A stretch of DNA of 64,000 nt from Fibrobacter sp. UWT2 (GTDB lineage Bacteria > Fibrobacterota > Fibrobacteria > Fibrobacterales > Fibrobacteraceae): positions 62,001-126,000 of the forward strand of contig NZ_FRBF01000005.1 of the NCBI RefSeq assembly GCF_900142545.1, in the 5' to 3' direction. The notes beneath the pieces were generated by a model. The model was not told the origin of the DNA. It made no database searches and was given only the letters and a program-made list of their open reading frames with translations. The translations under genes were made by a program, and so were the position numbers. Of the stretch, positions 1 through 64,000 are shown piece after piece. How positions within the stretch are numbered: position 1 is the stretch's first letter; the number at the start of each line of letters is the position of its first letter.

Positions 1-1
1 A

Positions 2-487
2 CAGGAAAAGCTGATGGAAGACTTCCTCGCTTCGGGTATCCCCGACGTAAGCATCGGAAACATCCGCATCGAGAACCTCGCCGAATTCAACAAGCCGCTC
101 GCCCTGATTGTGACTTACGCATCGAAGGGTTACTTTGGCCAGGGCGGTTCCGAACTTAAGGGCCGATTCCCGAACGTGTGGGAACGCAGCCTGTTCAAGC
201 TCCCGAAGGTTTCCAAGCGTCACCACCCGATTCGCATGCCGCACGAAACGCAGTTTGCATACAAATTAAGCGTCACGGCAGCAAGCGGCAAGACGGTCAA
301 GATTACCGGCCCAAAGCCGCTTAATCGCGACCCGGATTACGTGAGCTACGAGAAGAATTTCGACGGCAAGAACAGCATCAAGTGGACCACCTTCGCACTC
401 TACGCCGACCCGGCCGAATACAACAAGATTCGCGAAGAATGGACCTACTTGCTCAGCGAAACCAGCCCGATGATTGAGGTGAAATAA
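2..487 (+). CDS. C-terminal part of a DUF3857/transglutaminase-like protein (5' end outside window)
   Basis: The frame is open from the first bases of the window, and residues before the first ATG (position 14) continue in the same frame, so this is the tail of a longer gene. The visible 162 residues form a beta-rich domain without catalytic motifs. The pattern of an aliphatic strand region followed by RDPDYVSYEKNFDG and an ending about Y-N-K-I-R-E-E-W resembles the C-terminal domain of DUF3857/transglutaminase proteins, where a hydrophilic helix closes the protein. That assignment is by resemblance only. It ends 17 bases before the hisS ATG, and a TATATTTG promoter box lies in the gap, so hisS is probably transcribed separately. 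Confidence 0.6.
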   Translation, partial: QEKLMEDFLASGIPDVSIGNIRIENLAEFNKPLALIVTYASKGYFGQGGSELKGRFPNVWERSLFKLPKVSKRHHPIRMPHETQFAYKLSVTAASGKTVKITGPKPLNRDPDYVSYEKNFDGKNSIKWTTFALYADPAEYNKIREEWTYLLSETSPMIEVK

Positions 488-488
488 C

Positions 489-496
489 TATATTTG
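489..496 (+). promoter_or_regulatory. TATATTTG promoter box before hisS
   Basis: TATATTTG lies 8 bases before the hisS ATG at 505. It matches the TAnnTTTG -7 box known from Bacteroidota. No good TTGACA box is visible 17 bases upstream. If it is active, the hisS leader is only a few bases long. Confidence 0.5.
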
Positions 497-504
497 TGCT
501 CACT

Positions 505-1782
505 ATGAGCATTTCTATCCCCCAGTTGCCTAAGGGCACACGCGATTTTTACCCGGAAGCCGAGCGCATCCAGAATTACATTTTTGACACCTGGCGTAGC
601 GTCGCCGAATCTTTTGCCTACGAAGAATACGAAGGCCCGATGTTTGAACATCTGGAGCTGTATACGGGCAAGTCCGGCGAAGAAATCGTAAGCCAGCTTT
701 ACAACTTTAAAGACAAGGGCGACCGCGAAATTGCACTTCGCCCCGAAATGACTCCGACGCTCGCCCGCCTCGTGATCCAGAAGGCCCGCGAACTCAAGAA
801 GCCTTTCAAATGGTTCAGCATGCCGCGCCTGTTCCGTTACGAAAAGGCGCAGAAGGGTCGCCTGCGCGAATTCTTCCAGCTGAACATGGACATCATTGGT
901 ACCGAAAGCATTTACGCCGAAGCCGACCTGATGGCAGCCATCGCTACAATGCTCCGCAAGTTCGGCCTCAAGGACGGCGAATTTGCGATTGGCGTTTCTA
1001 GCCGCAAGCTTTTGGCCACTTACCTCGAAGAAATCGGCGCACCGAATCCGGCGCTGGTGTACCCGGTGCTTGACCGCCGCTTAAAAATCGGCCCCGAAGC
1101 ATTCGCCAAGGCACTCGCCGACGCAGGTCTCAGTGAAGACCAAGTGAAAAAACTCGACGACTTCATGAGCTGCAAGAGCCTCGAAGAAGTTCGCGCCGCA
1201 GTCAAGAGCGAAAACGCAACTGCAGCCCTCGCCGAAATCGAAGACCTGTTCGCAACGCTTACCGCCGCAGGTTACGGCGAATGCGTGAATCTGGACCTCT
1301 CCATTGTTCGCGGCCTCGCCTACTACACAGGCATCGTGTTCGAAGTCTTTGACAAGGGTAAATCCATGCGCGCCATCGCAGGCGGTGGCCGTTACGACAG
1401 CCTCACCGAAAAGCTCGGTGGCGAACGCATCCCGGGCGTGGGCTTTGGCATGGGCGACGTGGTACTCGCTGACTTGCTCGCCGAACACAACTTGCTCCCG
1501 AGCCCGAAGCAGAGCGTGGACTTCTACATCGCAAGCTTTACCAACGACATGAAGAAGGTGTTCGAAACCGCCCAGGTATTCCGCGCAGACGGAAGCAAGG
1601 TTTCCCACCCGCTCGCCCCCATGAAGATGGGCAAGCAGCTCGACCAGGCCAACTATCAAGGCGCGAAAATCGTCGTGTACGTCGACGGTTCCAAGGCTGC
1701 CGCAGGTGAATTCGAATACAAGGACATGCGCACCGGCGAAATGTTCGTAGGCAACACCCAGGCGATTGTTGAACGGCTATGA
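505..1782 (+). CDS. hisS: Histidyl-tRNA synthetase
   Basis: This class II aminoacyl-tRNA synthetase charges tRNA-His with histidine in the cytoplasm. All hallmarks are present: the N-terminal PKGTRDFYPEA segment (motif 1 region), ALRPEMTPTLAR near residue 77, motif 2 with RLFRYEKAQKGRLREFFQ near residues 108-125, the histidine-specific VRGLAYYTG near residue 260, AGGGRYD, and a motif 3 GVGFGMGDV. About 90 residues of anticodon-binding domain follow. The length of 425 residues is normal. I chose the ATG at 505 because the GTG at 496 overlaps the promoter box. The stop overlaps the next gene in an ATGA, which suggests co-transcription with the O-acetylation genes. Confidence 0.96.
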   Translation: MSISIPQLPKGTRDFYPEAERIQNYIFDTWRSVAESFAYEEYEGPMFEHLELYTGKSGEEIVSQLYNFKDKGDREIALRPEMTPTLARLVIQKARELKKPFKWFSMPRLFRYEKAQKGRLREFFQLNMDIIGTESIYAEADLMAAIATMLRKFGLKDGEFAIGVSSRKLLATYLEEIGAPNPALVYPVLDRRLKIGPEAFAKALADAGLSEDQVKKLDDFMSCKSLEEVRAAVKSENATAALAEIEDLFATLTAAGYGECVNLDLSIVRGLAYYTGIVFEVFDKGKSMRAIAGGGRYDSLTEKLGGERIPGVGFGMGDVVLADLLAEHNLLPSPKQSVDFYIASFTNDMKKVFETAQVFRADGSKVSHPLAPMKMGKQLDQANYQGAKIVVYVDGSKAAAGEFEYKDMRTGEMFVGNTQAIVERL

Positions 1783-3419
1783 TGTCCCCCCTAAAAGTCC
1801 TCCTTTCTATCATCAGCCTGTTCGCGGTGCTGGGCATTATAGCCCTCATCTACCCGAATGACGGCATTCACATTGGCGACTCCACGCTCCGCTACCCGAA
1901 GCTCACCGAAATCTTCGTAAAGCAGTCCGCAAGCGATTCGCTCGGCGATTCCGCGGCAGTCGACCCCGAAGAAGCAATCCGTGAGATGATGGAAGCGACC
2001 AAGCGGCAGCAATTCGCCGCCTTCAGCGATTCCCTCAAGTTCTACGAGGACTTTTTCGAAAAGGGCAGGACCCGATTCGATTTACCCAACAACGACCCTA
2101 CGTGGTTCGACCGATTCTTCTTGCACATGGAACTCGCCTCGCTTGATTCGAACGTGGTACACATTCTGCATTACGGCGACTCGCAGCTCGAAGAAGACCG
2201 AATCTCCGCCACCATCCGCGAAGACTTGCAAGACGAATTCGGCGGTGCAGGCCCCGGCATGATGCCTATCATTATGACGGTTCCCTCGCAAACCACCAGC
2301 CACGCCAGCACCGGCGCCCTTTCGCGCTACATTCTGTTTGGACCCAAGGACGAAGAAGCCGACCACAGCCGCTACGGACCGCTCGCACAGCTGGCAAAGC
2401 TCCAGGGCGATGCCGCCATTACCATCCAGCGCCGCAAAGAACGCAAGGGTCAGTTCCCGCACGTGGGTGGCTACAAGACCATCAAGCTCCTGACCAACAA
2501 GTCGGCACACATCAAGGCTAAGCTCAACGTCAACCTGACCGTAGTCGACACAGTAGGTCAAAACGACGACGGCACCGTCAAAGAAAAGCGTAGCACCAAG
2601 GTGGTCGACGCCGGCGAACCGACTATTGACACTTACAACAAGTTAAAAGTGTTCACCTGGAAGCTGAAGGACACCACCTCGATCGCCAAGATGTACCTCT
2701 CGGGCAACGGAGAAATCTACGCCATCGCAGCAGACGGCGCTTACGGTGTGGCTGTCGACAACGTGGCAATGCGCGGCTCTTCGGGCACCATCTTCCACCG
2801 CATCGATTCCGAACTCTTGGCTGAATCTTACAAGGCAATGAACGTCCGCCTGATTATTATGGAATATGGCGGCAACATGGTCCCGAGCGTTACCTCGAGC
2901 AACATCGACTGGACCAAGAAAATCATTACGCGCCAAATTCAGGCGGTACAAAAGGCGAACCCCGATGCCGACATTTTATTCATCGGCCCCGCCGACATGG
3001 CACGCCAAAAAGACGGCCAGTGGCAAACGTATTCGGGCCTGAACATGACCATCAAGGCGCTGCGCGAAGTGGCGCTTGAAAACGGTGTGGCATACTGGGA
3101 CATGCACCGCGTGATGGGTGGTAACGGCGCCATGATCAAGTGGGTCAACAAGGAACCGGCCCTCGGCTTTACCGACCACATCCACTTTACCCGCCGCGGT
3201 GCCGCCTACATGGGCGACCTGTTCTGCTCGGCACTGCGCATGCATTACGACTACTTCAAGTTCCGCGACCGTCACCACATTACCGACGAAAAGCTCAAGG
3301 AACTGCACAAGTGGAGCGTCGAAGAACAAGCCGAAAAAGAAAAGAACGTTCTTCCGGAACGCACTTTCTTGAACGTCAAGAGAAGAACTAAGAAGGCAAA
3401 AGGAGGAGCTAAGAAGTGA
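1779..3419 (+). CDS. Membrane-anchored SGNH/GDSL-fold protein, probable O-acetyltransferase partner
   Basis: The protein has 546 residues with one N-terminal transmembrane anchor (about residues 5-25) and the rest predicted periplasmic. SGNH-fold catalytic blocks are visible: LHYGDSQLEEDRI carries the nucleophile serine, EYGGN fits the glycine/asparagine oxyanion block, and FTDHIHFTRRG supplies the Asp-x-x-His pair near residue 465. A Lys-rich tail (KRRTKKAKGGAKK) ends the protein. It overlaps hisS by 4 bases and the next SGNH gene by 4 bases, and an MBOAT gene follows. By analogy with PatA/PatB and AlgI/AlgX systems I infer that it transfers acetyl groups to an extracellular polymer. A hydrolase role is possible. 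Confidence 0.75.
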   Translation: MMSPLKVLLSIISLFAVLGIIALIYPNDGIHIGDSTLRYPKLTEIFVKQSASDSLGDSAAVDPEEAIREMMEATKRQQFAAFSDSLKFYEDFFEKGRTRFDLPNNDPTWFDRFFLHMELASLDSNVVHILHYGDSQLEEDRISATIREDLQDEFGGAGPGMMPIIMTVPSQTTSHASTGALSRYILFGPKDEEADHSRYGPLAQLAKLQGDAAITIQRRKERKGQFPHVGGYKTIKLLTNKSAHIKAKLNVNLTVVDTVGQNDDGTVKEKRSTKVVDAGEPTIDTYNKLKVFTWKLKDTTSIAKMYLSGNGEIYAIAADGAYGVAVDNVAMRGSSGTIFHRIDSELLAESYKAMNVRLIIMEYGGNMVPSVTSSNIDWTKKIITRQIQAVQKANPDADILFIGPADMARQKDGQWQTYSGLNMTIKALREVALENGVAYWDMHRVMGGNGAMIKWVNKEPALGFTDHIHFTRRGAAYMGDLFCSALRMHYDYFKFRDRHHITDEKLKELHKWSVEEQAEKEKNVLPERTFLNVKRRTKKAKGGAKK

Positions 3420-5011
3420 GATTTCTGACCGTTGCCTTGATTGCAGCCCTCACCACAAGCGTATTCGCCGCCGATAAGGGTAAGACTGCCCCCGGCGCCT
3501 ATAACCTGGACTTGTCCCGTTACGACTTTATCGATACCACGCAGAACCGCATCCAGTTCCCCAAGGGCAACGCCTCGTTTGCGCCGTTCTTCAACAAGAT
3601 GGATACCCTGGTGTTCGAAAACCGCGGTCAAGTGCGCATTCTGCACATCGGTGGTTCGCACCTGCAGGCCGACGTGATCTCTGGTCGTATCCGTGAACAC
3701 TTTATCAAGGAATACCCGGGTGCCTCTGCCGGCCGCGGCTTCGTGTTCCCCTACTCAGCCGCCCGCACCAACACGCCGGCGAGCTACGCCAGCGCCTACA
3801 AGGGCATCTGGGACATGAACAAGAACGTGCAGAGCGAAATCAAGAAGCCGCTTGGCTTGCTCGGCATTGCCGTGAGCACCAGCGACCCCCGTGCCGAAAT
3901 CACTCTGCTCCTGGATAGGTACAATTCCGAACCGCTGTGGGGCGAAACCAAGCTCCGCCTGTTCGGCTACAGCGACAACAACGACGTGGTGCCCGTGCTC
4001 CGCGTAGACACCATGGACATTTACGGCAAGCTGGACACCGCAAGCCAAAGCTACGTGTTCACCAGCCCGCGCCCCATCGACACCATTCAAATTGTTTTCC
4101 GCTGGATGGATTCCCTGCAGCAGGCAACCATCGCGCAGTTCATTACCGATTCGCTGATTCAGGATTCCATTGCCCGCGCCAAGGAAGATTCGCTCAAGAA
4201 GGCAAACGGCGACACCGCCCAGAACAAGAAGGAACCTGAAGCGCCGCCCGCCCGCATTCCGAACAACGTAGCGCTCCCCGAAGTGGCACGCGACTCCATG
4301 TTCCAGGGTGAATGCGACGTGCTCGACACCGCCTGCCTCGCCAAGCTCGATTCTACGAACAACGCCGTCGTGGCAGCCCCCGAAGCAGTCGCCACGCCCG
4401 ATTCGTCCAAGAAGAACGCCCGCCCGCGCTTTACGCTCACCGGCATTCTCACTGAAACCAGCAACCCCGGCATCACCTACACGGGTGTCGGCATCAACGG
4501 CGCCAAAGTCCACGACTACTTCGAAGAAATCTGCCCGCTGTTCGAAAAGCAGCTCGCCTACTACAAGCCCGACCTGGTGATTTTCGCCATCGGCATCAAC
4601 GACGCGAACGTCGAAAAGTTCAACGACAAGCAGTTCCGCGACGATTACGACAGGCTAATTGCCCGCATCAAGAAGGTAAACCCGAACGTCGCGATTATCT
4701 TCGAGACGAACAACGACATGTACCGCAAGGTCAAGAAGAAACGCTTTGTGCAGCACCCGAACGGCGACGTGGCCCGCAAGGCATTCTTCGCCCTCGCCGA
4801 CAAGCACAAGGCCGGCGTATGGGACAAATTCGGAATTATGGGGGGCCTGGGTTCCATGGCCAAGTGGGAAAAGGCGGATCTCGCCAAGGCGGACAAAGTC
4901 CACTTCAAGCTGGCTGGCTACAACCTGCTCGGCGACCTGTTCTACAAAGCGATTATCCAATCATATCAAGAACATATAGCCAATCTGCCAGCAGAAAAGA
5001 GAAAGGACTAA
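3416..5011 (+). CDS. Secreted SGNH-fold protein, second O-acetyltransferase partner
   Basis: The protein has 531 residues and starts with GTG overlapping the previous stop (GTGA). It begins with a signal peptide (MRFLTVALIAALTTSVFA, likely cut after Ala). Block I is ILHIGGSHLQADVI, with GGSH instead of GDSL, block III is FAIGIND, and block V is DKVHFKLAGYN, so Ser, Asn, Asp and His are all kept. A low-complexity Ala/Pro/Asp/Lys-rich insert of about 80 residues (roughly 245-330) splits the domain. It shares the order of blocks with its upstream neighbour but has diverged strongly. It is read as a periplasmic acetyl-transfer partner of the MBOAT protein. Confidence 0.75.
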   Translation: MRFLTVALIAALTTSVFAADKGKTAPGAYNLDLSRYDFIDTTQNRIQFPKGNASFAPFFNKMDTLVFENRGQVRILHIGGSHLQADVISGRIREHFIKEYPGASAGRGFVFPYSAARTNTPASYASAYKGIWDMNKNVQSEIKKPLGLLGIAVSTSDPRAEITLLLDRYNSEPLWGETKLRLFGYSDNNDVVPVLRVDTMDIYGKLDTASQSYVFTSPRPIDTIQIVFRWMDSLQQATIAQFITDSLIQDSIARAKEDSLKKANGDTAQNKKEPEAPPARIPNNVALPEVARDSMFQGECDVLDTACLAKLDSTNNAVVAAPEAVATPDSSKKNARPRFTLTGILTETSNPGITYTGVGINGAKVHDYFEEICPLFEKQLAYYKPDLVIFAIGINDANVEKFNDKQFRDDYDRLIARIKKVNPNVAIIFETNNDMYRKVKKKRFVQHPNGDVARKAFFALADKHKAGVWDKFGIMGGLGSMAKWEKADLAKADKVHFKLAGYNLLGDLFYKAIIQSYQEHIANLPAEKRKD

Positions 5012-5045
5012 CCTAACCACTGTCTACTTCCTACTGCCTACTCCT

Positions 5046-6896
5046 ATGCTAGACTACTTAATACCTTTCCTCACGCGCACTTTCGCATTTGACGCTAACA
5101 GCCCGCTGCTGTTTACGCAGTTCTACTTTTGGGGATTCTTCGCCGTTGTCTTCGCGTTCCTCACCTTAATCAAGAACCGCATTGCGCTGCGTAACGCCTT
5201 CTTGTTTGCCACGAGCCTGTTTTTCTACTACAAAACGAGCGGCAGCTACGTTTGCATTCTCATTTTCTGCGTCATCGCGAACTTCTTTATTGGCAAGTGG
5301 ATCGAACGCGCCGAAGCCCAGTGGAAAAAGAAATTCCTGATGATCATCGTGGTCATCATCGACCTGCTGGTACTTTGCTACTATAAGTATTCCTACTTCT
5401 TCCTGGACGCCCTCTACGACTTTACCGGCATCGAGCTGCACGTGTACAACTTCTTCGCGGCGGCAAGCAACAAGATGTTCGGCACCCATTCGCTGGTCGA
5501 CACCATTATTCTGCCGGTGGGTATCTCGTTCTTCACCTTCCAGGCCATGAGCTACTGCATCGACATTTACCGCGGCAAAATATCGGCGGTCAAGAACATC
5601 CTCGATTTCGGCTTTTACCTTTCGTTCTTCCCGCAGCTGGTGGCGGGCCCCATCGTTCGCGCCGATAAATTCGTGCCGCAGCTGTACAAGAACTTTTTCT
5701 TGCCGCGCCGCACCTTCGGCATCGCCGTATTCTGGATTTTGAACGGCCTAGCCAAAAAAATCATCTTGAGCGACTACCTGGCCACCAACTTCGTGGACCG
5801 AGTCTTTGACACTCCCCTGCTGTTTACCGGCCTCGAAAACCTGATTGCACTCTTTGCCTACTCGCTGCAGGTGTACGCCGACTTCTCGGGCTACACCGAC
5901 ATCGCCATTGGCGTGGCGCTACTCATGGGTTTCCGCCTGCCGCAAAACTTCAACAGCCCCTACAAGGCGCTCAGCCCCACCGAATTCTGGCGTCGTTGGC
6001 ACATATCGCTTTCGAGCTGGTGGCGCGACTACCTGTACATTCCGCTGGGCGGTAACCGCGGCGCCTCTGTCGGCACCTTCTTCTGGATGGGATTCCTCAG
6101 CCTCGTGGCCATTATGCTTTCGGGCAGCGTCTGGGTGGGTATCGCCCTCGGCCTGTTCTTCCTTTACATTGCCATTTACGCCTACCTCAAGCCCGATTCC
6201 CGCAAGTTCATTACCACCAACATGAACGCCATGTCTACGCAGATTGTGGGCGGTTGGTGGCACGGTGCCAGCTGGAACTTTATCATTTGGGGCGGCCTAA
6301 ACGGCTTTGGCCAAGTGTTCAACAAAATCTGGGTCAAGCGTAGCCGCAACTTCCGCGCCGCAGCCTCATTCATTTTGTTCGCCTCGAGCGCCATCATATT
6401 CAAGCAGACCCACATCGCCATTTTCGCGATTACCGCGGCCTATTTTGGCATCTTGTTTACCGGCATTTACTCGGTGCTGATTTTCCGCCTGTTCAGCGAC
6501 AAATACATCCACGGCATTTACGTGGCCTGGAACGTGTCGCTCACGTTCATCTTCATCACGTTCACACGCTTGTTCTTCCGTGCGGGTTCGAACCTCGACC
6601 CCGCCGAAGCCAACGAAGTCGCCTGGAACACCGCCAAGAACATGGTGCAGCAAATGGGCACCGCCTGGAAATGGGGTACCCTTGGCACAATCGCCTGGGA
6701 ACACATCAACATTATTCTGGTGTTCGTCGCAGGCATGCTCATCCACTGGATTCCCAAGAAGGTCAAGAGCCGCTACCGCATCGCGTTTGCCTCGCAGCCC
6801 ATTCCGCTCATGGTGGCAAGCTCCGCGTTCATCATCTTCGTGATCTACCAGTTCATGAGCGCCGACTCCTGCCCCTTCATCTACTTCCAGTTCTAG
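5046..6896 (+). CDS. MBOAT family O-acyltransferase (AlgI/PatA-like)
   Basis: This multi-pass inner-membrane protein of 616 residues is mostly hydrophobic. The MBOAT signature is complete: LPVGISFFTFQAMSY, QLVAGPIVRADKF, ADFSGYTDIAIG, FWRRWHISLSSWWRDYLYI followed by PLGGNR, and the catalytic-type histidine in GGWWHGASWNFIIWG near residue 403. Family members move an acetyl group from a cytoplasmic donor across the membrane to a periplasmic acceptor handled by SGNH proteins. Two such proteins are encoded just upstream, so the three genes look like one machine. The target polymer cannot be read from sequence. Exopolysaccharide and peptidoglycan are both possible. Confidence 0.9.
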   Translation: MLDYLIPFLTRTFAFDANSPLLFTQFYFWGFFAVVFAFLTLIKNRIALRNAFLFATSLFFYYKTSGSYVCILIFCVIANFFIGKWIERAEAQWKKKFLMIIVVIIDLLVLCYYKYSYFFLDALYDFTGIELHVYNFFAAASNKMFGTHSLVDTIILPVGISFFTFQAMSYCIDIYRGKISAVKNILDFGFYLSFFPQLVAGPIVRADKFVPQLYKNFFLPRRTFGIAVFWILNGLAKKIILSDYLATNFVDRVFDTPLLFTGLENLIALFAYSLQVYADFSGYTDIAIGVALLMGFRLPQNFNSPYKALSPTEFWRRWHISLSSWWRDYLYIPLGGNRGASVGTFFWMGFLSLVAIMLSGSVWVGIALGLFFLYIAIYAYLKPDSRKFITTNMNAMSTQIVGGWWHGASWNFIIWGGLNGFGQVFNKIWVKRSRNFRAAASFILFASSAIIFKQTHIAIFAITAAYFGILFTGIYSVLIFRLFSDKYIHGIYVAWNVSLTFIFITFTRLFFRAGSNLDPAEANEVAWNTAKNMVQQMGTAWKWGTLGTIAWEHINIILVFVAGMLIHWIPKKVKSRYRIAFASQPIPLMVASSAFIIFVIYQFMSADSCPFIYFQF

Positions 6897-6903
6897 CCGC
6901 GTC

Positions 6904-6936
6904 ACCCTGAACTTGTTTCAGGGTCTGCATTTTTTT
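6904..6936 (+). terminator. Hairpin plus T-run after the MBOAT gene
   Basis: ACCCTGAA, loop CTTGT, TTCAGGGT (6904-6924) is followed within six bases by a run of seven T. It can act as an intrinsic terminator for the hisS-MBOAT operon. The hairpin also belongs to the dispersed GAAC-TYG-KTTC family seen at 7873 and 11491. Confidence 0.55.
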
Positions 6937-7047
6937 ACAAACCTTGCAACCAACTGATTGCACGATTTTCATTTTTAATGTCTAGATTTGGTGTGTTCTA
7001 TTACGTGTATTGTTGCATTTTGGTTGAGTTAATTCTATATTTAAACT

Positions 7048-7206
7048 ATGGCACTTGAGATCAGACCTATACCGACCTTGAAAGGGCGAGAAGCCTTGGC
7101 GTTCGCCCTCGCGGCCGAACGCACTACAAAGGTGCGCAAAAAGCAGGATTTTTCCGAGCAGATTCGTAAGGCTGATTTGATTTTGAAAGAGGCCGGATTT
7201 ATTTGA
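7048..7206 (+). CDS. Small protein upstream of a GNAT toxin-like gene, putative antitoxin
   Basis: This is an ORF of 52 residues starting MALEIRPIPTLKGREA and ending LKEAGFI. It is rich in charged residues and probably helical. It sits directly before the GNAT gene, and the two overlap by 4 bases (the TTG start of the next gene lies in the stop region). A TATATTTA box at 7036-7043 ends 4 bases before the ATG, so the transcript may start nearly at the start codon. Small helical proteins encoded before TacT/AtaT-like acetyltransferases are usually their antitoxins. That role is inferred from position, since I recognise no named DNA-binding fold. Confidence 0.6.
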   Translation: MALEIRPIPTLKGREALAFALAAERTTKVRKKQDFSEQIRKADLILKEAGFI

Positions 7207-7793
7207 TTCTAGAAAAAGATTTTCTTTTTCGCCGCTATAACAAGGAACTCGCCGGAAAACTCCCAGCCTTTGATTGTGGCGACGAAGATCTTAACGCATT
7301 TTTTCAGGAAGACGCTTTTAACTACGACGCACAATTGCTTGGTCGTTCGTATTGTTTCCTGTCTGCTTTGGAAGGTGATATTGCAGCGGTCTTTACGCTG
7401 TCTAATTCTGCGATTCGAGTTGCGGAGTTGCCGAATAATGCCAAACGGAAGCTTGTCAAGCTTATTCCATGGGTCAAACAGGGGCGTAATTATCCAGCCG
7501 TGTTGATTGGGCGATTGGGCGTTAGCCAAAAATATTGCAACAAGAAAATAGGCTCGCAAATAATTGATTTTATAAAGGCTTGGTTCTTAAGCGACCACAA
7601 CAAGACGGGGTGTCGTTTTATCGTCGTTGATGCCTACAATAAAAAAGACGTTTTGCATTTTTATTCTAATGACAACAACAATTTTTCCTTTCTTTTTAAG
7701 GAAGAATGTCAAGAAAAAATGTATAATAGCATTCCTGCGGACGAAGCTCTCAAAACGAGGCAGATGTATTTTGATTTGGCCGCGCTCCTGTAA
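7203..7793 (+). CDS. GNAT-family acetyltransferase, TacT/AtaT toxin-like
   Basis: The product has 196 residues and starts at TTG, overlapping the previous gene. LPAFDCGDEDLNAFFQEDA near residue 20 matches the N-terminal motif of toxin-type GNATs that acetylate aminoacyl-tRNA. The acetyl-CoA loop region reads IGRLGVSQKYCNKKIGSQI, in which the usual first glycine is replaced (NKKIGS), and a tyrosine in HFYSNDNNNF sits where the catalytic Tyr is expected. Toxin activity is inferred from the motif and the small upstream partner. The altered acetyl-CoA loop could mean reduced activity. Confidence 0.7.
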   Translation: MILEKDFLFRRYNKELAGKLPAFDCGDEDLNAFFQEDAFNYDAQLLGRSYCFLSALEGDIAAVFTLSNSAIRVAELPNNAKRKLVKLIPWVKQGRNYPAVLIGRLGVSQKYCNKKIGSQIIDFIKAWFLSDHNKTGCRFIVVDAYNKKDVLHFYSNDNNNFSFLFKEECQEKMYNSIPADEALKTRQMYFDLAALL

Positions 7794-7872
7794 TGTGTTG
7801 GGTGTAGACTAGAGTCTCGTGGTTGTCGAATTAAGTTTTTTACCTGGCATCAGCATCCCCCGCTGCTTGTCA

Positions 7873-7891
7873 TGCTGAACTCGGTTCAGCA
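7873..7891. repeat. Dispersed hairpin repeat TGCTGAA-CTCGG-TTCAGCA
   Basis: It has a perfect 7-bp stem with a 5-base loop, inside a GTCAT...ATC frame. It is a member of the same family as the hairpins at 6904 and 11491, but with a different stem sequence. The rest of 7794-7974 holds no recognisable gene. Confidence 0.7.
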
Positions 7892-7974
7892 TCAGCATTC
7901 CTAGCCGACAAACAAGTGACTAGGGTCGGGTTGGTGGGGGTCGAAGGCCGGGCACTTAAGGATGCCACTTAAGG

Positions 7975-9936
7975 CTACACCGCGGGCATTTTGACGGTGC
8001 GGTTGAATTCTTCAGGCGTGGTGAAGGTGGGCACAATCTCATGGAGCGCCTTGATGGCCTTCTGGTCATCGTTGGCGCTGGCGGCGTTCTTCAAGTTCCA
8101 CAGCTGGTTAATGAACTTGTCCATGTCGATTTCGATCTGCTTACCGATGTAAATCAACTTATTCTTGGTCTTCTGCAGGCCTTCTTCGCTCATGAGCAGC
8201 TCTTCAAGCAGCTTTTCGCCCGGGCGCAGCCCCGTAAACTTGATCGGGACATCCTTGTAAGGCACTTTGCCGTACATGCGGATCAAGTTTTCGGCCAAAG
8301 TCACGATCTTTAGCGGGTGGCCCATATCGAGCACAAAGATTTCGCCACCGTGAGCAATCGAGGCAGCCTCCAGCACCAGGCTCACCGCCTCCGGAATCGT
8401 CATAAAGTAGCGGATAATGTCGGGGTGAGTCACCGTCACAGGCTTGCCCTGTTCAATCTGACGCTTGAACAGCGGAATCACGGAACCGTTCGAGCCCAGC
8501 ACATTGCCAAAGCGAGTCGTCACGAATTCCGTCTCGCCGCTCTTTTGCTGGGCAAGGAACTGCACAATCATCTCGCAGCAGCGCTTAGAGGCACCCATCA
8601 CGTTCGTCGGGTTCACCGCCTTGTCGGTACTGATCATCACGAACTTTTTGACGCCGTTCAGCACCGCGAGCGTACCCATGTTAAACGTACCGATCACATT
8701 GTTCTTGATCGCTTCCATGGGGTTGTTTTCCATGAGCGGCACATGCTTATGGGCCGCCGCGTGGAACACCACCTGGGGCTTATACTTCTTGAAAATCTGG
8801 TTCATGCGGAAGTAGTCGCGCACCGAGGCAATCAGCGTCACCAGGTTCAGCTTGTCGCCATATTCCATGCGCAGTTCTTGCTGAATATCGTAGGCATTGT
8901 TTTCGTAAATGTCCACGATAATCACCTGCTTCGGATTGTACTTCGCAATCTGGCGCACCAGTTCGCTACCGATACTGCCGCCACCGCCCGACACCATGCA
9001 AACCTTGCCCTCGATAAAGTCGCGAATATCCTTGTTGTCAAAGCGAATAGGGTCGCGGCCCAGCAAGTCTTCTACGTTAATATCGCGAATCTGGTTCACG
9101 TAGCTCGTGGTGCCATCGCCCACGTTCGAGGTATCAAGCAAGCTACCGATAAACGGCAACACCTTTACGGGCACGCCCGTTTTACCGCAAATATCCAAAA
9201 TCGTCTGGCGATCTTTAGGCGGGCAACTCGGAATAGCAAGAATAATCTGCTCAATGCGTTCTTCCCTCACGATTTTAGGAATGTCGGTCGTGGAACCAGC
9301 CACCAGCACGCCTTCGAACATCTTGCCAATCTTGTAGCGGTCATCGTCAACCAGGCAAACCGGATTCAAGTGGGTCGCCACGCTAGACTTAAGGCCTTCT
9401 TCTTCGTCGGCCTGGTTGTTGCGGATTTCCCTGATCAACATCTGGGCGGCAGAACCAGCCCCCACAATCATGGTGCGGGTCTTGTTGGCCAGGCTCGCCT
9501 CTTTGTAACCCGTATGCACCAGCGACACAAACGTACCGCGGAATATGTAACGGAAGGCGCAAATGCCAAAAAGGGCCACCAGGGTATGGAGTATCGCGAA
9601 TTCCACAAAGACCTGGCGCTGGAACAGAAACACAAAGCCGTACGCCACCACCATACCGCACACCACGCCCTTGACGCAGCTCAGATAGTCGCGCTTGCTA
9701 AAGTAGCGCCACAGCTTGTTGTACGCACCAAAAAAGAGCAAGCTCGCAAAGCAACCGAAAACGCACGTGACAGAAATAATCAAAAGTTCAGGGCGGTTGA
9801 TTCGTTCAGCAACCGCGGGCAAAGGCCAGTTGGCAAAAAGCGCCGCCGCCACCACGATAAATGCATCGGTCGCCGCCAGAATGCGCTTGCGCAGTCTAAA
9901 GCTGTTGAACAAATTCTTGACTTTCTCGTTTAACAT
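7975..9936 (-). CDS. Membrane nucleotide-diphosphate-sugar 4,6-dehydratase/epimerase (CapD/WbpM/PglF family)
   Basis: The protein has 653 residues. Four transmembrane helices (about 18-130) are followed by a CoA-binding-like Rossmann domain (MIVGAGSAAQMLIREI near 157) and an SDR domain beginning MVSGGGGSIGSELV near residue 315. The active-site stretch is MISTDKAVNPTNVMGASKR, typical of the family that converts UDP-GlcNAc to a 4-keto-6-deoxy sugar. GLRPGEKLLEELL near the C-terminus is also diagnostic. Its product would suit the DegT aminotransferases encoded at 36 and 51 kb, which need keto sugars. It is transcribed from a TATATTTG box 21 bases upstream. Confidence 0.92.
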   Translation of the reverse strand: MLNEKVKNLFNSFRLRKRILAATDAFIVVAAALFANWPLPAVAERINRPELLIISVTCVFGCFASLLFFGAYNKLWRYFSKRDYLSCVKGVVCGMVVAYGFVFLFQRQVFVEFAILHTLVALFGICAFRYIFRGTFVSLVHTGYKEASLANKTRTMIVGAGSAAQMLIREIRNNQADEEEGLKSSVATHLNPVCLVDDDRYKIGKMFEGVLVAGSTTDIPKIVREERIEQIILAIPSCPPKDRQTILDICGKTGVPVKVLPFIGSLLDTSNVGDGTTSYVNQIRDINVEDLLGRDPIRFDNKDIRDFIEGKVCMVSGGGGSIGSELVRQIAKYNPKQVIIVDIYENNAYDIQQELRMEYGDKLNLVTLIASVRDYFRMNQIFKKYKPQVVFHAAAHKHVPLMENNPMEAIKNNVIGTFNMGTLAVLNGVKKFVMISTDKAVNPTNVMGASKRCCEMIVQFLAQQKSGETEFVTTRFGNVLGSNGSVIPLFKRQIEQGKPVTVTHPDIIRYFMTIPEAVSLVLEAASIAHGGEIFVLDMGHPLKIVTLAENLIRMYGKVPYKDVPIKFTGLRPGEKLLEELLMSEEGLQKTKNKLIYIGKQIEIDMDKFINQLWNLKNAASANDDQKAIKALHEIVPTFTTPEEFNRTVKMPAV

Positions 9937-9957
9937 CTAATGCCCCTTTTGATACGC

Positions 9958-9965
9958 CAAATATA
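9958..9965 (-). promoter_or_regulatory. TATATTTG promoter box (minus strand)
   Basis: On the minus strand TATATTTGG lies 21 bases before the ATG at 9936. It also sits just past the end of the upstream gene (9979), so the dehydratase may have its own promoter as well as read-through from the Wzi-like gene. Confidence 0.5.
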
Positions 9966-9978
9966 AAATATTCTTACC

Positions 9979-11469
9979 TTACAACATAAACGTTAAACGC
10001 AGGTTTACGAATTTATCATCAAAAAATCCGTATTCCCCCATAAAGGCCACATGCGCCCCTCGGTAGCTCACAGCGGGAGCGAGCGAATAATGCAAGGGGG
10101 CGCTATGAATAAAGCGCTTACGAACGGTTTTGTAGGGGTCTTCGATATCGCTACCGGCGTCTGTACCCTTCCACAACCACTTGTGGTGGATGCCTACGAA
10201 CAAGTTAGAAAATCCGCCCAAGCCCAAATCGCCATACAAAGTCCAGTCAATAGCGAGGCTGTTCGGGCCATTGGGGTTGCCGAGCGGTTTACCCAGGTGA
10301 GCCATCTGTGCCATAGCGGTATCGTAATGACAGTAGGTGTAAGGTTCTACACGAGCGATTTCGGCAATGGTTCCCAAATGCAGAGGTTTACCCTTCACAT
10401 TCAAATCGTAACCCGCTTGCATGCCAAGCATTCCCGCCCAACGGTTATTGCTGTACTTGTTCTCGTACAAAGATGTTGGAGACGACATATCGTCCAAGAA
10501 GAATTCTCCATACAAACGAACCAGACTAAACAAACGATAGTTCACATCAAAAGCCAAGGCACCATTGTTCACGCGTTCGGTGTAATTCCCTTTCTCCATG
10601 AACAACGGGATAACCGGTACAAAAAGCCAGGGTTTATTTTCGTTGTACAACACCTGGATTTCACTCATGCCCAAGGTCAAGTTCCCTAAGGCCAGTTCGT
10701 AGCGGTGGGCATACAGGTTACGATCATTCAGATTTTCTTTGCTGTAACTCCAACTGTTCACCCGCAAGTCTGCATAGGCGCTGAACACGCGCAACGGACC
10801 AAACTGCATCTCCAGGTTTAACATGTTGTATGGAAGCGCAAACTGGTTCAAGGTCAAATTGTTATAATAACCCGGGCCCCAGTGCAAAACATCGCGTGCC
10901 AAAGAGGCGCGCACCCAGGCATAATTCAAATTCAAATGGGCGCGGTAGCGAGCATAGCTCACGTAATCGTTACCGGCATCGGTATCAAGCCCCTGCTCAT
11001 CAAAAACTTCGCCATCAAAACTCTTGGCCTTTTTAGCGGAATGACCTTCGGAATAAATACGGGCATCCAAATCAAAGTCCAGCGAATCGGCGTAGCCTCG
11101 CAAGTAAAGACCGCCATCAATGCCCGGCCAAATGGTATCGCCTAGCGATTCTCCCCCGCGGTAGTCCACCCCAATCACTGGGGAAACTGCAAGGGCAAAA
11201 TGGTGGGGCGTACCGGTAGCCGCCGGGATGGAGTCGGCGTAATAGATCAGGGCGTTGCGCTCGGTCTTCGCGAAATTACGTACAAAGTCTGCATTGCGGC
11301 GCGGGTACGTGAAGAACTGACGTGACTCGCCCACCGTCTGGCGGTGGTAGTCCATAAGCATCGGGAGGTAGTCGAGCGTGCGCAGGTTGCGGTTATGCTC
11401 GGTGCCCACAACCGATTGTGCTGATGCTACTGATATAAGGAGAAGGAATGCTGCAATAAACTTTTTCAT
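9979..11469 (-). CDS. Wzi-like outer-membrane capsule assembly protein
   Basis: The protein has 496 residues with a signal peptide (MKKFIAAFLLLISVASAQ). The mature part alternates aromatic and polar residues as in a beta-barrel and ends NLRLTFML, a terminal strand with the final hydrophobic residue expected for outer-membrane insertion. The segment LHWGPGYYNNLTLNQFALPY near residue 200 matches the conserved Wzi signature (WGP...LLLS/N...PP). Wzi anchors or organises capsule at the cell surface. Neighbours are an OmpA-type protein and a Wzc kinase upstream and a sugar dehydratase downstream, which agrees with polysaccharide export. The fold assignment is good. The exact polymer is unknown. Confidence 0.72.
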   Translation of the reverse strand: MKKFIAAFLLLISVASAQSVVGTEHNRNLRTLDYLPMLMDYHRQTVGESRQFFTYPRRNADFVRNFAKTERNALIYYADSIPAATGTPHHFALAVSPVIGVDYRGGESLGDTIWPGIDGGLYLRGYADSLDFDLDARIYSEGHSAKKAKSFDGEVFDEQGLDTDAGNDYVSYARYRAHLNLNYAWVRASLARDVLHWGPGYYNNLTLNQFALPYNMLNLEMQFGPLRVFSAYADLRVNSWSYSKENLNDRNLYAHRYELALGNLTLGMSEIQVLYNENKPWLFVPVIPLFMEKGNYTERVNNGALAFDVNYRLFSLVRLYGEFFLDDMSSPTSLYENKYSNNRWAGMLGMQAGYDLNVKGKPLHLGTIAEIARVEPYTYCHYDTAMAQMAHLGKPLGNPNGPNSLAIDWTLYGDLGLGGFSNLFVGIHHKWLWKGTDAGSDIEDPYKTVRKRFIHSAPLHYSLAPAVSYRGAHVAFMGEYGFFDDKFVNLRLTFML

Positions 11470-11490
11470 TATTCAGATTCAAGATGCTGA

Positions 11491-11586
11491 TTCCGAAACG
11501 AGTTCGGAATGACTTGAGTGGGAAGCTGACCCTGACCTACGTCAGGGTGACGTTAGTGGGATGCTGATTCCGAAACGAGTTCGGAA
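11491..11586. repeat. Three consecutive dispersed hairpin repeats
   Basis: Hairpins are TTCCGAA-ACGAG-TTCGGAA (11491-11509), CCCTGAC-CTAC-GTCAGGG (11530-11547) and a second TTCCGAA-ACGAG-TTCGGAA (11568-11586), separated by GAYKTKAGTGGGAWGCTGA-like spacers. They lie between the OmpA terminator and the Wzi-like start. The array is non-coding. Confidence 0.85.
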
Positions 11587-11599
11587 TGACATTAGTAGT

Positions 11600-11628
11600 A
11601 AAAAAAAGGGGTCGGCGGAGCCGACCCC
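11600..11628 (-). terminator. Strong intrinsic terminator after the OmpA/TSP3 gene
   Basis: On the minus strand GGGGTCGGC-TCC-GCCGACCCC is followed directly by eight T. The hairpin begins 16 bases beyond the stop codon. It is the clearest terminator in the window and suits a highly expressed gene. Confidence 0.92.
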
Positions 11629-11644
11629 TGTATAATTCAACGAA

Positions 11645-13762
11645 TTACTTTTCGAACGGAACGAGTTCCACGCGGCGGTTCTGTTCGCGGCCTTCCTTCG
11701 TTTCGTTGTCGGCAATCGGCATTTCAGAGCCGTAACCGATAGCACGCAGGCGGTCACCTTCGATACCCTTCTTCTTCAGGTGGTCCACCACAGCCTTGGC
11801 ACGCTTTTCAGAGAGCTTCTGGTTGGTGGCTTCAGAACCGGTATTGTCGGTGTGGCCCTGCACTTCCAGGTTGGCAGACTTTACCTTTCTCATCAACATG
11901 GCGATGTCGTTCAAGGTGGTGTAGCTCTTCTTGGTGAGCTTGGCAGAACCGGTCTGGAACTGGATCCCCTTCTTGAGTTCATCAAGGTTTTCCTTCTTGT
12001 TCACCGGGCAGCCAGCTTCGTCAACAACGATGCCTTCCAAGGTGTTCGGGCACTTGTCCTTGGGATCAGGTACGCCGTCCTTGTCGCCATCGAGCACGCA
12101 GCCAACGCTGTCCACCGGCATGCCGGCAACGGTACCCGGACACTTGTCCTGACCATCGGCAACGCCATCCTGGTCGCTATCGGCAGCGCAACCGGTAGAA
12201 TCAACCGTCACACCCATGGCAGTATTCGGGCACTTGTCCTTGTTGTCAGGTACGCCGTCGTGGTCGAAGTCCATCGGGCAACCGGTGCTATCGACACTGA
12301 CGCCTTCCGGAGTATTCGGGCACTTGTCCTTGTTGTCGGGCACGCCGTCCACATCGAAGTCGAGCATACAACCCACAGAGTCCACCACAATGCCTTCCGG
12401 AGTGTTCGGGCACTTGTCGTTAATATCGGCAATGCCGTCCTTGTCGGTATCGACACGGTTCAAGGAATCAAGACGAGCGCGTTCAGCAGCGTTCAATGCA
12501 GCGGAATCCACCTGGTCGTTGTCACCGTTCATAATCACGGAATCCTTGTCGGCGCAGCCGTCAGTATTCACAGACACGCCTTCCGGAGTATTCGGGCACT
12601 TGTCGTAAGAATCAACCACGCCGTCCTTGTCGCTATCCATCGGGCAGCCTTCGGCATCGACCTTAATACCCTTCTTGGTGTGCGGGCACTTGTCGGCATT
12701 ATTCTTCACGCCATCGCCATCGGTATCACGCCACATGTCGGCACCGAAGTACCAAGTGAGGAGTGCGGCACCGGCAACGAGCGGGGTCGGAGCATAGCAG
12801 TATTCGTAGCTCTTGCCATCTTCACCCTGGAAGTTGACCATGCGGTCGTTGCAGCCTTCCATTTCTTCCGAGCCATGGTAGAACGGGTTCTTGAAGGCAC
12901 GCACGGCTACTTCGAGGCCCATCGCAAAGTCGATGTTGTACGGCAGGTGGAAGCGGAGACCCGGAGTAATAATCATAGGATCTTCGCTGGGTTCAAACTT
13001 GTACATACCCTTGGTCTGCAAGCGGGCTTCGCCAGAGTATTCCAAGAACACATCCATCCAGCTCTTGGGGAGCCAGTTCACGCCAGCGCTGTAAACGAGC
13101 ACCTGGGTTTCGTCCAGGTCGAGCGGGTAAACGTACTGGGCAAACAAGTTAAAGCGCCAGGGCTTGGGGTTGCTGAGCTTGGTGAGGTCAGCGGTACCCA
13201 CGAGGCCGAGACCGAAGGCCCAATCGTCGGCGGTGTAAGGCTGGGTGTAGCCGTTACTGTTCAGGTACCAGGCGTGGCGGGGGCGCACACCAGCGTTAGT
13301 TTCACCCGTCGGAATGTACATATTGAGCATGGCAGCAAAGCCGTACCACTTGTTGGTGTCGAGCGGGAGGCGGATCTTGGACCACACGTTCAAGTCGCCG
13401 CGGCTGGTGCCCCACATGTTGTTGGAGCCAGAAGGGCCATTGGAGTTAGCGTGTTCGTAGTAAACCGGGAGGCTCACGCCCACGTCCATCCAGTTGGTCA
13501 AACCGGCATTCACGAAGAAGTTACCGGCCTGGGTGTAGTCCCACCAGTTGAAGCTGTAGTCATTGCCACCCTGGCTGTACTTACCACCACGGGCAAGGGC
13601 CCAGCCGTCAATGGCAATGTTACCACCCGTACCAACGGCAAAGTTCCATTGGCCAAGGGTCTTGGCGTTAGTCTGATGGAGACCGTCAGTGCCGCCCTCC
13701 ATGCCTATCTGGGCAAAGCTGATTCCAGCCGCCAGAAGTGCAGTCCCAAGTATTTTTTTCAT
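11645..13762 (-). CDS. OmpA-family outer-membrane protein with thrombospondin type 3 repeats
   Basis: The product has 705 residues. The ATG at 13762 has GAAGGAAA upstream and begins a signal peptide (MKKILGTALLAAGISFAQ); the longer frame upstream lacks this. Residues about 20-355 are a predicted beta-barrel. Seven Ca-binding TSP3 repeats follow, each carrying DxDxDG and DKCPNT-EG--VD--GC, interrupted once by a 35-residue Asp/Ala-rich insert. The OmpA C-terminal domain (IQFQTGSAKLTKKSY, LEVQGHTDNTGSEATNQKLSEKRA) binds peptidoglycan. It links outer membrane and cell wall. It has its own TATATTTG promoter and strong terminator, so it is probably a single abundant transcript. Confidence 0.93.
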   Translation of the reverse strand: MKKILGTALLAAGISFAQIGMEGGTDGLHQTNAKTLGQWNFAVGTGGNIAIDGWALARGGKYSQGGNDYSFNWWDYTQAGNFFVNAGLTNWMDVGVSLPVYYEHANSNGPSGSNNMWGTSRGDLNVWSKIRLPLDTNKWYGFAAMLNMYIPTGETNAGVRPRHAWYLNSNGYTQPYTADDWAFGLGLVGTADLTKLSNPKPWRFNLFAQYVYPLDLDETQVLVYSAGVNWLPKSWMDVFLEYSGEARLQTKGMYKFEPSEDPMIITPGLRFHLPYNIDFAMGLEVAVRAFKNPFYHGSEEMEGCNDRMVNFQGEDGKSYEYCYAPTPLVAGAALLTWYFGADMWRDTDGDGVKNNADKCPHTKKGIKVDAEGCPMDSDKDGVVDSYDKCPNTPEGVSVNTDGCADKDSVIMNGDNDQVDSAALNAAERARLDSLNRVDTDKDGIADINDKCPNTPEGIVVDSVGCMLDFDVDGVPDNKDKCPNTPEGVSVDSTGCPMDFDHDGVPDNKDKCPNTAMGVTVDSTGCAADSDQDGVADGQDKCPGTVAGMPVDSVGCVLDGDKDGVPDPKDKCPNTLEGIVVDEAGCPVNKKENLDELKKGIQFQTGSAKLTKKSYTTLNDIAMLMRKVKSANLEVQGHTDNTGSEATNQKLSEKRAKAVVDHLKKKGIEGDRLRAIGYGSEMPIADNETKEGREQNRRVELVPFEK

Positions 13763-13800
13763 GTTTTTGTTTCCTTCTTCGGTAACTGTGATTATAAACA

Positions 13801-13808
13801 CAAATATA
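13801..13808 (-). promoter_or_regulatory. TATATTTG promoter box of the OmpA/TSP3 gene
   Basis: On the minus strand TATATTTGTG lies 38 bases before the ATG at 13762, leaving a leader of about 30 bases that contains the GAAGGAAA ribosome site. No strong TTGACA lies 17 bases further up. Confidence 0.55.
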
Positions 13809-13826
13809 GTATAAATTATTTAAATG

Positions 13827-15968
13827 TTAAGATTTACTGAAATAACCCTTGCCGTAATACCCCTTGCCATAGTAACCATAGCCATAATAGTGGCCCGGTT
13901 CGTATTCGCAATGGTTCAACACAAAGGCGCAAGGTTTATCGGCATAACGGCGCAAATTGGCCAAATTTTCCTTGATTTGCTCCAAAGAATCGGCCCCGTA
14001 ATGCACCACCATCAAGGTAAAGTCTACCAGCGGGTAAATCAGTTCGGCATCAGTCACCATGCTGACCGGCGGGGTATCTACGATAATCATATCGTATTCC
14101 TGCTTCAAATCTTCGAGCAAGGTCTTGAACTTGTCGTGGCGCAACAGCTCACTGGGCGACATCAAACGTTTGCCACAACCCATCACGAACAAGTTTTCGC
14201 AACGGGCATCGGCAACGGCCTCGTGCCATTCCACCTTGCCCGAAAGCACTTCGGTGAGTCCTATGTACTTGGAACTGCGAATCACGCCCTTGCGCATGTC
14301 AGCATCAATCAGCAACACACGCTTGCCGTTCATGGCATACACAGCCGCCAGGTTCTTTGCCACAAAAGACTTACCCACCCCCGGCATCAAGCCGCAAGTC
14401 ATCACCACCTTCTGCCCCGCTTCAAGCGAAAAATCGAGAGCCGTCTGCAAAGTGCGGAACGCTTCGCTCGCCTGGTCGTTAGGGGAAGATTCCACTAGCG
14501 TCAGTTTACGGCGTTTGTCTTTGACCAAACGGTTCTTGGATTCTGGAATCTTCGCAAACACGCTCACGTTGGTCGCGTGTTCCAATTCCTGAGAACTGCG
14601 GATTCCGTTACGCATCATGCGCAACAGAAACACCAAAAGCACTCCCACCATAAAGCTCGCAGCCATAGAGCAAACGAGGATGTTGAATTTTTTCGGTTTA
14701 CTCTGGATCGGTTCAATCTGGGCAAAATCCACAACGCGCACGTTACCCACCTCGCCCGCGCGCACCACGCGCAGCTGCTGGATATTGTTGAGCATAGCGG
14801 TGTACTGGGCGTTGTTCAGCGATACATCTTCTTGCAAGCGAATCATTTCTTGCTGCGTAACCGGCATGGATTCTGCACTCTTCTTGAGGCGGGCCAGTTC
14901 CCCGCGCAACTTATCTTGCTGCTTCACGATGGTCTGCACCGAGGGGTGTTCTTCTTTAAACAAGCGCGTAGCCTCTTGACGTTGCTGTTCCAACTGGAGC
15001 AACTGGCGCTGCAAGTCTACCTCTTTATCCAAGTGGGCGCGAGTTTCACCCGTCATGTCGACCGAGCCAACACTGTGACGGTAGTCCGACAGAACCTTCT
15101 CGGAACTGTCGAGTGTTGCCTTAATACCCGGCAACCGGGTTTCCAAGAATTCCAAAGTCTTTTCGGCCTCGGCGCTACGCATCTCTACATTCTGGCGCAC
15201 GTAAGTGTTCGCAATGGTATTGAGGATCGAGGCAGCACGGTCTGCATAACGGTGCGAGTAAGAGATACCGATTACGCCGGTCTGCTTGCCCTTCTCGGCA
15301 ACCTTCAACGACCCCGCAAGACCCCGGACCGCCAGTAGAGGATTCCCCTGCTTTATCACAAATTTTTCGCCCAAAGTAGCACGCATCAACTTCACGCGCA
15401 TGCGCAAGGTATCACCCGCATAAGGGGCCGAGAGCAAATCGCCTACTTTGCCTTCTACCAGCTTCGTTTCTTCGGGAGTGTAAATGGCATAAGTGTTCTC
15501 CCCTGTGACCACCGCTTCCCAGCGGTCGGCACGGGCCAGTTCAGGGATATCCAAGAAGTCGATATCCATACGGCCTTCGCGGTGGAGCAAACGGTTCAGC
15601 GCCCCCTGGGGGGTCGCCGAATACATCAGGTGTTCTTGATCCACCACATAGTTCAAGACCAGGCGGCTCTTGATGAGTTCAATTTCGGCATCGGCCGGGC
15701 TCGCCACCTCTAGCAAAGAGCCCATCTCGCCCAAGGCGCGGGCCGACTTGTTACCCTTAATGTCTATCTGGAACAGGGCATCGCTGGTGTACTGCGGGCG
15801 AATCCACTGGCCCACCACCACACCAATAGCGGCCCCCACCAAAAGGAACAGGCACAAAAGGTAACGCCTTTTCCAAAGGATAAACAAAGCCTCGAGCAAG
15901 GTAATGGTGTTGTTTGGCGTTTGGGCCTGTGCACCAACCACAATCGTCTGCTGTTCGCTATCGGCCAT
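13827..15968 (-). CDS. wzc: Wzc-type polysaccharide co-polymerase with tyrosine autokinase domain
   Basis: The protein has 713 residues. An N-terminal Wzz chain-length domain is framed by transmembrane helices near residues 35-55 and 435-455. The long periplasmic part contains coiled-coil segments. A C-terminal BY-kinase domain follows: Walker A GLMPGVGKS near 530, Walker A' LLIDADMRKG, Walker B IIVDTPPVS. The final 25 residues hold a tyrosine cluster (YYGYGYYGKGYYGKGYF), the autophosphorylation tail. It controls chain length and export of capsule or O-polysaccharide. The ATG at 15968 has GGAG six bases upstream and is preferred to the TTG twelve bases earlier. Confidence 0.94.
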   Translation of the reverse strand: MADSEQQTIVVGAQAQTPNNTITLLEALFILWKRRYLLCLFLLVGAAIGVVVGQWIRPQYTSDALFQIDIKGNKSARALGEMGSLLEVASPADAEIELIKSRLVLNYVVDQEHLMYSATPQGALNRLLHREGRMDIDFLDIPELARADRWEAVVTGENTYAIYTPEETKLVEGKVGDLLSAPYAGDTLRMRVKLMRATLGEKFVIKQGNPLLAVRGLAGSLKVAEKGKQTGVIGISYSHRYADRAASILNTIANTYVRQNVEMRSAEAEKTLEFLETRLPGIKATLDSSEKVLSDYRHSVGSVDMTGETRAHLDKEVDLQRQLLQLEQQRQEATRLFKEEHPSVQTIVKQQDKLRGELARLKKSAESMPVTQQEMIRLQEDVSLNNAQYTAMLNNIQQLRVVRAGEVGNVRVVDFAQIEPIQSKPKKFNILVCSMAASFMVGVLLVFLLRMMRNGIRSSQELEHATNVSVFAKIPESKNRLVKDKRRKLTLVESSPNDQASEAFRTLQTALDFSLEAGQKVVMTCGLMPGVGKSFVAKNLAAVYAMNGKRVLLIDADMRKGVIRSSKYIGLTEVLSGKVEWHEAVADARCENLFVMGCGKRLMSPSELLRHDKFKTLLEDLKQEYDMIIVDTPPVSMVTDAELIYPLVDFTLMVVHYGADSLEQIKENLANLRRYADKPCAFVLNHCEYEPGHYYGYGYYGKGYYGKGYFSKS

Positions 15969-16006
15969 GTAAGTCTCCAAAATTTTAGCAAAATCGAAAT
16001 TTGGGA

Positions 16007-16015
16007 CAAAATATA
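16007..16015 (-). promoter_or_regulatory. Promoter-like TATATTTTG before wzc
   Basis: On the minus strand TATATTTTG lies about 38 bases before the wzc ATG, one base longer than the TATATTTG boxes. The same 9-base form (TACATTTTG) precedes the PpiD-like gene near 61750. Confidence 0.4.
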
Positions 16016-16077
16016 GTAAAATTATTTAAAACTTACGGAATGTAGGCAAAAAAGCGTGCAAAGAGTGTATTACTTAT

Positions 16078-16257
16078 TGTCATCCCCGGCTCCACTCATT
16101 GTCATCCCCGGCTTGACCGGGGATCTCCTGTTTCACTCATTGTCTTCCCCGCGAAAGCGGGGATCTCCCGTTTTAGAGGAAAATGGAGGTGCCCGATCAA
16201 GTCGGGCAAGACAGGATAGAAGATGTCTTCCCCGCGAAAGCGGGGATCTCCTTTTAT
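16078..16257. repeat. Cluster of CCCCGGC/CCCCGC dispersed hairpin repeats
   Basis: The 322-base gap between wzc and the GIY-YIG gene is filled by repeats of the form GTCATCCCCGG-CTTGA-CCGGGGATCTCC. There is a truncated copy at 16078, a full one at 16101-16128, GTCTTCCCCGCGAAAGCGGGGATCTCC near 16141 and near 16224, and GCCCGATCAAGTCGGGCAAGAC near 16191. Stem sequences vary while the GTCAT...ATCTCC frame is kept. No gene is visible here. Confidence 0.85.
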
Positions 16258-16261
16258 GAAT

Positions 16262-16286
16262 GAAAAATCCCGGGCAGAGCCCGGGA
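16262..16286 (-). terminator. Terminator of the GIY-YIG gene
   Basis: On the minus strand TCCCGGGC-TCT-GCCCGGGA is followed by TTTTTC, four bases beyond the stop at 16291. It also carries A-rich sequence on the other side, so it may work in both directions. Confidence 0.75.
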
Positions 16287-16290
16287 AAAG

Positions 16291-16650
16291 TCATTTAGGT
16301 GAGCTAATCGCTTTCCGCGCATTCTCAACCATCTCTGGCGTTACGCCTATTGATTCAGCAAGGTCTTTCCAATCGGCATTCATCTTTTCAATCAACTCAA
16401 TTTTCCACAGACGTTTCCAGCGCTTGAGTCGCTTTTCCCTGGCGATGGCATCGCCAACATTAAAGAAATGTTCGTAATAGACCAGCCGGTTTACGTTATA
16501 ATCATTCGTAAAACCTTCGTTAATCTTTATCTTATGTTCTATAATCCGGCGGCACAAATCGTTCGTGACGCCCGTATAGAACGTCGTGCGATATTGATTC
16601 GTCAAGATATACACGTAAAAGTTGTAGTTTGCAATATGGGGAGTAGACAT
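16291..16650 (-). CDS. GIY-YIG domain protein (YhbQ-like)
   Basis: The product has 119 residues. The ATG at 16650 has GAGGTG six bases upstream; the longer frame upstream is AT-rich and not protein-like. FYVYILTNQYRTTFYTGVT is the GIY-YIG core (here VYI and YTG), followed by the basic helix RRIIEHK, the glutamate-bearing AREKRLKRWKR and a conserved LVYYEHF. Small stand-alone GIY-YIG proteins of this type are common genomic passengers with poorly known roles; nuclease activity is possible. It has its own terminator, and an 11-bp inverted repeat lies just upstream of the start. Confidence 0.85.
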   Translation of the reverse strand: MSTPHIANYNFYVYILTNQYRTTFYTGVTNDLCRRIIEHKIKINEGFTNDYNVNRLVYYEHFFNVGDAIAREKRLKRWKRLWKIELIEKMNADWKDLAESIGVTPEMVENARKAISSPK

Positions 16651-16662
16651 GTTAACACCTCG

Positions 16663-16691
16663 TAATCTATGTTCAGATAAAACATAGATTA
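16663..16691. repeat. 11-bp inverted repeat upstream of the GIY-YIG gene
   Basis: TAATCTATGTT - 7 bases - AACATAGATTA ends 13 bases before the ATG at 16650, a position typical for an operator or a leader hairpin that covers the ribosome site. No T-run follows. Confidence 0.6.
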
Positions 16692-16875
16692 TCATTTTGA
16701 CAAAAAATGACAAAATGGATTTTGGTGGGAAGGAGGAGAAAACTGTTGATAATTTGACAAACGTATGAAAAAAAAATATATTGTTATTAACAATTCCCAC
16801 CACGCCTCTTTGCAATGCGTACCACGGTGGGACTTCGCATTTATGGGGCTTAGATCCATCCCAAAGTTACCGTCT

Positions 16876-17130
16876 TTAGTTGCCGTCACCCAGAACTTCC
16901 CAGTAGCCGCCGTTATCAGGGCCGACTCTTTTTAAGAGTTCAGCTTCAACGAGATATTTAAGGTATGTGGCCACTGTTCGACGACTAAGATTTAGCGATT
17001 CAGCCAATTCCCCCGATGAAACATTCGGATTTTGGTTTACAAATTCCATCAAGCGGAAGCAACCGTCACAAGCCTTTTTGAAGGACGATTCCTGTTTGAA
17101 TCTGGAACGGATTTTTTTAAAATTTTTTCC
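16876..17130 (-). pseudogene. Remnant of an AlbA/Fic-type winged-helix C-terminus
   Basis: The minus strand reads an open stretch of about 80 residues without a start codon. Its end, ELLKRVGPDNGGYWEVLGDGN, closely matches the end of the broken gene at 20868 (GLVKRIGPDRGGHWEVVKK). The helix-turn-helix part SSGELAESLNLSRRTVATYL is well kept. A stop codon lies in frame just upstream of the preserved part. It is therefore the surviving tail of an ATP-binding or Fic-like DNA-binding protein, lost up to about the last 80 codons. Confidence 0.7.
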
Positions 17131-17179
17131 GTTCCATTTTTACCATCGGCAAGAGTTGTTGCAAAAAATGCAACAACTC
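17104..17179. repeat. Two adjacent palindromes
   Basis: GGAACGGA...TCCGTTCC (17104-17135) is separated by 17 bases from GAGTTGTTGCA-AAAAA-TGCAACAACTC (17153-17179, perfect 11-bp stem). They lie downstream of the nuclease-NTPase gene (stop at 17227), where they could slow or end transcription, although neither has a clean T-run on that strand. Confidence 0.6.
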
Positions 17180-17226
17180 ATCCTAGCCTTGATAAAGAGA
17201 AACAACATCTCTGAGGAGTTTCCCGC

Positions 17227-19416
17227 CTACATCAAACCATCAAACAAAGCGTCAATATTCTTTTCTTCTTTTTCTTTATTATGCCTAGGACCACTATTCA
17301 TTGCAGCATGAAAAAATTTCAGGTTTCCCTCAATAACACCCTTAAAATCAACATTTTTTCGAAGATTATCAATTTCTTTCTTTTTCAAAAAAGGATAATC
17401 ATCCTGTATTTCCTCCAAAAAAATTTCCAGTTCTTCCTTAATTTCTTCAATTGAAGTGCATATGAAAGCATCAGTTTCATTTACCAAAATATTGTCAATG
17501 TCGATTTCCAATGATTCAAACAAGCATTCCTGCAAAAATTCAACAACATAATCCTTAACGAAAGGACAAGATTTGTAACCTTCTAAAATAGCCCCAAAAT
17601 CATGATAATCATCACAAAAACAATAGGAGAAACACATAATAAAATCCGAAAAATCATATTTACTCAAATTATCCAAAACAATACAGAAAAAATTAAATTT
17701 GTTATATTCAATAAGTATATCATCGCCTTCATGAATTGATTCTATCAAGTTAGGCACAAGTCCACATTCAAAACCCAAAAGCCTGACTAAATGAATCTTT
17801 AAGCCAGTCCATTCATTTTTAGGACAGTTATTTAAAAGTTCACCGTAAACCGATTGAACATCGACAATCTTTTCGTTGTTATACTCTATAACTTCTATAG
17901 AATCAATTGTACCAAGGGCTAAGCTCAACTTGACAATTACATCTCTTTCCAAAATGGTGGGCAGGACATAATCAGAAACAGACGGGTTAAATACGGATAC
18001 AAAAAACTCCTTGGAACCACTCGATATTTCAACATCCTTTCTCAAGATAGATCGAAGACAACCACTTAAAACATAATCAAAATCATTACGTTCTTGATCC
18101 GGCTTTTTTATTCCCATTAAGGTCAGCGCTCTACTATAGGCATCCCTTAGCAAACATTCTAGAATTTTTCCTCTATTTGCAACAACTAATTGAACTAAAA
18201 GACGTTGAGAAGCGTCTAAATGCCTTGTAAAGCAGTTTTCCCATATTTCTTTGGGATCATCCAATGTTTTATTGACAAACTCTAAATAACTTTCTTGTCG
18301 GGAATCTTCAAAATTTTCCTGTTTTGTAATAAAATGGATTAGTCTGGGATTAAAATTTCGATGTTTAATAATGGCATTATAAGCTTTGTTTTTTACAATA
18401 TTTGCAATTTCATCAGCATCTATATTTGAATTCAGCAAATGATTGTACAAAATTCTAACTTTTGTTGAATCGGAGTACTCCCCCACACTAACGATATACG
18501 CCTTTTTCGCAAGACGATATTCTCGATAGCATTGACTATATAAACACGCTTTTTGAATGATATTCGTCCTAGACGTAAGAACAAATCTTTTGTTCTTTTC
18601 TTTAGAAATTCGTTTTAAGAAATTGACTATAGAGCTCTCTTGTTTTCCAGAGTAACAGTCATAATAAGTACTACCCAAAAAATCATCAAAATAGAAAACA
18701 ATCTTCTTTTCTGTATCACTTAAATCGTAATCATCATGTGAAAATTCATCTTCAAAGAAATGAACCTCAAAACCTTCCTTATAATAAAGAAGGCAAATGT
18801 ATTCTGCCAAGGTCGTCTTGCCCACGCCAGGCTCCCCCGCGATTACAGCCACATGGTTCTTTTCAAGTGAATCCACAACATTCTTCACATCAGGTGTTTC
18901 AACGAACACATTATTTAAGCCTTCCCATCGATTCTGCAGTTCATAAAAACAATTCATGTTGGCTGGTTTCAGCACTGCTCTAACTAAATCGGCATTTGTC
19001 GCCCATAATTTCACAGTGGATTTCAAGGTCGCCGTATCATTGTCTAGTAAACTACTTATTGAAACCGCACCCAATACTACAACATTTGAAACAGCCCCCT
19101 TTATCAAATTCCTCAATATTTCGGCCTGACTTTGGGAAAGATTCAACGAGGTCGCAAGAACATAGCAAGAAATACGCTTTTTTTGAATTTTAGGGAGTTC
19201 ATCTTTCTCAATCTTATTCTTTAATTGATTAAAACCCGATTTAAGATAATGTTTCGCCTGGATAAGGGCCCTTTTGGGAATGTCACAAGCAAGTCCATCA
19301 ATCCCGCTATCACGGCCCTCTGCATACTGCTCAACAACTCTAGTCTTGCCAATCAAGAGTTTGTTGACCATTTGTTCAAAATCAATATCGTTTAAAACGC
19401 TAAAGTCATAATTCAT
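17227..19416 (-). CDS. Mrr-type restriction endonuclease fused to a STAND-like NTPase
   Basis: The product has 729 residues. Residues 1-115 form an Mrr-like PD-(D/E)XK nuclease: DFEQMVNKLL, then GRDSGIDGLACD and ALIQAKHYLKSG supply the acidic residue and the Q-x-K pair. An NTPase domain follows with Walker A VIAGEPGVGKTTLAEYI near 190 and Walker B KIVFYFDDFLG near 235, then an arginine-bearing FVLTSRTNII and a long helical C-terminal sensor-like region. This is the layout of nSTAND3-type antiviral proteins, where target sensing releases nuclease activity. The ATG at 19416 is preferred to the TTG at 19434. A TTGCTA-18-TATATT promoter lies upstream. Antiviral role is inferred. Confidence 0.8.
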   Translation of the reverse strand: MNYDFSVLNDIDFEQMVNKLLIGKTRVVEQYAEGRDSGIDGLACDIPKRALIQAKHYLKSGFNQLKNKIEKDELPKIQKKRISCYVLATSLNLSQSQAEILRNLIKGAVSNVVVLGAVSISSLLDNDTATLKSTVKLWATNADLVRAVLKPANMNCFYELQNRWEGLNNVFVETPDVKNVVDSLEKNHVAVIAGEPGVGKTTLAEYICLLYYKEGFEVHFFEDEFSHDDYDLSDTEKKIVFYFDDFLGSTYYDCYSGKQESSIVNFLKRISKEKNKRFVLTSRTNIIQKACLYSQCYREYRLAKKAYIVSVGEYSDSTKVRILYNHLLNSNIDADEIANIVKNKAYNAIIKHRNFNPRLIHFITKQENFEDSRQESYLEFVNKTLDDPKEIWENCFTRHLDASQRLLVQLVVANRGKILECLLRDAYSRALTLMGIKKPDQERNDFDYVLSGCLRSILRKDVEISSGSKEFFVSVFNPSVSDYVLPTILERDVIVKLSLALGTIDSIEVIEYNNEKIVDVQSVYGELLNNCPKNEWTGLKIHLVRLLGFECGLVPNLIESIHEGDDILIEYNKFNFFCIVLDNLSKYDFSDFIMCFSYCFCDDYHDFGAILEGYKSCPFVKDYVVEFLQECLFESLEIDIDNILVNETDAFICTSIEEIKEELEIFLEEIQDDYPFLKKKEIDNLRKNVDFKGVIEGNLKFFHAAMNSGPRHNKEKEEKNIDALFDGLM

Positions 19417-19532
19417 AACAAAACCTAAAAGCAAATAGAATCACTTAACTCAATATACATCCTTTTTGAACTTTTTAGCAAATAAAAGGGTTTCATTTTT
19501 CTTCGGCATTTAACTTAGCGATACATTCCTTT

Positions 19533-20417
19533 TTAAAATCTAAAGCCCTTCGGCAATCCCAAAGCATTCTCAAAGTTTTCCGGGCAAGCCCAAATCAACT
19601 CATTGAAAGTGGAAGTCATTTCCTTCTGGGCAGACATATCCATCGAAAGAAGATCATGCAAGATGAATATCAAGGCTCCAACCGAATCGTTCCCCAAATG
19701 CAACCTTTGCATGGCTGGAGTCCGAGATGGTCTAATTTTGAAGCGATAACCCCAAAGACGTCCATGATGGGCACATCGATTGCGGAGAATGACCAAGCAA
19801 CGCACCCAAGACACCACGTCGTGAGGCGGTGCTTTCAGCCTTGCCGCAACCATTTTTACATGCGATTGAAATTTAAATGTACCAAAGATTTTTGACCATT
19901 TCCCGAACGAGAGATACTCAGAAAGAATCCAGCATGGAGGGACATCTGATTCCGCATATGTGGTTTTAAAATGTACTGCGGAGAGTTCATTATTGTCTAT
20001 CGCCCGTTCCAAAGCATCTACACATTCCTGTCTCAAATTGATTAAATCAATGGAAGTTGTAAACAACTTATCATCTAGAAACCAAAATGGGTCCTGCGTC
20101 TCCGTTACCATGACATAGTTCAGAACAGAGCGGAACATTATTTCAAAACGTCCGAGATATTTCTGCAGTAACGTTCTAAGTTTTTCATCCCACAAATACA
20201 GATTGTAAATACGATTGAACGTCGTTTGAGGCAAAAACTTGTCTAAACGATTTCCATTGTTATCAAACTCCTCAAAATTAAGCCCGTAACCGCAAAAACG
20301 GTAATAATTGAGCAGTAACAACACTTGCATGGCCGAATCATTATCTATCTCAACCCCCCGGCTTTTCAGCAAGGCAACCTGTTCTTCAAGGGAAGTCGGC
20401 TTCTTTTTGAATTTCAC
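19533..20417 (-). CDS. Abi_2/AbiF-family HEPN abortive-infection protein
   Basis: The product has 294 residues. The N-terminus KPTSLEEQVALLKSRG and LLNYYRFCGYG are typical of the Abi_2 family (AbiD/AbiF), as is WDEKLRTLLQKYLGRFEI. The HEPN ribonuclease motif Rx4-6H is present as LRNRCAHHGRLWGY near residue 220. Members cut RNA and stop growth during phage infection. The GTG start has AGGGGAAG five bases upstream. That ribosome site directly follows the T-run of a small structured RNA gene, so RNA and protein are arranged as a non-coding RNA plus toxin pair. GC is lower than in the core genes. Confidence 0.88.
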   Translation of the reverse strand: MKFKKKPTSLEEQVALLKSRGVEIDNDSAMQVLLLLNYYRFCGYGLNFEEFDNNGNRLDKFLPQTTFNRIYNLYLWDEKLRTLLQKYLGRFEIMFRSVLNYVMVTETQDPFWFLDDKLFTTSIDLINLRQECVDALERAIDNNELSAVHFKTTYAESDVPPCWILSEYLSFGKWSKIFGTFKFQSHVKMVAARLKAPPHDVVSWVRCLVILRNRCAHHGRLWGYRFKIRPSRTPAMQRLHLGNDSVGALIFILHDLLSMDMSAQKEMTSTFNELIWACPENFENALGLPKGFRF

Positions 20418-20429
20418 CAGCTTCCCCTA

Positions 20430-20492
20430 AAAACAAAAAAGACTCGCCGTGGTCCGCTCCCGAAGAACGGGATCGCGTGGCGAGTACTATTG
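20430..20492 (-). ncRNA. Small structured RNA upstream of the AbiF-like gene, candidate antitoxin RNA
   Basis: On the minus strand a -35/-10 promoter (20499-20527) is followed by about 60 bases that fold strongly. The outer stem is ACTCGCC/GGCGAGT (20479-20485 with 20442-20448) and the inner stem CGATCCCG-TTCTT-CGGGAGCG has one mismatch. A run of six T at 20435-20440 immediately follows the outer stem, as in an intrinsic terminator. The RNA would end about 13-20 bases before the AbiF-like GTG. Non-coding RNAs upstream of abiF genes have been described as their antitoxins and linked to the origin of Cas13 (recalled, not checked). That role here is inference. Confidence 0.7.
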
Positions 20493-20498
20493 CTAAAG

Positions 20499-20527
20499 AA
20501 TATAACTAAAAACGTTAACATTGTCAA
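20499..20527 (-). promoter_or_regulatory. TTGACA-17-TATATT promoter of the small RNA
   Basis: On the minus strand TTGACA (20522-20527) and TATATT (20499-20504) are separated by exactly 17 bases. The spacer contains the palindrome GTTAAC. The predicted start is near 20492. Confidence 0.8.
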
Positions 20528-20724
20528 TATGTTCGGACTCAGTTTCGCAATATTTTTGAATTTCGACATTAGCAATCCGACACAGAACAAAAACACAATC
20601 GTATTCATAAATTTCAAATTTAGCTACAAAAAAAGACAATTTTGCAATCAATTGATTGCAAGATTTGTAAAAGTAGATTAAACAAAAGACAATGGGCGTT
20701 ACCCGGCTAGGGACAGAGGCAGAC

Positions 20725-20804
20725 TCTCCCGGCCCTACGGGCTTCGATCTCCCCTAAAGGGGACCATAGCCACTAAGCGGCACAGCCGCAAGTGGCTGGA
20801 GGCC
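20725..20804. repeat. 80-bp structured repeat, copy A
   Basis: It is nearly identical (about 3 differences) to 22553-22632. It contains three hairpins: GGCCC-tac-GGGC, TCCCC-taaa-GGGGA and a nested AGCCACT..GCGGC..GCCGC..AGTGGCT. The region between this copy and the small RNA (20528-20724) shows no gene. Copy A lies just beyond the stop of the AlbA-type pseudogene. Confidence 0.85.
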
Positions 20805-20867
20805 CAACTCAATCGCAAGAATGGCATTTGTTGCATTAGCGATGTGAAACTGCCTAGATTATAAAAG

Positions 20868-21951
20868 CTATTTCTTGACGACTTCCCAGTGACCGCCCCT
20901 ATCGGGACCAATACGTTTGACAAGCCCCATTTCAACAAGTTTTTTCAAGTTTTTAGCGACATTGGCGCGGTTAATCCCAACAACCTGTGCAATTCCCTCC
21001 TGCGACGCAGAGGGGTTTTGCTCTATAGCGGAAAGAATCTTCCTTTGATTTTCTGTAATATTTTCTGTATCTTTTTCTGTATCCTTTTCTGTATCCTTTT
21101 CTGTATCCCTGTCAACAGTTTTCCGCACGGTCACACGTATTCCGCAACCATTTTCCTCAATCCTGGGAACAGGTAAACCGGCCTCTTGGAACAGCCCTAT
21201 AACGCGAGTAACACCGGAACCGTACTTTTCAATCTCGCCCAACATATTGAAGTGGTTTGCAATCGCCTTATTCCGAAGAGTGGACAAGTAATTTCCCGAA
21301 TTCAAATCGTCAGGAGTCATCCCATCCATCAGTTTTCCCGGATTGAAAAACTCTATACGATCATCAAAAATTTTGACGCACGATTCCGATGCCGAACGAT
21401 AATCCCTGTGAACAATCATGTTCAAGATTATTTCCCTGATGGCCTTTAGCGGATAATCCCAAACAAGATCATTTTCAAGCTTGTCGCTTATGACGACCTG
21501 ACAATTGATGTGCTTTTTCACGAACTCATAAATTTCTTCTACCTGGCTCACCAAATCGCCATGGGCTTCGCCCCTGTCCTTGATTATTGTCGGGGACTGG
21601 AAAAAGCCCAGCTAGAATTCTGAGTACGCAACGTGCAATCCCCAATCTCAATCGGGCTCATCGCATGAACACTGTTCTCGTGCCGAATAAAGTAGCGTCC
21701 CTGCACCGCCACCGGCTTTATCAGGCTTTCCTTGACATTTATCGCAACAAGCGTCTTCCCTTTGTACTTTACGACTTCAACATCGGGGACCTGCACAGGC
21801 TCCGTAGCCCAACAAAGATGACACCTCCGTGCTTGTTGGCAAACACGCCCACAGCCTCGACAACCTCTTGATTGAAAGAGGATTTGAATTCCACTGTAGA
21901 GGATTCGCCAGCCTTGATTACCGATTCGTACCGCATCCATAATCTACACAT
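20868..21951 (-). pseudogene. Broken AlbA-type ATP-binding/transcriptional regulator gene
   Basis: Pieces of one protein lie in different frames. The N-terminal AlbA_2 domain (GESSTVEFKSSFNQEVVEA, then GVFANKHGGVIFVG) shifts frame near 21810, where some 25 residues also seem to be missing. The middle part (LVAINVKESLIKPVAVQGRY) shifts again at a T-run near 21610. The last 228 residues hold an HATPase-like part (AIREIILNMIVHRDYRSASE), a DTEK tandem repeat and a winged helix ending RIGPDRGGHWEVVKK. Intact relatives are DNA-binding proteins often linked to mobile DNA. The promoter remains intact. Confidence 0.85.
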
Positions 21952-21993
21952 TTGTTCACTATCAAATATACACAAACGCGGGGCGGTTGTCAA
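21947..21993 (-). promoter_or_regulatory. Promoter and possible operator of the AlbA-type pseudogene
   Basis: On the minus strand TTGACA (21988-21993) and TATATT (21965-21970) have 17-base spacing. GTGAACAAATGTG (21947-21959) follows and covers the likely start codon. The same 13-mer, in the opposite orientation, lies at 54134-54146 over the -10 and start of the intact RhuM gene. Confidence 0.65.
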
Positions 21994-22045
21994 TAGCCGG
22001 GGCAAAAAAAGTTAATTAAGCAACCTATTGTTGACAAAAGTGGCT

Positions 22046-22098
22046 TGCGGGCGTTCCCTGCTGCGCAGGGGTGGGCTCTCGCGGCACGAAGCCGAGGC
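22046..22098. repeat. Partial copy of the GCGTTCCCTGCTGCGCAGG repeat inside the RhuM pseudogene
   Basis: The GCGTTCCCTGCTGCGCAGG block and the following GCTCTCGCGGC match the left part of the sequence at 22526-22560. The RhuM reading frame stops matching its family exactly where this block begins (after GKIS), so the repeat replaces the C-terminal end. Another fragment, GGGCGTTCCCTGCTGG, sits at 33659. Confidence 0.65.
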
Positions 22099-22520
22099 TT
22101 ATCTTCCCCTTGCCTTCCAGGATTTTCCGCTGGCTCATGACAATCTGACAGTCCAGAGCCGCAACCCAGTCCTGCATTTTCATCGGCTTTTCGTCAAGGG
22201 TCTGCAATTAGAATGTGATGTAGTTTCCCTTGAAATTTGTCATGCCGACGAACGGTTTCTCACTATCAACACGCTCGTATATAAGCTCTGCAACCGTATG
22301 CTTGCCGTTTTCCTTCTTGTTGAACTAACAAGAATTCCTTGTGAGTTGCCTCCTTAGGCAGTTCCTCGTCCTTGTATATGTTGTCGATGTGCAGGCTTAT
22401 ATTTTGCTGAGTGGTCTCATACAGTTCGGCAAGCTGAACCTGAGTCACCCATACATCTTCATCGGCAAAACGCACCGAAACGTCAGTTTTGCCGTCCAAT
22501 ACCCAAATTCTTTTTTTTGA
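22095..22520 (-). pseudogene. RhuM-family pseudogene
   Basis: On the minus strand the N-terminal part (ADEDVWVTQVQLAELYETT, then NISLHIDNIYKDEELP) matches RhuM proteins, including the intact one at 54147. It shifts frame near 22300. TVAELIYERVDSEKPFVGM and later MKMQDWVAALDCQI, ILEGKGKIS continue the family sequence in other frames with a stop between and large internal deletions. The 3' end is replaced by a dispersed repeat, and another repeat copy lies just upstream of the 5' end. No functional product is expected. Confidence 0.8.
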
Positions 22521-22552
22521 AAAAAGGCGTTCCCTGCTGCGCAGGACCGCGC

Positions 22553-22632
22553 TCTCGCGGCCCTTCGGGCTTCGATCTCCCCTAAAGGGGACCATAGCCA
22601 CTAAGCGGCATAGCCGCAAGTGGCTGGAGGCC
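22553..22632. repeat. 80-bp structured repeat, copy B
   Basis: This is a direct repeat of 20725-20804. Observed differences fall mostly in loops (tac to ttc, cac to cat) while stems are kept. It is preceded by GCGTTCCCTGCTGCGCAGG at 22527. Confidence 0.85.
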
Positions 22633-22731
22633 TAACGCAAAATGCGGGGCAGAAGACCTGTCACACTACAAAATCGCACAAATCGTCCAAATTTCTACTC
22701 AAAACATTGCTTTTTCAACAAAAATTATATA

Positions 22732-22756
22732 AATTTTGAGAAAATCTCTCAAAATT
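22732..22756 (+). promoter_or_regulatory. 10-bp inverted repeat before the AbiL-like ATPase gene
   Basis: AATTTTGAGA - 5 bases - TCTCAAAATT ends 16 bases before the ATG at 22773 and lies directly downstream of an AT-rich -10-like TATATAAAT. Its position suggests an operator controlling the AbiL/Thoeris group. No regulator gene is recognised beside it. Confidence 0.5.
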
Positions 22757-22772
22757 CAGAAAGGCTACAATT

Positions 22773-24047
22773 ATGCTTTTGTCATTTACCGTAGGAAATT
22801 ATCGCTCATTCAAGGAAAGCAAGACCTTCTCAATGAAGGCCGCATCCATCCAGGAGCACAAGGATTTTGTCCGTGAAAGCGACAACGCCAAGTTGCTGCC
22901 GGTCGCAGCCATTTATGGAGCAAACTCCAGCGGCAAGAGCAACCTGCTTTCGGCATTACGAATGATGAAAGACATCTTACTTTCGTCCGTAAAAACCAAC
23001 CCAACCGAAGAATTAAAAACAGATATATTTAAACTAGACGAACAATATACGCAAAAACCAACTTTCTTCGAAGTCACATTCACCCTAAACGACAACACAT
23101 ACAAATACGGCTTCGAATACTCCCCCAAAAAGATCAACGGCGAATGGCTGTATTCAATCAGGAATGATCGACAAAAAATATTTTTTATCAGGAATAACGA
23201 AGGAATCGGAGTAACCAAGGATTTTCCAGAGGGTGTAGGAAAGGAAGAGTCCACTGCAGAAAACCGTCTTTTTCTGTCCTTGGTGGCTCAACTCAACGGG
23301 AAAATTTCGACATCCATCATGAACTGGTTTGAAGAAATGCAAATTATTTCTGGTTTAGAAGATTCCGACTTTGAATTTCAGTCAACAGAATCCCTATTCA
23401 CCAAGAATTCTGTGTCCGCAATGGCTCAAAAATTCATTGAATCAATGGATCTAGGATTCACAAGCCTTCGAAAAGGCGAAATCGGAGTCAAAACTCTTTT
23501 ATTGAGTAATTTATCCGAGTTTAAGCCACACGACAATCTCAAAGAACTTTTATCCGAAAGACTTGATCAGAATAAGGTATCAACTATAAAAACAGGCCAT
23601 ACAGTTCATTATAACGACGGTTCATCAAAAGAAGAGTTTTTCTTCTATAAAAAAATGGAATCCGAAGGGACCAAAAAAATCATCAACATATCAAGTCCTA
23701 TTGCCAAAGCCTTATCCAATGGCAGTGCGATTGTCATCGACGAGTTCGACGCCAAGCTGCACCCCCTACTCACCAAGAAAATTATCGACATCTTCAACTC
23801 TCCCGAAACAAACCCGTACAACGCGCAGCTGATATTCGCCACGCACGATACGAACCTCCTCAGCAACAAGATATTCCGCAGGGACCAGATCTGGTTTGCC
23901 GAAAAGAACCGCGAAGACGAATCCACCGACATCTATCCGCTAAGCGAAATCAAGGAACAGAACGGAGACAAAATCCGAAACGACAGGGTTTACGAAAAGG
24001 ACTACATCAACGGAAAATACGGCGCAATTCCGTACTTGAGGGGTTAA
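22773..24047 (+). CDS. AAA15/OLD-like ATPase, AbiLi-like defense protein
   Basis: The product has 424 residues. It starts MLLSFTVGNYRSFKESKTFS, the standard opening of RecF/OLD-type ATPases. Walker A is IYGANSSGKSNLLSALRM near residue 48. The Walker B and following D-loop are SAIVIDEFDAKLHPLLT near 325, with IFATHDTNLL as the switch histidine. There is no nuclease domain at the C-terminus. The next gene, one base away, encodes an RloB-type protein, which is the AbiL pair (ATPase plus RloB). The pair is expected to sense phage and abort infection. Mechanism is not visible here. Confidence 0.87.
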   Translation: MLLSFTVGNYRSFKESKTFSMKAASIQEHKDFVRESDNAKLLPVAAIYGANSSGKSNLLSALRMMKDILLSSVKTNPTEELKTDIFKLDEQYTQKPTFFEVTFTLNDNTYKYGFEYSPKKINGEWLYSIRNDRQKIFFIRNNEGIGVTKDFPEGVGKEESTAENRLFLSLVAQLNGKISTSIMNWFEEMQIISGLEDSDFEFQSTESLFTKNSVSAMAQKFIESMDLGFTSLRKGEIGVKTLLLSNLSEFKPHDNLKELLSERLDQNKVSTIKTGHTVHYNDGSSKEEFFFYKKMESEGTKKIINISSPIAKALSNGSAIVIDEFDAKLHPLLTKKIIDIFNSPETNPYNAQLIFATHDTNLLSNKIFRRDQIWFAEKNREDESTDIYPLSEIKEQNGDKIRNDRVYEKDYINGKYGAIPYLRG

Positions 24048-24048
24048 C

Positions 24049-24753
24049 GTGAAAAAACTCTCCGCAGAACAAATCGCACAAGAAGAGATGCTCCGCGCCC
24101 CGAAGCCCGCAACAGGCATTCCCAGGGAAAGGTTCGTCAAGGTCACCTTTTTGATTGCAACCGAAGGCACGAAAACCGAGCCAAACTACCTGAATGTACT
24201 CAAGGAGGAACTCGAGGCAACCAACCGTTTCAACATCGAGATTTCCATCGAAGGCAAAGGCAAGGCCACAAAAGCACTCGTCAACAAGATCGTTCGCCAA
24301 ATAGAGAACTGCAACCAGGAATACGACCGAGTCTGGGCGGTCTTTGACAAGGACGAGTTCGACGACTTTGACGAGGCAATCAGCCTAGCCGAAAGCAAGA
24401 GCATTAATTGTGCCTGGTCCAACGAATGTTTCGAACTGTGGCTCTTGCTGCATTTCAAGGATGTATCCGCCCCCACCGGGCGCAAGGAACTATTTGAGGA
24501 ACTGGAGTTGGCTATCCGAAACGCCCTGCACAAAAATAATCCAGAAGCCATTTTCGACCTTTCCAAGGGCAACGACAAAATCTACGAGTTGGTCACGAGT
24601 TTGGGCAACGAGGCAGACGCCATCAAGAGAGCCGCCGCATTAAAGTCGAAATACAAGGCAACAGACAAGCCGAGCAATCAAAATCCCTGTACGCACATGG
24701 ACTCATTGATCAATGAACTAAGGCATCCGGAATCGATACCGGTGAGGATTTAA
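24049..24753 (+). CDS. RloB-family protein (AbiLii-like)
   Basis: The product has 234 residues and starts at GTG with GGGG upstream. Conserved acidic motifs of the RloB family are present: TFLIATEGTKTEPNYLNVL (Glu), RVWAVFDKDEFDDF (Asp-x-Asp) and WSNECFELWLLLHF. These resemble a TOPRIM-like metal site. The gene follows the AAA ATPase by one base, so the two are probably translated together. In known AbiL systems both genes are needed for phage resistance. The nuclease-like role of RloB is an inference from the acidic motifs. Confidence 0.87.
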   Translation: MKKLSAEQIAQEEMLRAPKPATGIPRERFVKVTFLIATEGTKTEPNYLNVLKEELEATNRFNIEISIEGKGKATKALVNKIVRQIENCNQEYDRVWAVFDKDEFDDFDEAISLAESKSINCAWSNECFELWLLLHFKDVSAPTGRKELFEELELAIRNALHKNNPEAIFDLSKGNDKIYELVTSLGNEADAIKRAAALKSKYKATDKPSNQNPCTHMDSLINELRHPESIPVRI

Positions 24754-24774
24754 GCAATATAGGAGAATCAAAAC

Positions 24775-25278
24775 ATGGCTTATAGGAATAGAACATACAT
24801 TGCTTTTGACGGCGACAATGACATGCCGTATTACAACCTAATGCGAGCATGGAGCGAAAATGACAATTTTGAATTCAAATTCTATGACGCTCACGGAATA
24901 AACACAGCGCGTGACTCAAGCCAAGAAGAATCTATTAAGAGACAATTACTAAAGCGTTTTGAAAATACAAAAATTTTCGTATTACTCGTTGGAGAACACA
25001 CGCGATTTCTATATCGTTTTGTTCGGTGGGAAATAGAGCAAGCCATTCGACTACAATTGCCAATAATTGTAGTCAACATAAACGGCATCCGACATATTGA
25101 TAGCGAATTTTGCCCACCAATTCTCGAAGACAAACTAGCCATTCATATTGCATTCAAACAAAAAATCATCCAAAAGGCTTTAAATCAATGGCCGACATTT
25201 CATGAACAATGCTTGAAAAACGGTAAGACAGGTCCTTTTTATTATGATGATTCTACATATGAGGGCTTAGGATTATGA
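24775..25278 (+). CDS. TIR-like (MTH538/DUF1863) protein, ThsB-like
   Basis: The product has 167 residues. It begins YRNRTYIAFDGDNDMPYY, the signature of the TIR-like ThsB family, and goes on with FKFYDAHGINTARDSSQEES, IFVLLVGEHTRF and VRWEIEQAIRLQLPIIVVNI, matching the beta strands and helices of a TIR fold. ThsB proteins detect infection and make an NAD-derived signal nucleotide. It is followed by a TM-macro effector with a 4-base ATGA overlap. AGGAG lies nine bases before the ATG. It is only 21 bases after rloB, so it may share the AbiL transcript. Confidence 0.85.
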   Translation: MAYRNRTYIAFDGDNDMPYYNLMRAWSENDNFEFKFYDAHGINTARDSSQEESIKRQLLKRFENTKIFVLLVGEHTRFLYRFVRWEIEQAIRLQLPIIVVNINGIRHIDSEFCPPILEDKLAIHIAFKQKIIQKALNQWPTFHEQCLKNGKTGPFYYDDSTYEGLGL

Positions 25279-26156
25279 AATATATCTTCAAACTTTTTTC
25301 TGCCCGATATATTGAAACCATTGGAAGTTTCCTATTAATAAAAGAATTGATATACGTTCTGACAGGTTCAGAAAGATTAGAAAATTTTTCAAATTACTTG
25401 GTCTTCGGCGTACTTCCTGTAATAGTTTGCATTATCGCTTTATTACGAAAATGCTTTTTTACCGATTACTCAATTGAGGAAACAGATTCAAAAATTTCAC
25501 TATCATTTGGGAACATATTAAAGAAAACAGGAATTATCATCATCCCCGTAAATCAAGAATTCGACACTTTTGTTGGCGATGGTATCGTATCCCCAAGGTC
25601 TTTACATGGAAAATTTATAAATAAATTCTACAAAAACGACTTAACGACCCTCAACGCACTCATTGATACTGAATTACAGAAACAACAAGTATCCTTTACT
25701 CCAAGACCCAACAAAACAAAAGGTAAGCAAAAAAGCTACCCTTTAGGTACATGCGTTAGAATTGAAAAAAAGAACAAAATTTTTATTCTTGCAGCTTTAA
25801 CGACTTTTGACGACAGTTGCCACGCAGAACCAATAAACAAATTCCATCGAAACGAATTTTTATCAAAAATTTGGGCATGGATTCGGTCCAACGAAGAACC
25901 CAATGACATCCATTTCCCTTTAATTGGATCAGGTAATTCCAGGATGAAAGGAACTTCTCAAGAAAAATATCGAGCCATAGTTGATTCAGGAATAGCAGAA
26001 ATAAGCCAAGCAAAAACATTCCAAACATTTGATATCACACTGCCTTTTTGCACCTTTTCGAAATATGAAGAATTTGACGAATACATCCGTTTTAAAGCTT
26101 TGTATAAGGAAATATCAAATCCTGATCAAATCAACATAGGAACAGAGACGAATTAG
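25275..26156 (+). CDS. Two-TM macro-domain protein, type II Thoeris ThsA-like effector
   Basis: The product has 293 residues. Two hydrophobic helices (about 12-32 and 42-62) come first, then a macro-like domain with GIIIIPVNQEFDTFVGDGIV, SLHGKFINKFY and IHFPLIGSGNSRMKG. This matches the DUF6430 Thoeris macro domain that binds the signal made by ThsB and then disrupts the membrane. The start overlaps the TIR gene stop, as expected for a two-protein system. As I recall, TM-macro effectors of type II Thoeris respond to a histidine-ADP-ribose signal; the ligand of this protein is not known. Confidence 0.8.
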   Translation: MKYIFKLFSARYIETIGSFLLIKELIYVLTGSERLENFSNYLVFGVLPVIVCIIALLRKCFFTDYSIEETDSKISLSFGNILKKTGIIIIPVNQEFDTFVGDGIVSPRSLHGKFINKFYKNDLTTLNALIDTELQKQQVSFTPRPNKTKGKQKSYPLGTCVRIEKKNKIFILAALTTFDDSCHAEPINKFHRNEFLSKIWAWIRSNEEPNDIHFPLIGSGNSRMKGTSQEKYRAIVDSGIAEISQAKTFQTFDITLPFCTFSKYEEFDEYIRFKALYKEISNPDQINIGTETN

Positions 26157-26315
26157 TCTCGCAATTACCACCTATTTAGCGTTTAACTTTGGATGTATGA
26201 CCATTTTTTTCTCTGTATGCAAGCCTACAAAAAAGAGAATAAAAAAATATTTATGATTATAGACTCAAAATTATTCAACAACATTTTTCAAAAATGCAGT
26301 CTTTTCTCCGCATAT

Positions 26316-26530
26316 TTATAACAGACGGTGTAAATAAATACAGTCATTAATCCACGACTCTCTTGCCAAACCCGCCAAAACATCCTCATCCAGGGAGATG
26401 GGTACGGGCAATGTTCTCTGATAAGTTGAGGAATCTATGAAGAATTCAACACGGCAGATGGGTGGGCAGAATCCCCTGTCCGTGATAAACCAAAAGCATA
26501 TGGTGTACTTTGCTCCGGCATATTCGCCAT
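26316..26530 (-). pseudogene. Gene fragment of unknown family, antisense to the KAP leader
   Basis: The minus strand has an open frame ending LARESWINDCIYLHRLL with a stop at 26316-26318. Its codons look like the GC-richer core genes, unlike the AT-rich neighbours, from 26320 up to about 26530. Upstream of that the frame becomes AT-rich and loses protein character. I do not recognise the family. It is best read as the 3' end of a gene cut by insertion of the KAP gene block. The rest of the gap 26157-26315 shows nothing. Confidence 0.4.
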
Positions 26531-26556
26531 TCCTACTGTTTTTTATATTGGACGAT

Positions 26557-28941
26557 ATGATACGTAATTTAAAACAATTTTTCATTTCTTTATTTGTAGG
26601 ATTGATATTTTCATCAATTCTGTTTTACATACCAGGGGTAGACAACCACTACTACCTCATAATATTTTCTTGCGTATTTGCAATTTTAATCTTTGTTTAT
26701 CCCTTATCACGAAATAAAAGGCTTTGGCTTACTGTTTGTATCCCTGTGATATTTGCTTCTGCCTTGATTCACTTCTTTAGTTCTAATCGCAGCTGTTGCG
26801 TATGGTACACAATTGCAGCATTATCAGGATTAGCGATTGTTGTTGAAATTTGCAGACTTATTGCAAAACAGATGTGCAAAAACAAGAAAGCTATAGAACC
26901 TCCAAACTATTTTTTTGAAAGAAAATATGATTTAGACAAAATTGAAGAATATCTTGAGAAGATTAATGTTGTAGGCATCAACGCGCCATGGGGAGGAGGA
27001 AAGACATATCTTTTTAACATTCTAAAAAGTAGGCTTAATGAGAAGTTCCATTTTGTATCAATCGAAGCAATGGCTTCGACGGTTGACTCCATAGAAAGCT
27101 ATTTTATTTCAGAACTTGGTCATGTACTTGAAAATAACGGCTATTTTTCAACTTCAACGACCAGGATTAAAAGACTTTTGAAGGATTCTAATTGGTCTTG
27201 GCTTGCAAACTTCCTATGGGGGCAAGATTCGTATACCAATTTAATTCAATCCCTAAAATCAGAAATTTGTCACCTCGACAAAAAACTTCTTATAGCAATA
27301 GAAGATGTTGATCGCGTTTCTGAAAAATCCATCGTTGAAAAAATATTTTATTTGTCAGAACAACTAACCAGTTCAAACGAAAACATCAAGATTCTATTCC
27401 TTTATAACGAAAATAATTTGCTGAACCTCCTCCAACAAGATCGTTATTATATAGAAAAATACATTCCCTATGTTGTTGACTTGACTCCAGTTTCCTTACG
27501 CACTACAATAGAGCGTGTATATGACAACGAGAAAAGTTCCTTACCGAATATTGACACGAAAATATTAAAGGACATTTTCACGCCTTTTTATACAGAGTAT
27601 TACACTAAGAAATTATTTAACGCTGACCTAACCATTCAATTTGTCCCCAATGGTGTAAATATCCGAAGAGTAAAATTGTATTTGAATGATGTTAATTTGG
27701 CTCTAGACACGCCACAGCTAAAACAGGATGCCAGGGCAGTTTATGCCTATTATTTCACAAAGCATTTTGTTTATGAAATATACAAACAGATAGATGTTGC
27801 CACACCTTTTAGCAGACTTAAATTGTTTAACTGGAAAGGGGATTCTATCGCCATAAGGGATATCCCTGAAATGCAAGCTCAGGATTCTCAAAAATTTATG
27901 GAAGATGTAAATAATGAAACGGCCTTTGCCCTATTCCGCATCTTTGACTATAAGTTTGATATCCTTATTAATAGGGAAATGAAAAAGTTTGACGACAACT
28001 TCGAAAACATCAAAGTCATGCAATCTCAGGAACATAACGAAAAAATAGACAGGTTGATTCGTTATTTACGTTGGCGCGGAAAATCTGAATATACTGATTT
28101 AGAAAACGCAAGATTGCAATTCATAGAGCATGTCCTTAACAAAAATGACGATAATCCAGATGCAAACTTTCACGCATTCATGAAATCTTTGTATAGTAAT
28201 TTATCTCCCAAAAGAGATAATACAACCATCATGAGACTTGCTGTTGATTGGTTTTACACGTTATTGCCCGCTTTTATATTACACGAAGAAGACTCCAGAG
28301 TATTCAACCGTCTGTTGGATTTTTATATCAAAAAAGAAAATGTGCATACCATTAGTTACGAGCTAATAAAAAATCTAAACTTATGCTGGGGAATAAAAAG
28401 AAATGTGTATTTGCACATTTTGAAGATATTCAACGAACTGAATATTGTTGGAAATATGAACGCAATCCCCGAATATCAAAAATTTCTCGTACTTTATTTA
28501 AATAACATGTCGAGACTTGGCTTTGTTGATACGCACAATGTTCGCCTACTTGAAGAAAAAGATTTTAAGATTATAGGCAATGACGAAAAACTCAATTATT
28601 TGATATTTGATTCATTGATGGAAGAACTTCAAAACTTAAAACAGAATGTAACGGAATCGGTTAAAAAAGATATTGACACCATGATTTCTTTTGTTGAAAA
28701 GAATAAAAAAATGGTCAATACTCAAAACGAAATGAAACCGCCCAAAGAAAAAAATCCTTTTGAAATTTCTTTTGTTTCGCAAAATTTCAAAAAAGAACTT
28801 GAAATGGTAAAATCAGCTCATTTAAGTGAAGCTGAATTTGATCAGTATGTCGACACGATGTACAGGAAGGAGGAGTTTTCTGTGGATTGCGTGAGTTTCC
28901 TGATGCAGCAAAAAAAGAACCTTATTGAGCGCCAGTCCTAA
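26557..28941 (+). CDS. Membrane KAP-family P-loop NTPase
   Basis: The product has 794 residues. I prefer the ATG at 26557 (GGACGAT before it) to the ATG at 26437, because the extra 40 residues lie over the antisense gene fragment and the base composition changes at 26557. Four transmembrane helices fall in the first 110 residues. The KAP NTPase motifs follow: Walker A VGINAPWGGGKTYLF near 147, Walker B KKLLIAIEDVDRVSEKSI near 250, and KILFLYNENNLL. KAP NTPases are membrane-linked and are frequent in defense islands, but this one has no recognised partner. The C-terminus is helical and charged. Confidence 0.82.
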   Translation: MIRNLKQFFISLFVGLIFSSILFYIPGVDNHYYLIIFSCVFAILIFVYPLSRNKRLWLTVCIPVIFASALIHFFSSNRSCCVWYTIAALSGLAIVVEICRLIAKQMCKNKKAIEPPNYFFERKYDLDKIEEYLEKINVVGINAPWGGGKTYLFNILKSRLNEKFHFVSIEAMASTVDSIESYFISELGHVLENNGYFSTSTTRIKRLLKDSNWSWLANFLWGQDSYTNLIQSLKSEICHLDKKLLIAIEDVDRVSEKSIVEKIFYLSEQLTSSNENIKILFLYNENNLLNLLQQDRYYIEKYIPYVVDLTPVSLRTTIERVYDNEKSSLPNIDTKILKDIFTPFYTEYYTKKLFNADLTIQFVPNGVNIRRVKLYLNDVNLALDTPQLKQDARAVYAYYFTKHFVYEIYKQIDVATPFSRLKLFNWKGDSIAIRDIPEMQAQDSQKFMEDVNNETAFALFRIFDYKFDILINREMKKFDDNFENIKVMQSQEHNEKIDRLIRYLRWRGKSEYTDLENARLQFIEHVLNKNDDNPDANFHAFMKSLYSNLSPKRDNTTIMRLAVDWFYTLLPAFILHEEDSRVFNRLLDFYIKKENVHTISYELIKNLNLCWGIKRNVYLHILKIFNELNIVGNMNAIPEYQKFLVLYLNNMSRLGFVDTHNVRLLEEKDFKIIGNDEKLNYLIFDSLMEELQNLKQNVTESVKKDIDTMISFVEKNKKMVNTQNEMKPPKEKNPFEISFVSQNFKKELEMVKSAHLSEAEFDQYVDTMYRKEEFSVDCVSFLMQQKKNLIERQS

Positions 28942-29005
28942 AGTGGGACGCAGACAGAAGAAATCAATCACCAAAAACAGATTTCCCGCACTCATCAAAG
29001 GAGAT

Positions 29006-29022
29006 CCCGGGTCGAGCCCGGG
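29006..29022. repeat. Dispersed hairpin repeat GGAGATCCCGGG-TCGAG-CCCGGGAAGAC
   Basis: It has a 6-bp stem in the same GGAGATC...GAC frame as the repeats at 16101, 30231, 30983 and 31027. The remaining gap 29023-29130 holds no gene. Confidence 0.75.
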
Positions 29023-29130
29023 AAGACAATCCGGCGGCACATTCGCCAACAATTCCTAGCACCCCCTCCCCCGTCATAATACGCCCTAAACAGAGTTGGG
29101 TGGGTAGGGAAGACTTCTGTCTTTTAGAAG

Positions 29131-29691
29131 CTATACCGAAGCAAGAACCTTTTTGGGTTTATTCACATTCTCGTTCTGAAGAATAATCTGAGGTTCCTGA
29201 CGCGGGTGGATTTTGTCGAGTTTTGCAGAAGAACTTTCAATAAGCATCGATGCCAAATTCAGCATGTTTTGCGTCGCTTCGATTTCAAAACTGGCAATGC
29301 CTTCAAGAATAGCGTCATCGTTGACGGCGTACTTTTGCAGTTCTTTCACCAAATCGACTAACTGACAGTAACTCGCCTTGATTTTTTGTGCGATATTTTG
29401 CGGTTTAGAAATAGTAATGGTCGTTTCGTAGCCAAGTGTAGCCAAGAACGTGCACATATCATCAACTTTAATTTGATCGTTGCTTGCACTTTCCAGCTTA
29501 GAAATGAAAGACTGGGATGTCTTCATTTTCTTTGCCATTTCGGATTGAGAAAGATTCGCCTTGGCTCGGAGGATTGTCAGGTTTTGACTAATGCTGTAGT
29601 TCTTGATGTTTTCCGTTACTTGTTTTACAGTCTCTTTTTCAACTCCCATTTCGTTCATTAAATCTGATATGGTCGATATTCTCTGGTCCAT
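29131..29691 (-). CDS. HTH (XRE-type) antitoxin, HigA-like
   Basis: The product has 186 residues. The ATG at 29691 has GGAG six bases upstream and is preferred to the in-frame start at 29718. The helix-turn-helix is TILRAKANLSQSEMAKKM, then TSQSFISKLES near residues 50-80. A long helical C-terminal extension of about 100 residues follows, longer than in typical HigA. It lies downstream of a RelE/HigB-like toxin gene in the same operon. It should bind the repeated palindromes upstream of the toxin gene and repress the pair. Confidence 0.85.
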   Translation of the reverse strand: MDQRISTISDLMNEMGVEKETVKQVTENIKNYSISQNLTILRAKANLSQSEMAKKMKTSQSFISKLESASNDQIKVDDMCTFLATLGYETTITISKPQNIAQKIKASYCQLVDLVKELQKYAVNDDAILEGIASFEIEATQNMLNLASMLIESSSAKLDKIHPRQEPQIILQNENVNKPKKVLASV

Positions 29692-29724
29692 GTTGATCTC
29701 CTGAGGGGTGGGTTGCATGTCGCT

Positions 29725-30090
29725 TCATAGCGTTTGGATAAACTGATGTCCAGCCTTAATGTCCTTTTGTTGCGATTGTTTATCGCCAATAGACGTCAGG
29801 TGGATTATCCGGACTTGTTCCTGCGGATAAATGTACAACCTAAGTTGTACACCTCCTTTTGGAGGCCGTTGATCTATAGCAAGCAAACCTTTTTGTTCGT
29901 TATGAACAAACGGGAGCGTTCTTTTGGCTTGTTCTAAAGGAACTCCTTCATCTAGTGTCTTTTTATAGGTATCCAGATTCTTGAGTACGTTTTGGAATTC
30001 CTGCGGGTGTTTTTTGGAAATTTTTTCAGCGGTGGATTTCGAATAGCACGGGGCAATCTTGTATTCCCACGGTTGCACTGCTTGCGGCAT
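29725..30090 (-). CDS. RelE/HigB-like toxin
   Basis: The product has 121 residues, with AGGAG five bases before the ATG. It has the RelE/ParE layout: N-terminal helices (STAEKISKKHPQEFQNVL), then strands LLAIDQRPPKGGVQLRLYIY and VRIIHLTSIGDKQSQQKDI, the last being a well-known HigB-like ending. Toxins of this fold cut mRNA on the ribosome. The toxin gene comes first and the antitoxin 33 bases later, which is the higBA order. Confidence 0.82.
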   Translation of the reverse strand: MPQAVQPWEYKIAPCYSKSTAEKISKKHPQEFQNVLKNLDTYKKTLDEGVPLEQAKRTLPFVHNEQKGLLAIDQRPPKGGVQLRLYIYPQEQVRIIHLTSIGDKQSQQKDIKAGHQFIQTL

Positions 30091-30135
30091 AACGACTCCT
30101 ATTATTTCATTTTCAGTCCTTTAGTAAAAATGGAT

Positions 30136-30205
30136 TTATTTCATTTTGGAATAATATATATAATTTTTATTCAAATTTCAATAAAATTATTCCATTTTGG
30201 AATAA
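30136..30205 (-). promoter_or_regulatory. HigBA promoter with two palindromic operators
   Basis: TTATTTC-ATTTT-GGAATAA (30136-30154) and the perfect TTATTCC-ATTTT-GGAATAA (30187-30205) flank a minus-strand promoter, TTGAAA (30176-30181) and TATATT (30153-30158) with 17-base spacing. A half site, TTATTTCATTTT, lies at 30102. The spacing of the two palindromes is 51 bases. The -10 box overlaps the first operator, so antitoxin binding would block transcription. Confidence 0.8.
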
Positions 30206-30225
30206 TTTTACATTTTTCCATTCAT

Positions 30226-30257
30226 CAAAGGAGATCCCGGCTCGGAGGCCGGGAAGA
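30226..30257. repeat. Dispersed hairpin repeat GGAGATCCCGGC-TCGGAG-GCCGGGAAGAC
   Basis: It has a CCCGGC/GCCGGG stem with the common GGAGATC...GAC frame. It sits between the HigBA promoter and the BrnA-like stop, on the side where BrnTA transcription would end. Confidence 0.75.
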
Positions 30258-30294
30258 CATGAGGGCGATAGGGTTGGGTGGGCGGGAATTTTAA

Positions 30295-30594
30295 TTACAT
30301 AGCGGCTTTAGCGAGTGTCTCGATGACGTACTCGCTGTATTTGACGCTGCCTTTGGCAGCGTTACGCTTGAGCCCCTCAATAATCCAGACCGGTAAACGG
30401 AACGAAGTCATTTTCGTTTCGTTGCGTTTGCGGCGTTCCTTGATTGCCTTGACGGTTTCTTCCCACGGGCCGTCGGAAACTATCGTGGAACCATCAGCGA
30501 GGCCTTTACGGAATTCGTCAGCTAGGCTCCCGGCAAATTCAAGCGTTTCCGCCTCAGACATCTTAGGATTCTTTGCTATCTTGAATTTTTCCAT
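30295..30594 (-). CDS. BrnA-like ribbon-helix-helix antitoxin
   Basis: The product has 99 residues with GAGGAAG before the ATG. The C-terminal half, KMTSFRLPVWIIEGLKRNAA then GSVKYSEYVIETLAKAA, is a ribbon-helix-helix DNA-binding segment like that of BrnA antitoxins. The N-terminal part is helical and acidic and would wrap the toxin. It overlaps the BrnT-like toxin gene by 19 bases, in toxin-antitoxin order. Confidence 0.78.
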   Translation of the reverse strand: MEKFKIAKNPKMSEAETLEFAGSLADEFRKGLADGSTIVSDGPWEETVKAIKERRKRNETKMTSFRLPVWIIEGLKRNAAKGSVKYSEYVIETLAKAAM

Positions 30595-30821
30595 AATTCT
30601 TCCTCGTCCTTGTGAGCCCTACGGGCCGTAACAACAGTATAAAGATCCTTTTCTAATACAACCGTCCAACATTCACCGTCAACCATACCTATGGCAAAAT
30701 ACCTGTTTGGATTTGACTTAGAACACATGAGCAGCCGTTTTCCATTAATGAGCTTCATAGCCATTTCTGGAGTGAAGGATCGTTCCTGAAATCGTTCGAA
30801 TGCGTGTTCTATAAACTTCAT
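30576..30821 (-). CDS. BrnT-like ribonuclease toxin
   Basis: The product has 81 residues. It begins MKFIEHAFERFQERSFTPEM and ends VVTARRAHKDEEELWKNSR, the ARRA..EE motif of BrnT toxins, while the middle (RYFAIGMVDGECWTVVLEKD) fits the RelE-like core of this family. A related reading is DUF4258. The upstream in-frame start at 30854 overlaps the promoter and is rejected. The ATG lies only 4 bases after the -10 box, so the mRNA is probably leaderless. Confidence 0.75.
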   Translation of the reverse strand: MKFIEHAFERFQERSFTPEMAMKLINGKRLLMCSKSNPNRYFAIGMVDGECWTVVLEKDLYTVVTARRAHKDEEELWKNSR

Positions 30822-30825
30822 AATT

Positions 30826-30854
30826 AATTTACAAATTGTATTACATTTTGTCAA
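30826..30854 (-). promoter_or_regulatory. TTGACA-17-TAAATT promoter of the BrnTA-like pair
   Basis: On the minus strand TTGACA (30849-30854) and TAAATT (30826-30831) are 17 bases apart, and the ATG starts 4 bases after the -10. The inverted repeat TGTATT...AATACA overlaps the -35 and spacer and may be the operator. Confidence 0.75.
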
Positions 30855-30978
30855 TACAGTCTAGTTACTTTTACAGGATCGGCGCTTTATACGCCAGCCC
30901 CTCTTATATACACGCTTTTTTCAAGCTACTGAACACCATTCCAAACGATTTTTTACAAAGAAGTCCGGATTCTTCACC

Positions 30979-31061
30979 TACAAGAGGAGATCCCCGGTCA
31001 AGCCGGGGATGACATGTAAAAACAAGAAGGAGGTCCCGGCTCGGAGGCCGGGAAGACAAGC
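30979..31061. repeat. Two dispersed hairpin repeats
   Basis: GGAGATCCCCGGTCAAGCCGGGGATGACATG (about 30982-31012) and GGAGGTCCCGGCTCGGAGGCCGGGAAGACAAG (about 31029-31060) occur in tandem. The whole gap 30855-31199 (345 bases) contains only these repeats and the promoter box at 31145. Confidence 0.8.
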
Positions 31062-31144
31062 AAATGACAAGAGCAAATTCATAGCACAAGTCCGGGATGA
31101 CAGCAAACGGCGCATTCAGTCCAACGCAAAGCATACATTTTTAT

Positions 31145-31152
31145 TATCTTTG
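31145..31152 (+). promoter_or_regulatory. TATCTTTG promoter box before the nucleotidyltransferase gene
   Basis: TATCTTTG fits TAnnTTTG and lies 47 bases before the ATG at 31200. The leader includes AAGAAGGAA just before the start. Confidence 0.5.
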
Positions 31153-31199
31153 TGCATCCCCCTCCATTTTGAGACACAAAACCAGAGGATAAGAAGGAA

Positions 31200-32150
31200 A
31201 TGAAAGTCATTCTGCCAGTCGCCGGCAAGGGCGAGCGCATGCGCCCCTACACCAACAACCTGCCCAAGTGCCTATTGCCCGTGGGCGGCAAGACTATTAT
31301 CGACTGGATTGTAGAAGACACCCTCCCGCTCAAGCCCACCGAAACCATCTTCATTACCGGATACAAGGCCGAGAAGATGGATGAATACCTCAAGGCAAAG
31401 CCCGAATGGGGCAACACACGCACAGTTCTCCAAAGCGACCCGCAAGGCCTGGGGCAAGCCATCAGCCTCGCTCTCCCCTACGTAAACGACGACGAACCGC
31501 TGCTCATCATTTTGGGCGACACGCTCTTCGACGCCGACATCCAGAGCCTCGCAAACGCCACCGAGAACGTCCTTTACACCTACAAGGTCCAGGACCCGCG
31601 CCGCTTTGGCGTAGCCGTCACCAACGCGGACAAGCAAATCGAACGCCTGATCGAAAAGCCGCAAGAATTCGTAAGCGACGAGGCTATCGTCGGAATCTAC
31701 TACATCAAAGACGTCAAGGAACTCAAAAACGCGCTCCAGCACCTGATAAGCAACGACATCCGCACCCGCGGAGAATTCCAACTGACCGACGCTCTCCAGA
31801 TGATGATCGAACAGGGCTGCAAATTCCGCACCGCCCCCGTAAACGAATGGCTGGACTGCGGGCTCCCAGAGACGCTAATTCAGACTAACACCTGGCTACT
31901 GCAGAACAGGCCTACACTCAACAACATTTGCCACATCGTTAGCCAGAACAAGTCCATGAACAACGTCAAGCTGATTCCCCCTTGCAACATCGGCAAGAAC
32001 GTAATCATTGAGAACAGCACCATCGGCCCCAATGTCGCCATCGGCGACAACAGCGTCATCAAAAACGCCAGCATTCAAAACTGCGTTATATGGAAAAACG
32101 AGGAAGTTCATTCCTCGCAAATTAACGGTCAAGTTATAGCAAAATGCTAA
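31200..32150 (+). CDS. Sugar-phosphate nucleotidyltransferase with left-handed beta-helix tail
   Basis: The product has 316 residues. The pyrophosphorylase signature is at the N-terminus (MKVILPVAGKGERMRPYT, then NNLPKCLLPVGGKTIIDWI), followed by LIILGDTLFDADI with the metal-binding Asp and later FGVAVTN and LIEKPQEF. The last 70 residues carry hexapeptide repeats (IGKNVIIENSTIGPNVAIGD). The protein would make an NDP-sugar (dTDP-glucose, UDP-glucose or GDP-mannose type cannot be separated by eye) for the adjacent polysaccharide locus. It converges on ugd with a shared terminator between them. Confidence 0.87.
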   Translation: MKVILPVAGKGERMRPYTNNLPKCLLPVGGKTIIDWIVEDTLPLKPTETIFITGYKAEKMDEYLKAKPEWGNTRTVLQSDPQGLGQAISLALPYVNDDEPLLIILGDTLFDADIQSLANATENVLYTYKVQDPRRFGVAVTNADKQIERLIEKPQEFVSDEAIVGIYYIKDVKELKNALQHLISNDIRTRGEFQLTDALQMMIEQGCKFRTAPVNEWLDCGLPETLIQTNTWLLQNRPTLNNICHIVSQNKSMNNVKLIPPCNIGKNVIIENSTIGPNVAIGDNSVIKNASIQNCVIWKNEEVHSSQINGQVIAKC

Positions 32151-32156
32151 AACACC

Positions 32157-32184
32157 AAAAAGAGGGGCGTTAGCCCCCTTTTTT
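32157..32184. terminator. Bidirectional terminator between convergent genes
   Basis: An A-run, GGGGC-GTTA-GCCCC and TTTTTT are arranged symmetrically, 7 bases after the nucleotidyltransferase stop and 19 bases beyond the ugd stop. Confidence 0.8.
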
Positions 32185-32202
32185 GTCATTTTTTAGCCAA
32201 CC

Positions 32203-33551
32203 CTAGCACCCGATGGCACTGTATTCAAATCCAGCTTCGGCGAGTTCCTTGGGGTCGTAGATGTTGCGGCCGTCGATGATGAGAGCGTTCTTCATGGACT
32301 TCTTCATCACGCCGAAGCTCGGCATGCGGAACTGTTTCCATTCGGTCACGAGCAACAGGGCGTCGGCATCAAGCAAGGCCTCGTACATGTCGTTGCAGTA
32401 AACGATTTGGCTTGCGATGGTCGCGGCGTCTCCCCTTGCAGCCATTCTGCGCTTGCATTCGTTCATGGCGACCGGGTCATACACGCGCACAACCGCACCC
32501 GCTTTCACCAACAAGTCAATCAACACGAGGGCGGTCGCCTCGCGCATATCGTCGGTCTCCGGCTTGAATGCGAGGCCCCACATGGCGATGGTCTTGCCCT
32601 TCAAATTTTCAACCCCGCCAAAACGGGCCGCCAACTTCTTGAAAAGTACAGTCTTCTGGTATTCGTTGACTTCTTCGACGGCTTTCAGCACACCCATCTT
32701 GTAGCCGTTCTTCTCGGCGGTCTTGATGAGGGCCTTCACATCCTTCGGGAAGCAGCTTCCGCCGTAACCGCAACCGGGGTAAAGGAACTTGGAGCCAATA
32801 CGGGTATCGCTGCCGATGCCCTTACGGACCATGTTCACGTCGGCTCCCACGAGTTCGCAGAGGTTCGCGATATCGTTCATAAAGCTGATGCGAGTCGCAA
32901 GCATGCTATTGGCTGCATACTTGATCATTTCTGCACTAGGAATATCGGTAAAGATGACGCGGAAGTTATTCAGCATCATCGGGCGGTACAATCGGGTCAT
33001 GTGTTCCTTGGCCCGTTCGCTTTCCACACCAACGACGACACGGTCGGGCTTCATGAAGTCCGTAATGGCGGAGCCTTCCTTCAAGAATTCCGGATTGCTC
33101 GCCACGTCGAACGGAATATTGACGCCACGCTTATCGAGTTCTTCTTGAATGGCGGCCTTGACCTTCTTGGCGGTGCCGACCGGGACGGTGGATTTTGTCA
33201 CGAGAACCGTGTATTTCTTGATGTTTTGACCAAAGGTGCGCGCGACAGCGAGAACGTACTGCAAGTCGGCGGAGCCGTCTTCGTCGGGGGGGGGGTACCC
33301 ACGGCGCTGAAGACCATCTCGACTCCGTCAAGGACGCTTGCCAAATCTGTCGTGAACTTCAAGCGACCTTCGCGCTGATTGCGGAGCACCATCTCGTCGA
33401 GGCCCGGTTCGTATATGGGGATTTCGCCTTTCTGTAGGGATTCGACTTTCGCTTGGTTCACATCGACGCAAGTGACGTTGACGCCCATCTCGGCAAAGCA
33501 TGTGCCGCTCACAAGGCCTACATAACCCGTACCAACAATCGCAATATTCAT
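32203..33551 (-). pseudogene. ugd: UDP-glucose 6-dehydrogenase, frameshifted at a run of ten G
   Basis: The ATG at 33551 has GGAGAG upstream. The N-terminal NAD domain (MNIAIVGTGYVGLVSGTCFA) reads to VGTPP, where ten G (33286-33295; C on the coding strand) shift the frame. The rest (DLQYVLAVARTFGQNIKKY, KSTVPVGTAKKV, the catalytic cysteine in GCGYGGSCFPKDVKAL, and the C-terminal domain) is intact in another frame. Eight C, or eleven with one extra proline, would restore the normal GTPPDEDGSAD. The enzyme makes UDP-glucuronate for surface polysaccharide. This may be a reversible phase-off state, a true mutation, or a sequencing error in the run. Confidence 0.88.
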
Positions 33552-33595
33552 ATTCTCTCCTTCGATTTCTTTAAAAACTTTACACTCGTTCGCAA

Positions 33596-33603
33596 CAAAA
33601 ATA
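33596..33603 (-). promoter_or_regulatory. TATTTTTG promoter box before ugd
   Basis: On the minus strand TATTTTTG lies 44 bases before the ugd ATG. The rest of the gap 33604-33864 holds a fragment of the GGGCGTTCCCTGCTG repeat (33659) and no gene. Confidence 0.4.
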
Positions 33604-33864
33604 ACATAATTTTTAGCACAAAGTGTCAAAATGCAAATTTCCACGCAGGAATCTTTATGGGCGTTCCCTGCTGGCCACTAGCAAACTAATCGCTGACCGC
33701 GCAACAGCATTGATTTAGGTTTGGCGGATCGTTCGTAATTTTATAACTTTTCCCAAGAAATCAAACAACGGTCGATGACGCGGTTTTATTTATACACTGA
33801 ACATAACAATGTATTTTCCCATATTCTCCCCTCATATTTTATAAACAAAATGTAAGTTTTTTTC

Positions 33865-33872
33865 TATCTTTG
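33865..33872 (+). promoter_or_regulatory. TATCTTTG box 4 bases before the wzx ATG
   Basis: TATCTTTG is followed by CGCT and the ATG at 33877. If transcription starts about 5 bases after the box, as in Bacteroidota, the message is leaderless. No Shine-Dalgarno sequence is possible. Confidence 0.5.
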
Positions 33873-33876
33873 CGCT

Positions 33877-35319
33877 ATGCCTTCAGCAAAAACCGTTACA
33901 GCTAATTTTTTTTGGCGTTTTTTTGAACGATGCGGCTCTCAGCTAGTATCTTTCTTTGTATCAATTATACTTGCCCGTCTGTTGGATCCAACCGTTTATG
34001 GTGAAATCGCCCTTATAACAGTTTTTACGTGTATTTTGCAAGTATTTGTCAATAGTGGATTTGGTACAGCACTTATTCAAAAGAAAAATGCAGACGATTT
34101 AGATTTTTCATCTGTATTTTATTTTAATCTCGTTGCGTGTTTGCTAATGTATGGAATAATGTTCTTTAGTGCTCCGTTCATTGCCGATTTTTATCACAGT
34201 CCGCATTTAACCCCAGTTATTCGAGTTCTTAGCCTAACTCTAATTGTTTCTGGAGTTAGAAATATTCAGCAGGCCTACGTTTCAAAAAAACTAATTTTTA
34301 AGAAATTCTTTTTTGCAACAGCAGGGGGTACCTTCGGTTCCGCTATCGTCGGAATTTCAATGGCTTATATGGATTATGGCGTATGGGCTTTAGTCGGTCA
34401 ACAACTTGCAAATGTTGCTTTAGGAACACTTATTTTATGGGCAACCGTTCGTTGGCGTCCAAAATTAATATTTTCGTTACAACGCCTTAAGCATTTATTT
34501 AGTTATGGTTGGAAATTATTAGTTTCTTCACTATTAGATACGGCATACAATCATTTATGTCAATTGGTTATTGGCCGTATTTACACAGCCAAAGATCTTG
34601 CCTTTTATAATCAGGGGCACCTTTTTCCCAATATAATAGTTACAAACATCAATGCATCTATTGACAGCGTACTTTTGCCAGCAATGTCAGCAGAACAAGA
34701 TGACCGGGCACGAGTTCGGACCATGACACGTAGAGCTATTAGCATCAGCACATACGTCATGATGCCAATTATGATGGGACTTGCCGTTTGCGCAGAGCCT
34801 TTAGTTAGGATAATTCTTACTGAGAAATGGCTTCCTTGCGTTCCTTTTTTGCGTATATTTTGTTTCTCTTTTGCGTTTTGGCCGGTTCATACAGCAAATC
34901 TAAATGCAATTAAAGCCTTGGGGCGCAGCGACCTATTTCTTAAACTTGAAATTATAAAGAAAATTGTTGGCCTTATTGCTATTTTATTGACAATGAATAT
35001 CAGCGTTATGGCAATGGCTTACACGCTTTTTGTGACTAGCATTTTAGGGCAAATCATTAACAGTTGGCCGAATAAAAAACTTCTTGGCTATAATTATCTG
35101 GCGCAGTTAAAGGATATGCTTCCGCAAATACTTCTATCTTGCTTTATGGGTGTAGCGGTTTATTGCATCCAATTTGCTGAACTTAGTGATGTGCCTACGT
35201 TAGTATTGCAGGTTGTTTTGGGAATCACTATTTACGCAATTCTTTCAAAAATCTTTAAAATTGAAAGTTTTTGCTACATTTCTAATGCCGTTTTTAAGGT
35301 GATTAACCACAAAAAATAG
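33877..35319 (+). CDS. wzx: Polysaccharide flippase of the MOP superfamily (WzxC-like)
   Basis: The product has 480 residues and is multi-pass, with about 12-14 hydrophobic helices. The start FFWRFFERCGSQLVSFFVSI and ILARLLDPTVYGEIALI are typical of WzxC/RfbX flippases, as is SGFGTALIQKKNADDLDFSS. It moves lipid-linked repeat units across the inner membrane. It opens the AT-rich plus-strand part of the locus (33.9-41.3 kb), a composition sign of horizontal transfer. Confidence 0.92.
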   Translation: MPSAKTVTANFFWRFFERCGSQLVSFFVSIILARLLDPTVYGEIALITVFTCILQVFVNSGFGTALIQKKNADDLDFSSVFYFNLVACLLMYGIMFFSAPFIADFYHSPHLTPVIRVLSLTLIVSGVRNIQQAYVSKKLIFKKFFFATAGGTFGSAIVGISMAYMDYGVWALVGQQLANVALGTLILWATVRWRPKLIFSLQRLKHLFSYGWKLLVSSLLDTAYNHLCQLVIGRIYTAKDLAFYNQGHLFPNIIVTNINASIDSVLLPAMSAEQDDRARVRTMTRRAISISTYVMMPIMMGLAVCAEPLVRIILTEKWLPCVPFLRIFCFSFAFWPVHTANLNAIKALGRSDLFLKLEIIKKIVGLIAILLTMNISVMAMAYTLFVTSILGQIINSWPNKKLLGYNYLAQLKDMLPQILLSCFMGVAVYCIQFAELSDVPTLVLQVVLGITIYAILSKIFKIESFCYISNAVFKVINHKK

Positions 35320-35350
35320 CTCATTATTTAGATTAGAAGAAAAGTTTTTT

Positions 35351-36421
35351 ATGTCAAATGAAAACGCCGTAATATCTAAGCCTCGCAAATCCAATCTAGA
35401 GCTTTTCCGCATTATAGTTATGCTTTTGATTGTAGCACATCATTATGTGGTAAACTCCGGCCTTATGCCGATTATTACGGCAGATTTTCCATCTGCAAAA
35501 TCAACATTTCTCACATTATTTGGCTGTGCCGGCAAAATAGGCATTAATTGCTTCGTCTTGATTACGGGTTATTTTATGTGTACCTCGCAGATTACTTTAC
35601 GAAAAGCTTTAAAACTACTATTGCAGATAGAGTTTTATAATTTTGTACTATTTTGCATTTTCGTTGCAAATGGTTATATAGACATATCTCCCAAAGCTAT
35701 TTTCCTGAATTTGGCTCCTATTACCTCATTGAAAAACGGATTTGTTGCTTGTTACATTGTATTTTTTTGTTTCATACCATTTATCAATATTTTGATAAAA
35801 AATATAAATCAAAAACAATATCAGATTTTATTGGGACTGTGCTTAACAGTTTTCAGCATCTTTCCGCAGACAATTATTCCCATAAGTTATAGCTATGTTA
35901 GCTGGTTTATGGTTGTATACCTTATTGCAGCCTATCTTAGACTTTATCCACCTCAATGGTCTCTTAATACAAGATATACCGGCTTAGCAACAATGGCGTG
36001 TATGGTAATGTCATTAATTAGCGTCTGGGGGGGGGCACAAATGTTCAGTTTGCTAGGTAAAAAAATAAGTTTCTTTTTTTTCGTGTCAGACTCAAATAAG
36101 CCCCTCGCAGTAATAACCGCTGTATGTGCTTTTTTATTTTTCAAAAATCTGAATATTGGTTATAGCAAGGTTATCAATACCATTGCAGCTTCCGCGTTCG
36201 GTGTACTGCTAATACACGCTAATAGCGACGCCATGCGACAGTGGTTGTGGAAAGACACTCTTGATAATGTAGGAAACTATGCTGGAAACATTTATCTACA
36301 TGCTATTGTAAGCGTTCTTGCAGTTTACGCTATATGTACTGTAATTGATTTTATTCGTATACAGTTGTTGGAAAAACCAGTATTTAAGGTTATAGATCAA
36401 AAAACTAATAAGAATATTTAG
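35351..36421 (+). CDS. Acyltransferase 3 family membrane protein (OafA-like)
   Basis: The product has 356 residues and about ten transmembrane helices. The opening KSNLELFRIIVMLLIVAHHY carries the conserved arginine and histidine of the acyltransferase 3 family, and GINCFVLITGYFM is its usual second helix. Such proteins O-acetylate surface sugars. A run of nine G (36027-36035) lies in frame near residue 227 (SVWGGAQ). Gain or loss of a base there would switch the gene off, a common feature of phase-variable O-antigen acyltransferases. Confidence 0.85.
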   Translation: MSNENAVISKPRKSNLELFRIIVMLLIVAHHYVVNSGLMPIITADFPSAKSTFLTLFGCAGKIGINCFVLITGYFMCTSQITLRKALKLLLQIEFYNFVLFCIFVANGYIDISPKAIFLNLAPITSLKNGFVACYIVFFCFIPFINILIKNINQKQYQILLGLCLTVFSIFPQTIIPISYSYVSWFMVVYLIAAYLRLYPPQWSLNTRYTGLATMACMVMSLISVWGGAQMFSLLGKKISFFFFVSDSNKPLAVITAVCAFLFFKNLNIGYSKVINTIAASAFGVLLIHANSDAMRQWLWKDTLDNVGNYAGNIYLHAIVSVLAVYAICTVIDFIRIQLLEKPVFKVIDQKTNKNI

Positions 36422-36451
36422 CTATATTCGTGCAATTGAGAAGGAATACCT

Positions 36452-37573
36452 ATGTCTGACAAAATGATTACCGTCACCTCTCCGCTTCTTCCGTCTTTAG
36501 AAGAATTTGAACCTTTGCTAAAAGACATTTGGAATCGTAGATGGCTTACCAACAATGGTCATTATCACCAGGAATTGGAAAGGGCTCTTGCGGAATACTT
36601 GGGTGTAGAATACATCAGTCTATTTACTAACGGCACACTCCCGTTGATTACAGCACTCCAAGCAATGCGTATTACGGGCGAGGTTATTACGACTCCGTAC
36701 AGTTTTGTCGCAACAACGCACTCCATCTGGTGGAACGGACTTACTCCGGTATTCGTGGACGTGGATCCGACGACGGGCGACTTAGACCCGCAGAAAATTG
36801 AAGAGGCTATTACGCCGAAAACGACGGCCATTATGCCTGTGCATGTTTACGGCAATCCATGCGACATCGAAGCTATTCAAGAAATCGCTGATCGTTATGG
36901 TCTTGCCGTCATCTACGATGCAGCACACGCTTTCAATGTGAAGGTGAATGGTAGAACCATCTTGGATGCTGGTGACATGAACACGCTCAGTTTCCATGCT
37001 ACAAAAACATACAACACCGTTGAAGGTGGTGCTTTGATTTGCCACGATGCCCGCACCAAAAAGCGCATTGACTACCTCAAGAACTTCGGCTTTGCAGGTG
37101 AGACAACCGTGGTTGCCCCAGGAATCAACAGCAAAATGGACGAAATCCGTTCGGCGTACGGCCTCTGCAACCTGAAGCACATCGATGAAGCCATTGCGGC
37201 TCGCAAAAAAGTAGCCCAGAAGTATCGCGCCGCGCTGGCAAATGTTCCTGGCATTTCAATGTTCAAGGAACGCGATGAAGTGACCTATAACTATTCGTAT
37301 TTCCCGATTTTCGTGAACGAAAAGGAATTCGGTATCAGTCGTGACGCCCTCTACGAAAAGATGAAAGAGCACAACGTTCTTGGTCGCCGCTATTTCTATC
37401 CGTTGATTTCGAGTTTCGCTATTTATCGAGGCTTGCCGTCTGCAACCAAGGAAAACCTCCCCGTAGCAACCCGCATGGCCGATGAAGTAATCTGCTTGCC
37501 TATGCACGCGGGACTTACTGAAGGCGATGCTTCTAGAGTTATTGAACTCATTTGCAATAAGGGGAATGTATAA
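36452..37573 (+). CDS. DegT/DnrJ/EryC1/StrS-family sugar aminotransferase
   Basis: The product has 373 residues. PLP-enzyme landmarks are TPYSFVATTHSIWWNGLTPV, MPVHVYGNPCDIEAI, YDAAHAFNVKVNG and the lysine in SFHATKTYNTVEGGAL near residue 185. It transfers an amino group from glutamate to a keto-sugar nucleotide. The stop overlaps the next ATG (TAATG). It is first in a six-gene cassette with ATP-grasp, GNAT, acyl carrier, reductase and ketoacyl synthase genes. A TATATTCG box at 36423 may be its promoter. Confidence 0.9.
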   Translation: MSDKMITVTSPLLPSLEEFEPLLKDIWNRRWLTNNGHYHQELERALAEYLGVEYISLFTNGTLPLITALQAMRITGEVITTPYSFVATTHSIWWNGLTPVFVDVDPTTGDLDPQKIEEAITPKTTAIMPVHVYGNPCDIEAIQEIADRYGLAVIYDAAHAFNVKVNGRTILDAGDMNTLSFHATKTYNTVEGGALICHDARTKKRIDYLKNFGFAGETTVVAPGINSKMDEIRSAYGLCNLKHIDEAIAARKKVAQKYRAALANVPGISMFKERDEVTYNYSYFPIFVNEKEFGISRDALYEKMKEHNVLGRRYFYPLISSFAIYRGLPSATKENLPVATRMADEVICLPMHAGLTEGDASRVIELICNKGNV

Positions 37574-38772
37574 TGAAAAAGTTGATGCTCCTTGGTGGAA
37601 TTCGCTATTTGCTCCCCGTAATTGAAGCTGCTCATAAACAAGGTTATTATGTAATAACCTGTGATTATATTCCAGACAACATTGCGCACAAGTATTCGGA
37701 TGAGTATGTAAACGTTAGCATTGTTGATAAAGAGGCTGTTCTCCGTGTAGCGCAAGAGAAACAGATTGACGGAATTATGTCTTTCGGTGTAGATCCTGGA
37801 GTTGTCGCTGCGGCGTATGTCCAGGAAAAAATGGGATTACCCGCGTTTGGGCCATATGAATCCGTTAGAATTCTTCAAAATAAAGACCTTTTCCGAAACT
37901 TCCTTACAGAACATGATTTTGTTGTTCCGAAGGCAAAGGGTTTTTCTTCCATGGAAGAGGCTCTTGCTGATTTGGCGTGGTACCAATATCCGGTTATTGT
38001 GAAACCTACCGATTCGGCTGGCAGCAAGGGTGTGACACGTGTTGATTCTGAAAGCTCTTTGCGCTCAGCATTGGAACATGCTTTTGCAAACTCCATTTCT
38101 GGGAAAATCATTGTCGAAGAATTTATTGAAAAAATGGGATGTTCCTCTGATAGCGACTCTTTTTCTTTAGACGGCAAGCTCGTTTTCTGTTCATTTTCAG
38201 CTCAACGATTTGATGAAAATGCAGCAGGACCATATGTTCCTGCAGCTTATTCTTGGCCTTCAACATTCGGCCAGGATTATGAAAAAGAATTGAGGGCTGA
38301 ATTACAGCGTCTTTTGACTTTGCTAGACATGAAAACGTCTGTATACAACATAGAAACCAGAATCGGTAAAAATGGAAAGCCTTACATTATGGAGGTTTCA
38401 CCCCGTGGTGGCGGAAATAGACTTTCCGAGATGCTTCGCTATGCTACGGGAGTTGACCTTATTACGGCTTGCACCCGAGCCGCCGTGGGAGATTCCGTAG
38501 AAAAGGTTCAAGAACCTTCCTTTGAAGGATATTGGGCAGAAATTATTTTGCATGCTGATAAGGATGGTGTTTTTAAAGAACTTTCTGTTTCAAAGGAAAT
38601 AGATTCTTACGTGATTGAAAGGGACTTATGGGTCAAATGCGGCGATCATGTCGAAGCGTTCAATGGTGCAAATAATGCCATAGGGACGCTCGTACTCAAG
38701 TTTGATTCACAGGATTTTCAAGAAAAGGTTGTGTCTGAGCCAAACAAGTATATAAAGGTAGTTGTAGGATAA
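37573..38772 (+). CDS. ATP-grasp ligase
   Basis: The product has 399 residues. Pre-ATP-grasp and ATP-grasp parts are clear: MKKLMLLGGIRYLLPVIEAA, NKDLFRNFLTEHDFVVPKAK, YPVIVKPTDSAGSKGVTRVD (ATP-binding Lys and Gly loop), IIVEEFIEKMGCSSDSD and the metal site NIETRIGKNGKPYIMEVSPR followed by GGGNR. Relatives join a carboxylate to an amine or thiol. In this cassette it may attach an amino acid or acyl group to the amino sugar made by the aminotransferase. Substrate is unknown. Confidence 0.85.
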   Translation: MKKLMLLGGIRYLLPVIEAAHKQGYYVITCDYIPDNIAHKYSDEYVNVSIVDKEAVLRVAQEKQIDGIMSFGVDPGVVAAAYVQEKMGLPAFGPYESVRILQNKDLFRNFLTEHDFVVPKAKGFSSMEEALADLAWYQYPVIVKPTDSAGSKGVTRVDSESSLRSALEHAFANSISGKIIVEEFIEKMGCSSDSDSFSLDGKLVFCSFSAQRFDENAAGPYVPAAYSWPSTFGQDYEKELRAELQRLLTLLDMKTSVYNIETRIGKNGKPYIMEVSPRGGGNRLSEMLRYATGVDLITACTRAAVGDSVEKVQEPSFEGYWAEIILHADKDGVFKELSVSKEIDSYVIERDLWVKCGDHVEAFNGANNAIGTLVLKFDSQDFQEKVVSEPNKYIKVVVG

Positions 38773-38795
38773 AAACGAAATTGACGAGAAGCAGT

Positions 38796-39260
38796 ATGAA
38801 TATCTATCAGCCAGGCGAATACAACGAGAATAAATTGTTTCTGTTTTTACAGGAAACGGACGATTATTTTGTTCCAGCCATGAGTGTGAGAGTAAATCTT
38901 AGAGACTGGGCCGTAAAGATGTGCAAATATGCGGTAATCTTTGAGTATGAGCTTGATGGCGAGATAATTGGACTCGGAGCCACTTATTTCAACAATGCTC
39001 CGGCATATTCTTTTGGAACATATGTATGCGTAAAAAAAGAATATCAAAAAGAAATGTATGGCGTCGAGCTAATACAAAAGATGATAGATTTCGCCAGAGA
39101 AAATGGATCAAAAGGTTTTAAGTGCGAAATTAGAAAATCAAATAAACCTTTAGTAAAGTTTTATAAGCTGATGGGGCTAGAAGCAGTAGAAGAAATTTCT
39201 GTTCCTAACACGACTGAAACAGGCTTGATTATGCAGATAACTTTTAATGAGGAAAAATAA
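38796..39260 (+). CDS. GNAT-family N-acetyltransferase
   Basis: The product has 154 residues. The ATG at 38796 is preferred to the TTG at 38781. The GNAT fold shows in YAVIFEYELDGEIIGLGATY, then YVCVKKEYQKEMYGVELIQKM (acetyl-CoA loop region, without a clear Q/RxxGxG/A) and SNKPLVKFYKLMGLEAVEEI near the end. It is likely to acylate the amino group of the sugar, possibly using the acyl carrier encoded 12 bases downstream. Confidence 0.78.
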   Translation: MNIYQPGEYNENKLFLFLQETDDYFVPAMSVRVNLRDWAVKMCKYAVIFEYELDGEIIGLGATYFNNAPAYSFGTYVCVKKEYQKEMYGVELIQKMIDFARENGSKGFKCEIRKSNKPLVKFYKLMGLEAVEEISVPNTTETGLIMQITFNEEK

Positions 39261-39272
39261 CAGGAGACAATT

Positions 39273-39500
39273 ATGAATCTTACTGAATTTACCCAAGCAT
39301 TCGCAAATATGTTTGATGACACAGACGCCTCTCTATTTAATGAGAATACGAATTATCAAGATCTTGATGAATGGAGTTCTTTGATGACCATGTCAACAAT
39401 TGCTATGGTAAGAACAAAGTGTGGCAAACCTATTACAGCAAAAGAAATACATTCTTGCGAAACGATTGCCGATTTGTACAATTTGATTATGGGAAAATAG
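39273..39500 (+). CDS. Acyl carrier protein
   Basis: The product has 75 residues. It has the four-helix ACP pattern, with the phosphopantetheine serine in LDEWSSLMTMSTIAMV near residue 36 (the common DSL is replaced by SSL). It ends in IHSCETIADLYNLIMG, the usual last helix. AGGAGA precedes the ATG. It is immediately followed by an SDR reductase and a KAS III enzyme, so it should carry a short dedicated acyl chain outside normal fatty acid synthesis. Confidence 0.88.
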   Translation: MNLTEFTQAFANMFDDTDASLFNENTNYQDLDEWSSLMTMSTIAMVRTKCGKPITAKEIHSCETIADLYNLIMGK

Positions 39501-40253
39501 ATGGATAATTCGTTAAATCCTTTTTCTTTAGAAAACAAGACGATCCTTGTGACTGGCGCATCATCAGGCATAGGCCAGGCTATTGCTATTGCTTGCGCTA
39601 AAATGGGTGCGACGGTTGTTGCAACAGCTCGAAATGAAGCCCGCTTGCAAGGCACTCTGCAACAAATGCCGAAAGGAAATCACGCTCTTGTATCGGCAGA
39701 CCTTACAAAAGAAGATGAGATTGAACGACTAATCCAAAGTATTCCAGTGCTAGACGGAATCGTCCATTGTGCAGGAGTGGGATCTCGTGTGCCATGCAAA
39801 TCTTTGGACAAGAATTCTATTGCTGCTGTAATGATGCCAAACTTCGAAGCCCCTGTTTTGTTGCAAGCGGCAATTCTTGCAAACAAGAAAATAAATAAGG
39901 GGGCATCAATAGTTTTTATAGCCTCAAAAGCATATGAGTTGCCAAGTGTCGGAAATGCAGTTTATAGCGCAAGCAAGGGTGCTATTGTTTCTTATTCAAA
40001 GTGTTTGGCTTTAGAATTAGCCCCCCGTCAAATACGCGTTAATTGTATTTGCCCAGCAATGGTTTGGACAAATCTAATTCTTCAAGATGCCTTGACTAAG
40101 GAAGAACTTGAAAGCGCTCAAAAAGCTTATCCGTTAAAGCGTTATGGAAATCCAGAAGACATTGCTAATTTGGCAATTTATCTATTAAGTGGAGCCTCAT
40201 CTTGGATGACTGGCTCCGCAATAGATTTAACCGGTGGAGCGTTGGTACTGTAA
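39501..40253 (+). CDS. SDR-family reductase (FabG-like)
   Basis: The product has 250 residues. TGASSGIGQAIAIACAKMG is the NAD(P)-binding glycine motif, and the catalytic Tyr and Lys are in YSASKGAIVSYSKCLALE near residue 155. RQIRVNCICPAMVWT and the C-terminal GSAIDLTGGALVL are typical of 3-oxoacyl-ACP reductases. The ATG follows the ACP stop with no gap. It would reduce a 3-oxoacyl-ACP made by the next gene to a 3-hydroxyacyl group. Confidence 0.9.
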   Translation: MDNSLNPFSLENKTILVTGASSGIGQAIAIACAKMGATVVATARNEARLQGTLQQMPKGNHALVSADLTKEDEIERLIQSIPVLDGIVHCAGVGSRVPCKSLDKNSIAAVMMPNFEAPVLLQAAILANKKINKGASIVFIASKAYELPSVGNAVYSASKGAIVSYSKCLALELAPRQIRVNCICPAMVWTNLILQDALTKEELESAQKAYPLKRYGNPEDIANLAIYLLSGASSWMTGSAIDLTGGALVL

Positions 40254-40263
40254 CAAGGTGACT

Positions 40264-41262
40264 ATGGCGTACATAAAGGCAATATCGTATTATCTCCCTG
40301 AACAGGTTCTAACAAATGAAGAGCTTGTAAAAGAATTCCCTGAATGGAGTATGGAAAAGGTTGCTGCGAAAGTCGGTGTGGATTCTCGCCATATTGCGGC
40401 AAAAGATGAAACTGCAGGAGACCTGGCCGAAAAAGCCGCAAAGAAACTATTTGCGGAATACTCCGTTGATCCGAAATCAGTAGATTTCCTTTTATTATGT
40501 ACGCAAAGTCCAGATTATTTTTTACCATCAACAGCTTGTATTTTGCAGCATCGCTTAGGAATTCCGACATCTGCAGGCGCTTTTGACTATGACTTGGGCT
40601 GTTCTGGTTGCGTTTATGGTTTAGCTATTGCAAAAGGTCTGATCGCCGCCGGAATTGCAAAGAATGTTCTATTATTAACAGCTGAAACTTATAACAAATA
40701 TCTGCATCCGCAAGATAAGAGTAACCGCTCGATTTTTGGTGATGGTGCCGCAGCATGCTTAATTTCTACGGAAGGAATTGCTGAAATTGGCGAATTTGTT
40801 TTAGGTACAGATGGCAGTGGAGCCGATAATTTGATATTGAAAAGGGGGGGCGCTCGTCAACCAGATGCCAATGGCCATAAGGAAGAAGACGATGACGGAC
40901 ACGTCCGTCGAGACGACTTCCTTTATATGGGTGGAGGAGCTGTTTTTAATTTCACCCTTGATGTTGTTCCGCCAATGATGCAGCAAATTTTAGAAAAAAA
41001 TAAACTTTCTACAGATAATGTGGATTATTATGTTTTCCATCAGGCCAACAAATTTATGCTTTCGACCATCCGCAAAATGTGTGATTTGCCAAAGGACAAA
41101 TTTTATATCAATTTAGCTGAAACAGGAAATACAGTTTCCTCAACGGTGATGATTGCCCTGAAAGATTGCTTGGATAATGGGACAATTTATTCTGGCATGA
41201 AAGTGATGATTTCCGGCTTTGGCGTAGGTCTTAGCTGGGGCGGAACGATGTTGAAGTTTTAG
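40264..41262 (+). CDS. 3-oxoacyl-ACP synthase III (FabH-like)
   Basis: The product has 332 residues. The ATG at 40264 has AAGGTG before it. The catalytic triad is visible: Cys in DYDLGCSGCVYGLAIAKG near 113, His in YYVFHQANKFML near 255 and Asn in ETGNTVSST near 286. KAS III condenses acetyl-CoA with malonyl-ACP. With the local ACP and reductase it could build a 3-hydroxybutyryl-type acyl group for sugar N-acylation. Its stop overlaps by 4 bases the stop of the convergent gene at 41259. Confidence 0.9.
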   Translation: MAYIKAISYYLPEQVLTNEELVKEFPEWSMEKVAAKVGVDSRHIAAKDETAGDLAEKAAKKLFAEYSVDPKSVDFLLLCTQSPDYFLPSTACILQHRLGIPTSAGAFDYDLGCSGCVYGLAIAKGLIAAGIAKNVLLLTAETYNKYLHPQDKSNRSIFGDGAAACLISTEGIAEIGEFVLGTDGSGADNLILKRGGARQPDANGHKEEDDDGHVRRDDFLYMGGGAVFNFTLDVVPPMMQQILEKNKLSTDNVDYYVFHQANKFMLSTIRKMCDLPKDKFYINLAETGNTVSSTVMIALKDCLDNGTIYSGMKVMISGFGVGLSWGGTMLKF

Positions 41263-42218
41263 CGTCTAAAAAATTTTTTAAAAAAATAATAAAGTTTTTC
41301 ATGCAAGGACATTTTCTTGAACAAGCCTGGGTATTTCTGTTTTGCTTTGAAGAAAAAGCCTTGTTTCAGCAATAAATTAAATTTTAACCAATCTATCCTA
41401 TGAGAAACTGATTCATACTTATGGTCAGTCCATTCGTCGAATTCTTCATAGAAACTAATAACATTTAGACGATTCGCAACATTTCGTTTACAATCCGCAT
41501 TTGTTTTCGACCAGGATCCAAGAACACCACGCCTATAGGCACTCATAACCTCTCCGGATCTAAAAATAGGTCCTTTAAATTTAAGATATGCAGCAAGCTT
41601 TACATCTCCAGGAGCCAACGAACAACTGAAAAAAAGAGGAATGTCTAAATATTCACAACTTCTACACATTAAGGAACTTGCGTGATAACGTTCAGCAAGA
41701 TTATCTATAGTTAACACAGCATCTTTTTGAGAAAACATTAGATGATCTTTTTTTCTATTGTTTAGTTCAATAAACAAGGTATTGTGAGCGCAAGCAACGT
41801 ATTCTTGATGAGACTCCAAAAAATCCACTTGTTTTTGAAGCTTCTTGCAGTCTATCCAATAATCGTCACCTTCACAAAACGCAAAATATTTTCCACAACA
41901 TTCAGAATCAATAATTCGTTTCAATGATCCGTCATTTTTCGAATATTGATTTTCCGTTTCATAAATGGCTTTGATGATATGTGGAAATCTAGATTCATAT
42001 GTTCGAATAATATCAGCAGTTTCATCCGTAGAAGCATCATCATGCACTACAATCTCAAACGGGAAATTCGTTTCTTGCATCAAAAAAGATTCCAATGCAC
42101 ATGCAATATAAGGTGCATGATTGTATGTAATACAACGAACGGATACTAAAGGAGATGCAGACCGATTCCAATTCAACATAATATGATTTTCAGTCAATTC
42201 ACGCATATTTTCCTGCAT
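41259..42218 (-). CDS. Glycosyltransferase family 2
   Basis: The product has 319 residues with a GT-A fold. LVSVRCITYNHAPYIACALE opens the domain, EIVVHDDASTDETADIIR and FAFCEGDDYWIDCKKL provide the nucleotide-sugar and DxD-type acidic sites. The C-terminal half has a pair of positively charged helices and no membrane segment. It is the last gene of the twelve-gene minus-strand polysaccharide operon, and it would add one sugar to the lipid-linked repeat unit in the cytoplasm. Confidence 0.88.
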   Translation of the reverse strand: MQENMRELTENHIMLNWNRSASPLVSVRCITYNHAPYIACALESFLMQETNFPFEIVVHDDASTDETADIIRTYESRFPHIIKAIYETENQYSKNDGSLKRIIDSECCGKYFAFCEGDDYWIDCKKLQKQVDFLESHQEYVACAHNTLFIELNNRKKDHLMFSQKDAVLTIDNLAERYHASSLMCRSCEYLDIPLFFSCSLAPGDVKLAAYLKFKGPIFRSGEVMSAYRRGVLGSWSKTNADCKRNVANRLNVISFYEEFDEWTDHKYESVSHRIDWLKFNLLLKQGFFFKAKQKYPGLFKKMSLHEKLYYFFKKFFRR

Positions 42219-42245
42219 TTTCTATTATTCCTCAAAGACATTTTT

Positions 42246-43376
42246 TCACAAAACAGCCTTTTTTAAACTTGTCATCAAGCATAACAATATATAGACAAAA
42301 AAATACCCACAATTAAGCATAAAAGAATCTTTTCCGTAATCCATAGAATTATCAAAAGAAAAAGCCGAAAATTCCCTTGTAGAATTCGATATCCAAAACG
42401 GGCCTCGTCCATAAGACAATGGATATTTTTCAAAAGGCTCCCTATATGCATCTATATAGGTAACCTTATTATTTTGGACTTGATTGATGATCACTTGGTG
42501 CTCGTTAATTTTTTTTGTCTTATTAATTATAACAAGATTTGTTTTTTCGTTTGCAAATAAAATATTATGACACAAAGTTCCTGACAAAGCAGCAACCGTC
42601 GTTGCATTATTTATATAATATATTTGCTGATCTAAGGACAATTCTTCCATAAAAAGCGAAACAAAGCCGTTCTTGTTGAAAGCATCCTCGATTCCTTTTT
42701 CTCCAACTTCTTTACATTTATACCATTTAAAACGCCTTCGCGACAAATAAACCTTATTATAAGGGACGCAATTAATATTAATATTATTGCTTACAACATT
42801 AAATATTTCACGAAATTCTTTTGTATAATAACCTCCACATAAATACGAGGCTTCGGGAATTATAATCTTTCTATATCGGGTTGGTTCCGTTACTAATAGC
42901 AATCGATTTTCATCTATACCAATCAATTGCAAAAATCTTAGGTAATTCCCAGCGATTTCGCCGGAATCAGATGTATAAACAATCTTGTAAGAATTTTTAT
43001 GGTAAAGAAAATACCACAATCGAGGAACAAAATCTACAAGAAAATGCCCCCATTGTTTATGGAAGAGGCCCAAGTAAATCACATTTTCGTCATATTCTTT
43101 TATTTTATGACTATCAAATGAATACGAACTATTAAAACGATCTTTTGTTTTTCCTAATGCAATACATGCAGAAAGCTTTACATAATTTCCACTTTTATCA
43201 ACGATTCCTCCAATTCCGTGTAACGGGCCATTTGGCGGAGATTTTTTTCTTGGAAGGAATATTCCGCTTTCAACTTCTTCAACTTTAAGTTTTCTTTCAA
43301 CTAAGTAGTCTCGGCTTATTAATTCAAGGAAATCGCTTTTATACTCAGAATCACGAATATAAGAAGTATCAACCAT
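42246..43376 (-). CDS. Glycosyltransferase family 61 protein
   Basis: The product has 376 residues. The ATG at 43376 has AAGGTG six bases upstream and is preferred to the GTG at 43385. GLFHKQWGHFLVDFVPRLWY contains the conserved H-x-HF/L-D pattern of the family (DUF563), and NKVYLSRRRFKWYKCKEV with the later IYYINNATTVAALSGTLCHN is the typical second half. A hydrophobic segment near the C-terminus may tether it to the membrane. It is a transferase of the polysaccharide locus, and its sugar cannot be read. Confidence 0.8.
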   Translation of the reverse strand: MVDTSYIRDSEYKSDFLELISRDYLVERKLKVEEVESGIFLPRKKSPPNGPLHGIGGIVDKSGNYVKLSACIALGKTKDRFNSSYSFDSHKIKEYDENVIYLGLFHKQWGHFLVDFVPRLWYFLYHKNSYKIVYTSDSGEIAGNYLRFLQLIGIDENRLLLVTEPTRYRKIIIPEASYLCGGYYTKEFREIFNVVSNNININCVPYNKVYLSRRRFKWYKCKEVGEKGIEDAFNKNGFVSLFMEELSLDQQIYYINNATTVAALSGTLCHNILFANEKTNLVIINKTKKINEHQVIINQVQNNKVTYIDAYREPFEKYPLSYGRGPFWISNSTREFSAFSFDNSMDYGKDSFMLNCGYFFVYILLCLMTSLKKAVL

Positions 43377-43397
43377 ATTAATCACCTTAAGGCATTG

Positions 43398-43805
43398 TTA
43401 TTTCAGCGTTTCCAATTGATTTTTAATTTTCGAAGAGCAAATTCCAGGAGTCCTTGAAAGTTTTACAACTTCTTTGCCGTTTTCATGGCACCATGAAATT
43501 GCTCTTTGAAAGCCCTCATGATTTTGATCACCGCCAACAGCAAAAACATCAAAGTCAACTTTTTGCAAAATCTTATCAACATCTTGATACACAATTACCT
43601 CATCAACGACTCTAAGAGCCTTCACAAGATCTATTCTTTGCTCCGTTGTGTAGAGAATATTCGCATCTGGTTTCGTTTTAAGAATAGAATTGCCATCTTG
43701 AACAGCTACAATGAGATAATCACCGCATTTTTTTGCATTTTCAAATAAACGTAAATGCCCTAGATGGAAATAATCAAAAACCCCAACCGTAATAACTTTT
43801 TTCAT
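43398..43805 (-). CDS. tagD: Glycerol-3-phosphate cytidylyltransferase (TagD-like)
   Basis: The product has 135 residues. VGVFDYFHLGHLRLFENAKK holds the HxGH nucleotide-binding motif, and the end LSRTPGICSSKIKNQLE corresponds to the RTxGISTT signature. The enzyme makes CDP-glycerol from CTP and glycerol 3-phosphate. A CDP-glycerol glycerophosphotransferase gene lies three genes upstream in the same operon (45202-46425), which supports this substrate over ethanolamine phosphate. In a Gram-negative background this predicts phosphoglycerol groups or links in the surface polymer. Confidence 0.88.
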   Translation of the reverse strand: MKKVITVGVFDYFHLGHLRLFENAKKCGDYLIVAVQDGNSILKTKPDANILYTTEQRIDLVKALRVVDEVIVYQDVDKILQKVDFDVFAVGGDQNHEGFQRAISWCHENGKEVVKLSRTPGICSSKIKNQLETLK

Positions 43806-43844
43806 AATAAATCCCTCTTACTTGTAAATTCAAACGCCGAAAGA

Positions 43845-44357
43845 TCACACCATTTTTTTTTCAATAATATCTCTTGCATTATATACAATACTATTAGCTC
43901 TAACAAGCCCTTTTATTATAGTTCCAGCGCCAATGACACAATTGTCTTCAATGTTTGAACCTTTTAAAATCATAACATTTGCACCAATCCAAACATTCTT
44001 TCCTATATATATATCAGCCGCAGTAAATTCATCTTTTTTAAAGCCATTTGCATCATATTTATGATCATGATCATAAATACAAACATTCGGCCCAATAGAA
44101 GAACCATCTCCAATATATATATGTTTTTTTGCAACTATAATTGTATTCCTATTAATAGTAACATTATCTTTTATGGTTATTTTTCCCAAATTAGACGCAC
44201 AGACAAAAGCATTTTCATTAATCAAACATTTGCCCAGCTCAACAAGACCTCTTTGCGAAATCTTTATGGAGGCGTTTTTCCTTATTTCAAATTTACTTCC
44301 AATAAGCCTTTGCCCATACTTTATCTTAATAATGATTTTTTTCAGCATCTTAAACAT
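43845..44357 (-). CDS. Hexapeptide-repeat (LbH) acyltransferase
   Basis: The product has 170 residues. It has consecutive hexapeptide turns (ITIKDNVTINRNTIIVA, IYIGDGSSIGPNVCIYDHDH, IYIGKNVWIGANVMILKGS, CVIGAGTIIKG) with the catalytic-type histidine in YDHDHKYD. It is a WbbJ/maltose O-acetyltransferase-like enzyme that acetylates a sugar with acetyl-CoA. The N-terminus is basic and amphipathic. It lies within the operon between the TupA-like and TagD genes. Confidence 0.87.
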   Translation of the reverse strand: MFKMLKKIIIKIKYGQRLIGSKFEIRKNASIKISQRGLVELGKCLINENAFVCASNLGKITIKDNVTINRNTIIVAKKHIYIGDGSSIGPNVCIYDHDHKYDANGFKKDEFTAADIYIGKNVWIGANVMILKGSNIEDNCVIGAGTIIKGLVRANSIVYNARDIIEKKMV

Positions 44358-44363
44358 TGTCTG

Positions 44364-45221
44364 TCACCTCCTTAATATCACCTTATTTCCCATTTCGAAT
44401 TCAAAACTTAATGGTCTGTACTTAGAAAAACCTGCACCACTGAAAAAAGTCATTTCACCAAAATACAATTTTCCATTAATTATATAAAAATCAACACGTA
44501 CTTCAGCAAAAGGAGCAGCTAATTTTCTCGCACAAGACAACATTTCTTCTAATACAACAGGTCTGGGGACAGCAGGCCCCTTCGGGAAACTAATTTCCAC
44601 ATCTAAAAGAGTCCAATTAGTGTCATAAATATTACGCCGATGTTCACCAAATCTATCTAAATCAACCTGAATCATATATGGTTCTCCTGCAATCGTAAAA
44701 ACCTTATAATCCTCCAATTGTCCCGTTGCTAAATTTTCCATATATTGCTCACAAATAATTTTAGGAGGTATATTTTTATAATGATATTCTCTCAATTTTC
44801 TATAGTACTTTTCTTTAAGCCATTTATTCAACAATCGCGTCGTCTTCTCTTTATCGAACAAAGCTTTGTCTTTACATATTATATTATATTTCGCCCCATG
44901 ATTACACTTAAGTACAAATTGACTAGGCAATTTATCATAGTCAATATCTTCTGCTTTGTCATATACACCTATAACTGGTATAAGATACGATGTTCCTATC
45001 ACCGAGGCAACGAAATCTCTTACTTGGACCTTATCTGCACATGTTGAATACAAGGGATTCCTGTCGTACAGTTTCATCCATTGGAGTTTTTGATTAAAAC
45101 TTACCGGTTTTTTCCAATTCATACTGTACCCAGTCAATCTTTTAAAACGCAAAGACAAGTACAATCTATCTGGTAAATACTCTAAAATTTTCCAAACAAA
45201 TCTATTTAATTTGAGCATCAT
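44364..45221 (-). CDS. TupA-like ATP-grasp protein
   Basis: The product has 285 residues with GAGGAAA before a double ATG. PVSFNQKLQWMKLYDRNPLY, CADKVQVRDFVASVIG, FVLKCNHGAKYNIIC and later KIICEQYMENL and LYFGEMTFFSGAGFSKYRP are the conserved blocks of the TupA-like ATP-grasp family common in polysaccharide clusters. ATP-dependent ligation to the glycan is expected, but the substrate is unknown; family annotations as glycosyltransferase are based on context. It overlaps the upstream gene by 20 bases. Confidence 0.85.
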   Translation of the reverse strand: MMLKLNRFVWKILEYLPDRLYLSLRFKRLTGYSMNWKKPVSFNQKLQWMKLYDRNPLYSTCADKVQVRDFVASVIGTSYLIPVIGVYDKAEDIDYDKLPSQFVLKCNHGAKYNIICKDKALFDKEKTTRLLNKWLKEKYYRKLREYHYKNIPPKIICEQYMENLATGQLEDYKVFTIAGEPYMIQVDLDRFGEHRRNIYDTNWTLLDVEISFPKGPAVPRPVVLEEMLSCARKLAAPFAEVRVDFYIINGKLYFGEMTFFSGAGFSKYRPLSFEFEMGNKVILRR

Positions 45222-46425
45222 TTTCCTCTAATAAATTTAATGTTGCTTGATACACGCGTTCGCAATTTTTATCATCATACGGAATAAAAAAATTCTCTGC
45301 TCTTTTCTTGTACATTTCATCCATGTTCATATTTTGATTTATGACATGCTGTATATATTCAACAAGGTCTTCTTTAGTCTTTACTAAAGGGCCAAAAGCA
45401 TCTCTCTCATAGGAAAAATAGCCTTCTTTATAATGTTTATTTCGATACTCTTCCAAATCAAACTGATAAAAAGCCATTGGTTTTTTCATATAACCATAAT
45501 CGAAAAAAACACTTGAATAATCTGTAATTAACATAGATGATTGAATTAACAAATTTTGGACATCATACTCTCCCCGCCTGCAAATTGTCACAGAATCATT
45601 AGCTACAGATTCAAATGCCCCCACATATGGTTGGAACGTATAATGTAAATAGAACATAAGTTTATATCCATTCTTGGCAGCACAATCAATCAGATCTTGA
45701 TCAGTCAATAGATTTTGATAGGCCTCATAATATGCGCTTTCTTTAAATTTTTGCATTTCTTCATCTGTGGCTTTAACTTTAGACGAATCTGAGGTTTTAA
45801 GCCAAGCTCTAAAAGTTGGCATAATAAGAATAATTTTCTTCGGTTTAGGCAAATTATGTAAAGAATCGAAACGACAGAACCCAGTTAAAGCAATGTTTTT
45901 ATCCGGATAATGGAACTGTTTTTTTATTTCATCATATTCTGGTTTTGCCCCAGCAATATATAAGTCAAAACCAACTTTACGGAAATTAAACGATCCTGGC
46001 CTAAAATCTTTCGAAATACCATGTTTTAGATTGATCTGTTTTTGATTTTTTCGTTTATAAACACAAAAATGTCGTAATCCAATCACGTCATCAAAGGGGA
46101 TTAATCCATGAACCTGACTACACGCACGAATTTTAGCTGAAATATAATAGACGCAGTGCTTAAATGATCCATAATCAACAACTTCTCCTAAATCAGCTAC
46201 TTTTTTTCTATCAACACTATCTTTTGAAATTGCATAAACGGCTTTAATTTCAGGATGATTAAGCCTCAAATATCTAAAAAAATGATAGCCGTTATCTCTA
46301 GCTTCAGTTTTCTTTTCACCAACCAGCCATATATTTTCTTGCAGCAATTTTCGACCAAATAATATTGTATAAAATTGACTCAATATAAATTTTGAAATCG
46401 AAAAAAGATAATGTAATACATTCAT
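45202..46425 (-). CDS. CDP-glycerol glycerophosphotransferase (TagF/TagB-like)
   Basis: The product has 407 residues. IWLVGEKKTEARDNGYHFFR opens the domain, KQINLKHGISKDFRPGSFNF, then LLITDYSSVFFDYGYMKKPMA near 295 and FQFDLEEY-like QFDLEEYRNKHY are hallmark blocks of the poly(glycerophosphate) transferase family. An N-terminal hydrophobic helix suggests membrane association. It would transfer glycerol phosphate from the CDP-glycerol made by the TagD-like enzyme of the same operon onto the repeat unit. Ribitol phosphate is less likely, because no ribitol gene is seen. Confidence 0.88.
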   Translation of the reverse strand: MNVLHYLFSISKFILSQFYTILFGRKLLQENIWLVGEKKTEARDNGYHFFRYLRLNHPEIKAVYAISKDSVDRKKVADLGEVVDYGSFKHCVYYISAKIRACSQVHGLIPFDDVIGLRHFCVYKRKNQKQINLKHGISKDFRPGSFNFRKVGFDLYIAGAKPEYDEIKKQFHYPDKNIALTGFCRFDSLHNLPKPKKIILIMPTFRAWLKTSDSSKVKATDEEMQKFKESAYYEAYQNLLTDQDLIDCAAKNGYKLMFYLHYTFQPYVGAFESVANDSVTICRRGEYDVQNLLIQSSMLITDYSSVFFDYGYMKKPMAFYQFDLEEYRNKHYKEGYFSYERDAFGPLVKTKEDLVEYIQHVINQNMNMDEMYKKRAENFFIPYDDKNCERVYQATLNLLEENDAQIK

Positions 46426-46431
46426 ATAAAT

Positions 46432-47670
46432 CTATTCCTTCGCCACTTCAAACATGGAATAATTATGAGATAAAATGTACAACAGATGCATAATCATAAG
46501 AAGACCTATATTATAGTACAATATTTGTCCAACACAAATAAACGCCAACACAATAAATAATGATAAGACATTTACTAGTAATAATTTATTCGCTCTATTT
46601 TTAAACATTTTTATAATCTTCCAAATTTGCAAACCCCAAATACAATATGCCCAGAAAGCTCCGATAATTCCTGTGCATGCCAAAATTTCAACATAGGTAT
46701 TATGAGAATATTTTCCATTAAACGAGAATATTTTATAATTATTCAGTCCAACACCAAATAAAGGATGATTTTCAAATACTAAAAAAGCATCTTTTATCAA
46801 ATCAGAACGTTCTGTATTAGACGACAACATTTCCATTCTAGCATTCATCAATTCAAATGCAGAAAGAAAAGCATCACCGAAGCGATTGACAACAAAAATA
46901 GGGACGAAAAACAATAAAGCAATAACCAATGAACGATAAATAAAATTCATTTTTCTTAAAAACGGAATCAATCCAAAAATTGCCCACATTGAAACAATAA
47001 TCAAAACCCCAATGAACGCTTTTCTAGAAGCCGTATTAAGTATTACATACACAAATAGTGCAAATAAAATTACATATATCACAATCATTAATGGTTTAAC
47101 TTTTTTCGTTGTAAGCAAAAAAATCAAGCCCCAAACGCAAAACATAAGAAAGACCGCCAATGTATTAGCATTTGTAGCTTCATTAAGCGAAATCCGAACT
47201 ATTTTTCCAAAAGTATATCCACCACTTTTTATTATATACAAGCATAAAATTACTCCTGAAAGCACCCAAGAATATACAAACCAGTTTACGTTTTTTTGAT
47301 TTATTGTAATATTAAGCATTGAATATCCAACAATTAATGAAAGCGAAAGTGTCTTCAATGCATCAAAAAAGAATTCTTTGTTGTCTGCAACAATTATTCC
47401 AGTAACTGCAGATGCAACAACTAAAAGGCCTTCTAAAATAATGACACCATTGACATTAAAACGAAAATTATCACATATTAATGTAAAAATAAAAAGCAAT
47501 CCAACAATCATCCATACAAGGTTGGAGCTAATCCACCCTATAGGTTCCAACGCTCTAGAGAATACAATGTATAGACCACCTAGCCATAATTGTATTGTCT
47601 CAAAAGCAATCAAAGTTTCGCTATTATTCTCTATTAATTTCAAAATATTATATTTCCGCTTAAATGACAA
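46432..47670 (-). CDS. wzy: O-antigen ligase/polymerase family membrane protein (Wzy-like)
   Basis: The product has 412 residues with about 11 transmembrane helices. The signature of the O-antigen ligase/polymerase family is the large periplasmic loop followed by FENHPLFGVGLNNYKIF and YSHNTYVEILACTGIIGAFW. In a locus with Wzx, Wzc and a priming transferase, polymerase is the best reading. It overlaps the LicD gene upstream by 31 bases. AT-rich, like the rest of the operon. Confidence 0.85.
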   Translation of the reverse strand: MSFKRKYNILKLIENNSETLIAFETIQLWLGGLYIVFSRALEPIGWISSNLVWMIVGLLFIFTLICDNFRFNVNGVIILEGLLVVASAVTGIIVADNKEFFFDALKTLSLSLIVGYSMLNITINQKNVNWFVYSWVLSGVILCLYIIKSGGYTFGKIVRISLNEATNANTLAVFLMFCVWGLIFLLTTKKVKPLMIVIYVILFALFVYVILNTASRKAFIGVLIIVSMWAIFGLIPFLRKMNFIYRSLVIALLFFVPIFVVNRFGDAFLSAFELMNARMEMLSSNTERSDLIKDAFLVFENHPLFGVGLNNYKIFSFNGKYSHNTYVEILACTGIIGAFWAYCIWGLQIWKIIKMFKNRANKLLLVNVLSLFIVLAFICVGQILYYNIGLLMIMHLLYILSHNYSMFEVAKE

Positions 47671-48437
47671 ATTCTCTTTTCTATAGGAGGCAACTGCATA
47701 TAATCACCATACATTTTCCCTAAATAATAGTCCGAATTATTCATTATCTCGTACATTCTATTTTCAAATTCAACATCCTTTGTTGGCAATAGTTTATCAA
47801 CATCAAACGTCAAAAACATTGTATCCGACATTTTATAAGCATAACATGTGCATGTGTTAGTCTTTTTATTTTGATATTTTTTATAATGATTGCTACACAA
47901 TTTATAAACGAAACCTTCGGGAATTAACCTCACGAAACCACGCACAATTCGACGTGCAATATTTTCATTCTTTGGTTTTCGCTGCCTTAATGCATACAAC
48001 TTGTTTAGTCTTCGAGCCTTTAATATATCTTTTTTTGCTTTCTCAAAATCATCCGCAACATAATCAAATGGAAATATATCAACGAAAATACCTTGGTGCA
48101 TTTTCGCATTTTCATTTCGATGCTCAGGAAAAAAAGTATTGTTGATTCGAATTTTGGCGCTTAATTTTGAATATTCTTTATCGGTTTCAGATGTCTGAAG
48201 AAAGAATTTCTCATTCAACTCGCTTTTGGCAATTTCAATAAACCGTTCATAATCATCTCTAAGCATACCGATATCAGCATCGTCATCCCATGGAATAAAA
48301 CCTTTATGTCTGACAGCTCCTAAAGCCGTTCCACTATCCAAAAAATATGCAATTTTATTTTTTCTGCAAATTCGATCAATTTCGTCTATGATCATCAACA
48401 ATCTTGAATGAAGTTTTTTTAGCATTTCTGCATTCAT
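47640..48437 (-). CDS. LicD-family phosphotransferase
   Basis: The product has 265 residues. The nucleotidyltransferase-like core of LicD is present: YFLDSGTALGAVRHKGFIPW then DDDADIGMLRDDY with the catalytic aspartates near residue 52, and GIFVDIFPFDYV. LicD proteins attach phosphocholine or other phospho-alcohols to glycans. In this operon, with TagD and a TagF-like enzyme, it may handle phosphoglycerol or a similar group. No choline uptake or activation gene is in view. Confidence 0.88.
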   Translation of the reverse strand: MNAEMLKKLHSRLLMIIDEIDRICRKNKIAYFLDSGTALGAVRHKGFIPWDDDADIGMLRDDYERFIEIAKSELNEKFFLQTSETDKEYSKLSAKIRINNTFFPEHRNENAKMHQGIFVDIFPFDYVADDFEKAKKDILKARRLNKLYALRQRKPKNENIARRIVRGFVRLIPEGFVYKLCSNHYKKYQNKKTNTCTCYAYKMSDTMFLTFDVDKLLPTKDVEFENRMYEIMNNSDYYLGKMYGDYMQLPPIEKRICHLSGNIIF

Positions 48438-48455
48438 AAAATCCCCAAGCCATTA

Positions 48456-49262
48456 TTATAATTTTTTTAAAAATCCTCTAAACATATTCTTCATGGCAAC
48501 TAACATTGTCACATTAGATATATACAGGTTCCGCTTAGTGAACGCCGTGTACAAACAATACAAGAAGCCAAAAAAAGTTCCCAGAATTCTTCTACTCACA
48601 GTTCCACATTGCACAAAATAGTGTTCATTGTAACCATGAAACCATTTTGAGTCCGTTTGCATAACTTCACCTATACAAATAGGGACATAGTATATATTTA
48701 AACCTTTCCGCAAACAGTCATAAAGAAACTTATTTTCCTCTCCATACCCCTGGGGTGTTCCTGAACCAAGTTTTTCATCAAAATGAATGCAGGAATTAAC
48801 TACTTTTGCCCTATTAAATGTTATTTGCCAGCTTGACATCTTTAGGGCTTTAATATACCCGACTTTGCACTCTTTTTTGGAATATTTTTTTGTTGGACTT
48901 TTTACTTGGAAACATATGACATCTGCTTTTGGGTTTCTATCATACGCTTGTAATATTTTACTTTCATAACCATTGTATAGAGTTTCGTCATCGTCAGCTA
49001 AAAGGCAATAGCAACCATTTGCGTTATCTAAAGCCATATTTCGGCTTCGACTTAAACCTCTTTGTTTTGTTGAAATACACCTTATTTTTTTTGTTGCATG
49101 CTCTAGATAAGCAACATCATCCTTATCGCATTGGTTGATTATCAAGCAATCAGATTCAATCCCTGTTTTTTTCGCTATTGAAAAATCTTTTTGGTGCATT
49201 GCTGAGATCAACACTTCAACATTAGACTTGCCCATAAGAGCTCCTGCATACATAAATGCCAT
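48456..49262 (-). CDS. Glycosyltransferase (GT-A type, family 2-like)
   Basis: The product has 268 residues. The nucleotide-sugar fold is seen in VEVLISAMHQKDFSIAKKTG, then KQRGLSRSRNMALDNANGCY and CLLADDDETLYNGYE, where DDDE is the DxD metal site. LGSGTPQGYGEENKFLYDCL is a typical acceptor-side motif. The C-terminus has a hydrophobic helix (FFGFLYCLYTAF). It acts in the same repeat-unit assembly as its neighbours, and the transferred sugar cannot be read. Confidence 0.82.
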   Translation of the reverse strand: MAFMYAGALMGKSNVEVLISAMHQKDFSIAKKTGIESDCLIINQCDKDDVAYLEHATKKIRCISTKQRGLSRSRNMALDNANGCYCLLADDDETLYNGYESKILQAYDRNPKADVICFQVKSPTKKYSKKECKVGYIKALKMSSWQITFNRAKVVNSCIHFDEKLGSGTPQGYGEENKFLYDCLRKGLNIYYVPICIGEVMQTDSKWFHGYNEHYFVQCGTVSRRILGTFFGFLYCLYTAFTKRNLYISNVTMLVAMKNMFRGFLKKL

Positions 49263-49274
49263 AACCAGAATTAA

Positions 49275-50063
49275 TTATACAACTGCGTCAGAATTTAGTA
49301 CTTCATAAATTCTTTTCTTCCACAGTCCATACCACATGTTCCAACAGGCGTACCAAAGGGCAACCGGAGCAGGTTTACCATCACACATATGGAACAGGTC
49401 GTAATGACTGCGGAGTTTCTTGCTCAATTTGTCGTGACTAATGCTTTTCTTGCGAATCCTGTACTTCGCTAGATTTTCCTTGAGCAAGTGTGCTTCTGTT
49501 CCAGGTTTCTTGTACAGTTGCAGGCGAATGGCGTAATCATTGTTTTTCTTGATGTCCTTAATTTGGATTAAGCCAAAGTGTTTGGCGCTGTACATCATGG
49601 TCAATTGGCCAATGTAGTCGTAGTTGTACATTTTGCGCTTGTTAACAACTCTGGGGCCAGTCACATAGATGTTTAAGGGTTTGTCCTCTTCGTCAATCTT
49701 CTCGTATTCCGTGTAAGAGAGTACATACCCATGTTCTTGCATGAATCCAATCTGTTTCACCAACTTTAGCGGAGTCCACAGATCATCGGAATCAAGGAAG
49801 GCAATCCATTCCCCCTGGGCTTCGCGCAAAGCCCTGTTTCGGGTCAATGCGGCACCCAGATTCTTTTCATTGTGGAAATATTTGATGCGCGGGTCCTTCA
49901 GGAACGGTTCTACAACAGCATCGGTATTGTCTGTAGAACAATCGTCCACTATCAAGAGTTCCCAATTCTGGTAGGTCTGGTCAATAACGCACTGGATAGA
50001 CTCTGCAATAAACTTTGCAGTGTTCCAAGAGGGCATAATAATCGAAACAAGACCTTCTACCAT
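49275..50063 (-). CDS. Glycosyltransferase family 2
   Basis: The product has 262 residues. LVSIIMPSWNTAKFIAESIQ, LLIVDDCSTDNTDAVVEPFL and WIAFLDSDDLWTPLKLVKQI give the classical GT2 pattern with DSDD as the metal site. It is close to the WaaB/WcaA-type family of capsule transferases. Base composition moves back toward that of the core genes here, which marks the edge of the AT-rich block at about 49.3 kb. Confidence 0.92.
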   Translation of the reverse strand: MVEGLVSIIMPSWNTAKFIAESIQCVIDQTYQNWELLIVDDCSTDNTDAVVEPFLKDPRIKYFHNEKNLGAALTRNRALREAQGEWIAFLDSDDLWTPLKLVKQIGFMQEHGYVLSYTEYEKIDEEDKPLNIYVTGPRVVNKRKMYNYDYIGQLTMMYSAKHFGLIQIKDIKKNNDYAIRLQLYKKPGTEAHLLKENLAKYRIRKKSISHDKLSKKLRSHYDLFHMCDGKPAPVALWYACWNMWYGLWKKRIYEVLNSDAVV

Positions 50064-50077
50064 AATTCTACCCGCAA

Positions 50078-50776
50078 TCAGTTATAATCCTTCCCCAACA
50101 CGGCAAAAACAGTCCTGGGCATAGTCAACATGTCTCTAAAGAAGTTGAACTTCTGTACAGATTCTAGGTTCCACTTCATCTTTGCCGGCAAAACTTCTTC
50201 TATGTAAACCTTGTCCACGTCATCGGCGGCGTTCAAGAGTTTATCTTCGTCCTTGTAGCGTATGCTAGCTTCGCTGGTGATTCCTGCCGGCATCAACAAG
50301 GTCGCCATGTATTCGGGCTTGTACTTTTCCACGTACTTCACGGCTTCGGGCCTTGTGCCCACAAAGCTCATGTCGCCATTAAGCACATCGAACAGTTGTG
50401 GCAACTCATCGAGCCTTAGGCTACGCAGTTTCGCACCTACTCTCGTGATTCGGCTGTCGTTCCCAACGGTCACTGCAGAACCGATTTTGTCGGCGTTGCT
50501 TACCATGGTGCGGAACTTGTGGATTCTAAAGTGCTTGCCGTTGGTGGTAACGCGTTCCTGGCGGTACAAAACCGGGCCCTTGCTGTCTAGCTTGATCATG
50601 ACAGCTATAACAGCCATGGGAATCGCAAGAATCACAAACAGAATCAAGGCTACAGCCAAGTCAAAGCAACGCTTCAAGGCCAATTGGCCACGGCGCTTTG
50701 CCAGAATGTCGTAATACCTGCGAACTTCGTCGCAGCGCATTTCGGCAGGCAGGTTGTCCCACTTGGCTAAAGCCAC
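50078..50776 (-). CDS. Priming phosphoglycosyl transferase (bacterial sugar transferase)
   Basis: The product has 232 residues. One hydrophobic re-entrant helix (about 38-60) is followed by RQERVTTNGKHFRIHKFRTM and LRSLRLDELPQLFDVLNGDM, then SFVGTRPE, the hallmark of PglC/WcaJ-type enzymes with the catalytic Asp-Glu in RLDELPQ. It loads the first sugar phosphate onto undecaprenyl phosphate. The N-terminal extension of about 30 residues and compact size fit the PglC class. The adjacent aminotransferase suggests that the first sugar is an amino-deoxy sugar. Confidence 0.92.
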   Translation of the reverse strand: MALAKWDNLPAEMRCDEVRRYYDILAKRRGQLALKRCFDLAVALILFVILAIPMAVIAVMIKLDSKGPVLYRQERVTTNGKHFRIHKFRTMVSNADKIGSAVTVGNDSRITRVGAKLRSLRLDELPQLFDVLNGDMSFVGTRPEAVKYVEKYKPEYMATLLMPAGITSEASIRYKDEDKLLNAADDVDKVYIEEVLPAKMKWNLESVQKFNFFRDMLTMPRTVFAVLGKDYN

Positions 50777-50777
50777 C

Positions 50778-52034
50778 TTATACCTCGTATTCCTTGATGG
50801 TCTTCACGAAGGTTTCAACAATAAAATCAACCTGTTCGTCGGTCAGCAGCGTATGGAGCGGGAGCGTAATCTCGTTTGCGAACTGGGCGTAAGCATTCGG
50901 GTAGTCCTTGATGTCAAAGCCCAAGTTCTTGTAGGCGGTCATCATCGGGAGCGGCTTGTAGTGCACGTTGGTCGCGATCCCCTGTTCCGCCATTTTCACA
51001 ATGATTTCGTGGCGCTGTTCGGCGCTGATTCCCGGAATGCGCGAGAGGTACAGGTGTCCGCTGGAATAACTGTCGTTTGTAGCGTGCGGCAAGGTCTTTA
51101 CTCCGAGCGGCTTGAGCGCGGCATCGTACTTTTCGATAATCTGGTGACGGCGTTCGAGAAGGCCCGGGTAGCGTTCCAACTGTTTGAGACCAATGGCCGC
51201 CATGATGTCGGTCATGTTGCACTTGTAGTTGGGGGCAACAATGTCGTATTCCCAGGCGCCGAGCTGCGTCTTGGCCAGGGCGTCTTTCGACTGGCCATGC
51301 AGAGAAAGCAACTGGAACTGCTTGTAAACGGCTTCGTTATCGATAAAATCGCGGGTGCGCCACGTAGCGGCACCGCCTTCGGCCGTGGTCAGGTTCTTGA
51401 CGGCATGGAAAGAGAAACTGGAGAAGTCGGCAATTTCGCCGGCCACCTTGCCGTGCCACTTTGCACCGAATGCATGGGCACAGTCTGCCACCACGATCAC
51501 GCGACCAAAGCCCTTCTGGATTTCGTTATTCGGTTTGAACAGGGCCTTTTTACGTTCAACAATTTCAAAAATGTGGTCGTAATCGCAAACCACGCCGCCG
51601 ATATCCACCGGAATAACCACCTTGGTCTTTTCAGTAATGGCGTTTTCGAGGGCTTCGTAGTCCATTTCGAAGGAATCCTTGGCGGTGTCCACGAACTTGA
51701 CGGTCGCGCCGCAATGGATTGCCGGGCTAGCCGAAGCAGTGTACGTGTAGGCAGAGGTGATTACCTCGTCGCCAGGGCCAATGCCCAAAATACGCAAAAT
51801 CAGTTCAAGGGCTGCCGTAGCAGAGTTCAAACAGACAGCCTTGTCGGTATGGCACACCTTGGCAATTTCAGCTTCGAATTTCTTTGTTCTCGGACCCGTG
51901 GTAATCCAGCCAGAGCGCAAGGCCTCGCAGACTTCTTCAATTTCCAAATCAGTGATATCAGGAGGAGAAAAAGAAATCTTCATACGCGCCGCAACCTTCG
52001 GTGTTACCCGGCCTTTTTTGCGCTTAGCGACCAC
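50778..52034 (-). CDS. DegT/DnrJ-family aminotransferase (PglE/WecE-like)
   Basis: The product has up to 418 residues. FSPPDITDLEIEEVCEALRS and GWITTGPRTKKFE open the conserved fold, then SAYTYTASASPAIHCGATVK, ADCAHAFGAKWHGK and the lysine in SFHAVKNLTTAEGGA near residue 195. It aminates a 4-keto sugar, and the dehydratase at 7975 could supply the substrate. The GTG at 52034 is uncertain. MKISFSPPDI at 51983 is the more usual beginning of the family, and neither has a clear ribosome site. A TATATTTG box lies upstream at 52075. Confidence 0.9.
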   Translation of the reverse strand: MVAKRKKGRVTPKVAARMKISFSPPDITDLEIEEVCEALRSGWITTGPRTKKFEAEIAKVCHTDKAVCLNSATAALELILRILGIGPGDEVITSAYTYTASASPAIHCGATVKFVDTAKDSFEMDYEALENAITEKTKVVIPVDIGGVVCDYDHIFEIVERKKALFKPNNEIQKGFGRVIVVADCAHAFGAKWHGKVAGEIADFSSFSFHAVKNLTTAEGGAATWRTRDFIDNEAVYKQFQLLSLHGQSKDALAKTQLGAWEYDIVAPNYKCNMTDIMAAIGLKQLERYPGLLERRHQIIEKYDAALKPLGVKTLPHATNDSYSSGHLYLSRIPGISAEQRHEIIVKMAEQGIATNVHYKPLPMMTAYKNLGFDIKDYPNAYAQFANEITLPLHTLLTDEQVDFIVETFVKTIKEYEV

Positions 52035-52074
52035 CGCTGCGCCCAGTCCGACCGGAATGTGAATTTATTCTGAG

Positions 52075-52082
52075 CAAATATA
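52075..52082 (-). promoter_or_regulatory. TATATTTG promoter box of the minus-strand polysaccharide operon
   Basis: On the minus strand TATATTTGC lies 40 bases before the GTG at 52034 and 91 bases before the ATG at 51983. It would drive the twelve-gene operon down to 41259. Confidence 0.5.
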
Positions 52083-52154
52083 AGTAATTTTTACGTAACT
52101 CAGGGTGAATTGAGCCCATTTTATCACAGAAATCTTACTTTTTTGCGTAAAACG

Positions 52155-52424
52155 CTACGCAACCTCGATATCCAGTTTGCTTTCAGTATAGCGCTTGACC
52201 ACAGAGTTGAGCAGAGTCTGGTATGGAATGCCAACGCGCTCTGCCTTCGCCTTGAACGCTTCCAAGACACCCGGATCAAAACTTGTCCCGACTTTGGTCT
52301 TGCGCTTCTTGACCATGGCTACTGCCGCGGCCATCGAGGGAACCTTTTTCATACGCACGCCCGCGTTATCACCCGTTTCCTCGTATTCCCTTTCAAGGGC
52401 CAAAGCAAGTTCTTTGTCTGTCAT
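52155..52424 (-). CDS. Orphan BrnA-like antitoxin
   Basis: The product has 89 residues with a strong AGGAGGTAAAAAT before the ATG. The C-terminus, VGTSFDPGVLEAFKAKAERV then GIPYQTLLNSVVKRY, is a ribbon-helix-helix domain as in BrnA. No BrnT-like gene is next to it. It may be a solitary regulator. The promoter has a perfect 10-bp palindrome between -35 and -10, suggesting self-repression. Confidence 0.75.
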   Translation of the reverse strand: MTDKELALALEREYEETGDNAGVRMKKVPSMAAAVAMVKKRKTKVGTSFDPGVLEAFKAKAERVGIPYQTLLNSVVKRYTESKLDIEVA

Positions 52425-52453
52425 ATTTTTACCTCCTAGGGAAAAGCGTAATC

Positions 52454-52482
52454 AATGTACAATTCTATCTAGATATTGTCAA
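52454..52482 (-). promoter_or_regulatory. TTGACA-17-TACATT promoter with palindromic operator
   Basis: On the minus strand TTGACA (52477-52482) and TACATT (52454-52459) are 17 bases apart. The spacer contains the perfect palindrome TATCTAGATA (52466-52475). A ribbon-helix-helix product bound there would block RNA polymerase. Confidence 0.75.
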
Positions 52483-52507
52483 GATATTTCAAGCATTCAC
52501 CAACCCT

Positions 52508-52533
52508 GCCTCCGCTCCCCAACCACCCACCCC
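52508..52533. repeat. 26-bp direct repeat, left copy
   Basis: GCCTCCGCTCCCCAACCACC plus CACCCC recurs identically at 53991-54016. The two copies bracket the Rpn-like gene and its terminator. A perfect TGTCGGA-AAT-TCCGACA hairpin lies next to it (52559-52575). Confidence 0.75.
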
Positions 52534-52599
52534 CTATGCGTTAGACCCGGAATCAACCTGTCGGAAATTCCGACAAATTCTGGATCAATAAAGTCTATC

Positions 52600-52630
52600 A
52601 AAAAAAACACCCGAATCCAGCGGATCCGGG
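52600..52630 (-). terminator. Terminator after the first Rpn-like gene
   Basis: On the minus strand CCCGGATCC-GCT-GGATTCGGG is followed by TG and eight T. The same hairpin core occurs after the second nuclease gene at 55068. Confidence 0.85.
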
Positions 52631-52665
52631 CACGAAAGTTTTCGGGGAAGGGGGAAAGAGTTCTG

Positions 52666-53658
52666 CTACTTCAGGGCGAGCATCGCCGAAATCACACTAT
52701 CCGGCACGTTCTGCGAACGCAAGAAATCAGCGCGCTTAGAATCTCGAGCGGCATTGTCAGCTTCGTTCTTTTCGCGTTCCTTCTTGATTCCTTCATTCAC
52801 GAAGTGCTCAGCGAAGGTTTCGTAACCCTTGTTCGCGACAATTTCAGGCCTGTCCATTTTGAGGTACCCCCGCTTGTAAGGCCATTTCCACAAAAAGTAG
52901 GAAAGAGCCTGTTTAATGAAGTCCTTCCCCTTGTCAGTATTTTGCCACTTGAGCAAACGCATCGCAGCCTCGCGGAAGGAAACTGAAAACTGCTGAGCAT
53001 TCCAAATATACTTCATTGCCGTGAGCGCGACAAGAGTAAAGGGCGAAAAGTCCTTCAATTCTTCGTCATCAACAGCATGCCCCACGTCTAAAAAGATTGT
53101 CTTGAACGGATAACCAATATCATGATAGAACTCGGGATATTCAGCATAATGCGTTTCCGCAAGCGGATCCCAATCATTCTCACCGTTATAGACAATGAAG
53201 GCAACCACGGGCACGTCCTTCTTGCGTTCCAGATACAGGTGATGATAGTATTCCGAAATCTGTTTCATCACTTCACTATCCTCGCTAGACTTGTGCTCAG
53301 CGATAATCCCCACGTAGAGCGCCGCAGTACCCCCTTCCTTGATATTCGCCTCAAAAACGAGGTCCGAGTAACCCACATGCTTGTCACTGGAGAAGTTCTC
53401 GTTCGCACCACGGAGCGTTGACAAGTCAATGGTGTCGAGAAACGCCTTGAGCGTAGGGTCGTGACGAGAGAAGAGCGTCAGGAGCTCCGCCATACGCTTC
53501 GGGTCAGCGAAGGCAAAACGCAAAAAGCGATCGTGCGTAAAGTTGCTACCATCCTCTACGGAATCGAGGATTACCTGAAGTTCATGGGCTATGTCACGAA
53601 CAACAGCATCCGGGGATTCCATCGAAGCATTATTTTCAATATTTTCTTTTTCAGACAT
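52666..53658 (-). CDS. Rpn-family (YhgA/Transposase_31) PD-(D/E)XK nuclease
   Basis: The product has 330 residues. DRFLRFAFADPKRMAELLTL opens the domain, then GYSDLVFEANIKEGG and ALYVGIIAEHKSSEDSEVM supply the nuclease Asp and E-x-K, and YYHHLYLERKKDVPVVAFIV completes the core. Rpn proteins are DNA nucleases linked to recombination and phage defense. The last 40 residues (REKNEADNAARDSKRADFLR, then SQNVPDSVISAMLALK) are nearly the same as in the different nuclease at 55123. An in-frame ATG at 52857 would give a 63-residue C-terminal peptide. Confidence 0.85.
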   Translation of the reverse strand: MSEKENIENNASMESPDAVVRDIAHELQVILDSVEDGSNFTHDRFLRFAFADPKRMAELLTLFSRHDPTLKAFLDTIDLSTLRGANENFSSDKHVGYSDLVFEANIKEGGTAALYVGIIAEHKSSEDSEVMKQISEYYHHLYLERKKDVPVVAFIVYNGENDWDPLAETHYAEYPEFYHDIGYPFKTIFLDVGHAVDDEELKDFSPFTLVALTAMKYIWNAQQFSVSFREAAMRLLKWQNTDKGKDFIKQALSYFLWKWPYKRGYLKMDRPEIVANKGYETFAEHFVNEGIKKEREKNEADNAARDSKRADFLRSQNVPDSVISAMLALK

Positions 53659-53733
53659 TAGCGTGTCCTTGTTTTAGGGTGGCCCTACGGGCACTCCCGT
53701 AAGGCGACAGAGAGTTTCGTCCCTATCTATACC

Positions 53734-53790
53734 TAACACGCTTTTTTCAGCGTTCCGACGCCGAAATTTTTGTAAAACTTTTGTAAAAAC
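53734..53790. repeat. 57-bp conserved upstream block of nuclease cassette, copy 1
   Basis: It matches 56115-56171 with four differences. It contains TTTC-A-GCGT-TCCG-ACGC-C-GAAA, where the other copy has GCAT-CCCG-ATGC, a compensatory pair change. A tandem TTTTGTAAAA-C-TTTTGTAAAA follows. Confidence 0.8.
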
Positions 53791-53799
53791 AGGATTCGC

Positions 53800-54016
53800 G
53801 CCGAGATCCCCTGCCGCGATCAACTGCGGCAACGATCGTGACCCCTTGGGGCGGAGACAGGTGCCGCGAGCAAGCGAGCGGCGCCTGGCGCCGTTTTACG
53901 AGATTCGCGGGAGCCGCGAGGTGAAGCGCGGACCCGTAAAATAGAGCGTGACGGCGCGGAGCGCTAGCGCAGCGCCGGGCCGCCCACCCAGCCTCCGCTC
54001 CCCAACCACCCACCCC
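53800..54016. other. GC-rich non-coding element with many inverted repeats
   Basis: About 215 bases are much richer in GC than both flanks and hold several hairpins: CCCCTTGGGG, GCCGC...GCGGC, TTTTACG...CGTAAAA (about 53896 to 53941) and CGGCGC...GCGCCG. It ends with the right copy of the 26-bp direct repeat (53991-54016). No convincing ORF is present. With the 57-bp block this accounts for the 488-base gap before RhuM. Confidence 0.5.
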
Positions 54017-54110
54017 AAAAATCAGTACGTAAGGAATCCTTACCTACAGCAAACGAAACATCTCAATTATAAAGAAATTCTTTAAAGTTCAAAAATTTTC
54101 ATAAAACATC

Positions 54111-54146
54111 TTGACAACCCGCCACAAGTAGTGCACATTTGTTCAC
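54111..54146 (+). promoter_or_regulatory. Promoter and possible operator of RhuM
   Basis: TTGACA (54111-54116) is followed 17 bases later by CACATT (54134-54139), and the ATG begins 7 bases after that, so the message is nearly leaderless. CACATTTGTTCAC (54134-54146) is the reverse complement of the 13-mer at the AlbA-type pseudogene start (21947-21959). Confidence 0.6.
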
Positions 54147-55058
54147 ATGAACGAAATTTTGCTGTACAAGACCGATAACGCCGAAGTAAAAGTCGAAATA
54201 ATGCTCCGCAACGAGAATCTTTGGCTTACCCAGGCCAAGATGGCAGAACTTTTCGATGTGCAGAAGGCGGCCATCTCAAAGCATCTGAAAAATATCTTTG
54301 CCGACGGCGAATTGCTGGAGTCGTCAGTTGTTTCCAAAATGGAAACAACTGCTTCTGACGGCAAGAACTACCAAACCAATATCTATAATCTCGATGCAAT
54401 TATCGCGGTGGGCTACCGCATCAACTCCAAAAAAGCGACCATGTTCCGCATCTGGGCGACACAAATCCTGAAAGAATACATAATTAAGGGATTCGCCATG
54501 AACGACGATCGCCTAAAGGACCCGCAGAACTTCTTTGGCAAGGACTACTTCGAGGAACAACTTGAGCGCATCCGCGAAATCCGGGCTAGCGAACGCCGTT
54601 TTTACCAGAAAATCACGGACATTTACGCAAAATGCAGCGCAGACTACAGTCCCGACAGCCAGATTACGCAGGATTTCTTCGCGACAGTCCAAAACAAATT
54701 GCACTACGCAGTCACACACCAAACGGCTGCAGAAATAATCTACACCCGTGCCGACAGCAAAAAAATGAACATGGGGTTGAGGGATACCCTGAACAGAATC
54801 GTCACCATGTACCTGGACTACGCCGAACTACAGGCAAAACGCGGGCAAGTCATGTACATGAAAGACTGGGTACAAAAGCTCAACGCATTCTTGCAATTCA
54901 ACGAACGCGACATTCTCGAGGACAAAGGCAAGGTCACACATGAAATCGCAAAGGCCTTCGCCGAAGGCGAATTTGAAAAATTTCGGATAATCCGCGACGC
55001 TAATTACAAGAGTGACTTTGACATGCTCATGGAGGCCACCGCCTCTTACCGCGCATAA
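54147..55058 (+). CDS. RhuM-family protein
   Basis: The product has 303 residues. VKVEIMLRNENLWLTQAKMA, ISKHLKNIFADGEL and NYQTNIYNLDAIIAVGYRIN then ATMFRIWATQILKEYI are the conserved blocks of the RhuM family (first known from a Salmonella pathogenicity island). A helix-turn-helix-like N-terminus suggests DNA binding. Function is not established. RhuM genes are frequent next to toxins and mobile DNA. A decayed relative lies at 22095-22520. It converges on the second nuclease gene with a shared terminator. Confidence 0.88.
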   Translation: MNEILLYKTDNAEVKVEIMLRNENLWLTQAKMAELFDVQKAAISKHLKNIFADGELLESSVVSKMETTASDGKNYQTNIYNLDAIIAVGYRINSKKATMFRIWATQILKEYIIKGFAMNDDRLKDPQNFFGKDYFEEQLERIREIRASERRFYQKITDIYAKCSADYSPDSQITQDFFATVQNKLHYAVTHQTAAEIIYTRADSKKMNMGLRDTLNRIVTMYLDYAELQAKRGQVMYMKDWVQKLNAFLQFNERDILEDKGKVTHEIAKAFAEGEFEKFRIIRDANYKSDFDMLMEATASYRA

Positions 55059-55067
55059 AACAAAGCA

Positions 55068-55089
55068 CCCGAATCCAACGAGATCCGGG
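55068..55089. terminator. Shared terminator of RhuM and the second nuclease gene
   Basis: CCCGAATCC-AACGA-GATCCGGG lies between convergent stops. On the minus strand it is followed by TGCTTTGTTTTA. It is the counterpart of the hairpin at 52610. A run of nine G (55111-55119) follows before the nuclease stop. Confidence 0.65.
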
Positions 55090-55122
55090 CACGAAAACTT
55101 TCGGGGGAAAGGGGGGGGGCTG

Positions 55123-55311
55123 CTACTTCAGCGCGAGCATCGCCGAAATCACGTTCTCTGGCACGTTCTGCGAACGCAAGTAGTCGGCCCGTTTGGTGTC
55201 GCGAACAGCATTGTCTGCATTATTCTTTTCGCGCTCATGTTTAGCGCCGTTCGCTTGGCCCTTCAAGAAGGCTTCGGCTTCGAGAACCTCGTATTCATGA
55301 TGATCGAACAT
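55123..55311 (-). CDS. Putative internal small protein: C-terminal tail of the nuclease
   Basis: An in-frame ATG inside the nuclease gene is preceded by GGAGG-CAAAC, a near-ideal ribosome site in the middle of a coding region. It would make 62 residues from MFDHHEYEVLEAEAF to the shared end SAMLALK. E. coli Rpn genes are reported (recalled, not checked) to make a small C-terminal protein from an internal start that inhibits the full-length nuclease. Here the same logic is inferred. Confidence 0.45.
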   Translation of the reverse strand: MFDHHEYEVLEAEAFLKGQANGAKHEREKNNADNAVRDTKRADYLRSQNVPENVISAMLALK

Positions 55312-56070
55312 GTTTGCCTCCAGTGCTTTCAAAAGTTCAGGGTTCACGCGACTTACGCGCAGACGGTCAAGTGCATTCGCAAAGATTGGGTCTTCCGTTT
55401 CGGGAACCTGGAGAGGTCCTCTCGAAATGAGTCGGAGCCAGAAATCTTCGCGAGTTTTCACGCCTTTACGCAACTGCAAAAAGTTGGGCAGGTCTACTAC
55501 AATATACCTATTTTTCCGCGAAATGGGAAGAGCGTTCCCCGACTTGACTTCGTATTCACTGTATGTTAACCACACATCCTTATAAATTTCCTTTGACCGG
55601 AGTACCGGATTGTTGCAAAGCCAAATGGATACCGTTTCCGGAAGTTCATAGTAACGGTACCTGCGTTCTTCTTCCGGCAGGCCCATGAAATAGTCTGAAC
55701 GGTTGAACTCGTACTTGCCGCGCAGCGTGAGGTACGAATTGTAAAGCTGCATACGGTCGAAAAAGAACGAGTGCACTTTATTCTGCATCTCGATGTTAAG
55801 ATACCGATTGTCCCGGGTATGCACCCAGACGTCAAGACGCGCGGGGTCATTTTCAGGCATAAAGATGTCGATGGGTTTCTCGAATTCATATTCGAGGTCA
55901 ACAATTTCATGGTCATGGTCCAGCTGGAGCAAGCTGTTGAGCACATCGCGGATTGTGTCCTTGTCGTCCATCAAGATGCGGAAGGTCGCCGCGTATTTGG
56001 GCAGCAGGAATTCTTCGCCCCGTTCGTTTTTAACGATGTAATTTTTGGTCGGTTGATTGGTTGCAGACAT
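55123..56070 (-). CDS. PD-(D/E)XK nuclease family transposase-like protein
   Basis: The product has 315 residues with AAGGAAAA before the ATG. LPKYAATFRILMDDKDTIRD, then ARLDVWVHTRDNRYLNIEMQ (Asp ... E-x-Q nuclease site) and FFFDRMQLYNSYLTLRGKYE match the PD-(D/E)XK family transposase group (PF12784-like), which is different from the Rpn gene at 52666. The C-terminal tail REKNNADNAVRDTKRADYLR, then SQNVPENVISAMLALK is shared with that gene. An internal ATG at 55311 has GGAGG five bases upstream and would give a 62-residue tail peptide. Confidence 0.82.
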   Translation of the reverse strand: MSATNQPTKNYIVKNERGEEFLLPKYAATFRILMDDKDTIRDVLNSLLQLDHDHEIVDLEYEFEKPIDIFMPENDPARLDVWVHTRDNRYLNIEMQNKVHSFFFDRMQLYNSYLTLRGKYEFNRSDYFMGLPEEERRYRYYELPETVSIWLCNNPVLRSKEIYKDVWLTYSEYEVKSGNALPISRKNRYIVVDLPNFLQLRKGVKTREDFWLRLISRGPLQVPETEDPIFANALDRLRVSRVNPELLKALEANMFDHHEYEVLEAEAFLKGQANGAKHEREKNNADNAVRDTKRADYLRSQNVPENVISAMLALK

Positions 56071-56114
56071 GTATTTTCCTTTCGGGTTAAGTTATGGCAC
56101 ACCCCCTTATTACT

Positions 56115-56171
56115 TAACACGCTTTTTTCAGCATCCCGATGCCAAAATTTTTGTAAAACTTTTGTAAAAAC
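56115..56171. repeat. 57-bp conserved upstream block of nuclease cassette, copy 2
   Basis: It is the counterpart of 53734-53790 (53 of 57 bases the same). It lies 45 bases upstream of the second nuclease ATG on the minus strand and ends 26 bases before the greB ATG on the plus strand. Confidence 0.8.
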
Positions 56172-56197
56172 GAGAATATTTTCTACATTAGCGGGCA

Positions 56198-56665
56198 ATG
56201 AAACATTTAATCTCGAAAGAAGGCTTTGAAAAGTTCAAGGCGGAATGGGAACACCTCAAGTACGTAGAACGCCCGGCCATGATCAACCAGGTGCAGGCGG
56301 CAGCGGCCGAGGGCGACCGCAGCGAAAACGCGGCCTACACGTACGGGCGCATGCGCGTGCGCGAGATTGACCGCAGACTCCGCGAATTGGACCGCATTCT
56401 AGACGGCGCCCAGGTGGTGGAATCGCAAGCTAGCGACGACGGCACCATCCGCTTTGGCGCCACGGTCAAGATGAAGGACATCAAGACCAAGCGCGAACGC
56501 ACCTACAGCATCGTAGGCGAAAAAGAGATCGACCCGCTGCAGGGGCGAATCAGCATGAAGTCGCCTGTGGGCGAGGCTCTGATGGGCAAAAAACAAGGCG
56601 ACCAAGTGCAAGTTCAAGCACCCAAGGGAGTGATAACGTATGAGATTATTGAGGTTTGCTACTAA
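56198..56665 (+). CDS. greB: Transcription elongation factor GreB
   Basis: The product has 155 residues. The N-terminal coiled coil ends in the tip motif AAAEGDRSENAAYTYGRMRV, where GDRSENA..Y.YG is the GreB form of the GreA/GreB signature with the acidic tip residues. The C-terminal domain has ISMKSPVGEALMGKKQGD and the closing ITYEIIEV. It rescues backtracked RNA polymerase by stimulating transcript cleavage. tatD follows after 3 bases. Confidence 0.93.
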   Translation: MKHLISKEGFEKFKAEWEHLKYVERPAMINQVQAAAAEGDRSENAAYTYGRMRVREIDRRLRELDRILDGAQVVESQASDDGTIRFGATVKMKDIKTKRERTYSIVGEKEIDPLQGRISMKSPVGEALMGKKQGDQVQVQAPKGVITYEIIEVCY

Positions 56666-56668
56666 CCC

Positions 56669-57472
56669 ATGTTCATCGATACGCATTGCCATTTAGATTC
56701 TTACGAACAGCATTCGGGCGAAGCACTGGATTCGCTGCTTGCAAGGCTCCCCCACGACGCCGATAAAAACGTGCAGCTGCCCGAGGCGTTTGTCCATGTG
56801 GCATGCGACCCGGCAGACTTTGAACGCGCCAAAGAAATTTCCGAAAAATACCCGAACGTGTACGCCGCCTACGGCATTCACCCGGAATACGTAGAGACCG
56901 AAACTGCCGAAGACGAGGCTCGCCTCCTTGAATACCTGAAGCACCCCAAGTGCGTGGCGTGCGGCGAATTCGGACTCGATTACCACTACGGCGCCGACAC
57001 CAAGGCCGAACAGGTCAAGCTGTTCGAGCGGCATCTGGAACTCGGGCTCAGATCGGGCAAGCCGCTGGTTTTGCACCTGCGCGAAGCCGATGACGACGCG
57101 CTTGCCGTGCTGCGAAACGCCGACTTGCGCGGCTCCAAAATCCACGTACACTGCTTCACGGGCTCGCCTAAATTCTGCGGGCAGCTGCTGGACCTCAAGT
57201 ACCGCGGCGCAAGTATTTTCGTGGGCTTCACGGGAATCGTCACCTTCAAGAACGCACAGAACGTGCGCGACGCTGCAGCGCTCGTGCCCATGGACCAAAT
57301 GCTCCTGGAGACCGACTCCCCCTACATGGCACCTGTCCCCTACCGCGGCAAGCCCTGCCATTCGGGCTATATACCCTACATTGCGGCAGCACTCGCCCAA
57401 GTAAAACAAATCCCTGTAGAGGATCTCTACAGGGCCTGTCGCGAAAACACTCGCCGTTGTTACGGGATATAG
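56669..57472 (+). CDS. tatD: TatD-family metal-dependent hydrolase
   Basis: The product has 267 residues. The metal-binding motifs are complete: MFIDTHCHLDSY at the start, CGEFGLDYHYG with the bridging Glu, PLVLHLREADDDAL, IHVHCFTGSPKF and LLETDSPYMAPVPYRGKPCH near the end. TatD proteins are 3'-5' exonucleases or D-aminoacyl-tRNA-type hydrolases. It overlaps the stop of the convergent GGDEF/EAL gene by 13 bases. Confidence 0.93.
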   Translation: MFIDTHCHLDSYEQHSGEALDSLLARLPHDADKNVQLPEAFVHVACDPADFERAKEISEKYPNVYAAYGIHPEYVETETAEDEARLLEYLKHPKCVACGEFGLDYHYGADTKAEQVKLFERHLELGLRSGKPLVLHLREADDDALAVLRNADLRGSKIHVHCFTGSPKFCGQLLDLKYRGASIFVGFTGIVTFKNAQNVRDAAALVPMDQMLLETDSPYMAPVPYRGKPCHSGYIPYIAAALAQVKQIPVEDLYRACRENTRRCYGI

Positions 57473-59499
57473 CTTTCCCCCACGTAGCCTCTTTCGATAA
57501 CCGGGATTTCTTTGCGCTTTTCGGCCACGGCGGTCGTGGCGGGCGCGTAATGTTCCTGCAGGTAGTCGCGTGCCTTTTCGGCAGAGAGCGGCTTGCTGAA
57601 GTAGAACCCTTGAATCAGGCGGCAGCCTTCGTCCCGCAAGAACTGCAGCTGGCTTTCGGATTCCACACCCTCGGCAATCAAGTCCAGATTCATGGACTTC
57701 GCAATGCCAATCACCATGCGGGCAAACGAGGCGTCTTCTTCGTCATCGGTCACGTGGTCAATGAACGACTTGTCCATCTTGAGCGTGTGAATCGGGAACT
57801 GCTTGAGGTAAGAAAGGCTGCTGTAACCCGTACCGAAGTCGTCGATCGAAATCTGGATGCCCATGCTCGAAAGGGCATTCATGATCTTCACCGTCTTTTC
57901 GGCTTCGCACACGGCGGTGTATTCCGTGATTTCGAGCTTGAGGTTCTTGGGGTTCAGCTGCGTTTCAAGCAAGACCTGCTTAATATCGTCGATCATGTTG
58001 TCGAGCGCAAACTGCTTAGCCGAGAAATTCACTGCCACCTGAATTTCGGTAAAGCCGGCATCCACCCACTTTTTGGCCTGCAAGCAAGCCATTTTCAAAA
58101 TCTGCGCACCCAGCGGAATGATCAGGCCGGTTTCTTCGGCAATGGGGATAAATTCCGCCGGCGAAATAAACTTGCTCTTGGACTGGTTCCAACGCACAAG
58201 TGCCTCAAAAGCCACGATGCGGTTGCCGTCGGTAATATCGACAATCGGCTGGTAAAACAGCACAAATTCCTGCGCCTGAATCGCCTTGCGAATGTCGAAT
58301 TCCAGCTTGTAAAGGCGCATGGCCTTTTCGCGGATGCCGCCGCTAAAGAACTGGATTCCGCCGTGGTTCACACTCTTCTTCATTTCGCGGAGGCTCGAAG
58401 TCACGTTCGCCATGATATCTTCGACGCAGTCCACTTCGCGGTTCAGCGCCACCGCCATCGAAACGCCAATGTAGAGTTCGCGACCATCGAGCTGGATCGG
58501 CTGCTTTACGGCGCTGTGAATGCGGCGCACAATCGACTTCACGTCGCTGTCGTCGTTCTTTTGAATGTCATGCAGCACAATGGCGAACACGTCAGGACCA
58601 ATACGGGCAATGGTATCGCCCACGCGGCACTGAGCCTTAATGCGGTCGGCCACCACGCGCAGCACGTTGTCACCCACGTTAATGGAATAAGAGGTATTAA
58701 TCGCGCCAAAGCGGTCAATATCCAAAAGCGCCACGGCGAACAGGTAGTCCGGTCGCTGCAGGGCCATGTCGACATCGACTTTGAGTTTTTCCAAGAAGAA
58801 CTTGCGGTTGTAGACACCCGTGAGCGCGTCTTGGTACACGTAATAGTAGTTCTGCTTTTCCTGGGCCTGCTTGTCGGAATTTTCGTCGAGGGAACCCACA
58901 ATGCGAATGGGGTGACCGTCTTCGTTCAGCTGCACGTGGCCCGAAATCACCAGCTTGTCGGCTTCGGCGGAATTGTCGAGCAGCGAAACAATCAGGTGGA
59001 ACTTTTCGCCCGTTTCGAGCGCCAACTTTAGTTCTTCTTTAAAGCGGAGCCAGTCGCTTTCGACAATGCGTTCCTTGAGCAGGTCAAAAGAATCTTGAAT
59101 GGGGCTCGCCTGGGCCTGCAACAGCTTAATGGCGCGCTTAGACCAGTAAACCTTGCCCGTTACGACGTCGAACGTCCAAAAACCGTTCGAAGAAACGTCC
59201 ACCATCATCTGGAAGAGTTCGTCGCGCTCCATGAGGTCTTTCTTGAAGTCGCGGATAGGGGTCTGCGCGGGGGCAGGAACAGTAATTTCGACATCTTCGC
59301 GCATGCGCTTGCGGTTGCCGATAACCGGGAACCGGTACATCACGGCCACGACCACCAAGAAGAAATCAGCTAAAAAATAAGGAACAGCCCACAACAGACT
59401 GTCCTTAGTCGCTACGATTTCTGGAATAAAAGCAGCAAAGAAAACACTTGCCAAAACCAGCAAGAGTCGCAAAAAAACTTTCTCTTCAAATAATCTCAT
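57460..59499 (-). CDS. Membrane PAS-GGDEF-EAL protein, probable c-di-GMP phosphodiesterase
   Basis: The product has 679 residues. Two N-terminal transmembrane helices (about 8-60) are followed by a PAS-like domain (WTFDVVTGKVYWSKRAIKLL), a GGDEF domain (about 230-390) and an EAL domain. The GGDEF active site reads IARIGPDVFAIVL instead of GG(D/E)EF, so cyclase activity is not expected. The EAL domain keeps VAFEALVRW, EITEYT, DDFGTGYSSLSYLK and AEGVES, so it should hydrolyse c-di-GMP. The degenerate GGDEF may sense GTP or c-di-GMP. Two CAT-like motifs for secretion are absent. Confidence 0.9.
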   Translation of the reverse strand: MRLFEEKVFLRLLLVLASVFFAAFIPEIVATKDSLLWAVPYFLADFFLVVVAVMYRFPVIGNRKRMREDVEITVPAPAQTPIRDFKKDLMERDELFQMMVDVSSNGFWTFDVVTGKVYWSKRAIKLLQAQASPIQDSFDLLKERIVESDWLRFKEELKLALETGEKFHLIVSLLDNSAEADKLVISGHVQLNEDGHPIRIVGSLDENSDKQAQEKQNYYYVYQDALTGVYNRKFFLEKLKVDVDMALQRPDYLFAVALLDIDRFGAINTSYSINVGDNVLRVVADRIKAQCRVGDTIARIGPDVFAIVLHDIQKNDDSDVKSIVRRIHSAVKQPIQLDGRELYIGVSMAVALNREVDCVEDIMANVTSSLREMKKSVNHGGIQFFSGGIREKAMRLYKLEFDIRKAIQAQEFVLFYQPIVDITDGNRIVAFEALVRWNQSKSKFISPAEFIPIAEETGLIIPLGAQILKMACLQAKKWVDAGFTEIQVAVNFSAKQFALDNMIDDIKQVLLETQLNPKNLKLEITEYTAVCEAEKTVKIMNALSSMGIQISIDDFGTGYSSLSYLKQFPIHTLKMDKSFIDHVTDDEEDASFARMVIGIAKSMNLDLIAEGVESESQLQFLRDEGCRLIQGFYFSKPLSAEKARDYLQEHYAPATTAVAEKRKEIPVIERGYVGESYIP

Positions 59500-59597
59500 T
59501 TACCCAATTCCGTATGGGCTTAATATATAAATAAATTTTAACAGTGTAACTAAAAATTTTATGTTTTTTTTGATAGTGGATAGTTACACCGAAACAG

Positions 59598-59621
59598 AAA
59601 AACGGACCCGATTGGATCCGT
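59598..59621 (-). terminator. Terminator after tRNA-Glu
   Basis: On the minus strand ACGGATCC-AATC-GGGTCCGT is followed by TTTTTC, 6 bases beyond the tRNA 3' end. Confidence 0.75.
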
Positions 59622-59626
59622 TTTAA

Positions 59627-59699
59627 TAGTGCCAAAGGGACTCGAACCCTTGTTACCGGCGTGAGAGGCCAGTGTCCTGGACCACTAGACGATGGCACC
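59627..59699 (-). tRNA. tRNA-Glu (anticodon CTC)
   Basis: The minus strand folds into a full cloverleaf of 73 bases: acceptor GGTGCCA/TGGCACT (first pair G-U), D arm GTCTAGTGGTCCAGGAC, anticodon stem CTGGC/GCCGG with loop CTCTCAC (anticodon CTC), and T arm AAGGG-TTCGAGT-CCCTT. CCA is not encoded. GTCTAG in the D arm is typical of tRNA-Glu. No integrase or attachment-site duplication is seen nearby. Confidence 0.95.
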
Positions 59700-59768
59700 G
59701 AAATTCGCCATATTTAGCGATTTTGCCCGCCAAATATAGCAAACAGGTCAATTTCTGTCTAGCCCGGA

Positions 59769-61721
59769 CTAGTCTCTGTAGAAGAGGTCGAGGTTGCTTT
59801 CGACAGCCGTGGAGTTTTCGAGATTGCTCACGTATTCGTTGAACAAGCTCATAGCCACATAGCTAGAGGCGTTTGCCACGTCACTCTTGACGGCGTTGTT
59901 CACGGCTTCTTCTTCAGGAGCCTTCTTGGAGAGCACCTTCACCATCACGGCACCGTTGTCGGTAGCGATAGCAGAGGACCATTCGCCAACCTTAGCGCCT
60001 TCGAGCACCTTGGCGAGGTGGGTGTTGCCGTAGCCGAAGCCCGGAACAAAGCCATCCACAGAGGCGGTAACCTTTTCGATTTCGACCTTTTCGATCTTGT
60101 TGGCGGCAACAGTGGCAGAGTCGGCGGCGCTGTCAGCCGGAGCCCAAGCCTTAATCTTGTCGGCAACGGAGTTCAGGTAGCTTTCGGCAGCGGCAGCGGA
60201 CTTGTTGCGGAGCAGGGTGCTCTTGATGTTGTTGAAGTACAGGTCGAGGCTACGTTCGCCAGCCTTGAGTTCCTTGGACTTGAGGGCGACGACAACCCAC
60301 TTGTTGTTCTTCATGATCGGAGAAACCTTGCTGGATTCTTCCGGAAGATTTTCATTCGGCCAAGCATAAGAGGTCAGGCCCTTGAGGTAACCGACGCCTT
60401 CGATCGATTCGCCGCGAGAAATCCAGTTAGAAGTATGAGTGTCGATGTTCTGTTCCTTGGCTGCTTCGGCGAAGGTCTTGCCGGCATCCACAGAAGCCTT
60501 GATCTTGGTGAGGATACCTTCGAGGCTGTCGATGGTTTCAGAAGAAGCGTTCACGACGAGGAGGATGTGAGCCACCTTCACGAGGTCAGCACCGGTAGAA
60601 TCCTTAGACTTGCCGAGGCTCTTGATGATGTGGTAGCCAAAGCGAGTGCGAACCGGTTCAGAGACTGCGCCGGAGTCGAGACCGAAGGCAACATCTTCGA
60701 ATTCTTTCACGTACACGCCGCGACCCACGTAGTCGTCGCTCAAGACGCCACCCTTTTCGGCGGTGCCGGCATCTTCAGAAGAAATGCGGGCCATGTCTTC
60801 GAACGTGGTGGTCGAAGAGGAATCGGTCAGCTGGTAGTAAAGCGTCATAGCGTATTCGCGAATACGGGCATCGTCACCAGCGGTAGCTTCGACCGGGAGG
60901 TAGGCGAATTCAAACTGAGCCATGTCCTTCTGCACGTAGAAGCTGTCGCGGTGGGCGTTGAAGTAGCCTGCCACCATCACGCTGTCCACAGAATTTTCGT
61001 CGACCTTGAAGTCGTTGTTAGAAGCAACTGCCACCTGCAGTTCGTAGTCGGTCAAGCGGCGGTTAACAGCCCAGCCAGCTTCCAAGGAAGTGGCATGCAC
61101 AGAAGCGCCGACCAGCGCCTGCAGTTGACGCATCGGAATGGTGTTGACCTTGAGGTCTTCTTCGAGCTGCAGCATCACGCCCCAGCGGAAGGCTTCGGGA
61201 GTCTTGAGCCATGCTTCGTATTCAGCCTTGTCGAAGGTAGAATCGGTCATGAACTTCGGGAGCGTAGACACATAAGCCTGGTAGCGCTGCATAAAGTCTT
61301 CTTGGCTTGCAGACTGCTGCTGGATCATGCGGATGCGCATCTGGGCTTCCTGGTAAAGGCGGGCGCGAACGGCATCGGGGTTGCGGACGAATTCAGATTC
61401 AAGTTCGGCAACCGAGGCGCTCAGTTCGGCATTTTCGAACTGTTCGTTCAAGAGAATCTGGCGAACAAAGCTGCGGAACACTTCGGTGCGCAACTGGTTG
61501 TACTGTTCGTCTTCGAGGTGCTGGCCCTGGTACTGGTTCTGCACGATATTCTTGATGCGGGAGTCGAATTCGGCATAAGTGATCTTCTTGTCGTTGACGA
61601 TGCCGACCGGATAGCTATGTCCCTGATTGGGCACACGGTCCATGGCCAAAAGGCCTACCACGATACCCGCGGCAAAGATAACGATAATCCACTTGGCTTT
61701 TTCATTAATCCACGTTAACAT
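59769..61721 (-). CDS. PpiD/SurA-like periplasmic chaperone with rotamase domain
   Basis: The product has 650 residues. The ATG at 61721 (MLTWINEKAKWIIVIFAAGI) starts directly with the basic residues and single transmembrane anchor typical of PpiD. The upstream frame is discarded. A SurA_N-type region follows (VNDKKITYAEFDSRIKNIVQ), then a parvulin-like PPIC domain (LDSGAVSEPVRTRFGYHIIK near 310). It helps outer-membrane proteins fold in the periplasm. The C-terminal part resembles the remaining PpiD domains. It is preceded on the minus strand by TACATTTTG, a promoter-like box also seen before wzc. Confidence 0.87.
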   Translation of the reverse strand: MLTWINEKAKWIIVIFAAGIVVGLLAMDRVPNQGHSYPVGIVNDKKITYAEFDSRIKNIVQNQYQGQHLEDEQYNQLRTEVFRSFVRQILLNEQFENAELSASVAELESEFVRNPDAVRARLYQEAQMRIRMIQQQSASQEDFMQRYQAYVSTLPKFMTDSTFDKAEYEAWLKTPEAFRWGVMLQLEEDLKVNTIPMRQLQALVGASVHATSLEAGWAVNRRLTDYELQVAVASNNDFKVDENSVDSVMVAGYFNAHRDSFYVQKDMAQFEFAYLPVEATAGDDARIREYAMTLYYQLTDSSSTTTFEDMARISSEDAGTAEKGGVLSDDYVGRGVYVKEFEDVAFGLDSGAVSEPVRTRFGYHIIKSLGKSKDSTGADLVKVAHILLVVNASSETIDSLEGILTKIKASVDAGKTFAEAAKEQNIDTHTSNWISRGESIEGVGYLKGLTSYAWPNENLPEESSKVSPIMKNNKWVVVALKSKELKAGERSLDLYFNNIKSTLLRNKSAAAAESYLNSVADKIKAWAPADSAADSATVAANKIEKVEIEKVTASVDGFVPGFGYGNTHLAKVLEGAKVGEWSSAIATDNGAVMVKVLSKKAPEEEAVNNAVKSDVANASSYVAMSLFNEYVSNLENSTAVESNLDLFYRD

Positions 61722-61868
61722 AGAGTAGACTCCATAGAAATTTTTGTCGGGCAAAATGTAGCAAAAAAAATCTATTTCTTTTATTTTGCATTCAAATAAT
61801 GCCGAAATAGCGCTTTTTTTCTATCTATATACCACGTAAAGACAAAGTTTAGCCAACGGAGTTCGGTC

Positions 61869-63452
61869 ATGTACGACATTTTGGTTCTGGGAGCAGGAAT
61901 TTCTGGCCTAAGCGCAGCGTTGCACGCAGCAGAAAAGGGCCTTTCGGTTGTCATTCTCACTAAGGGTGCAAAGCCGGACGGTTCCTCAAACTACGCCCAA
62001 GGCGGAATCGCCACCGTTACCGAAAAGACGGACAAGTTCAAGTTCCACATTGACGACACGTTGGAAGCGGGAGCCGGCCTTTGCAAAAAGGAACCCGTGA
62101 ACATTTTGACCAAGAGCGGCCCGGCGACCATTCAGCAGCTGGTCAAGTGGGGCGTGCAATTTACCCCCTCGCCCGTCGACAAGACTCAGTTTGACTTGCA
62201 CCTGGAAGGCGGCCACAGCCACCACCGCATTTTGCATGCCGCAGACCTTACGGGTAAAGAAATCATGCGTGCACTGCTTTGCGAACTGCACAAGCACAAG
62301 AACATCCACTATATTGAAAACTGCTACATCAAGGACTTGATTTGCAAGGGCGAAGGCAAGGCAAAGCGTTGCGTGGGTGCAAAGATTATTCACCAGAAAA
62401 CAGGCATTGTCGAAGACCTTTACGCAAAGGCTTCTATCCTTTCTACCGGCGGTGCCGGTCGTATCTGGCAGTACACCGTTTGCCCGCACGACAGCTGCGG
62501 CGACGGCATGGCGATTGCGGCACGCGCAGGTGCAGCCTTGCAGGATATTGAATTCATGCAGTTCCACCCCACGAGCCTTTATGCGCCGAGCCTCAAGAAG
62601 CCGTTCCTGATTTCGGAAGCGGTGCGCGGCTTTGGCGGAATCTTGAAGAACGACAAGGGCGAAGAATTCATGAACCAGGTGCACCCGCTGCACTCCCTTG
62701 CACCGCGCGACATTGTGGCACGCGCCATTCACAGCGAAATGCAGCGACTGGGCAAGCCGAACATGTTTATCGACTTGAGCGGTCGCACGCCGAAAGACAT
62801 CAAGAGCCACTTCCCGAACATTTACGCGAAGTGCCTCGAGGCTGGCATCGACATTACCAAGCAGTGGATTCCGGTGGTGCCGGCCGCACATTACATGTGC
62901 GGAGGCGTACTGGTCGACACTTGGTCCAGGACCGAAATCAAAGGCCTGTACGCCTGCGGCGAAGTCGCCGCCACCGGCGTTCATGGCGCTAACCGCCTCG
63001 CTTCTAACTCCCTCTTGGAAAGCGTGGTATTCGCGGTGCGTGCCGTTGACAACATTTGCGAAAGCGGCCTCCTTAAAGAAAAGATTGTTCCGAGCAAGGC
63101 TAAGCCGCAAAAGGTTTCCTTCGGCAAGGCTGCTTACTGGCGCAAGCGCAAGAAGATTCTGCAAGACATGATGTGGACGCATTGCGGCATCGTGCGTACC
63201 GTGGCGGGCCTGAATCAGGGCCTCAAGGTTATCGAAGAACTAGAAAAGGACGTTGATGCAGCGATCAAGAACAAGGAAACCGAAAATCTGCATTACCTTG
63301 AATTCTTGAATGCACTTCAGGTTTCCAAGATGATTCTGATTGCAGCTCTCCACCGCAAGGAATCCCGCGGATTGCATTACATTCTGGACTACCCGAATCT
63401 GGACCCCAAGACGAAGCATCATACAATTTACTTAAAGGGGTCTGAGCGATGA
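61869..63452 (+). CDS. nadB: L-aspartate oxidase
   Basis: The product has 527 residues with GGAG seven bases upstream. FAD-binding GAGISGLSAALHAAEKGLSV, then SSNYAQGGIATVTEKTDKF, STGGAGRIWQYTVCP, EFMQFHPTSLY and HYMCGGVLVDTWSRTEIKGL are the NadB blocks; the SNYAQGG motif separates it from succinate dehydrogenase. It oxidises aspartate to iminoaspartate, the first step of NAD synthesis. No nadA or nadC lies nearby in the window. Confidence 0.95.
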   Translation: MYDILVLGAGISGLSAALHAAEKGLSVVILTKGAKPDGSSNYAQGGIATVTEKTDKFKFHIDDTLEAGAGLCKKEPVNILTKSGPATIQQLVKWGVQFTPSPVDKTQFDLHLEGGHSHHRILHAADLTGKEIMRALLCELHKHKNIHYIENCYIKDLICKGEGKAKRCVGAKIIHQKTGIVEDLYAKASILSTGGAGRIWQYTVCPHDSCGDGMAIAARAGAALQDIEFMQFHPTSLYAPSLKKPFLISEAVRGFGGILKNDKGEEFMNQVHPLHSLAPRDIVARAIHSEMQRLGKPNMFIDLSGRTPKDIKSHFPNIYAKCLEAGIDITKQWIPVVPAAHYMCGGVLVDTWSRTEIKGLYACGEVAATGVHGANRLASNSLLESVVFAVRAVDNICESGLLKEKIVPSKAKPQKVSFGKAAYWRKRKKILQDMMWTHCGIVRTVAGLNQGLKVIEELEKDVDAAIKNKETENLHYLEFLNALQVSKMILIAALHRKESRGLHYILDYPNLDPKTKHHTIYLKGSER

Positions 63453-63465
63453 GGTTCTGAGGTAT

Positions 63466-63492
63466 GAGCTCAAAGGGCGAAAGCCCGAGCTC
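63466..63492. repeat. GNRA-capped hairpin between nadB and the kinase
   Basis: GAGCTC-AAA-GGGC-GAAA-GCCC-GAGCTC forms a long hairpin with a GAAA loop and a three-base bulge. There is no T-run. GAGGT upstream (63451) and ACCTC downstream could add an outer stem. Confidence 0.6.
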
Positions 63493-63527
63493 AAAGCGAA
63501 GCGACCTCAAACCAAAACATTTGATTT

Positions 63528-64000
63528 ATGAGCGAAGCGAAGAATACAAGACCTTCAAAGATTGGTGGATATACTCCTACGCAGGAATTAGGTTCCGGCG
63601 CGATGGGTCAGCTGTGGCTCTGTCACGACAAGTCGCTAGACCGAATGGTCGTGGTCAAGCAGATGCAGCAGGACATCGAAGATAGCGATGTAAACGTCCG
63701 CCGCTTTATGCAAGAGGGTAACATTCTCGCACACCTGAACCATCCGGCTATTACCAAGCCCTACGCCTTGTGGAAAGAAAAAGACGGCAAGCTTTCGCTC
63801 TCCATGGAATTTGTGCACGGGCTTACGCTCCGCCAGATTTTAGACAAAGTGCCGCAGCCGCCTCTCTGGGTGGTGCTGAACATTTTGCATGAAATTCTTT
63901 GCGCCTTGGGCGAAGCCCACCGCAAGGGAATCGTGCATCGCGACCTGAAACCCGCAAACATCATGGTCGACAACGACGGTCGCGTGCACCTGCTGGACTT
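63528..64000 (+). CDS. Ser/Thr protein kinase, N-terminal part (runs off the window)
   Basis: The frame is open from the ATG at 63528 to the window end (157 codons). Hanks-type kinase motifs are in order: TQELGSGAMGQLWLCHD (P-loop), RMVVVKQMQQD (catalytic Lys), FMQEGNILAHLNHPAIT (helix C Glu) and GIVHRDLKPANIMVDNDGRV, then LLD at the edge, where DFG is expected. It is a PknB-like eukaryotic-type kinase. Residues beyond the catalytic loop, and any membrane anchor, are outside the window. Confidence 0.92.
   Translation, partial: MSEAKNTRPSKIGGYTPTQELGSGAMGQLWLCHDKSLDRMVVVKQMQQDIEDSDVNVRRFMQEGNILAHLNHPAITKPYALWKEKDGKLSLSMEFVHGLTLRQILDKVPQPPLWVVLNILHEILCALGEAHRKGIVHRDLKPANIMVDNDGRVHLLD

Follow-up and report, generated by a model that had tools for sequence, protein, structure and literature searches.

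Teichoic acid-like features have already been published for Gram-negative bacteria, as set out in the available portions of PMC5974469, PMC8262930, PMC11666461, and PMC11924219. In Actinobacillus pleuropneumoniae serotype 3/7, the locus encodes CpsA (a PF04464 protein), CpsB (a GCT, about 70% identical to TagD of Bacillus subtilis), CpsC (of the LicD family), and the CpsD polymerase, and the accessible parts of PMC11666461 and PMC8262930 assign a glycerol-phosphate linker to CpsA and CpsC and report that a membrane glycolipid is primed and that the chain is made by a multidomain TagF-like polymerase. In the HS:1 capsule of Campylobacter jejuni, also Gram-negative, a GCT (with 45% identity to its B. 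subtilis counterpart) and a TagF-like domain, here part of a fused multidomain polymerase, lead to a glycerol-phosphate polymer, and the available text of PMC11924219 does not mention LicD. On the Gram-positive side, the EPA decoration locus of Enterococcus faecalis combines Wzx/Wzy-type assembly with phosphotransferases of the LicD family and of the TagB type, and was modeled by its authors as a polyol-phosphate decoration, with ribitol phosphate supplied via a TarI homolog and with LCP attachment (PMC7188991, available portion).

The window analyzed here, a 64,000-nucleotide stretch from Fibrobacter sp. UWT2, resembles A. pleuropneumoniae in holding a cytidylyltransferase, a PF04464 protein, and a LicD protein in a Gram-negative locus; the latter two exceed their model cut-offs, whereas the cytidylyltransferase scores under the GCT cut-off and is less than 48% identical to GCTs. 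Unlike the multidomain polymerases of A. pleuropneumoniae and C. jejuni, the PF04464 protein is single-domain, and the presence of Wzy, together with a flippase and the PF02397 priming transferase, points to a Wzy-dependent polymer. A multidomain TagF-like polymerase is absent, the only PF04464 match in the genome being this 407-aa protein (45202..46425). The Wzx/Wzy-type assembly is shared with the E. faecalis locus, from which the window genome differs in having no LCP protein.

A tight gene run for a probable surface polysaccharide

The sequence-only reading had placed the cytidylyltransferase, the PF04464 protein, Wzy, and LicD in one operon, and reading frames and Pfam matches agree with it on their co-location: all four lie on the minus strand within one tight run of twelve genes, from position 52034 down to 41259. 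Since the gaps between neighbors range from -31 to +39 nt, the run is likely to be one operon. Its genes, together with a flippase gene that presumably belongs to the same polysaccharide locus, are as follows:

50778..52034, minus strand: DegT-type sugar aminotransferase, start of the run (PF01041, 312.4 bits)
50078..50776, minus strand: priming sugar-phosphate transferase (PF02397, 185.2 bits)
49275..50063, minus strand: GT2 glycosyltransferase, TuaG-like (PF00535, 127.8 bits; NF047683, 211.3 bits, under its cut-off of 400)
48456..49262, minus strand: GT2 glycosyltransferase (PF00535, 39 bits)
47640..48437, minus strand: LicD-family phosphotransferase (PF04991, 167.8 bits, cut-off 22.6)
46432..47670, minus strand: Wzy-type polymerase (PF04932, 57.7 bits, cut-off 31.7)
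45202..46425, minus strand: PF04464 polyol-phosphate transferase, 407 aa (154.2 bits, cut-off 22.1)
44364..45221, minus strand: TupA-like ATP-grasp protein (PF14305, 199.1 bits)
43845..44357, minus strand: hexapeptide-repeat acetyltransferase (PF00132, 49.9 bits)
43398..43805, minus strand: TagD-like cytidylyltransferase, 135 aa (PF01467, 64.2 bits, cut-off 21)
42246..43385, minus strand: GT61 glycosyltransferase (PF04577, 61.1 bits)
41259..42218, minus strand: GT2 glycosyltransferase, end of the run (PF00535, 60.4 bits)
33877..35319, plus strand: Wzx-type flippase (PF13440, 325.4 bits)

Two genes that the earlier reading left unnamed, those for the acetyltransferase and the ATP-grasp protein, sit between the TagD-like and PF04464 genes, and the former may provide O-acetyl decoration. 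In another locus (L078), a protein whose start appears TupA-like by eye adjoins a TagD relative.

The label "Gram-negative" also fits: the genome encodes LpxC (77.4 bits, cut-off 27), and the search for LytR-CpsA-Psr proteins came up empty, the LCP ligase model PF03816 giving zero matches there although it finds matches in 7 of 14 control genomes. A wall teichoic acid proper, of the Gram-positive type, was rejected on account of this absence of an LCP protein. A Fib_succ_major protein and the kin groups of the genome agree with its placement in Fibrobacterota.

The two phosphotransferases and the cytidylyltransferase

The predicted structure of the PF04464 protein (pLDDT 81.5) has its nearest folds in Cps3D (Z 27.9), TagF (27.4-27.8), TarL (25.4), and Bcs3 (24.3-25.2); the nine best entries of the fold search, representing these four enzymes, are all glycerol- or ribitol-phosphate transferases, and the next entry drops to Z 20.5. 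Both catalytic histidines are kept, H135 and H261 being invariant in 5/5 subfamily members, and in the alignment H261 takes the place of the histidine in the RMH of TagF. The contexts HGTP and RxH, which the accessible part of PMC11666461 lists as conserved between Cps3D and TagF, are replaced by H135-G-I-S and F258-Y-L-H261, of which HGI and FYxH are common to all five members. By eye, few of the other PF04464 proteins in the examined loci carry HGTP either, so it does not define the family as a whole. At the scale of the phylum, PF04464 was found in 83 of the 167 Fibrobacterota genomes searched.

The LicD protein carries the acidic motif W50-D-D-D-A-D55 (D51 in 58/66, D53 in 60/66, and D55 in 65/66 aligned proteins), and its closest gathered relatives, at 49% identity, are encoded directly beside TagD genes of the window type (L081 and L090). 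It fails the one curated model listed for LicD, the Mycoplasma cholinephosphotransferase Mf1 (74.8 bits, cut-off 225).

For the TagD-like protein, a cytidylyltransferase fold and the motifs H14-x-G-H17, K45-P46, Y73, G-G-D93-Q94-N-H, and R118-T119-P-G-I-C-S-S are present, with H14, G16, and H17 in 90/90 members of its subfamily. The strict name TagD was nevertheless not upheld: the glycerol-3-phosphate cytidylyltransferase model TIGR01518 gives 64.1 bits (63.3 when the whole genome is scanned) against an equivalog cut-off of 165.4, the weakest score among the three TagD-like proteins of the genome, of which a better GCT candidate at the C7 locus reaches 122.5 bits, also under the cut-off. The model for rfaE domain II scores higher (73.4 bits, cut-off 181.5), but ADP-heptose was set aside, since the solved proteins closest in sequence and profile are glycerol enzymes: 1coz and 2b7l, both glycerol-3-phosphate cytidylyltransferases, are the best PDB relatives, and the cytidylyltransferase profile gives glycerol enzymes 101-103 bits against 48 bits for choline enzymes. 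At the level of fold, the model (pLDDT 86) matches 5x3d, 1coz, and 3glv at Z 16.9-17.8, a phosphonate cytidylyltransferase domain (5x3d, Z 17.8) tying with 1coz (Z 16.9).

Proteins of the window type share 32-47% identity with GCTs and form a separate subfamily on a long branch from 1coz and 2b7l, in a tree that draws on few alignment columns and leaves 52 of its 93 inner branches open. According to the available text of PMC8262930, two lysines, K44 and K46, contact the CDP-glycerol phosphates in the glycerol enzyme, which also has a motif RTxGISTT. The window reads RTPGICSS at that motif (R118 in 89/90 and T119 in 90/90 subfamily members, with differences at later positions), and the subfamily lysines K43 (81/90) and K45 (90/90) are offset by one residue in a loop whose alignment is uncertain. 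The conserved subfamily loop G-P-D-Q-N-H (G-G-D-Q-N-H in the window) stands where 1coz has G-D-D-W-E-G. From its sequence, we predict that the enzyme makes a CDP-activated alcohol, most likely CDP-glycerol.

Relatives and neighborhoods of the cytidylyltransferase gene

The closest relatives of the TagD-like protein, at up to 86% identity, are mostly from Clostridia, whereas other Fibrobacterota reach at most 61%. On this basis, a horizontal transfer of the gene seems likely and its acquisition from clostridia may be proposed, a reading that concerns this gene alone and relies on these identities and one supported tree set. The window type occurs in Fibrobacterota-like genomes and in records labeled Bacillota, Bacteroidota, Actinomycetota, Saccharibacteria, and others, most named relatives being genome bins, where an individual contig may carry the wrong phylum label. 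Some record titles give a rumen origin.

Of the 80 named loci, 47 have LicD within 2.5 kb of the window-type gene, 20 have PF04464, 6 have both, and 19 have neither, as counted with profiles built from the same loci plus seeds, which may miss distant members, and with many loci stopping at a contig edge. LicD occupies 38 of 159 places at a gene distance of 1 against 10 of 329 at distances 5-7, and in a further 9/9 Fibrobacterota loci LicD and/or PF04464 occur within 2.5 kb, one of these (L073) being counted on a weak partial PF04464 match of 31.7 bits. Because both transferase families are found near the gene, one CDP-group probably feeds both. The gene content of a Saccharibacteria bin (G197; 13 contigs, 766 kb) likewise suggests that one CDP-alcohol can serve LicD and PF04464: the finds there amount to a single TagD-like protein, a single LicD, and a single PF04464 protein, the last being one frame split by a stretch boundary and hence present as two rows.

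Locus L113, from a Saccharibacteria bin, follows the window in carrying the same functions in order, namely PF02397 and GT2, PF04464 with Wzy_C and GT2, LicD, a window-type TagD (61%), and, by eye, a flippase-like protein, but differs in that genes are fused into two large proteins. The part fused behind its PF04464 domain is of the same family as the window Wzy. Saccharibacteria are a phylum not known to have an outer membrane.

The proposed decoration, its alcohol, and its wider meaning

Taken as a whole, the locus is best explained, and in our judgment somewhat probably, as an operon for a surface polysaccharide of Wzx/Wzy-dependent assembly, including a module for phosphodiester decoration that would most likely be fed by CDP-glycerol. 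The TagD-like enzyme would activate a phospho-alcohol with CTP, most likely turning sn-glycerol-3-phosphate into CDP-glycerol; LicD would take the phospho-alcohol from its CDP-donor and attach it to a sugar in the lipid-linked repeat unit, a transfer that the PF04464 protein probably also carries out, and the group would end up as a side group or form an in-chain link; Wzx would then flip the decorated unit before Wzy polymerizes it. In this scheme, the enzyme families, catalytic motifs, TagD-LicD and TagD-PF04464 neighborhoods, and distance of TagD from its Fibrobacterota relatives come from homology, motifs, and gene order, while the alcohol, the acceptor sugar, the step of each transferase, and the clostridial source of TagD are what we infer. 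The original proposal of phosphoglycerol links or side groups thus divides in two: there is good support for phosphodiester-linked groups in the polymer, because an HxGH cytidylyltransferase, a PF04464 protein with its histidines, and a LicD protein with its motif are predicted within one run, whereas glycerol, given the failed TIGR01518 model and the separate subfamily, is a best guess.

The main competing explanation, which we regard as possible rather than probable, is that the window-type enzyme makes a non-glycerol CDP-group (candidate substrates include phosphoethanolamine, a phospho-sugar-acid, and an amino-alcohol phosphate), mainly for LicD, and that PF04464 either draws on that group or takes CDP-glycerol supplied by a GCT-oxidoreductase fusion elsewhere in the genome. 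The long branch, the divergent loop, and the better GCT candidate at C7 speak for it; the tie with a phosphonate cytidylyltransferase domain and the TIGR01518 score count against the preferred reading. A second cytidylyltransferase of some kind is present in 9/80 loci, and a canonical glycerol enzyme (64-70% identity to 1coz/2b7l) in 3/80 (L079, L083, and L088), which would be redundant if both made CDP-glycerol; in L088 each cytidylyltransferase adjoins its own LicD. An Asp/Glu-racemase-family gene within two genes of TagD in 12/80 loci is likewise unexplained by a glycerol pathway. The preferred reading is further weakened by the ability of PF04464 members to transfer hexose phosphate too (PMC5974469, available portion) and by two of the four genomes with this PF04464 type, where the surrounding stretch, as far as read, contains no TagD-like gene. 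Glycerol is favored in turn by the solved relatives nearest in sequence, by the glycerol-phosphate transferases nearest to the PF04464 model, by PF04464 itself in 20/80 neighborhoods, and by G197, where the window-type enzyme is the only such cytidylyltransferase found and lies beside LicD and PF04464. Inspected by eye, the window operon has no evident gene for synthesizing an unusual alcohol, in line with the use of a central metabolite, for instance glycerol-3-phosphate.

Other routes appear much less plausible. A 2-aminoethylphosphonate (2AEP) decoration recalls the discussion of PMC9311074 (available portion), which for 2AEP in bacterial polysaccharides cites, among others, the structural study of Fibrobacter succinogenes S85 by Vinogradov et al. 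2001, and it would fit the top Z of the TagD model and a PhnW-like aminotransferase, under model cut-offs, in the C7 locus. We nonetheless consider it very unlikely and rejected it: the window operon shows no phosphonate gene, and no dedicated PEP mutase is evident in the genome, because the one match to the superfamily model is partial and barely over cut-off (33.9 bits against 31.5, positions 5-107 of 240) and the model also exceeds its cut-off in 9/14 control genomes. Phosphocholine by a Lic-like route, suggested by the membership of LicD in a phosphocholine transferase family with Mf1 as its sole listed curated model, is likewise very unlikely in view of the cytidylyltransferase profile, and was rejected since the choline kinase score in the genome, 19.6 bits, falls short of the cut-off of 29. 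CDP-ribitol by TarI was rejected as well, one IspD being over cut-off (185.6 bits) and a second match under it (21.1 bits), and CDP-glycerate was set aside, the enzyme in the available text of PMC12275187 having no homology to TagD.

The claim of a teichoic acid-like feature in a Gram-negative cell fits the trait published elsewhere and the spread of PF04464 in the phylum, the identity of glycerol being its weaker part. In kind, the trait is familiar, since Gram-negative capsules that contain glycerol phosphate and involve these three enzyme families have been published; here it involves little-studied enzyme branches, one of which, judging by identity, is nearest to that of clostridia. Judged by titles and term counts, none of the papers listed from a literature set with few subscription articles dealt with CDP-glycerol or LicD in Fibrobacter, a weak indication of absence. 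More tentatively, the window-type TagD may represent a widespread and unrecognized subfamily that makes a non-glycerol CDP-compound for LicD and PF04464, within a decoration cassette crossing phyla. If the alcohol were not glycerol, reliance on similarity would have led to the misreading of a common enzyme subfamily and, as a consequence, of many predicted surface structures. If it were glycerol, Fibrobacterota would join the Gram-negative bacteria with teichoic acid-like surface polymers, and such a module would be shown within a Wzy-type operon. Either way, shared genes would connect bacterial surface chemistry across the Gram divide.

A predicted phospho-decoration module in a gene run with Wzy

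In the 3.49 Mb genome of Fibrobacter sp. UWT2 (49 contigs), a run of twelve minus-strand genes extends from 52034 down to 41259 with intergenic gaps of -31 to +39 nt, and it contains the TagD-like, TagF/TagB-like (PF04464), LicD and Wzy proteins where the sequence-only reading had placed them. A Fibrobacterota placement agrees with a Fib_succ_major protein encoded elsewhere in this genome and with the genome's kin groups. The order of the run from 52034 is DegT aminotransferase, PF02397 priming transferase, two GT2 glycosyltransferases, LicD, Wzy, PF04464, TupA-like ATP-grasp, hexapeptide acetyltransferase, TagD-like, GT61 and GT2.

Genes discussed in the text
33877-35319, plus: flippase
43398-43805, minus: TagD-like cytidylyltransferase
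45202-46425, minus: PF04464 polyol-phosphate transferase
46432-47670, minus: Wzy
47640-48437, minus: LicD

The G+C content is 0.53 in the DegT gene, 0.51 in the priming gene, 0.44 in the adjoining GT2 gene and 0.30-0.35 in the remaining genes; three further regions of this genome have 0.48-0.52. We read this pattern as a conserved edge followed by an A+T-rich variable part. A plus-strand cassette (36452-41262) encodes a sugar aminotransferase, an ATP-grasp protein, a 159-aa protein (38781-39260) that matches no NCBIfam model, a 75-aa product (39273-39500) resembling an ACP on visual inspection, an SDR reductase and a KAS III, and perhaps supplies an acyl group to the same polymer. Minus-strand frames 52666-53658 and 55123-56070, whose C-terminal ends look alike, perhaps encode transposase-like proteins.

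Affinities and origin of the TagD-like protein

By sequence, the closest solved relatives of the TagD-like protein are the glycerol-3-phosphate enzymes 1coz (66 bits) and 2b7l (61 bits). A profile built from eight members in Fibrobacterota-like genomes scores 101-103 bits against these two, 97 bits against the two-domain ethanolamine enzyme, whose better domain alone reaches 62.6, and 48 bits against choline enzymes. Foldseek also places 1coz nearest to the predicted model (pLDDT 86), and VIA-align leaves 5x3d, 1coz and 3glv tied (Z 16.9-17.8). The protein misses the cut-offs of the curated glycerol model TIGR01518 (63.3-64.1 of 165.4 bits) and of the rfaE domain II model (73.4 of 181.5); none of the three glycerol-model matches in this genome reaches the cut-off, the TagD-like protein scoring lowest after two proteins of contig C7, a fusion (122.5) and a second protein (83.6).

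Some match to it occurs in 130 of the 167 phylum genomes searched; besides its own, nine genomes hold a best match 44-61% identical, and among the matches listed the remaining ones stay below 70 bits. Named genomes yielded 136 relatives, of which the best 80 define the named loci considered here. Among these 80, the nearest is 86% identical, and those at least 75% identical are mostly labelled Clostridia or Bacillota, including the isolate Ruminococcus albus KH2T6 (84%); some bins among them carry other labels (Rhodospirillaceae, Saccharibacteria). A 96-row tree places the protein in a supported group of 17 sequences (SH-aLRT 97), of which 13 carry a Bacillota label. Of the nine Fibrobacterota relatives, only L073 joins the Bacillota part of the tree, outside this group; the remaining eight belong to the second large part. 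Horizontal transfer of the gene is likely, but this tree of few columns does not fix its source.

Transferases that accompany the cytidylyltransferase

In 47 of the 80 loci a LicD gene is no more than 2.5 kb from this type of TagD; PF04464 is that close in 20, six of which also have LicD, and 19 loci have neither. LicD occupies 38 of 159 places directly beside TagD but, at a distance of five to seven genes, 10 of 329; for PF04464 the corresponding counts are 13 of 159 and 4 of 329. TagD neighbors LicD alone in five of the nine Fibrobacterota loci, PF04464 alone in three (in L073 through a weak partial match of 31.7 bits) and both in one.

In structure comparison, the nine top hits of the PF04464 model are the glycerol-phosphate transferases Cps3D (Z 27.9) and TagF (27.4-27.8) and the ribitol-phosphate transferases TarL (25.4) and Bcs3 (24.3-25.2), before a drop to Z 20.5. 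Both histidines are kept, in HGI and FYxH instead of HGTP and RxH, as in all four aligned relatives (35-39% identity). Of the 37 genomes searched with this protein, which lie behind 38 of the 80 loci, 20 hold some match: four (G199, G197, G177 and G174) at 37-41% over most of its length and three further ones at 31-34%. No TagD-like gene was found around the relatives in G199 (19 kb read) and G177 (14 kb read). The window LicD keeps the W-D-D-D-x-D motif, the Mf1 counterparts of whose aspartates are named as potentially catalytic (PMC11982090). Among the LicD proteins gathered, the closest (L081/L090, 49%) are encoded directly in front of a TagD 78-81% identical to that of the window.

Other arrangements were also observed. 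A second phospho-decoration locus on C7 (L012:6855-14792) carries three LicD genes, a gene that looks flippase-like by eye, a PhnW-like aminotransferase and a fusion of a glycerol-type cytidylyltransferase with a Gfo/Idh/MocA oxidoreductase; another cytidylyltransferase lies on the opposite strand. The putative product of this locus is possibly an oxidized, then aminated CDP-glycerol, and cytidylyltransferase matches within frames of comparable length recur in the genus. In a Saccharibacteria bin, a single 1169-aa frame (L113:5531-9040) joins PF04464, Wzy_C and GT2, preceded by a PF02397 plus GT2 frame. At L104, an NTP transferase and a HAD protein lie between LicD and TagD, besides a racemase-family gene.

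Glycerol or another alcohol

The prediction of phosphoglycerol in the polymer of this Gram-negative cell is partly supported, and we lean modestly toward glycerol as the alcohol of the decoration. Glycerol is favored by the PF04464 fold, since all nine best entries are glycerol- or ribitol-phosphate transferases, and by the Saccharibacteria bin G197, whose 13 contigs, read in pieces, hold one TagD-like protein (window-type, 61%), one LicD and one PF04464 protein, the last fused to Wzy and GT2. In this possibly incomplete bin, a single activated alcohol may feed both transferases; hexose phosphate, however, is another group that members of the PF04464 family are able to transfer (PMC5974469). 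That neither a choline kinase nor a second IspD exceeds its cut-off in the UWT2 genome was likewise counted for glycerol. Against it, three of the 80 loci (L079, L083 and L088) contain, along with this TagD, a canonical glycerol enzyme that is 64-70% identical to 1coz/2b7l; the two genes directly adjoin in L083, and each has a LicD of its own beside it in L088. L083 totals three LicD genes and three cytidylyltransferases, one of them fused to a short-chain dehydrogenase (10297-11511). Also counted against glycerol were some second cytidylyltransferase in nine of the 80 loci and, in 12 (L082, L088, L089, L091, L100, L104, L105, L117, L119, L138, L139 and L151), a racemase-family gene (PF01177, assigned for the L117 protein, with which the other eleven cluster) no more than two genes away from TagD, directly adjoining it in ten.

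That Gram-negative capsules can contain glycerol phosphate is established through polymerases resembling TagF in A. pleuropneumoniae and others (PMC5974469), through glycerol-3-phosphate cytidylyltransferases (GCTs) (PMC8262930) and through C. jejuni HS:1 (PMC11924219); a glycerol-phosphate linker is built by CpsA (PF04464) together with CpsC (LicD family) (PMC11666461). Given these published capsules and the PF04464 matches in 83 of the 167 phylum genomes (above cut-off in 81), the window module is a variation on an already known type. It stands apart from the known systems by its setting with Wzy, by the two enzyme subfamilies and by the kinship of its TagD with clostridial proteins.
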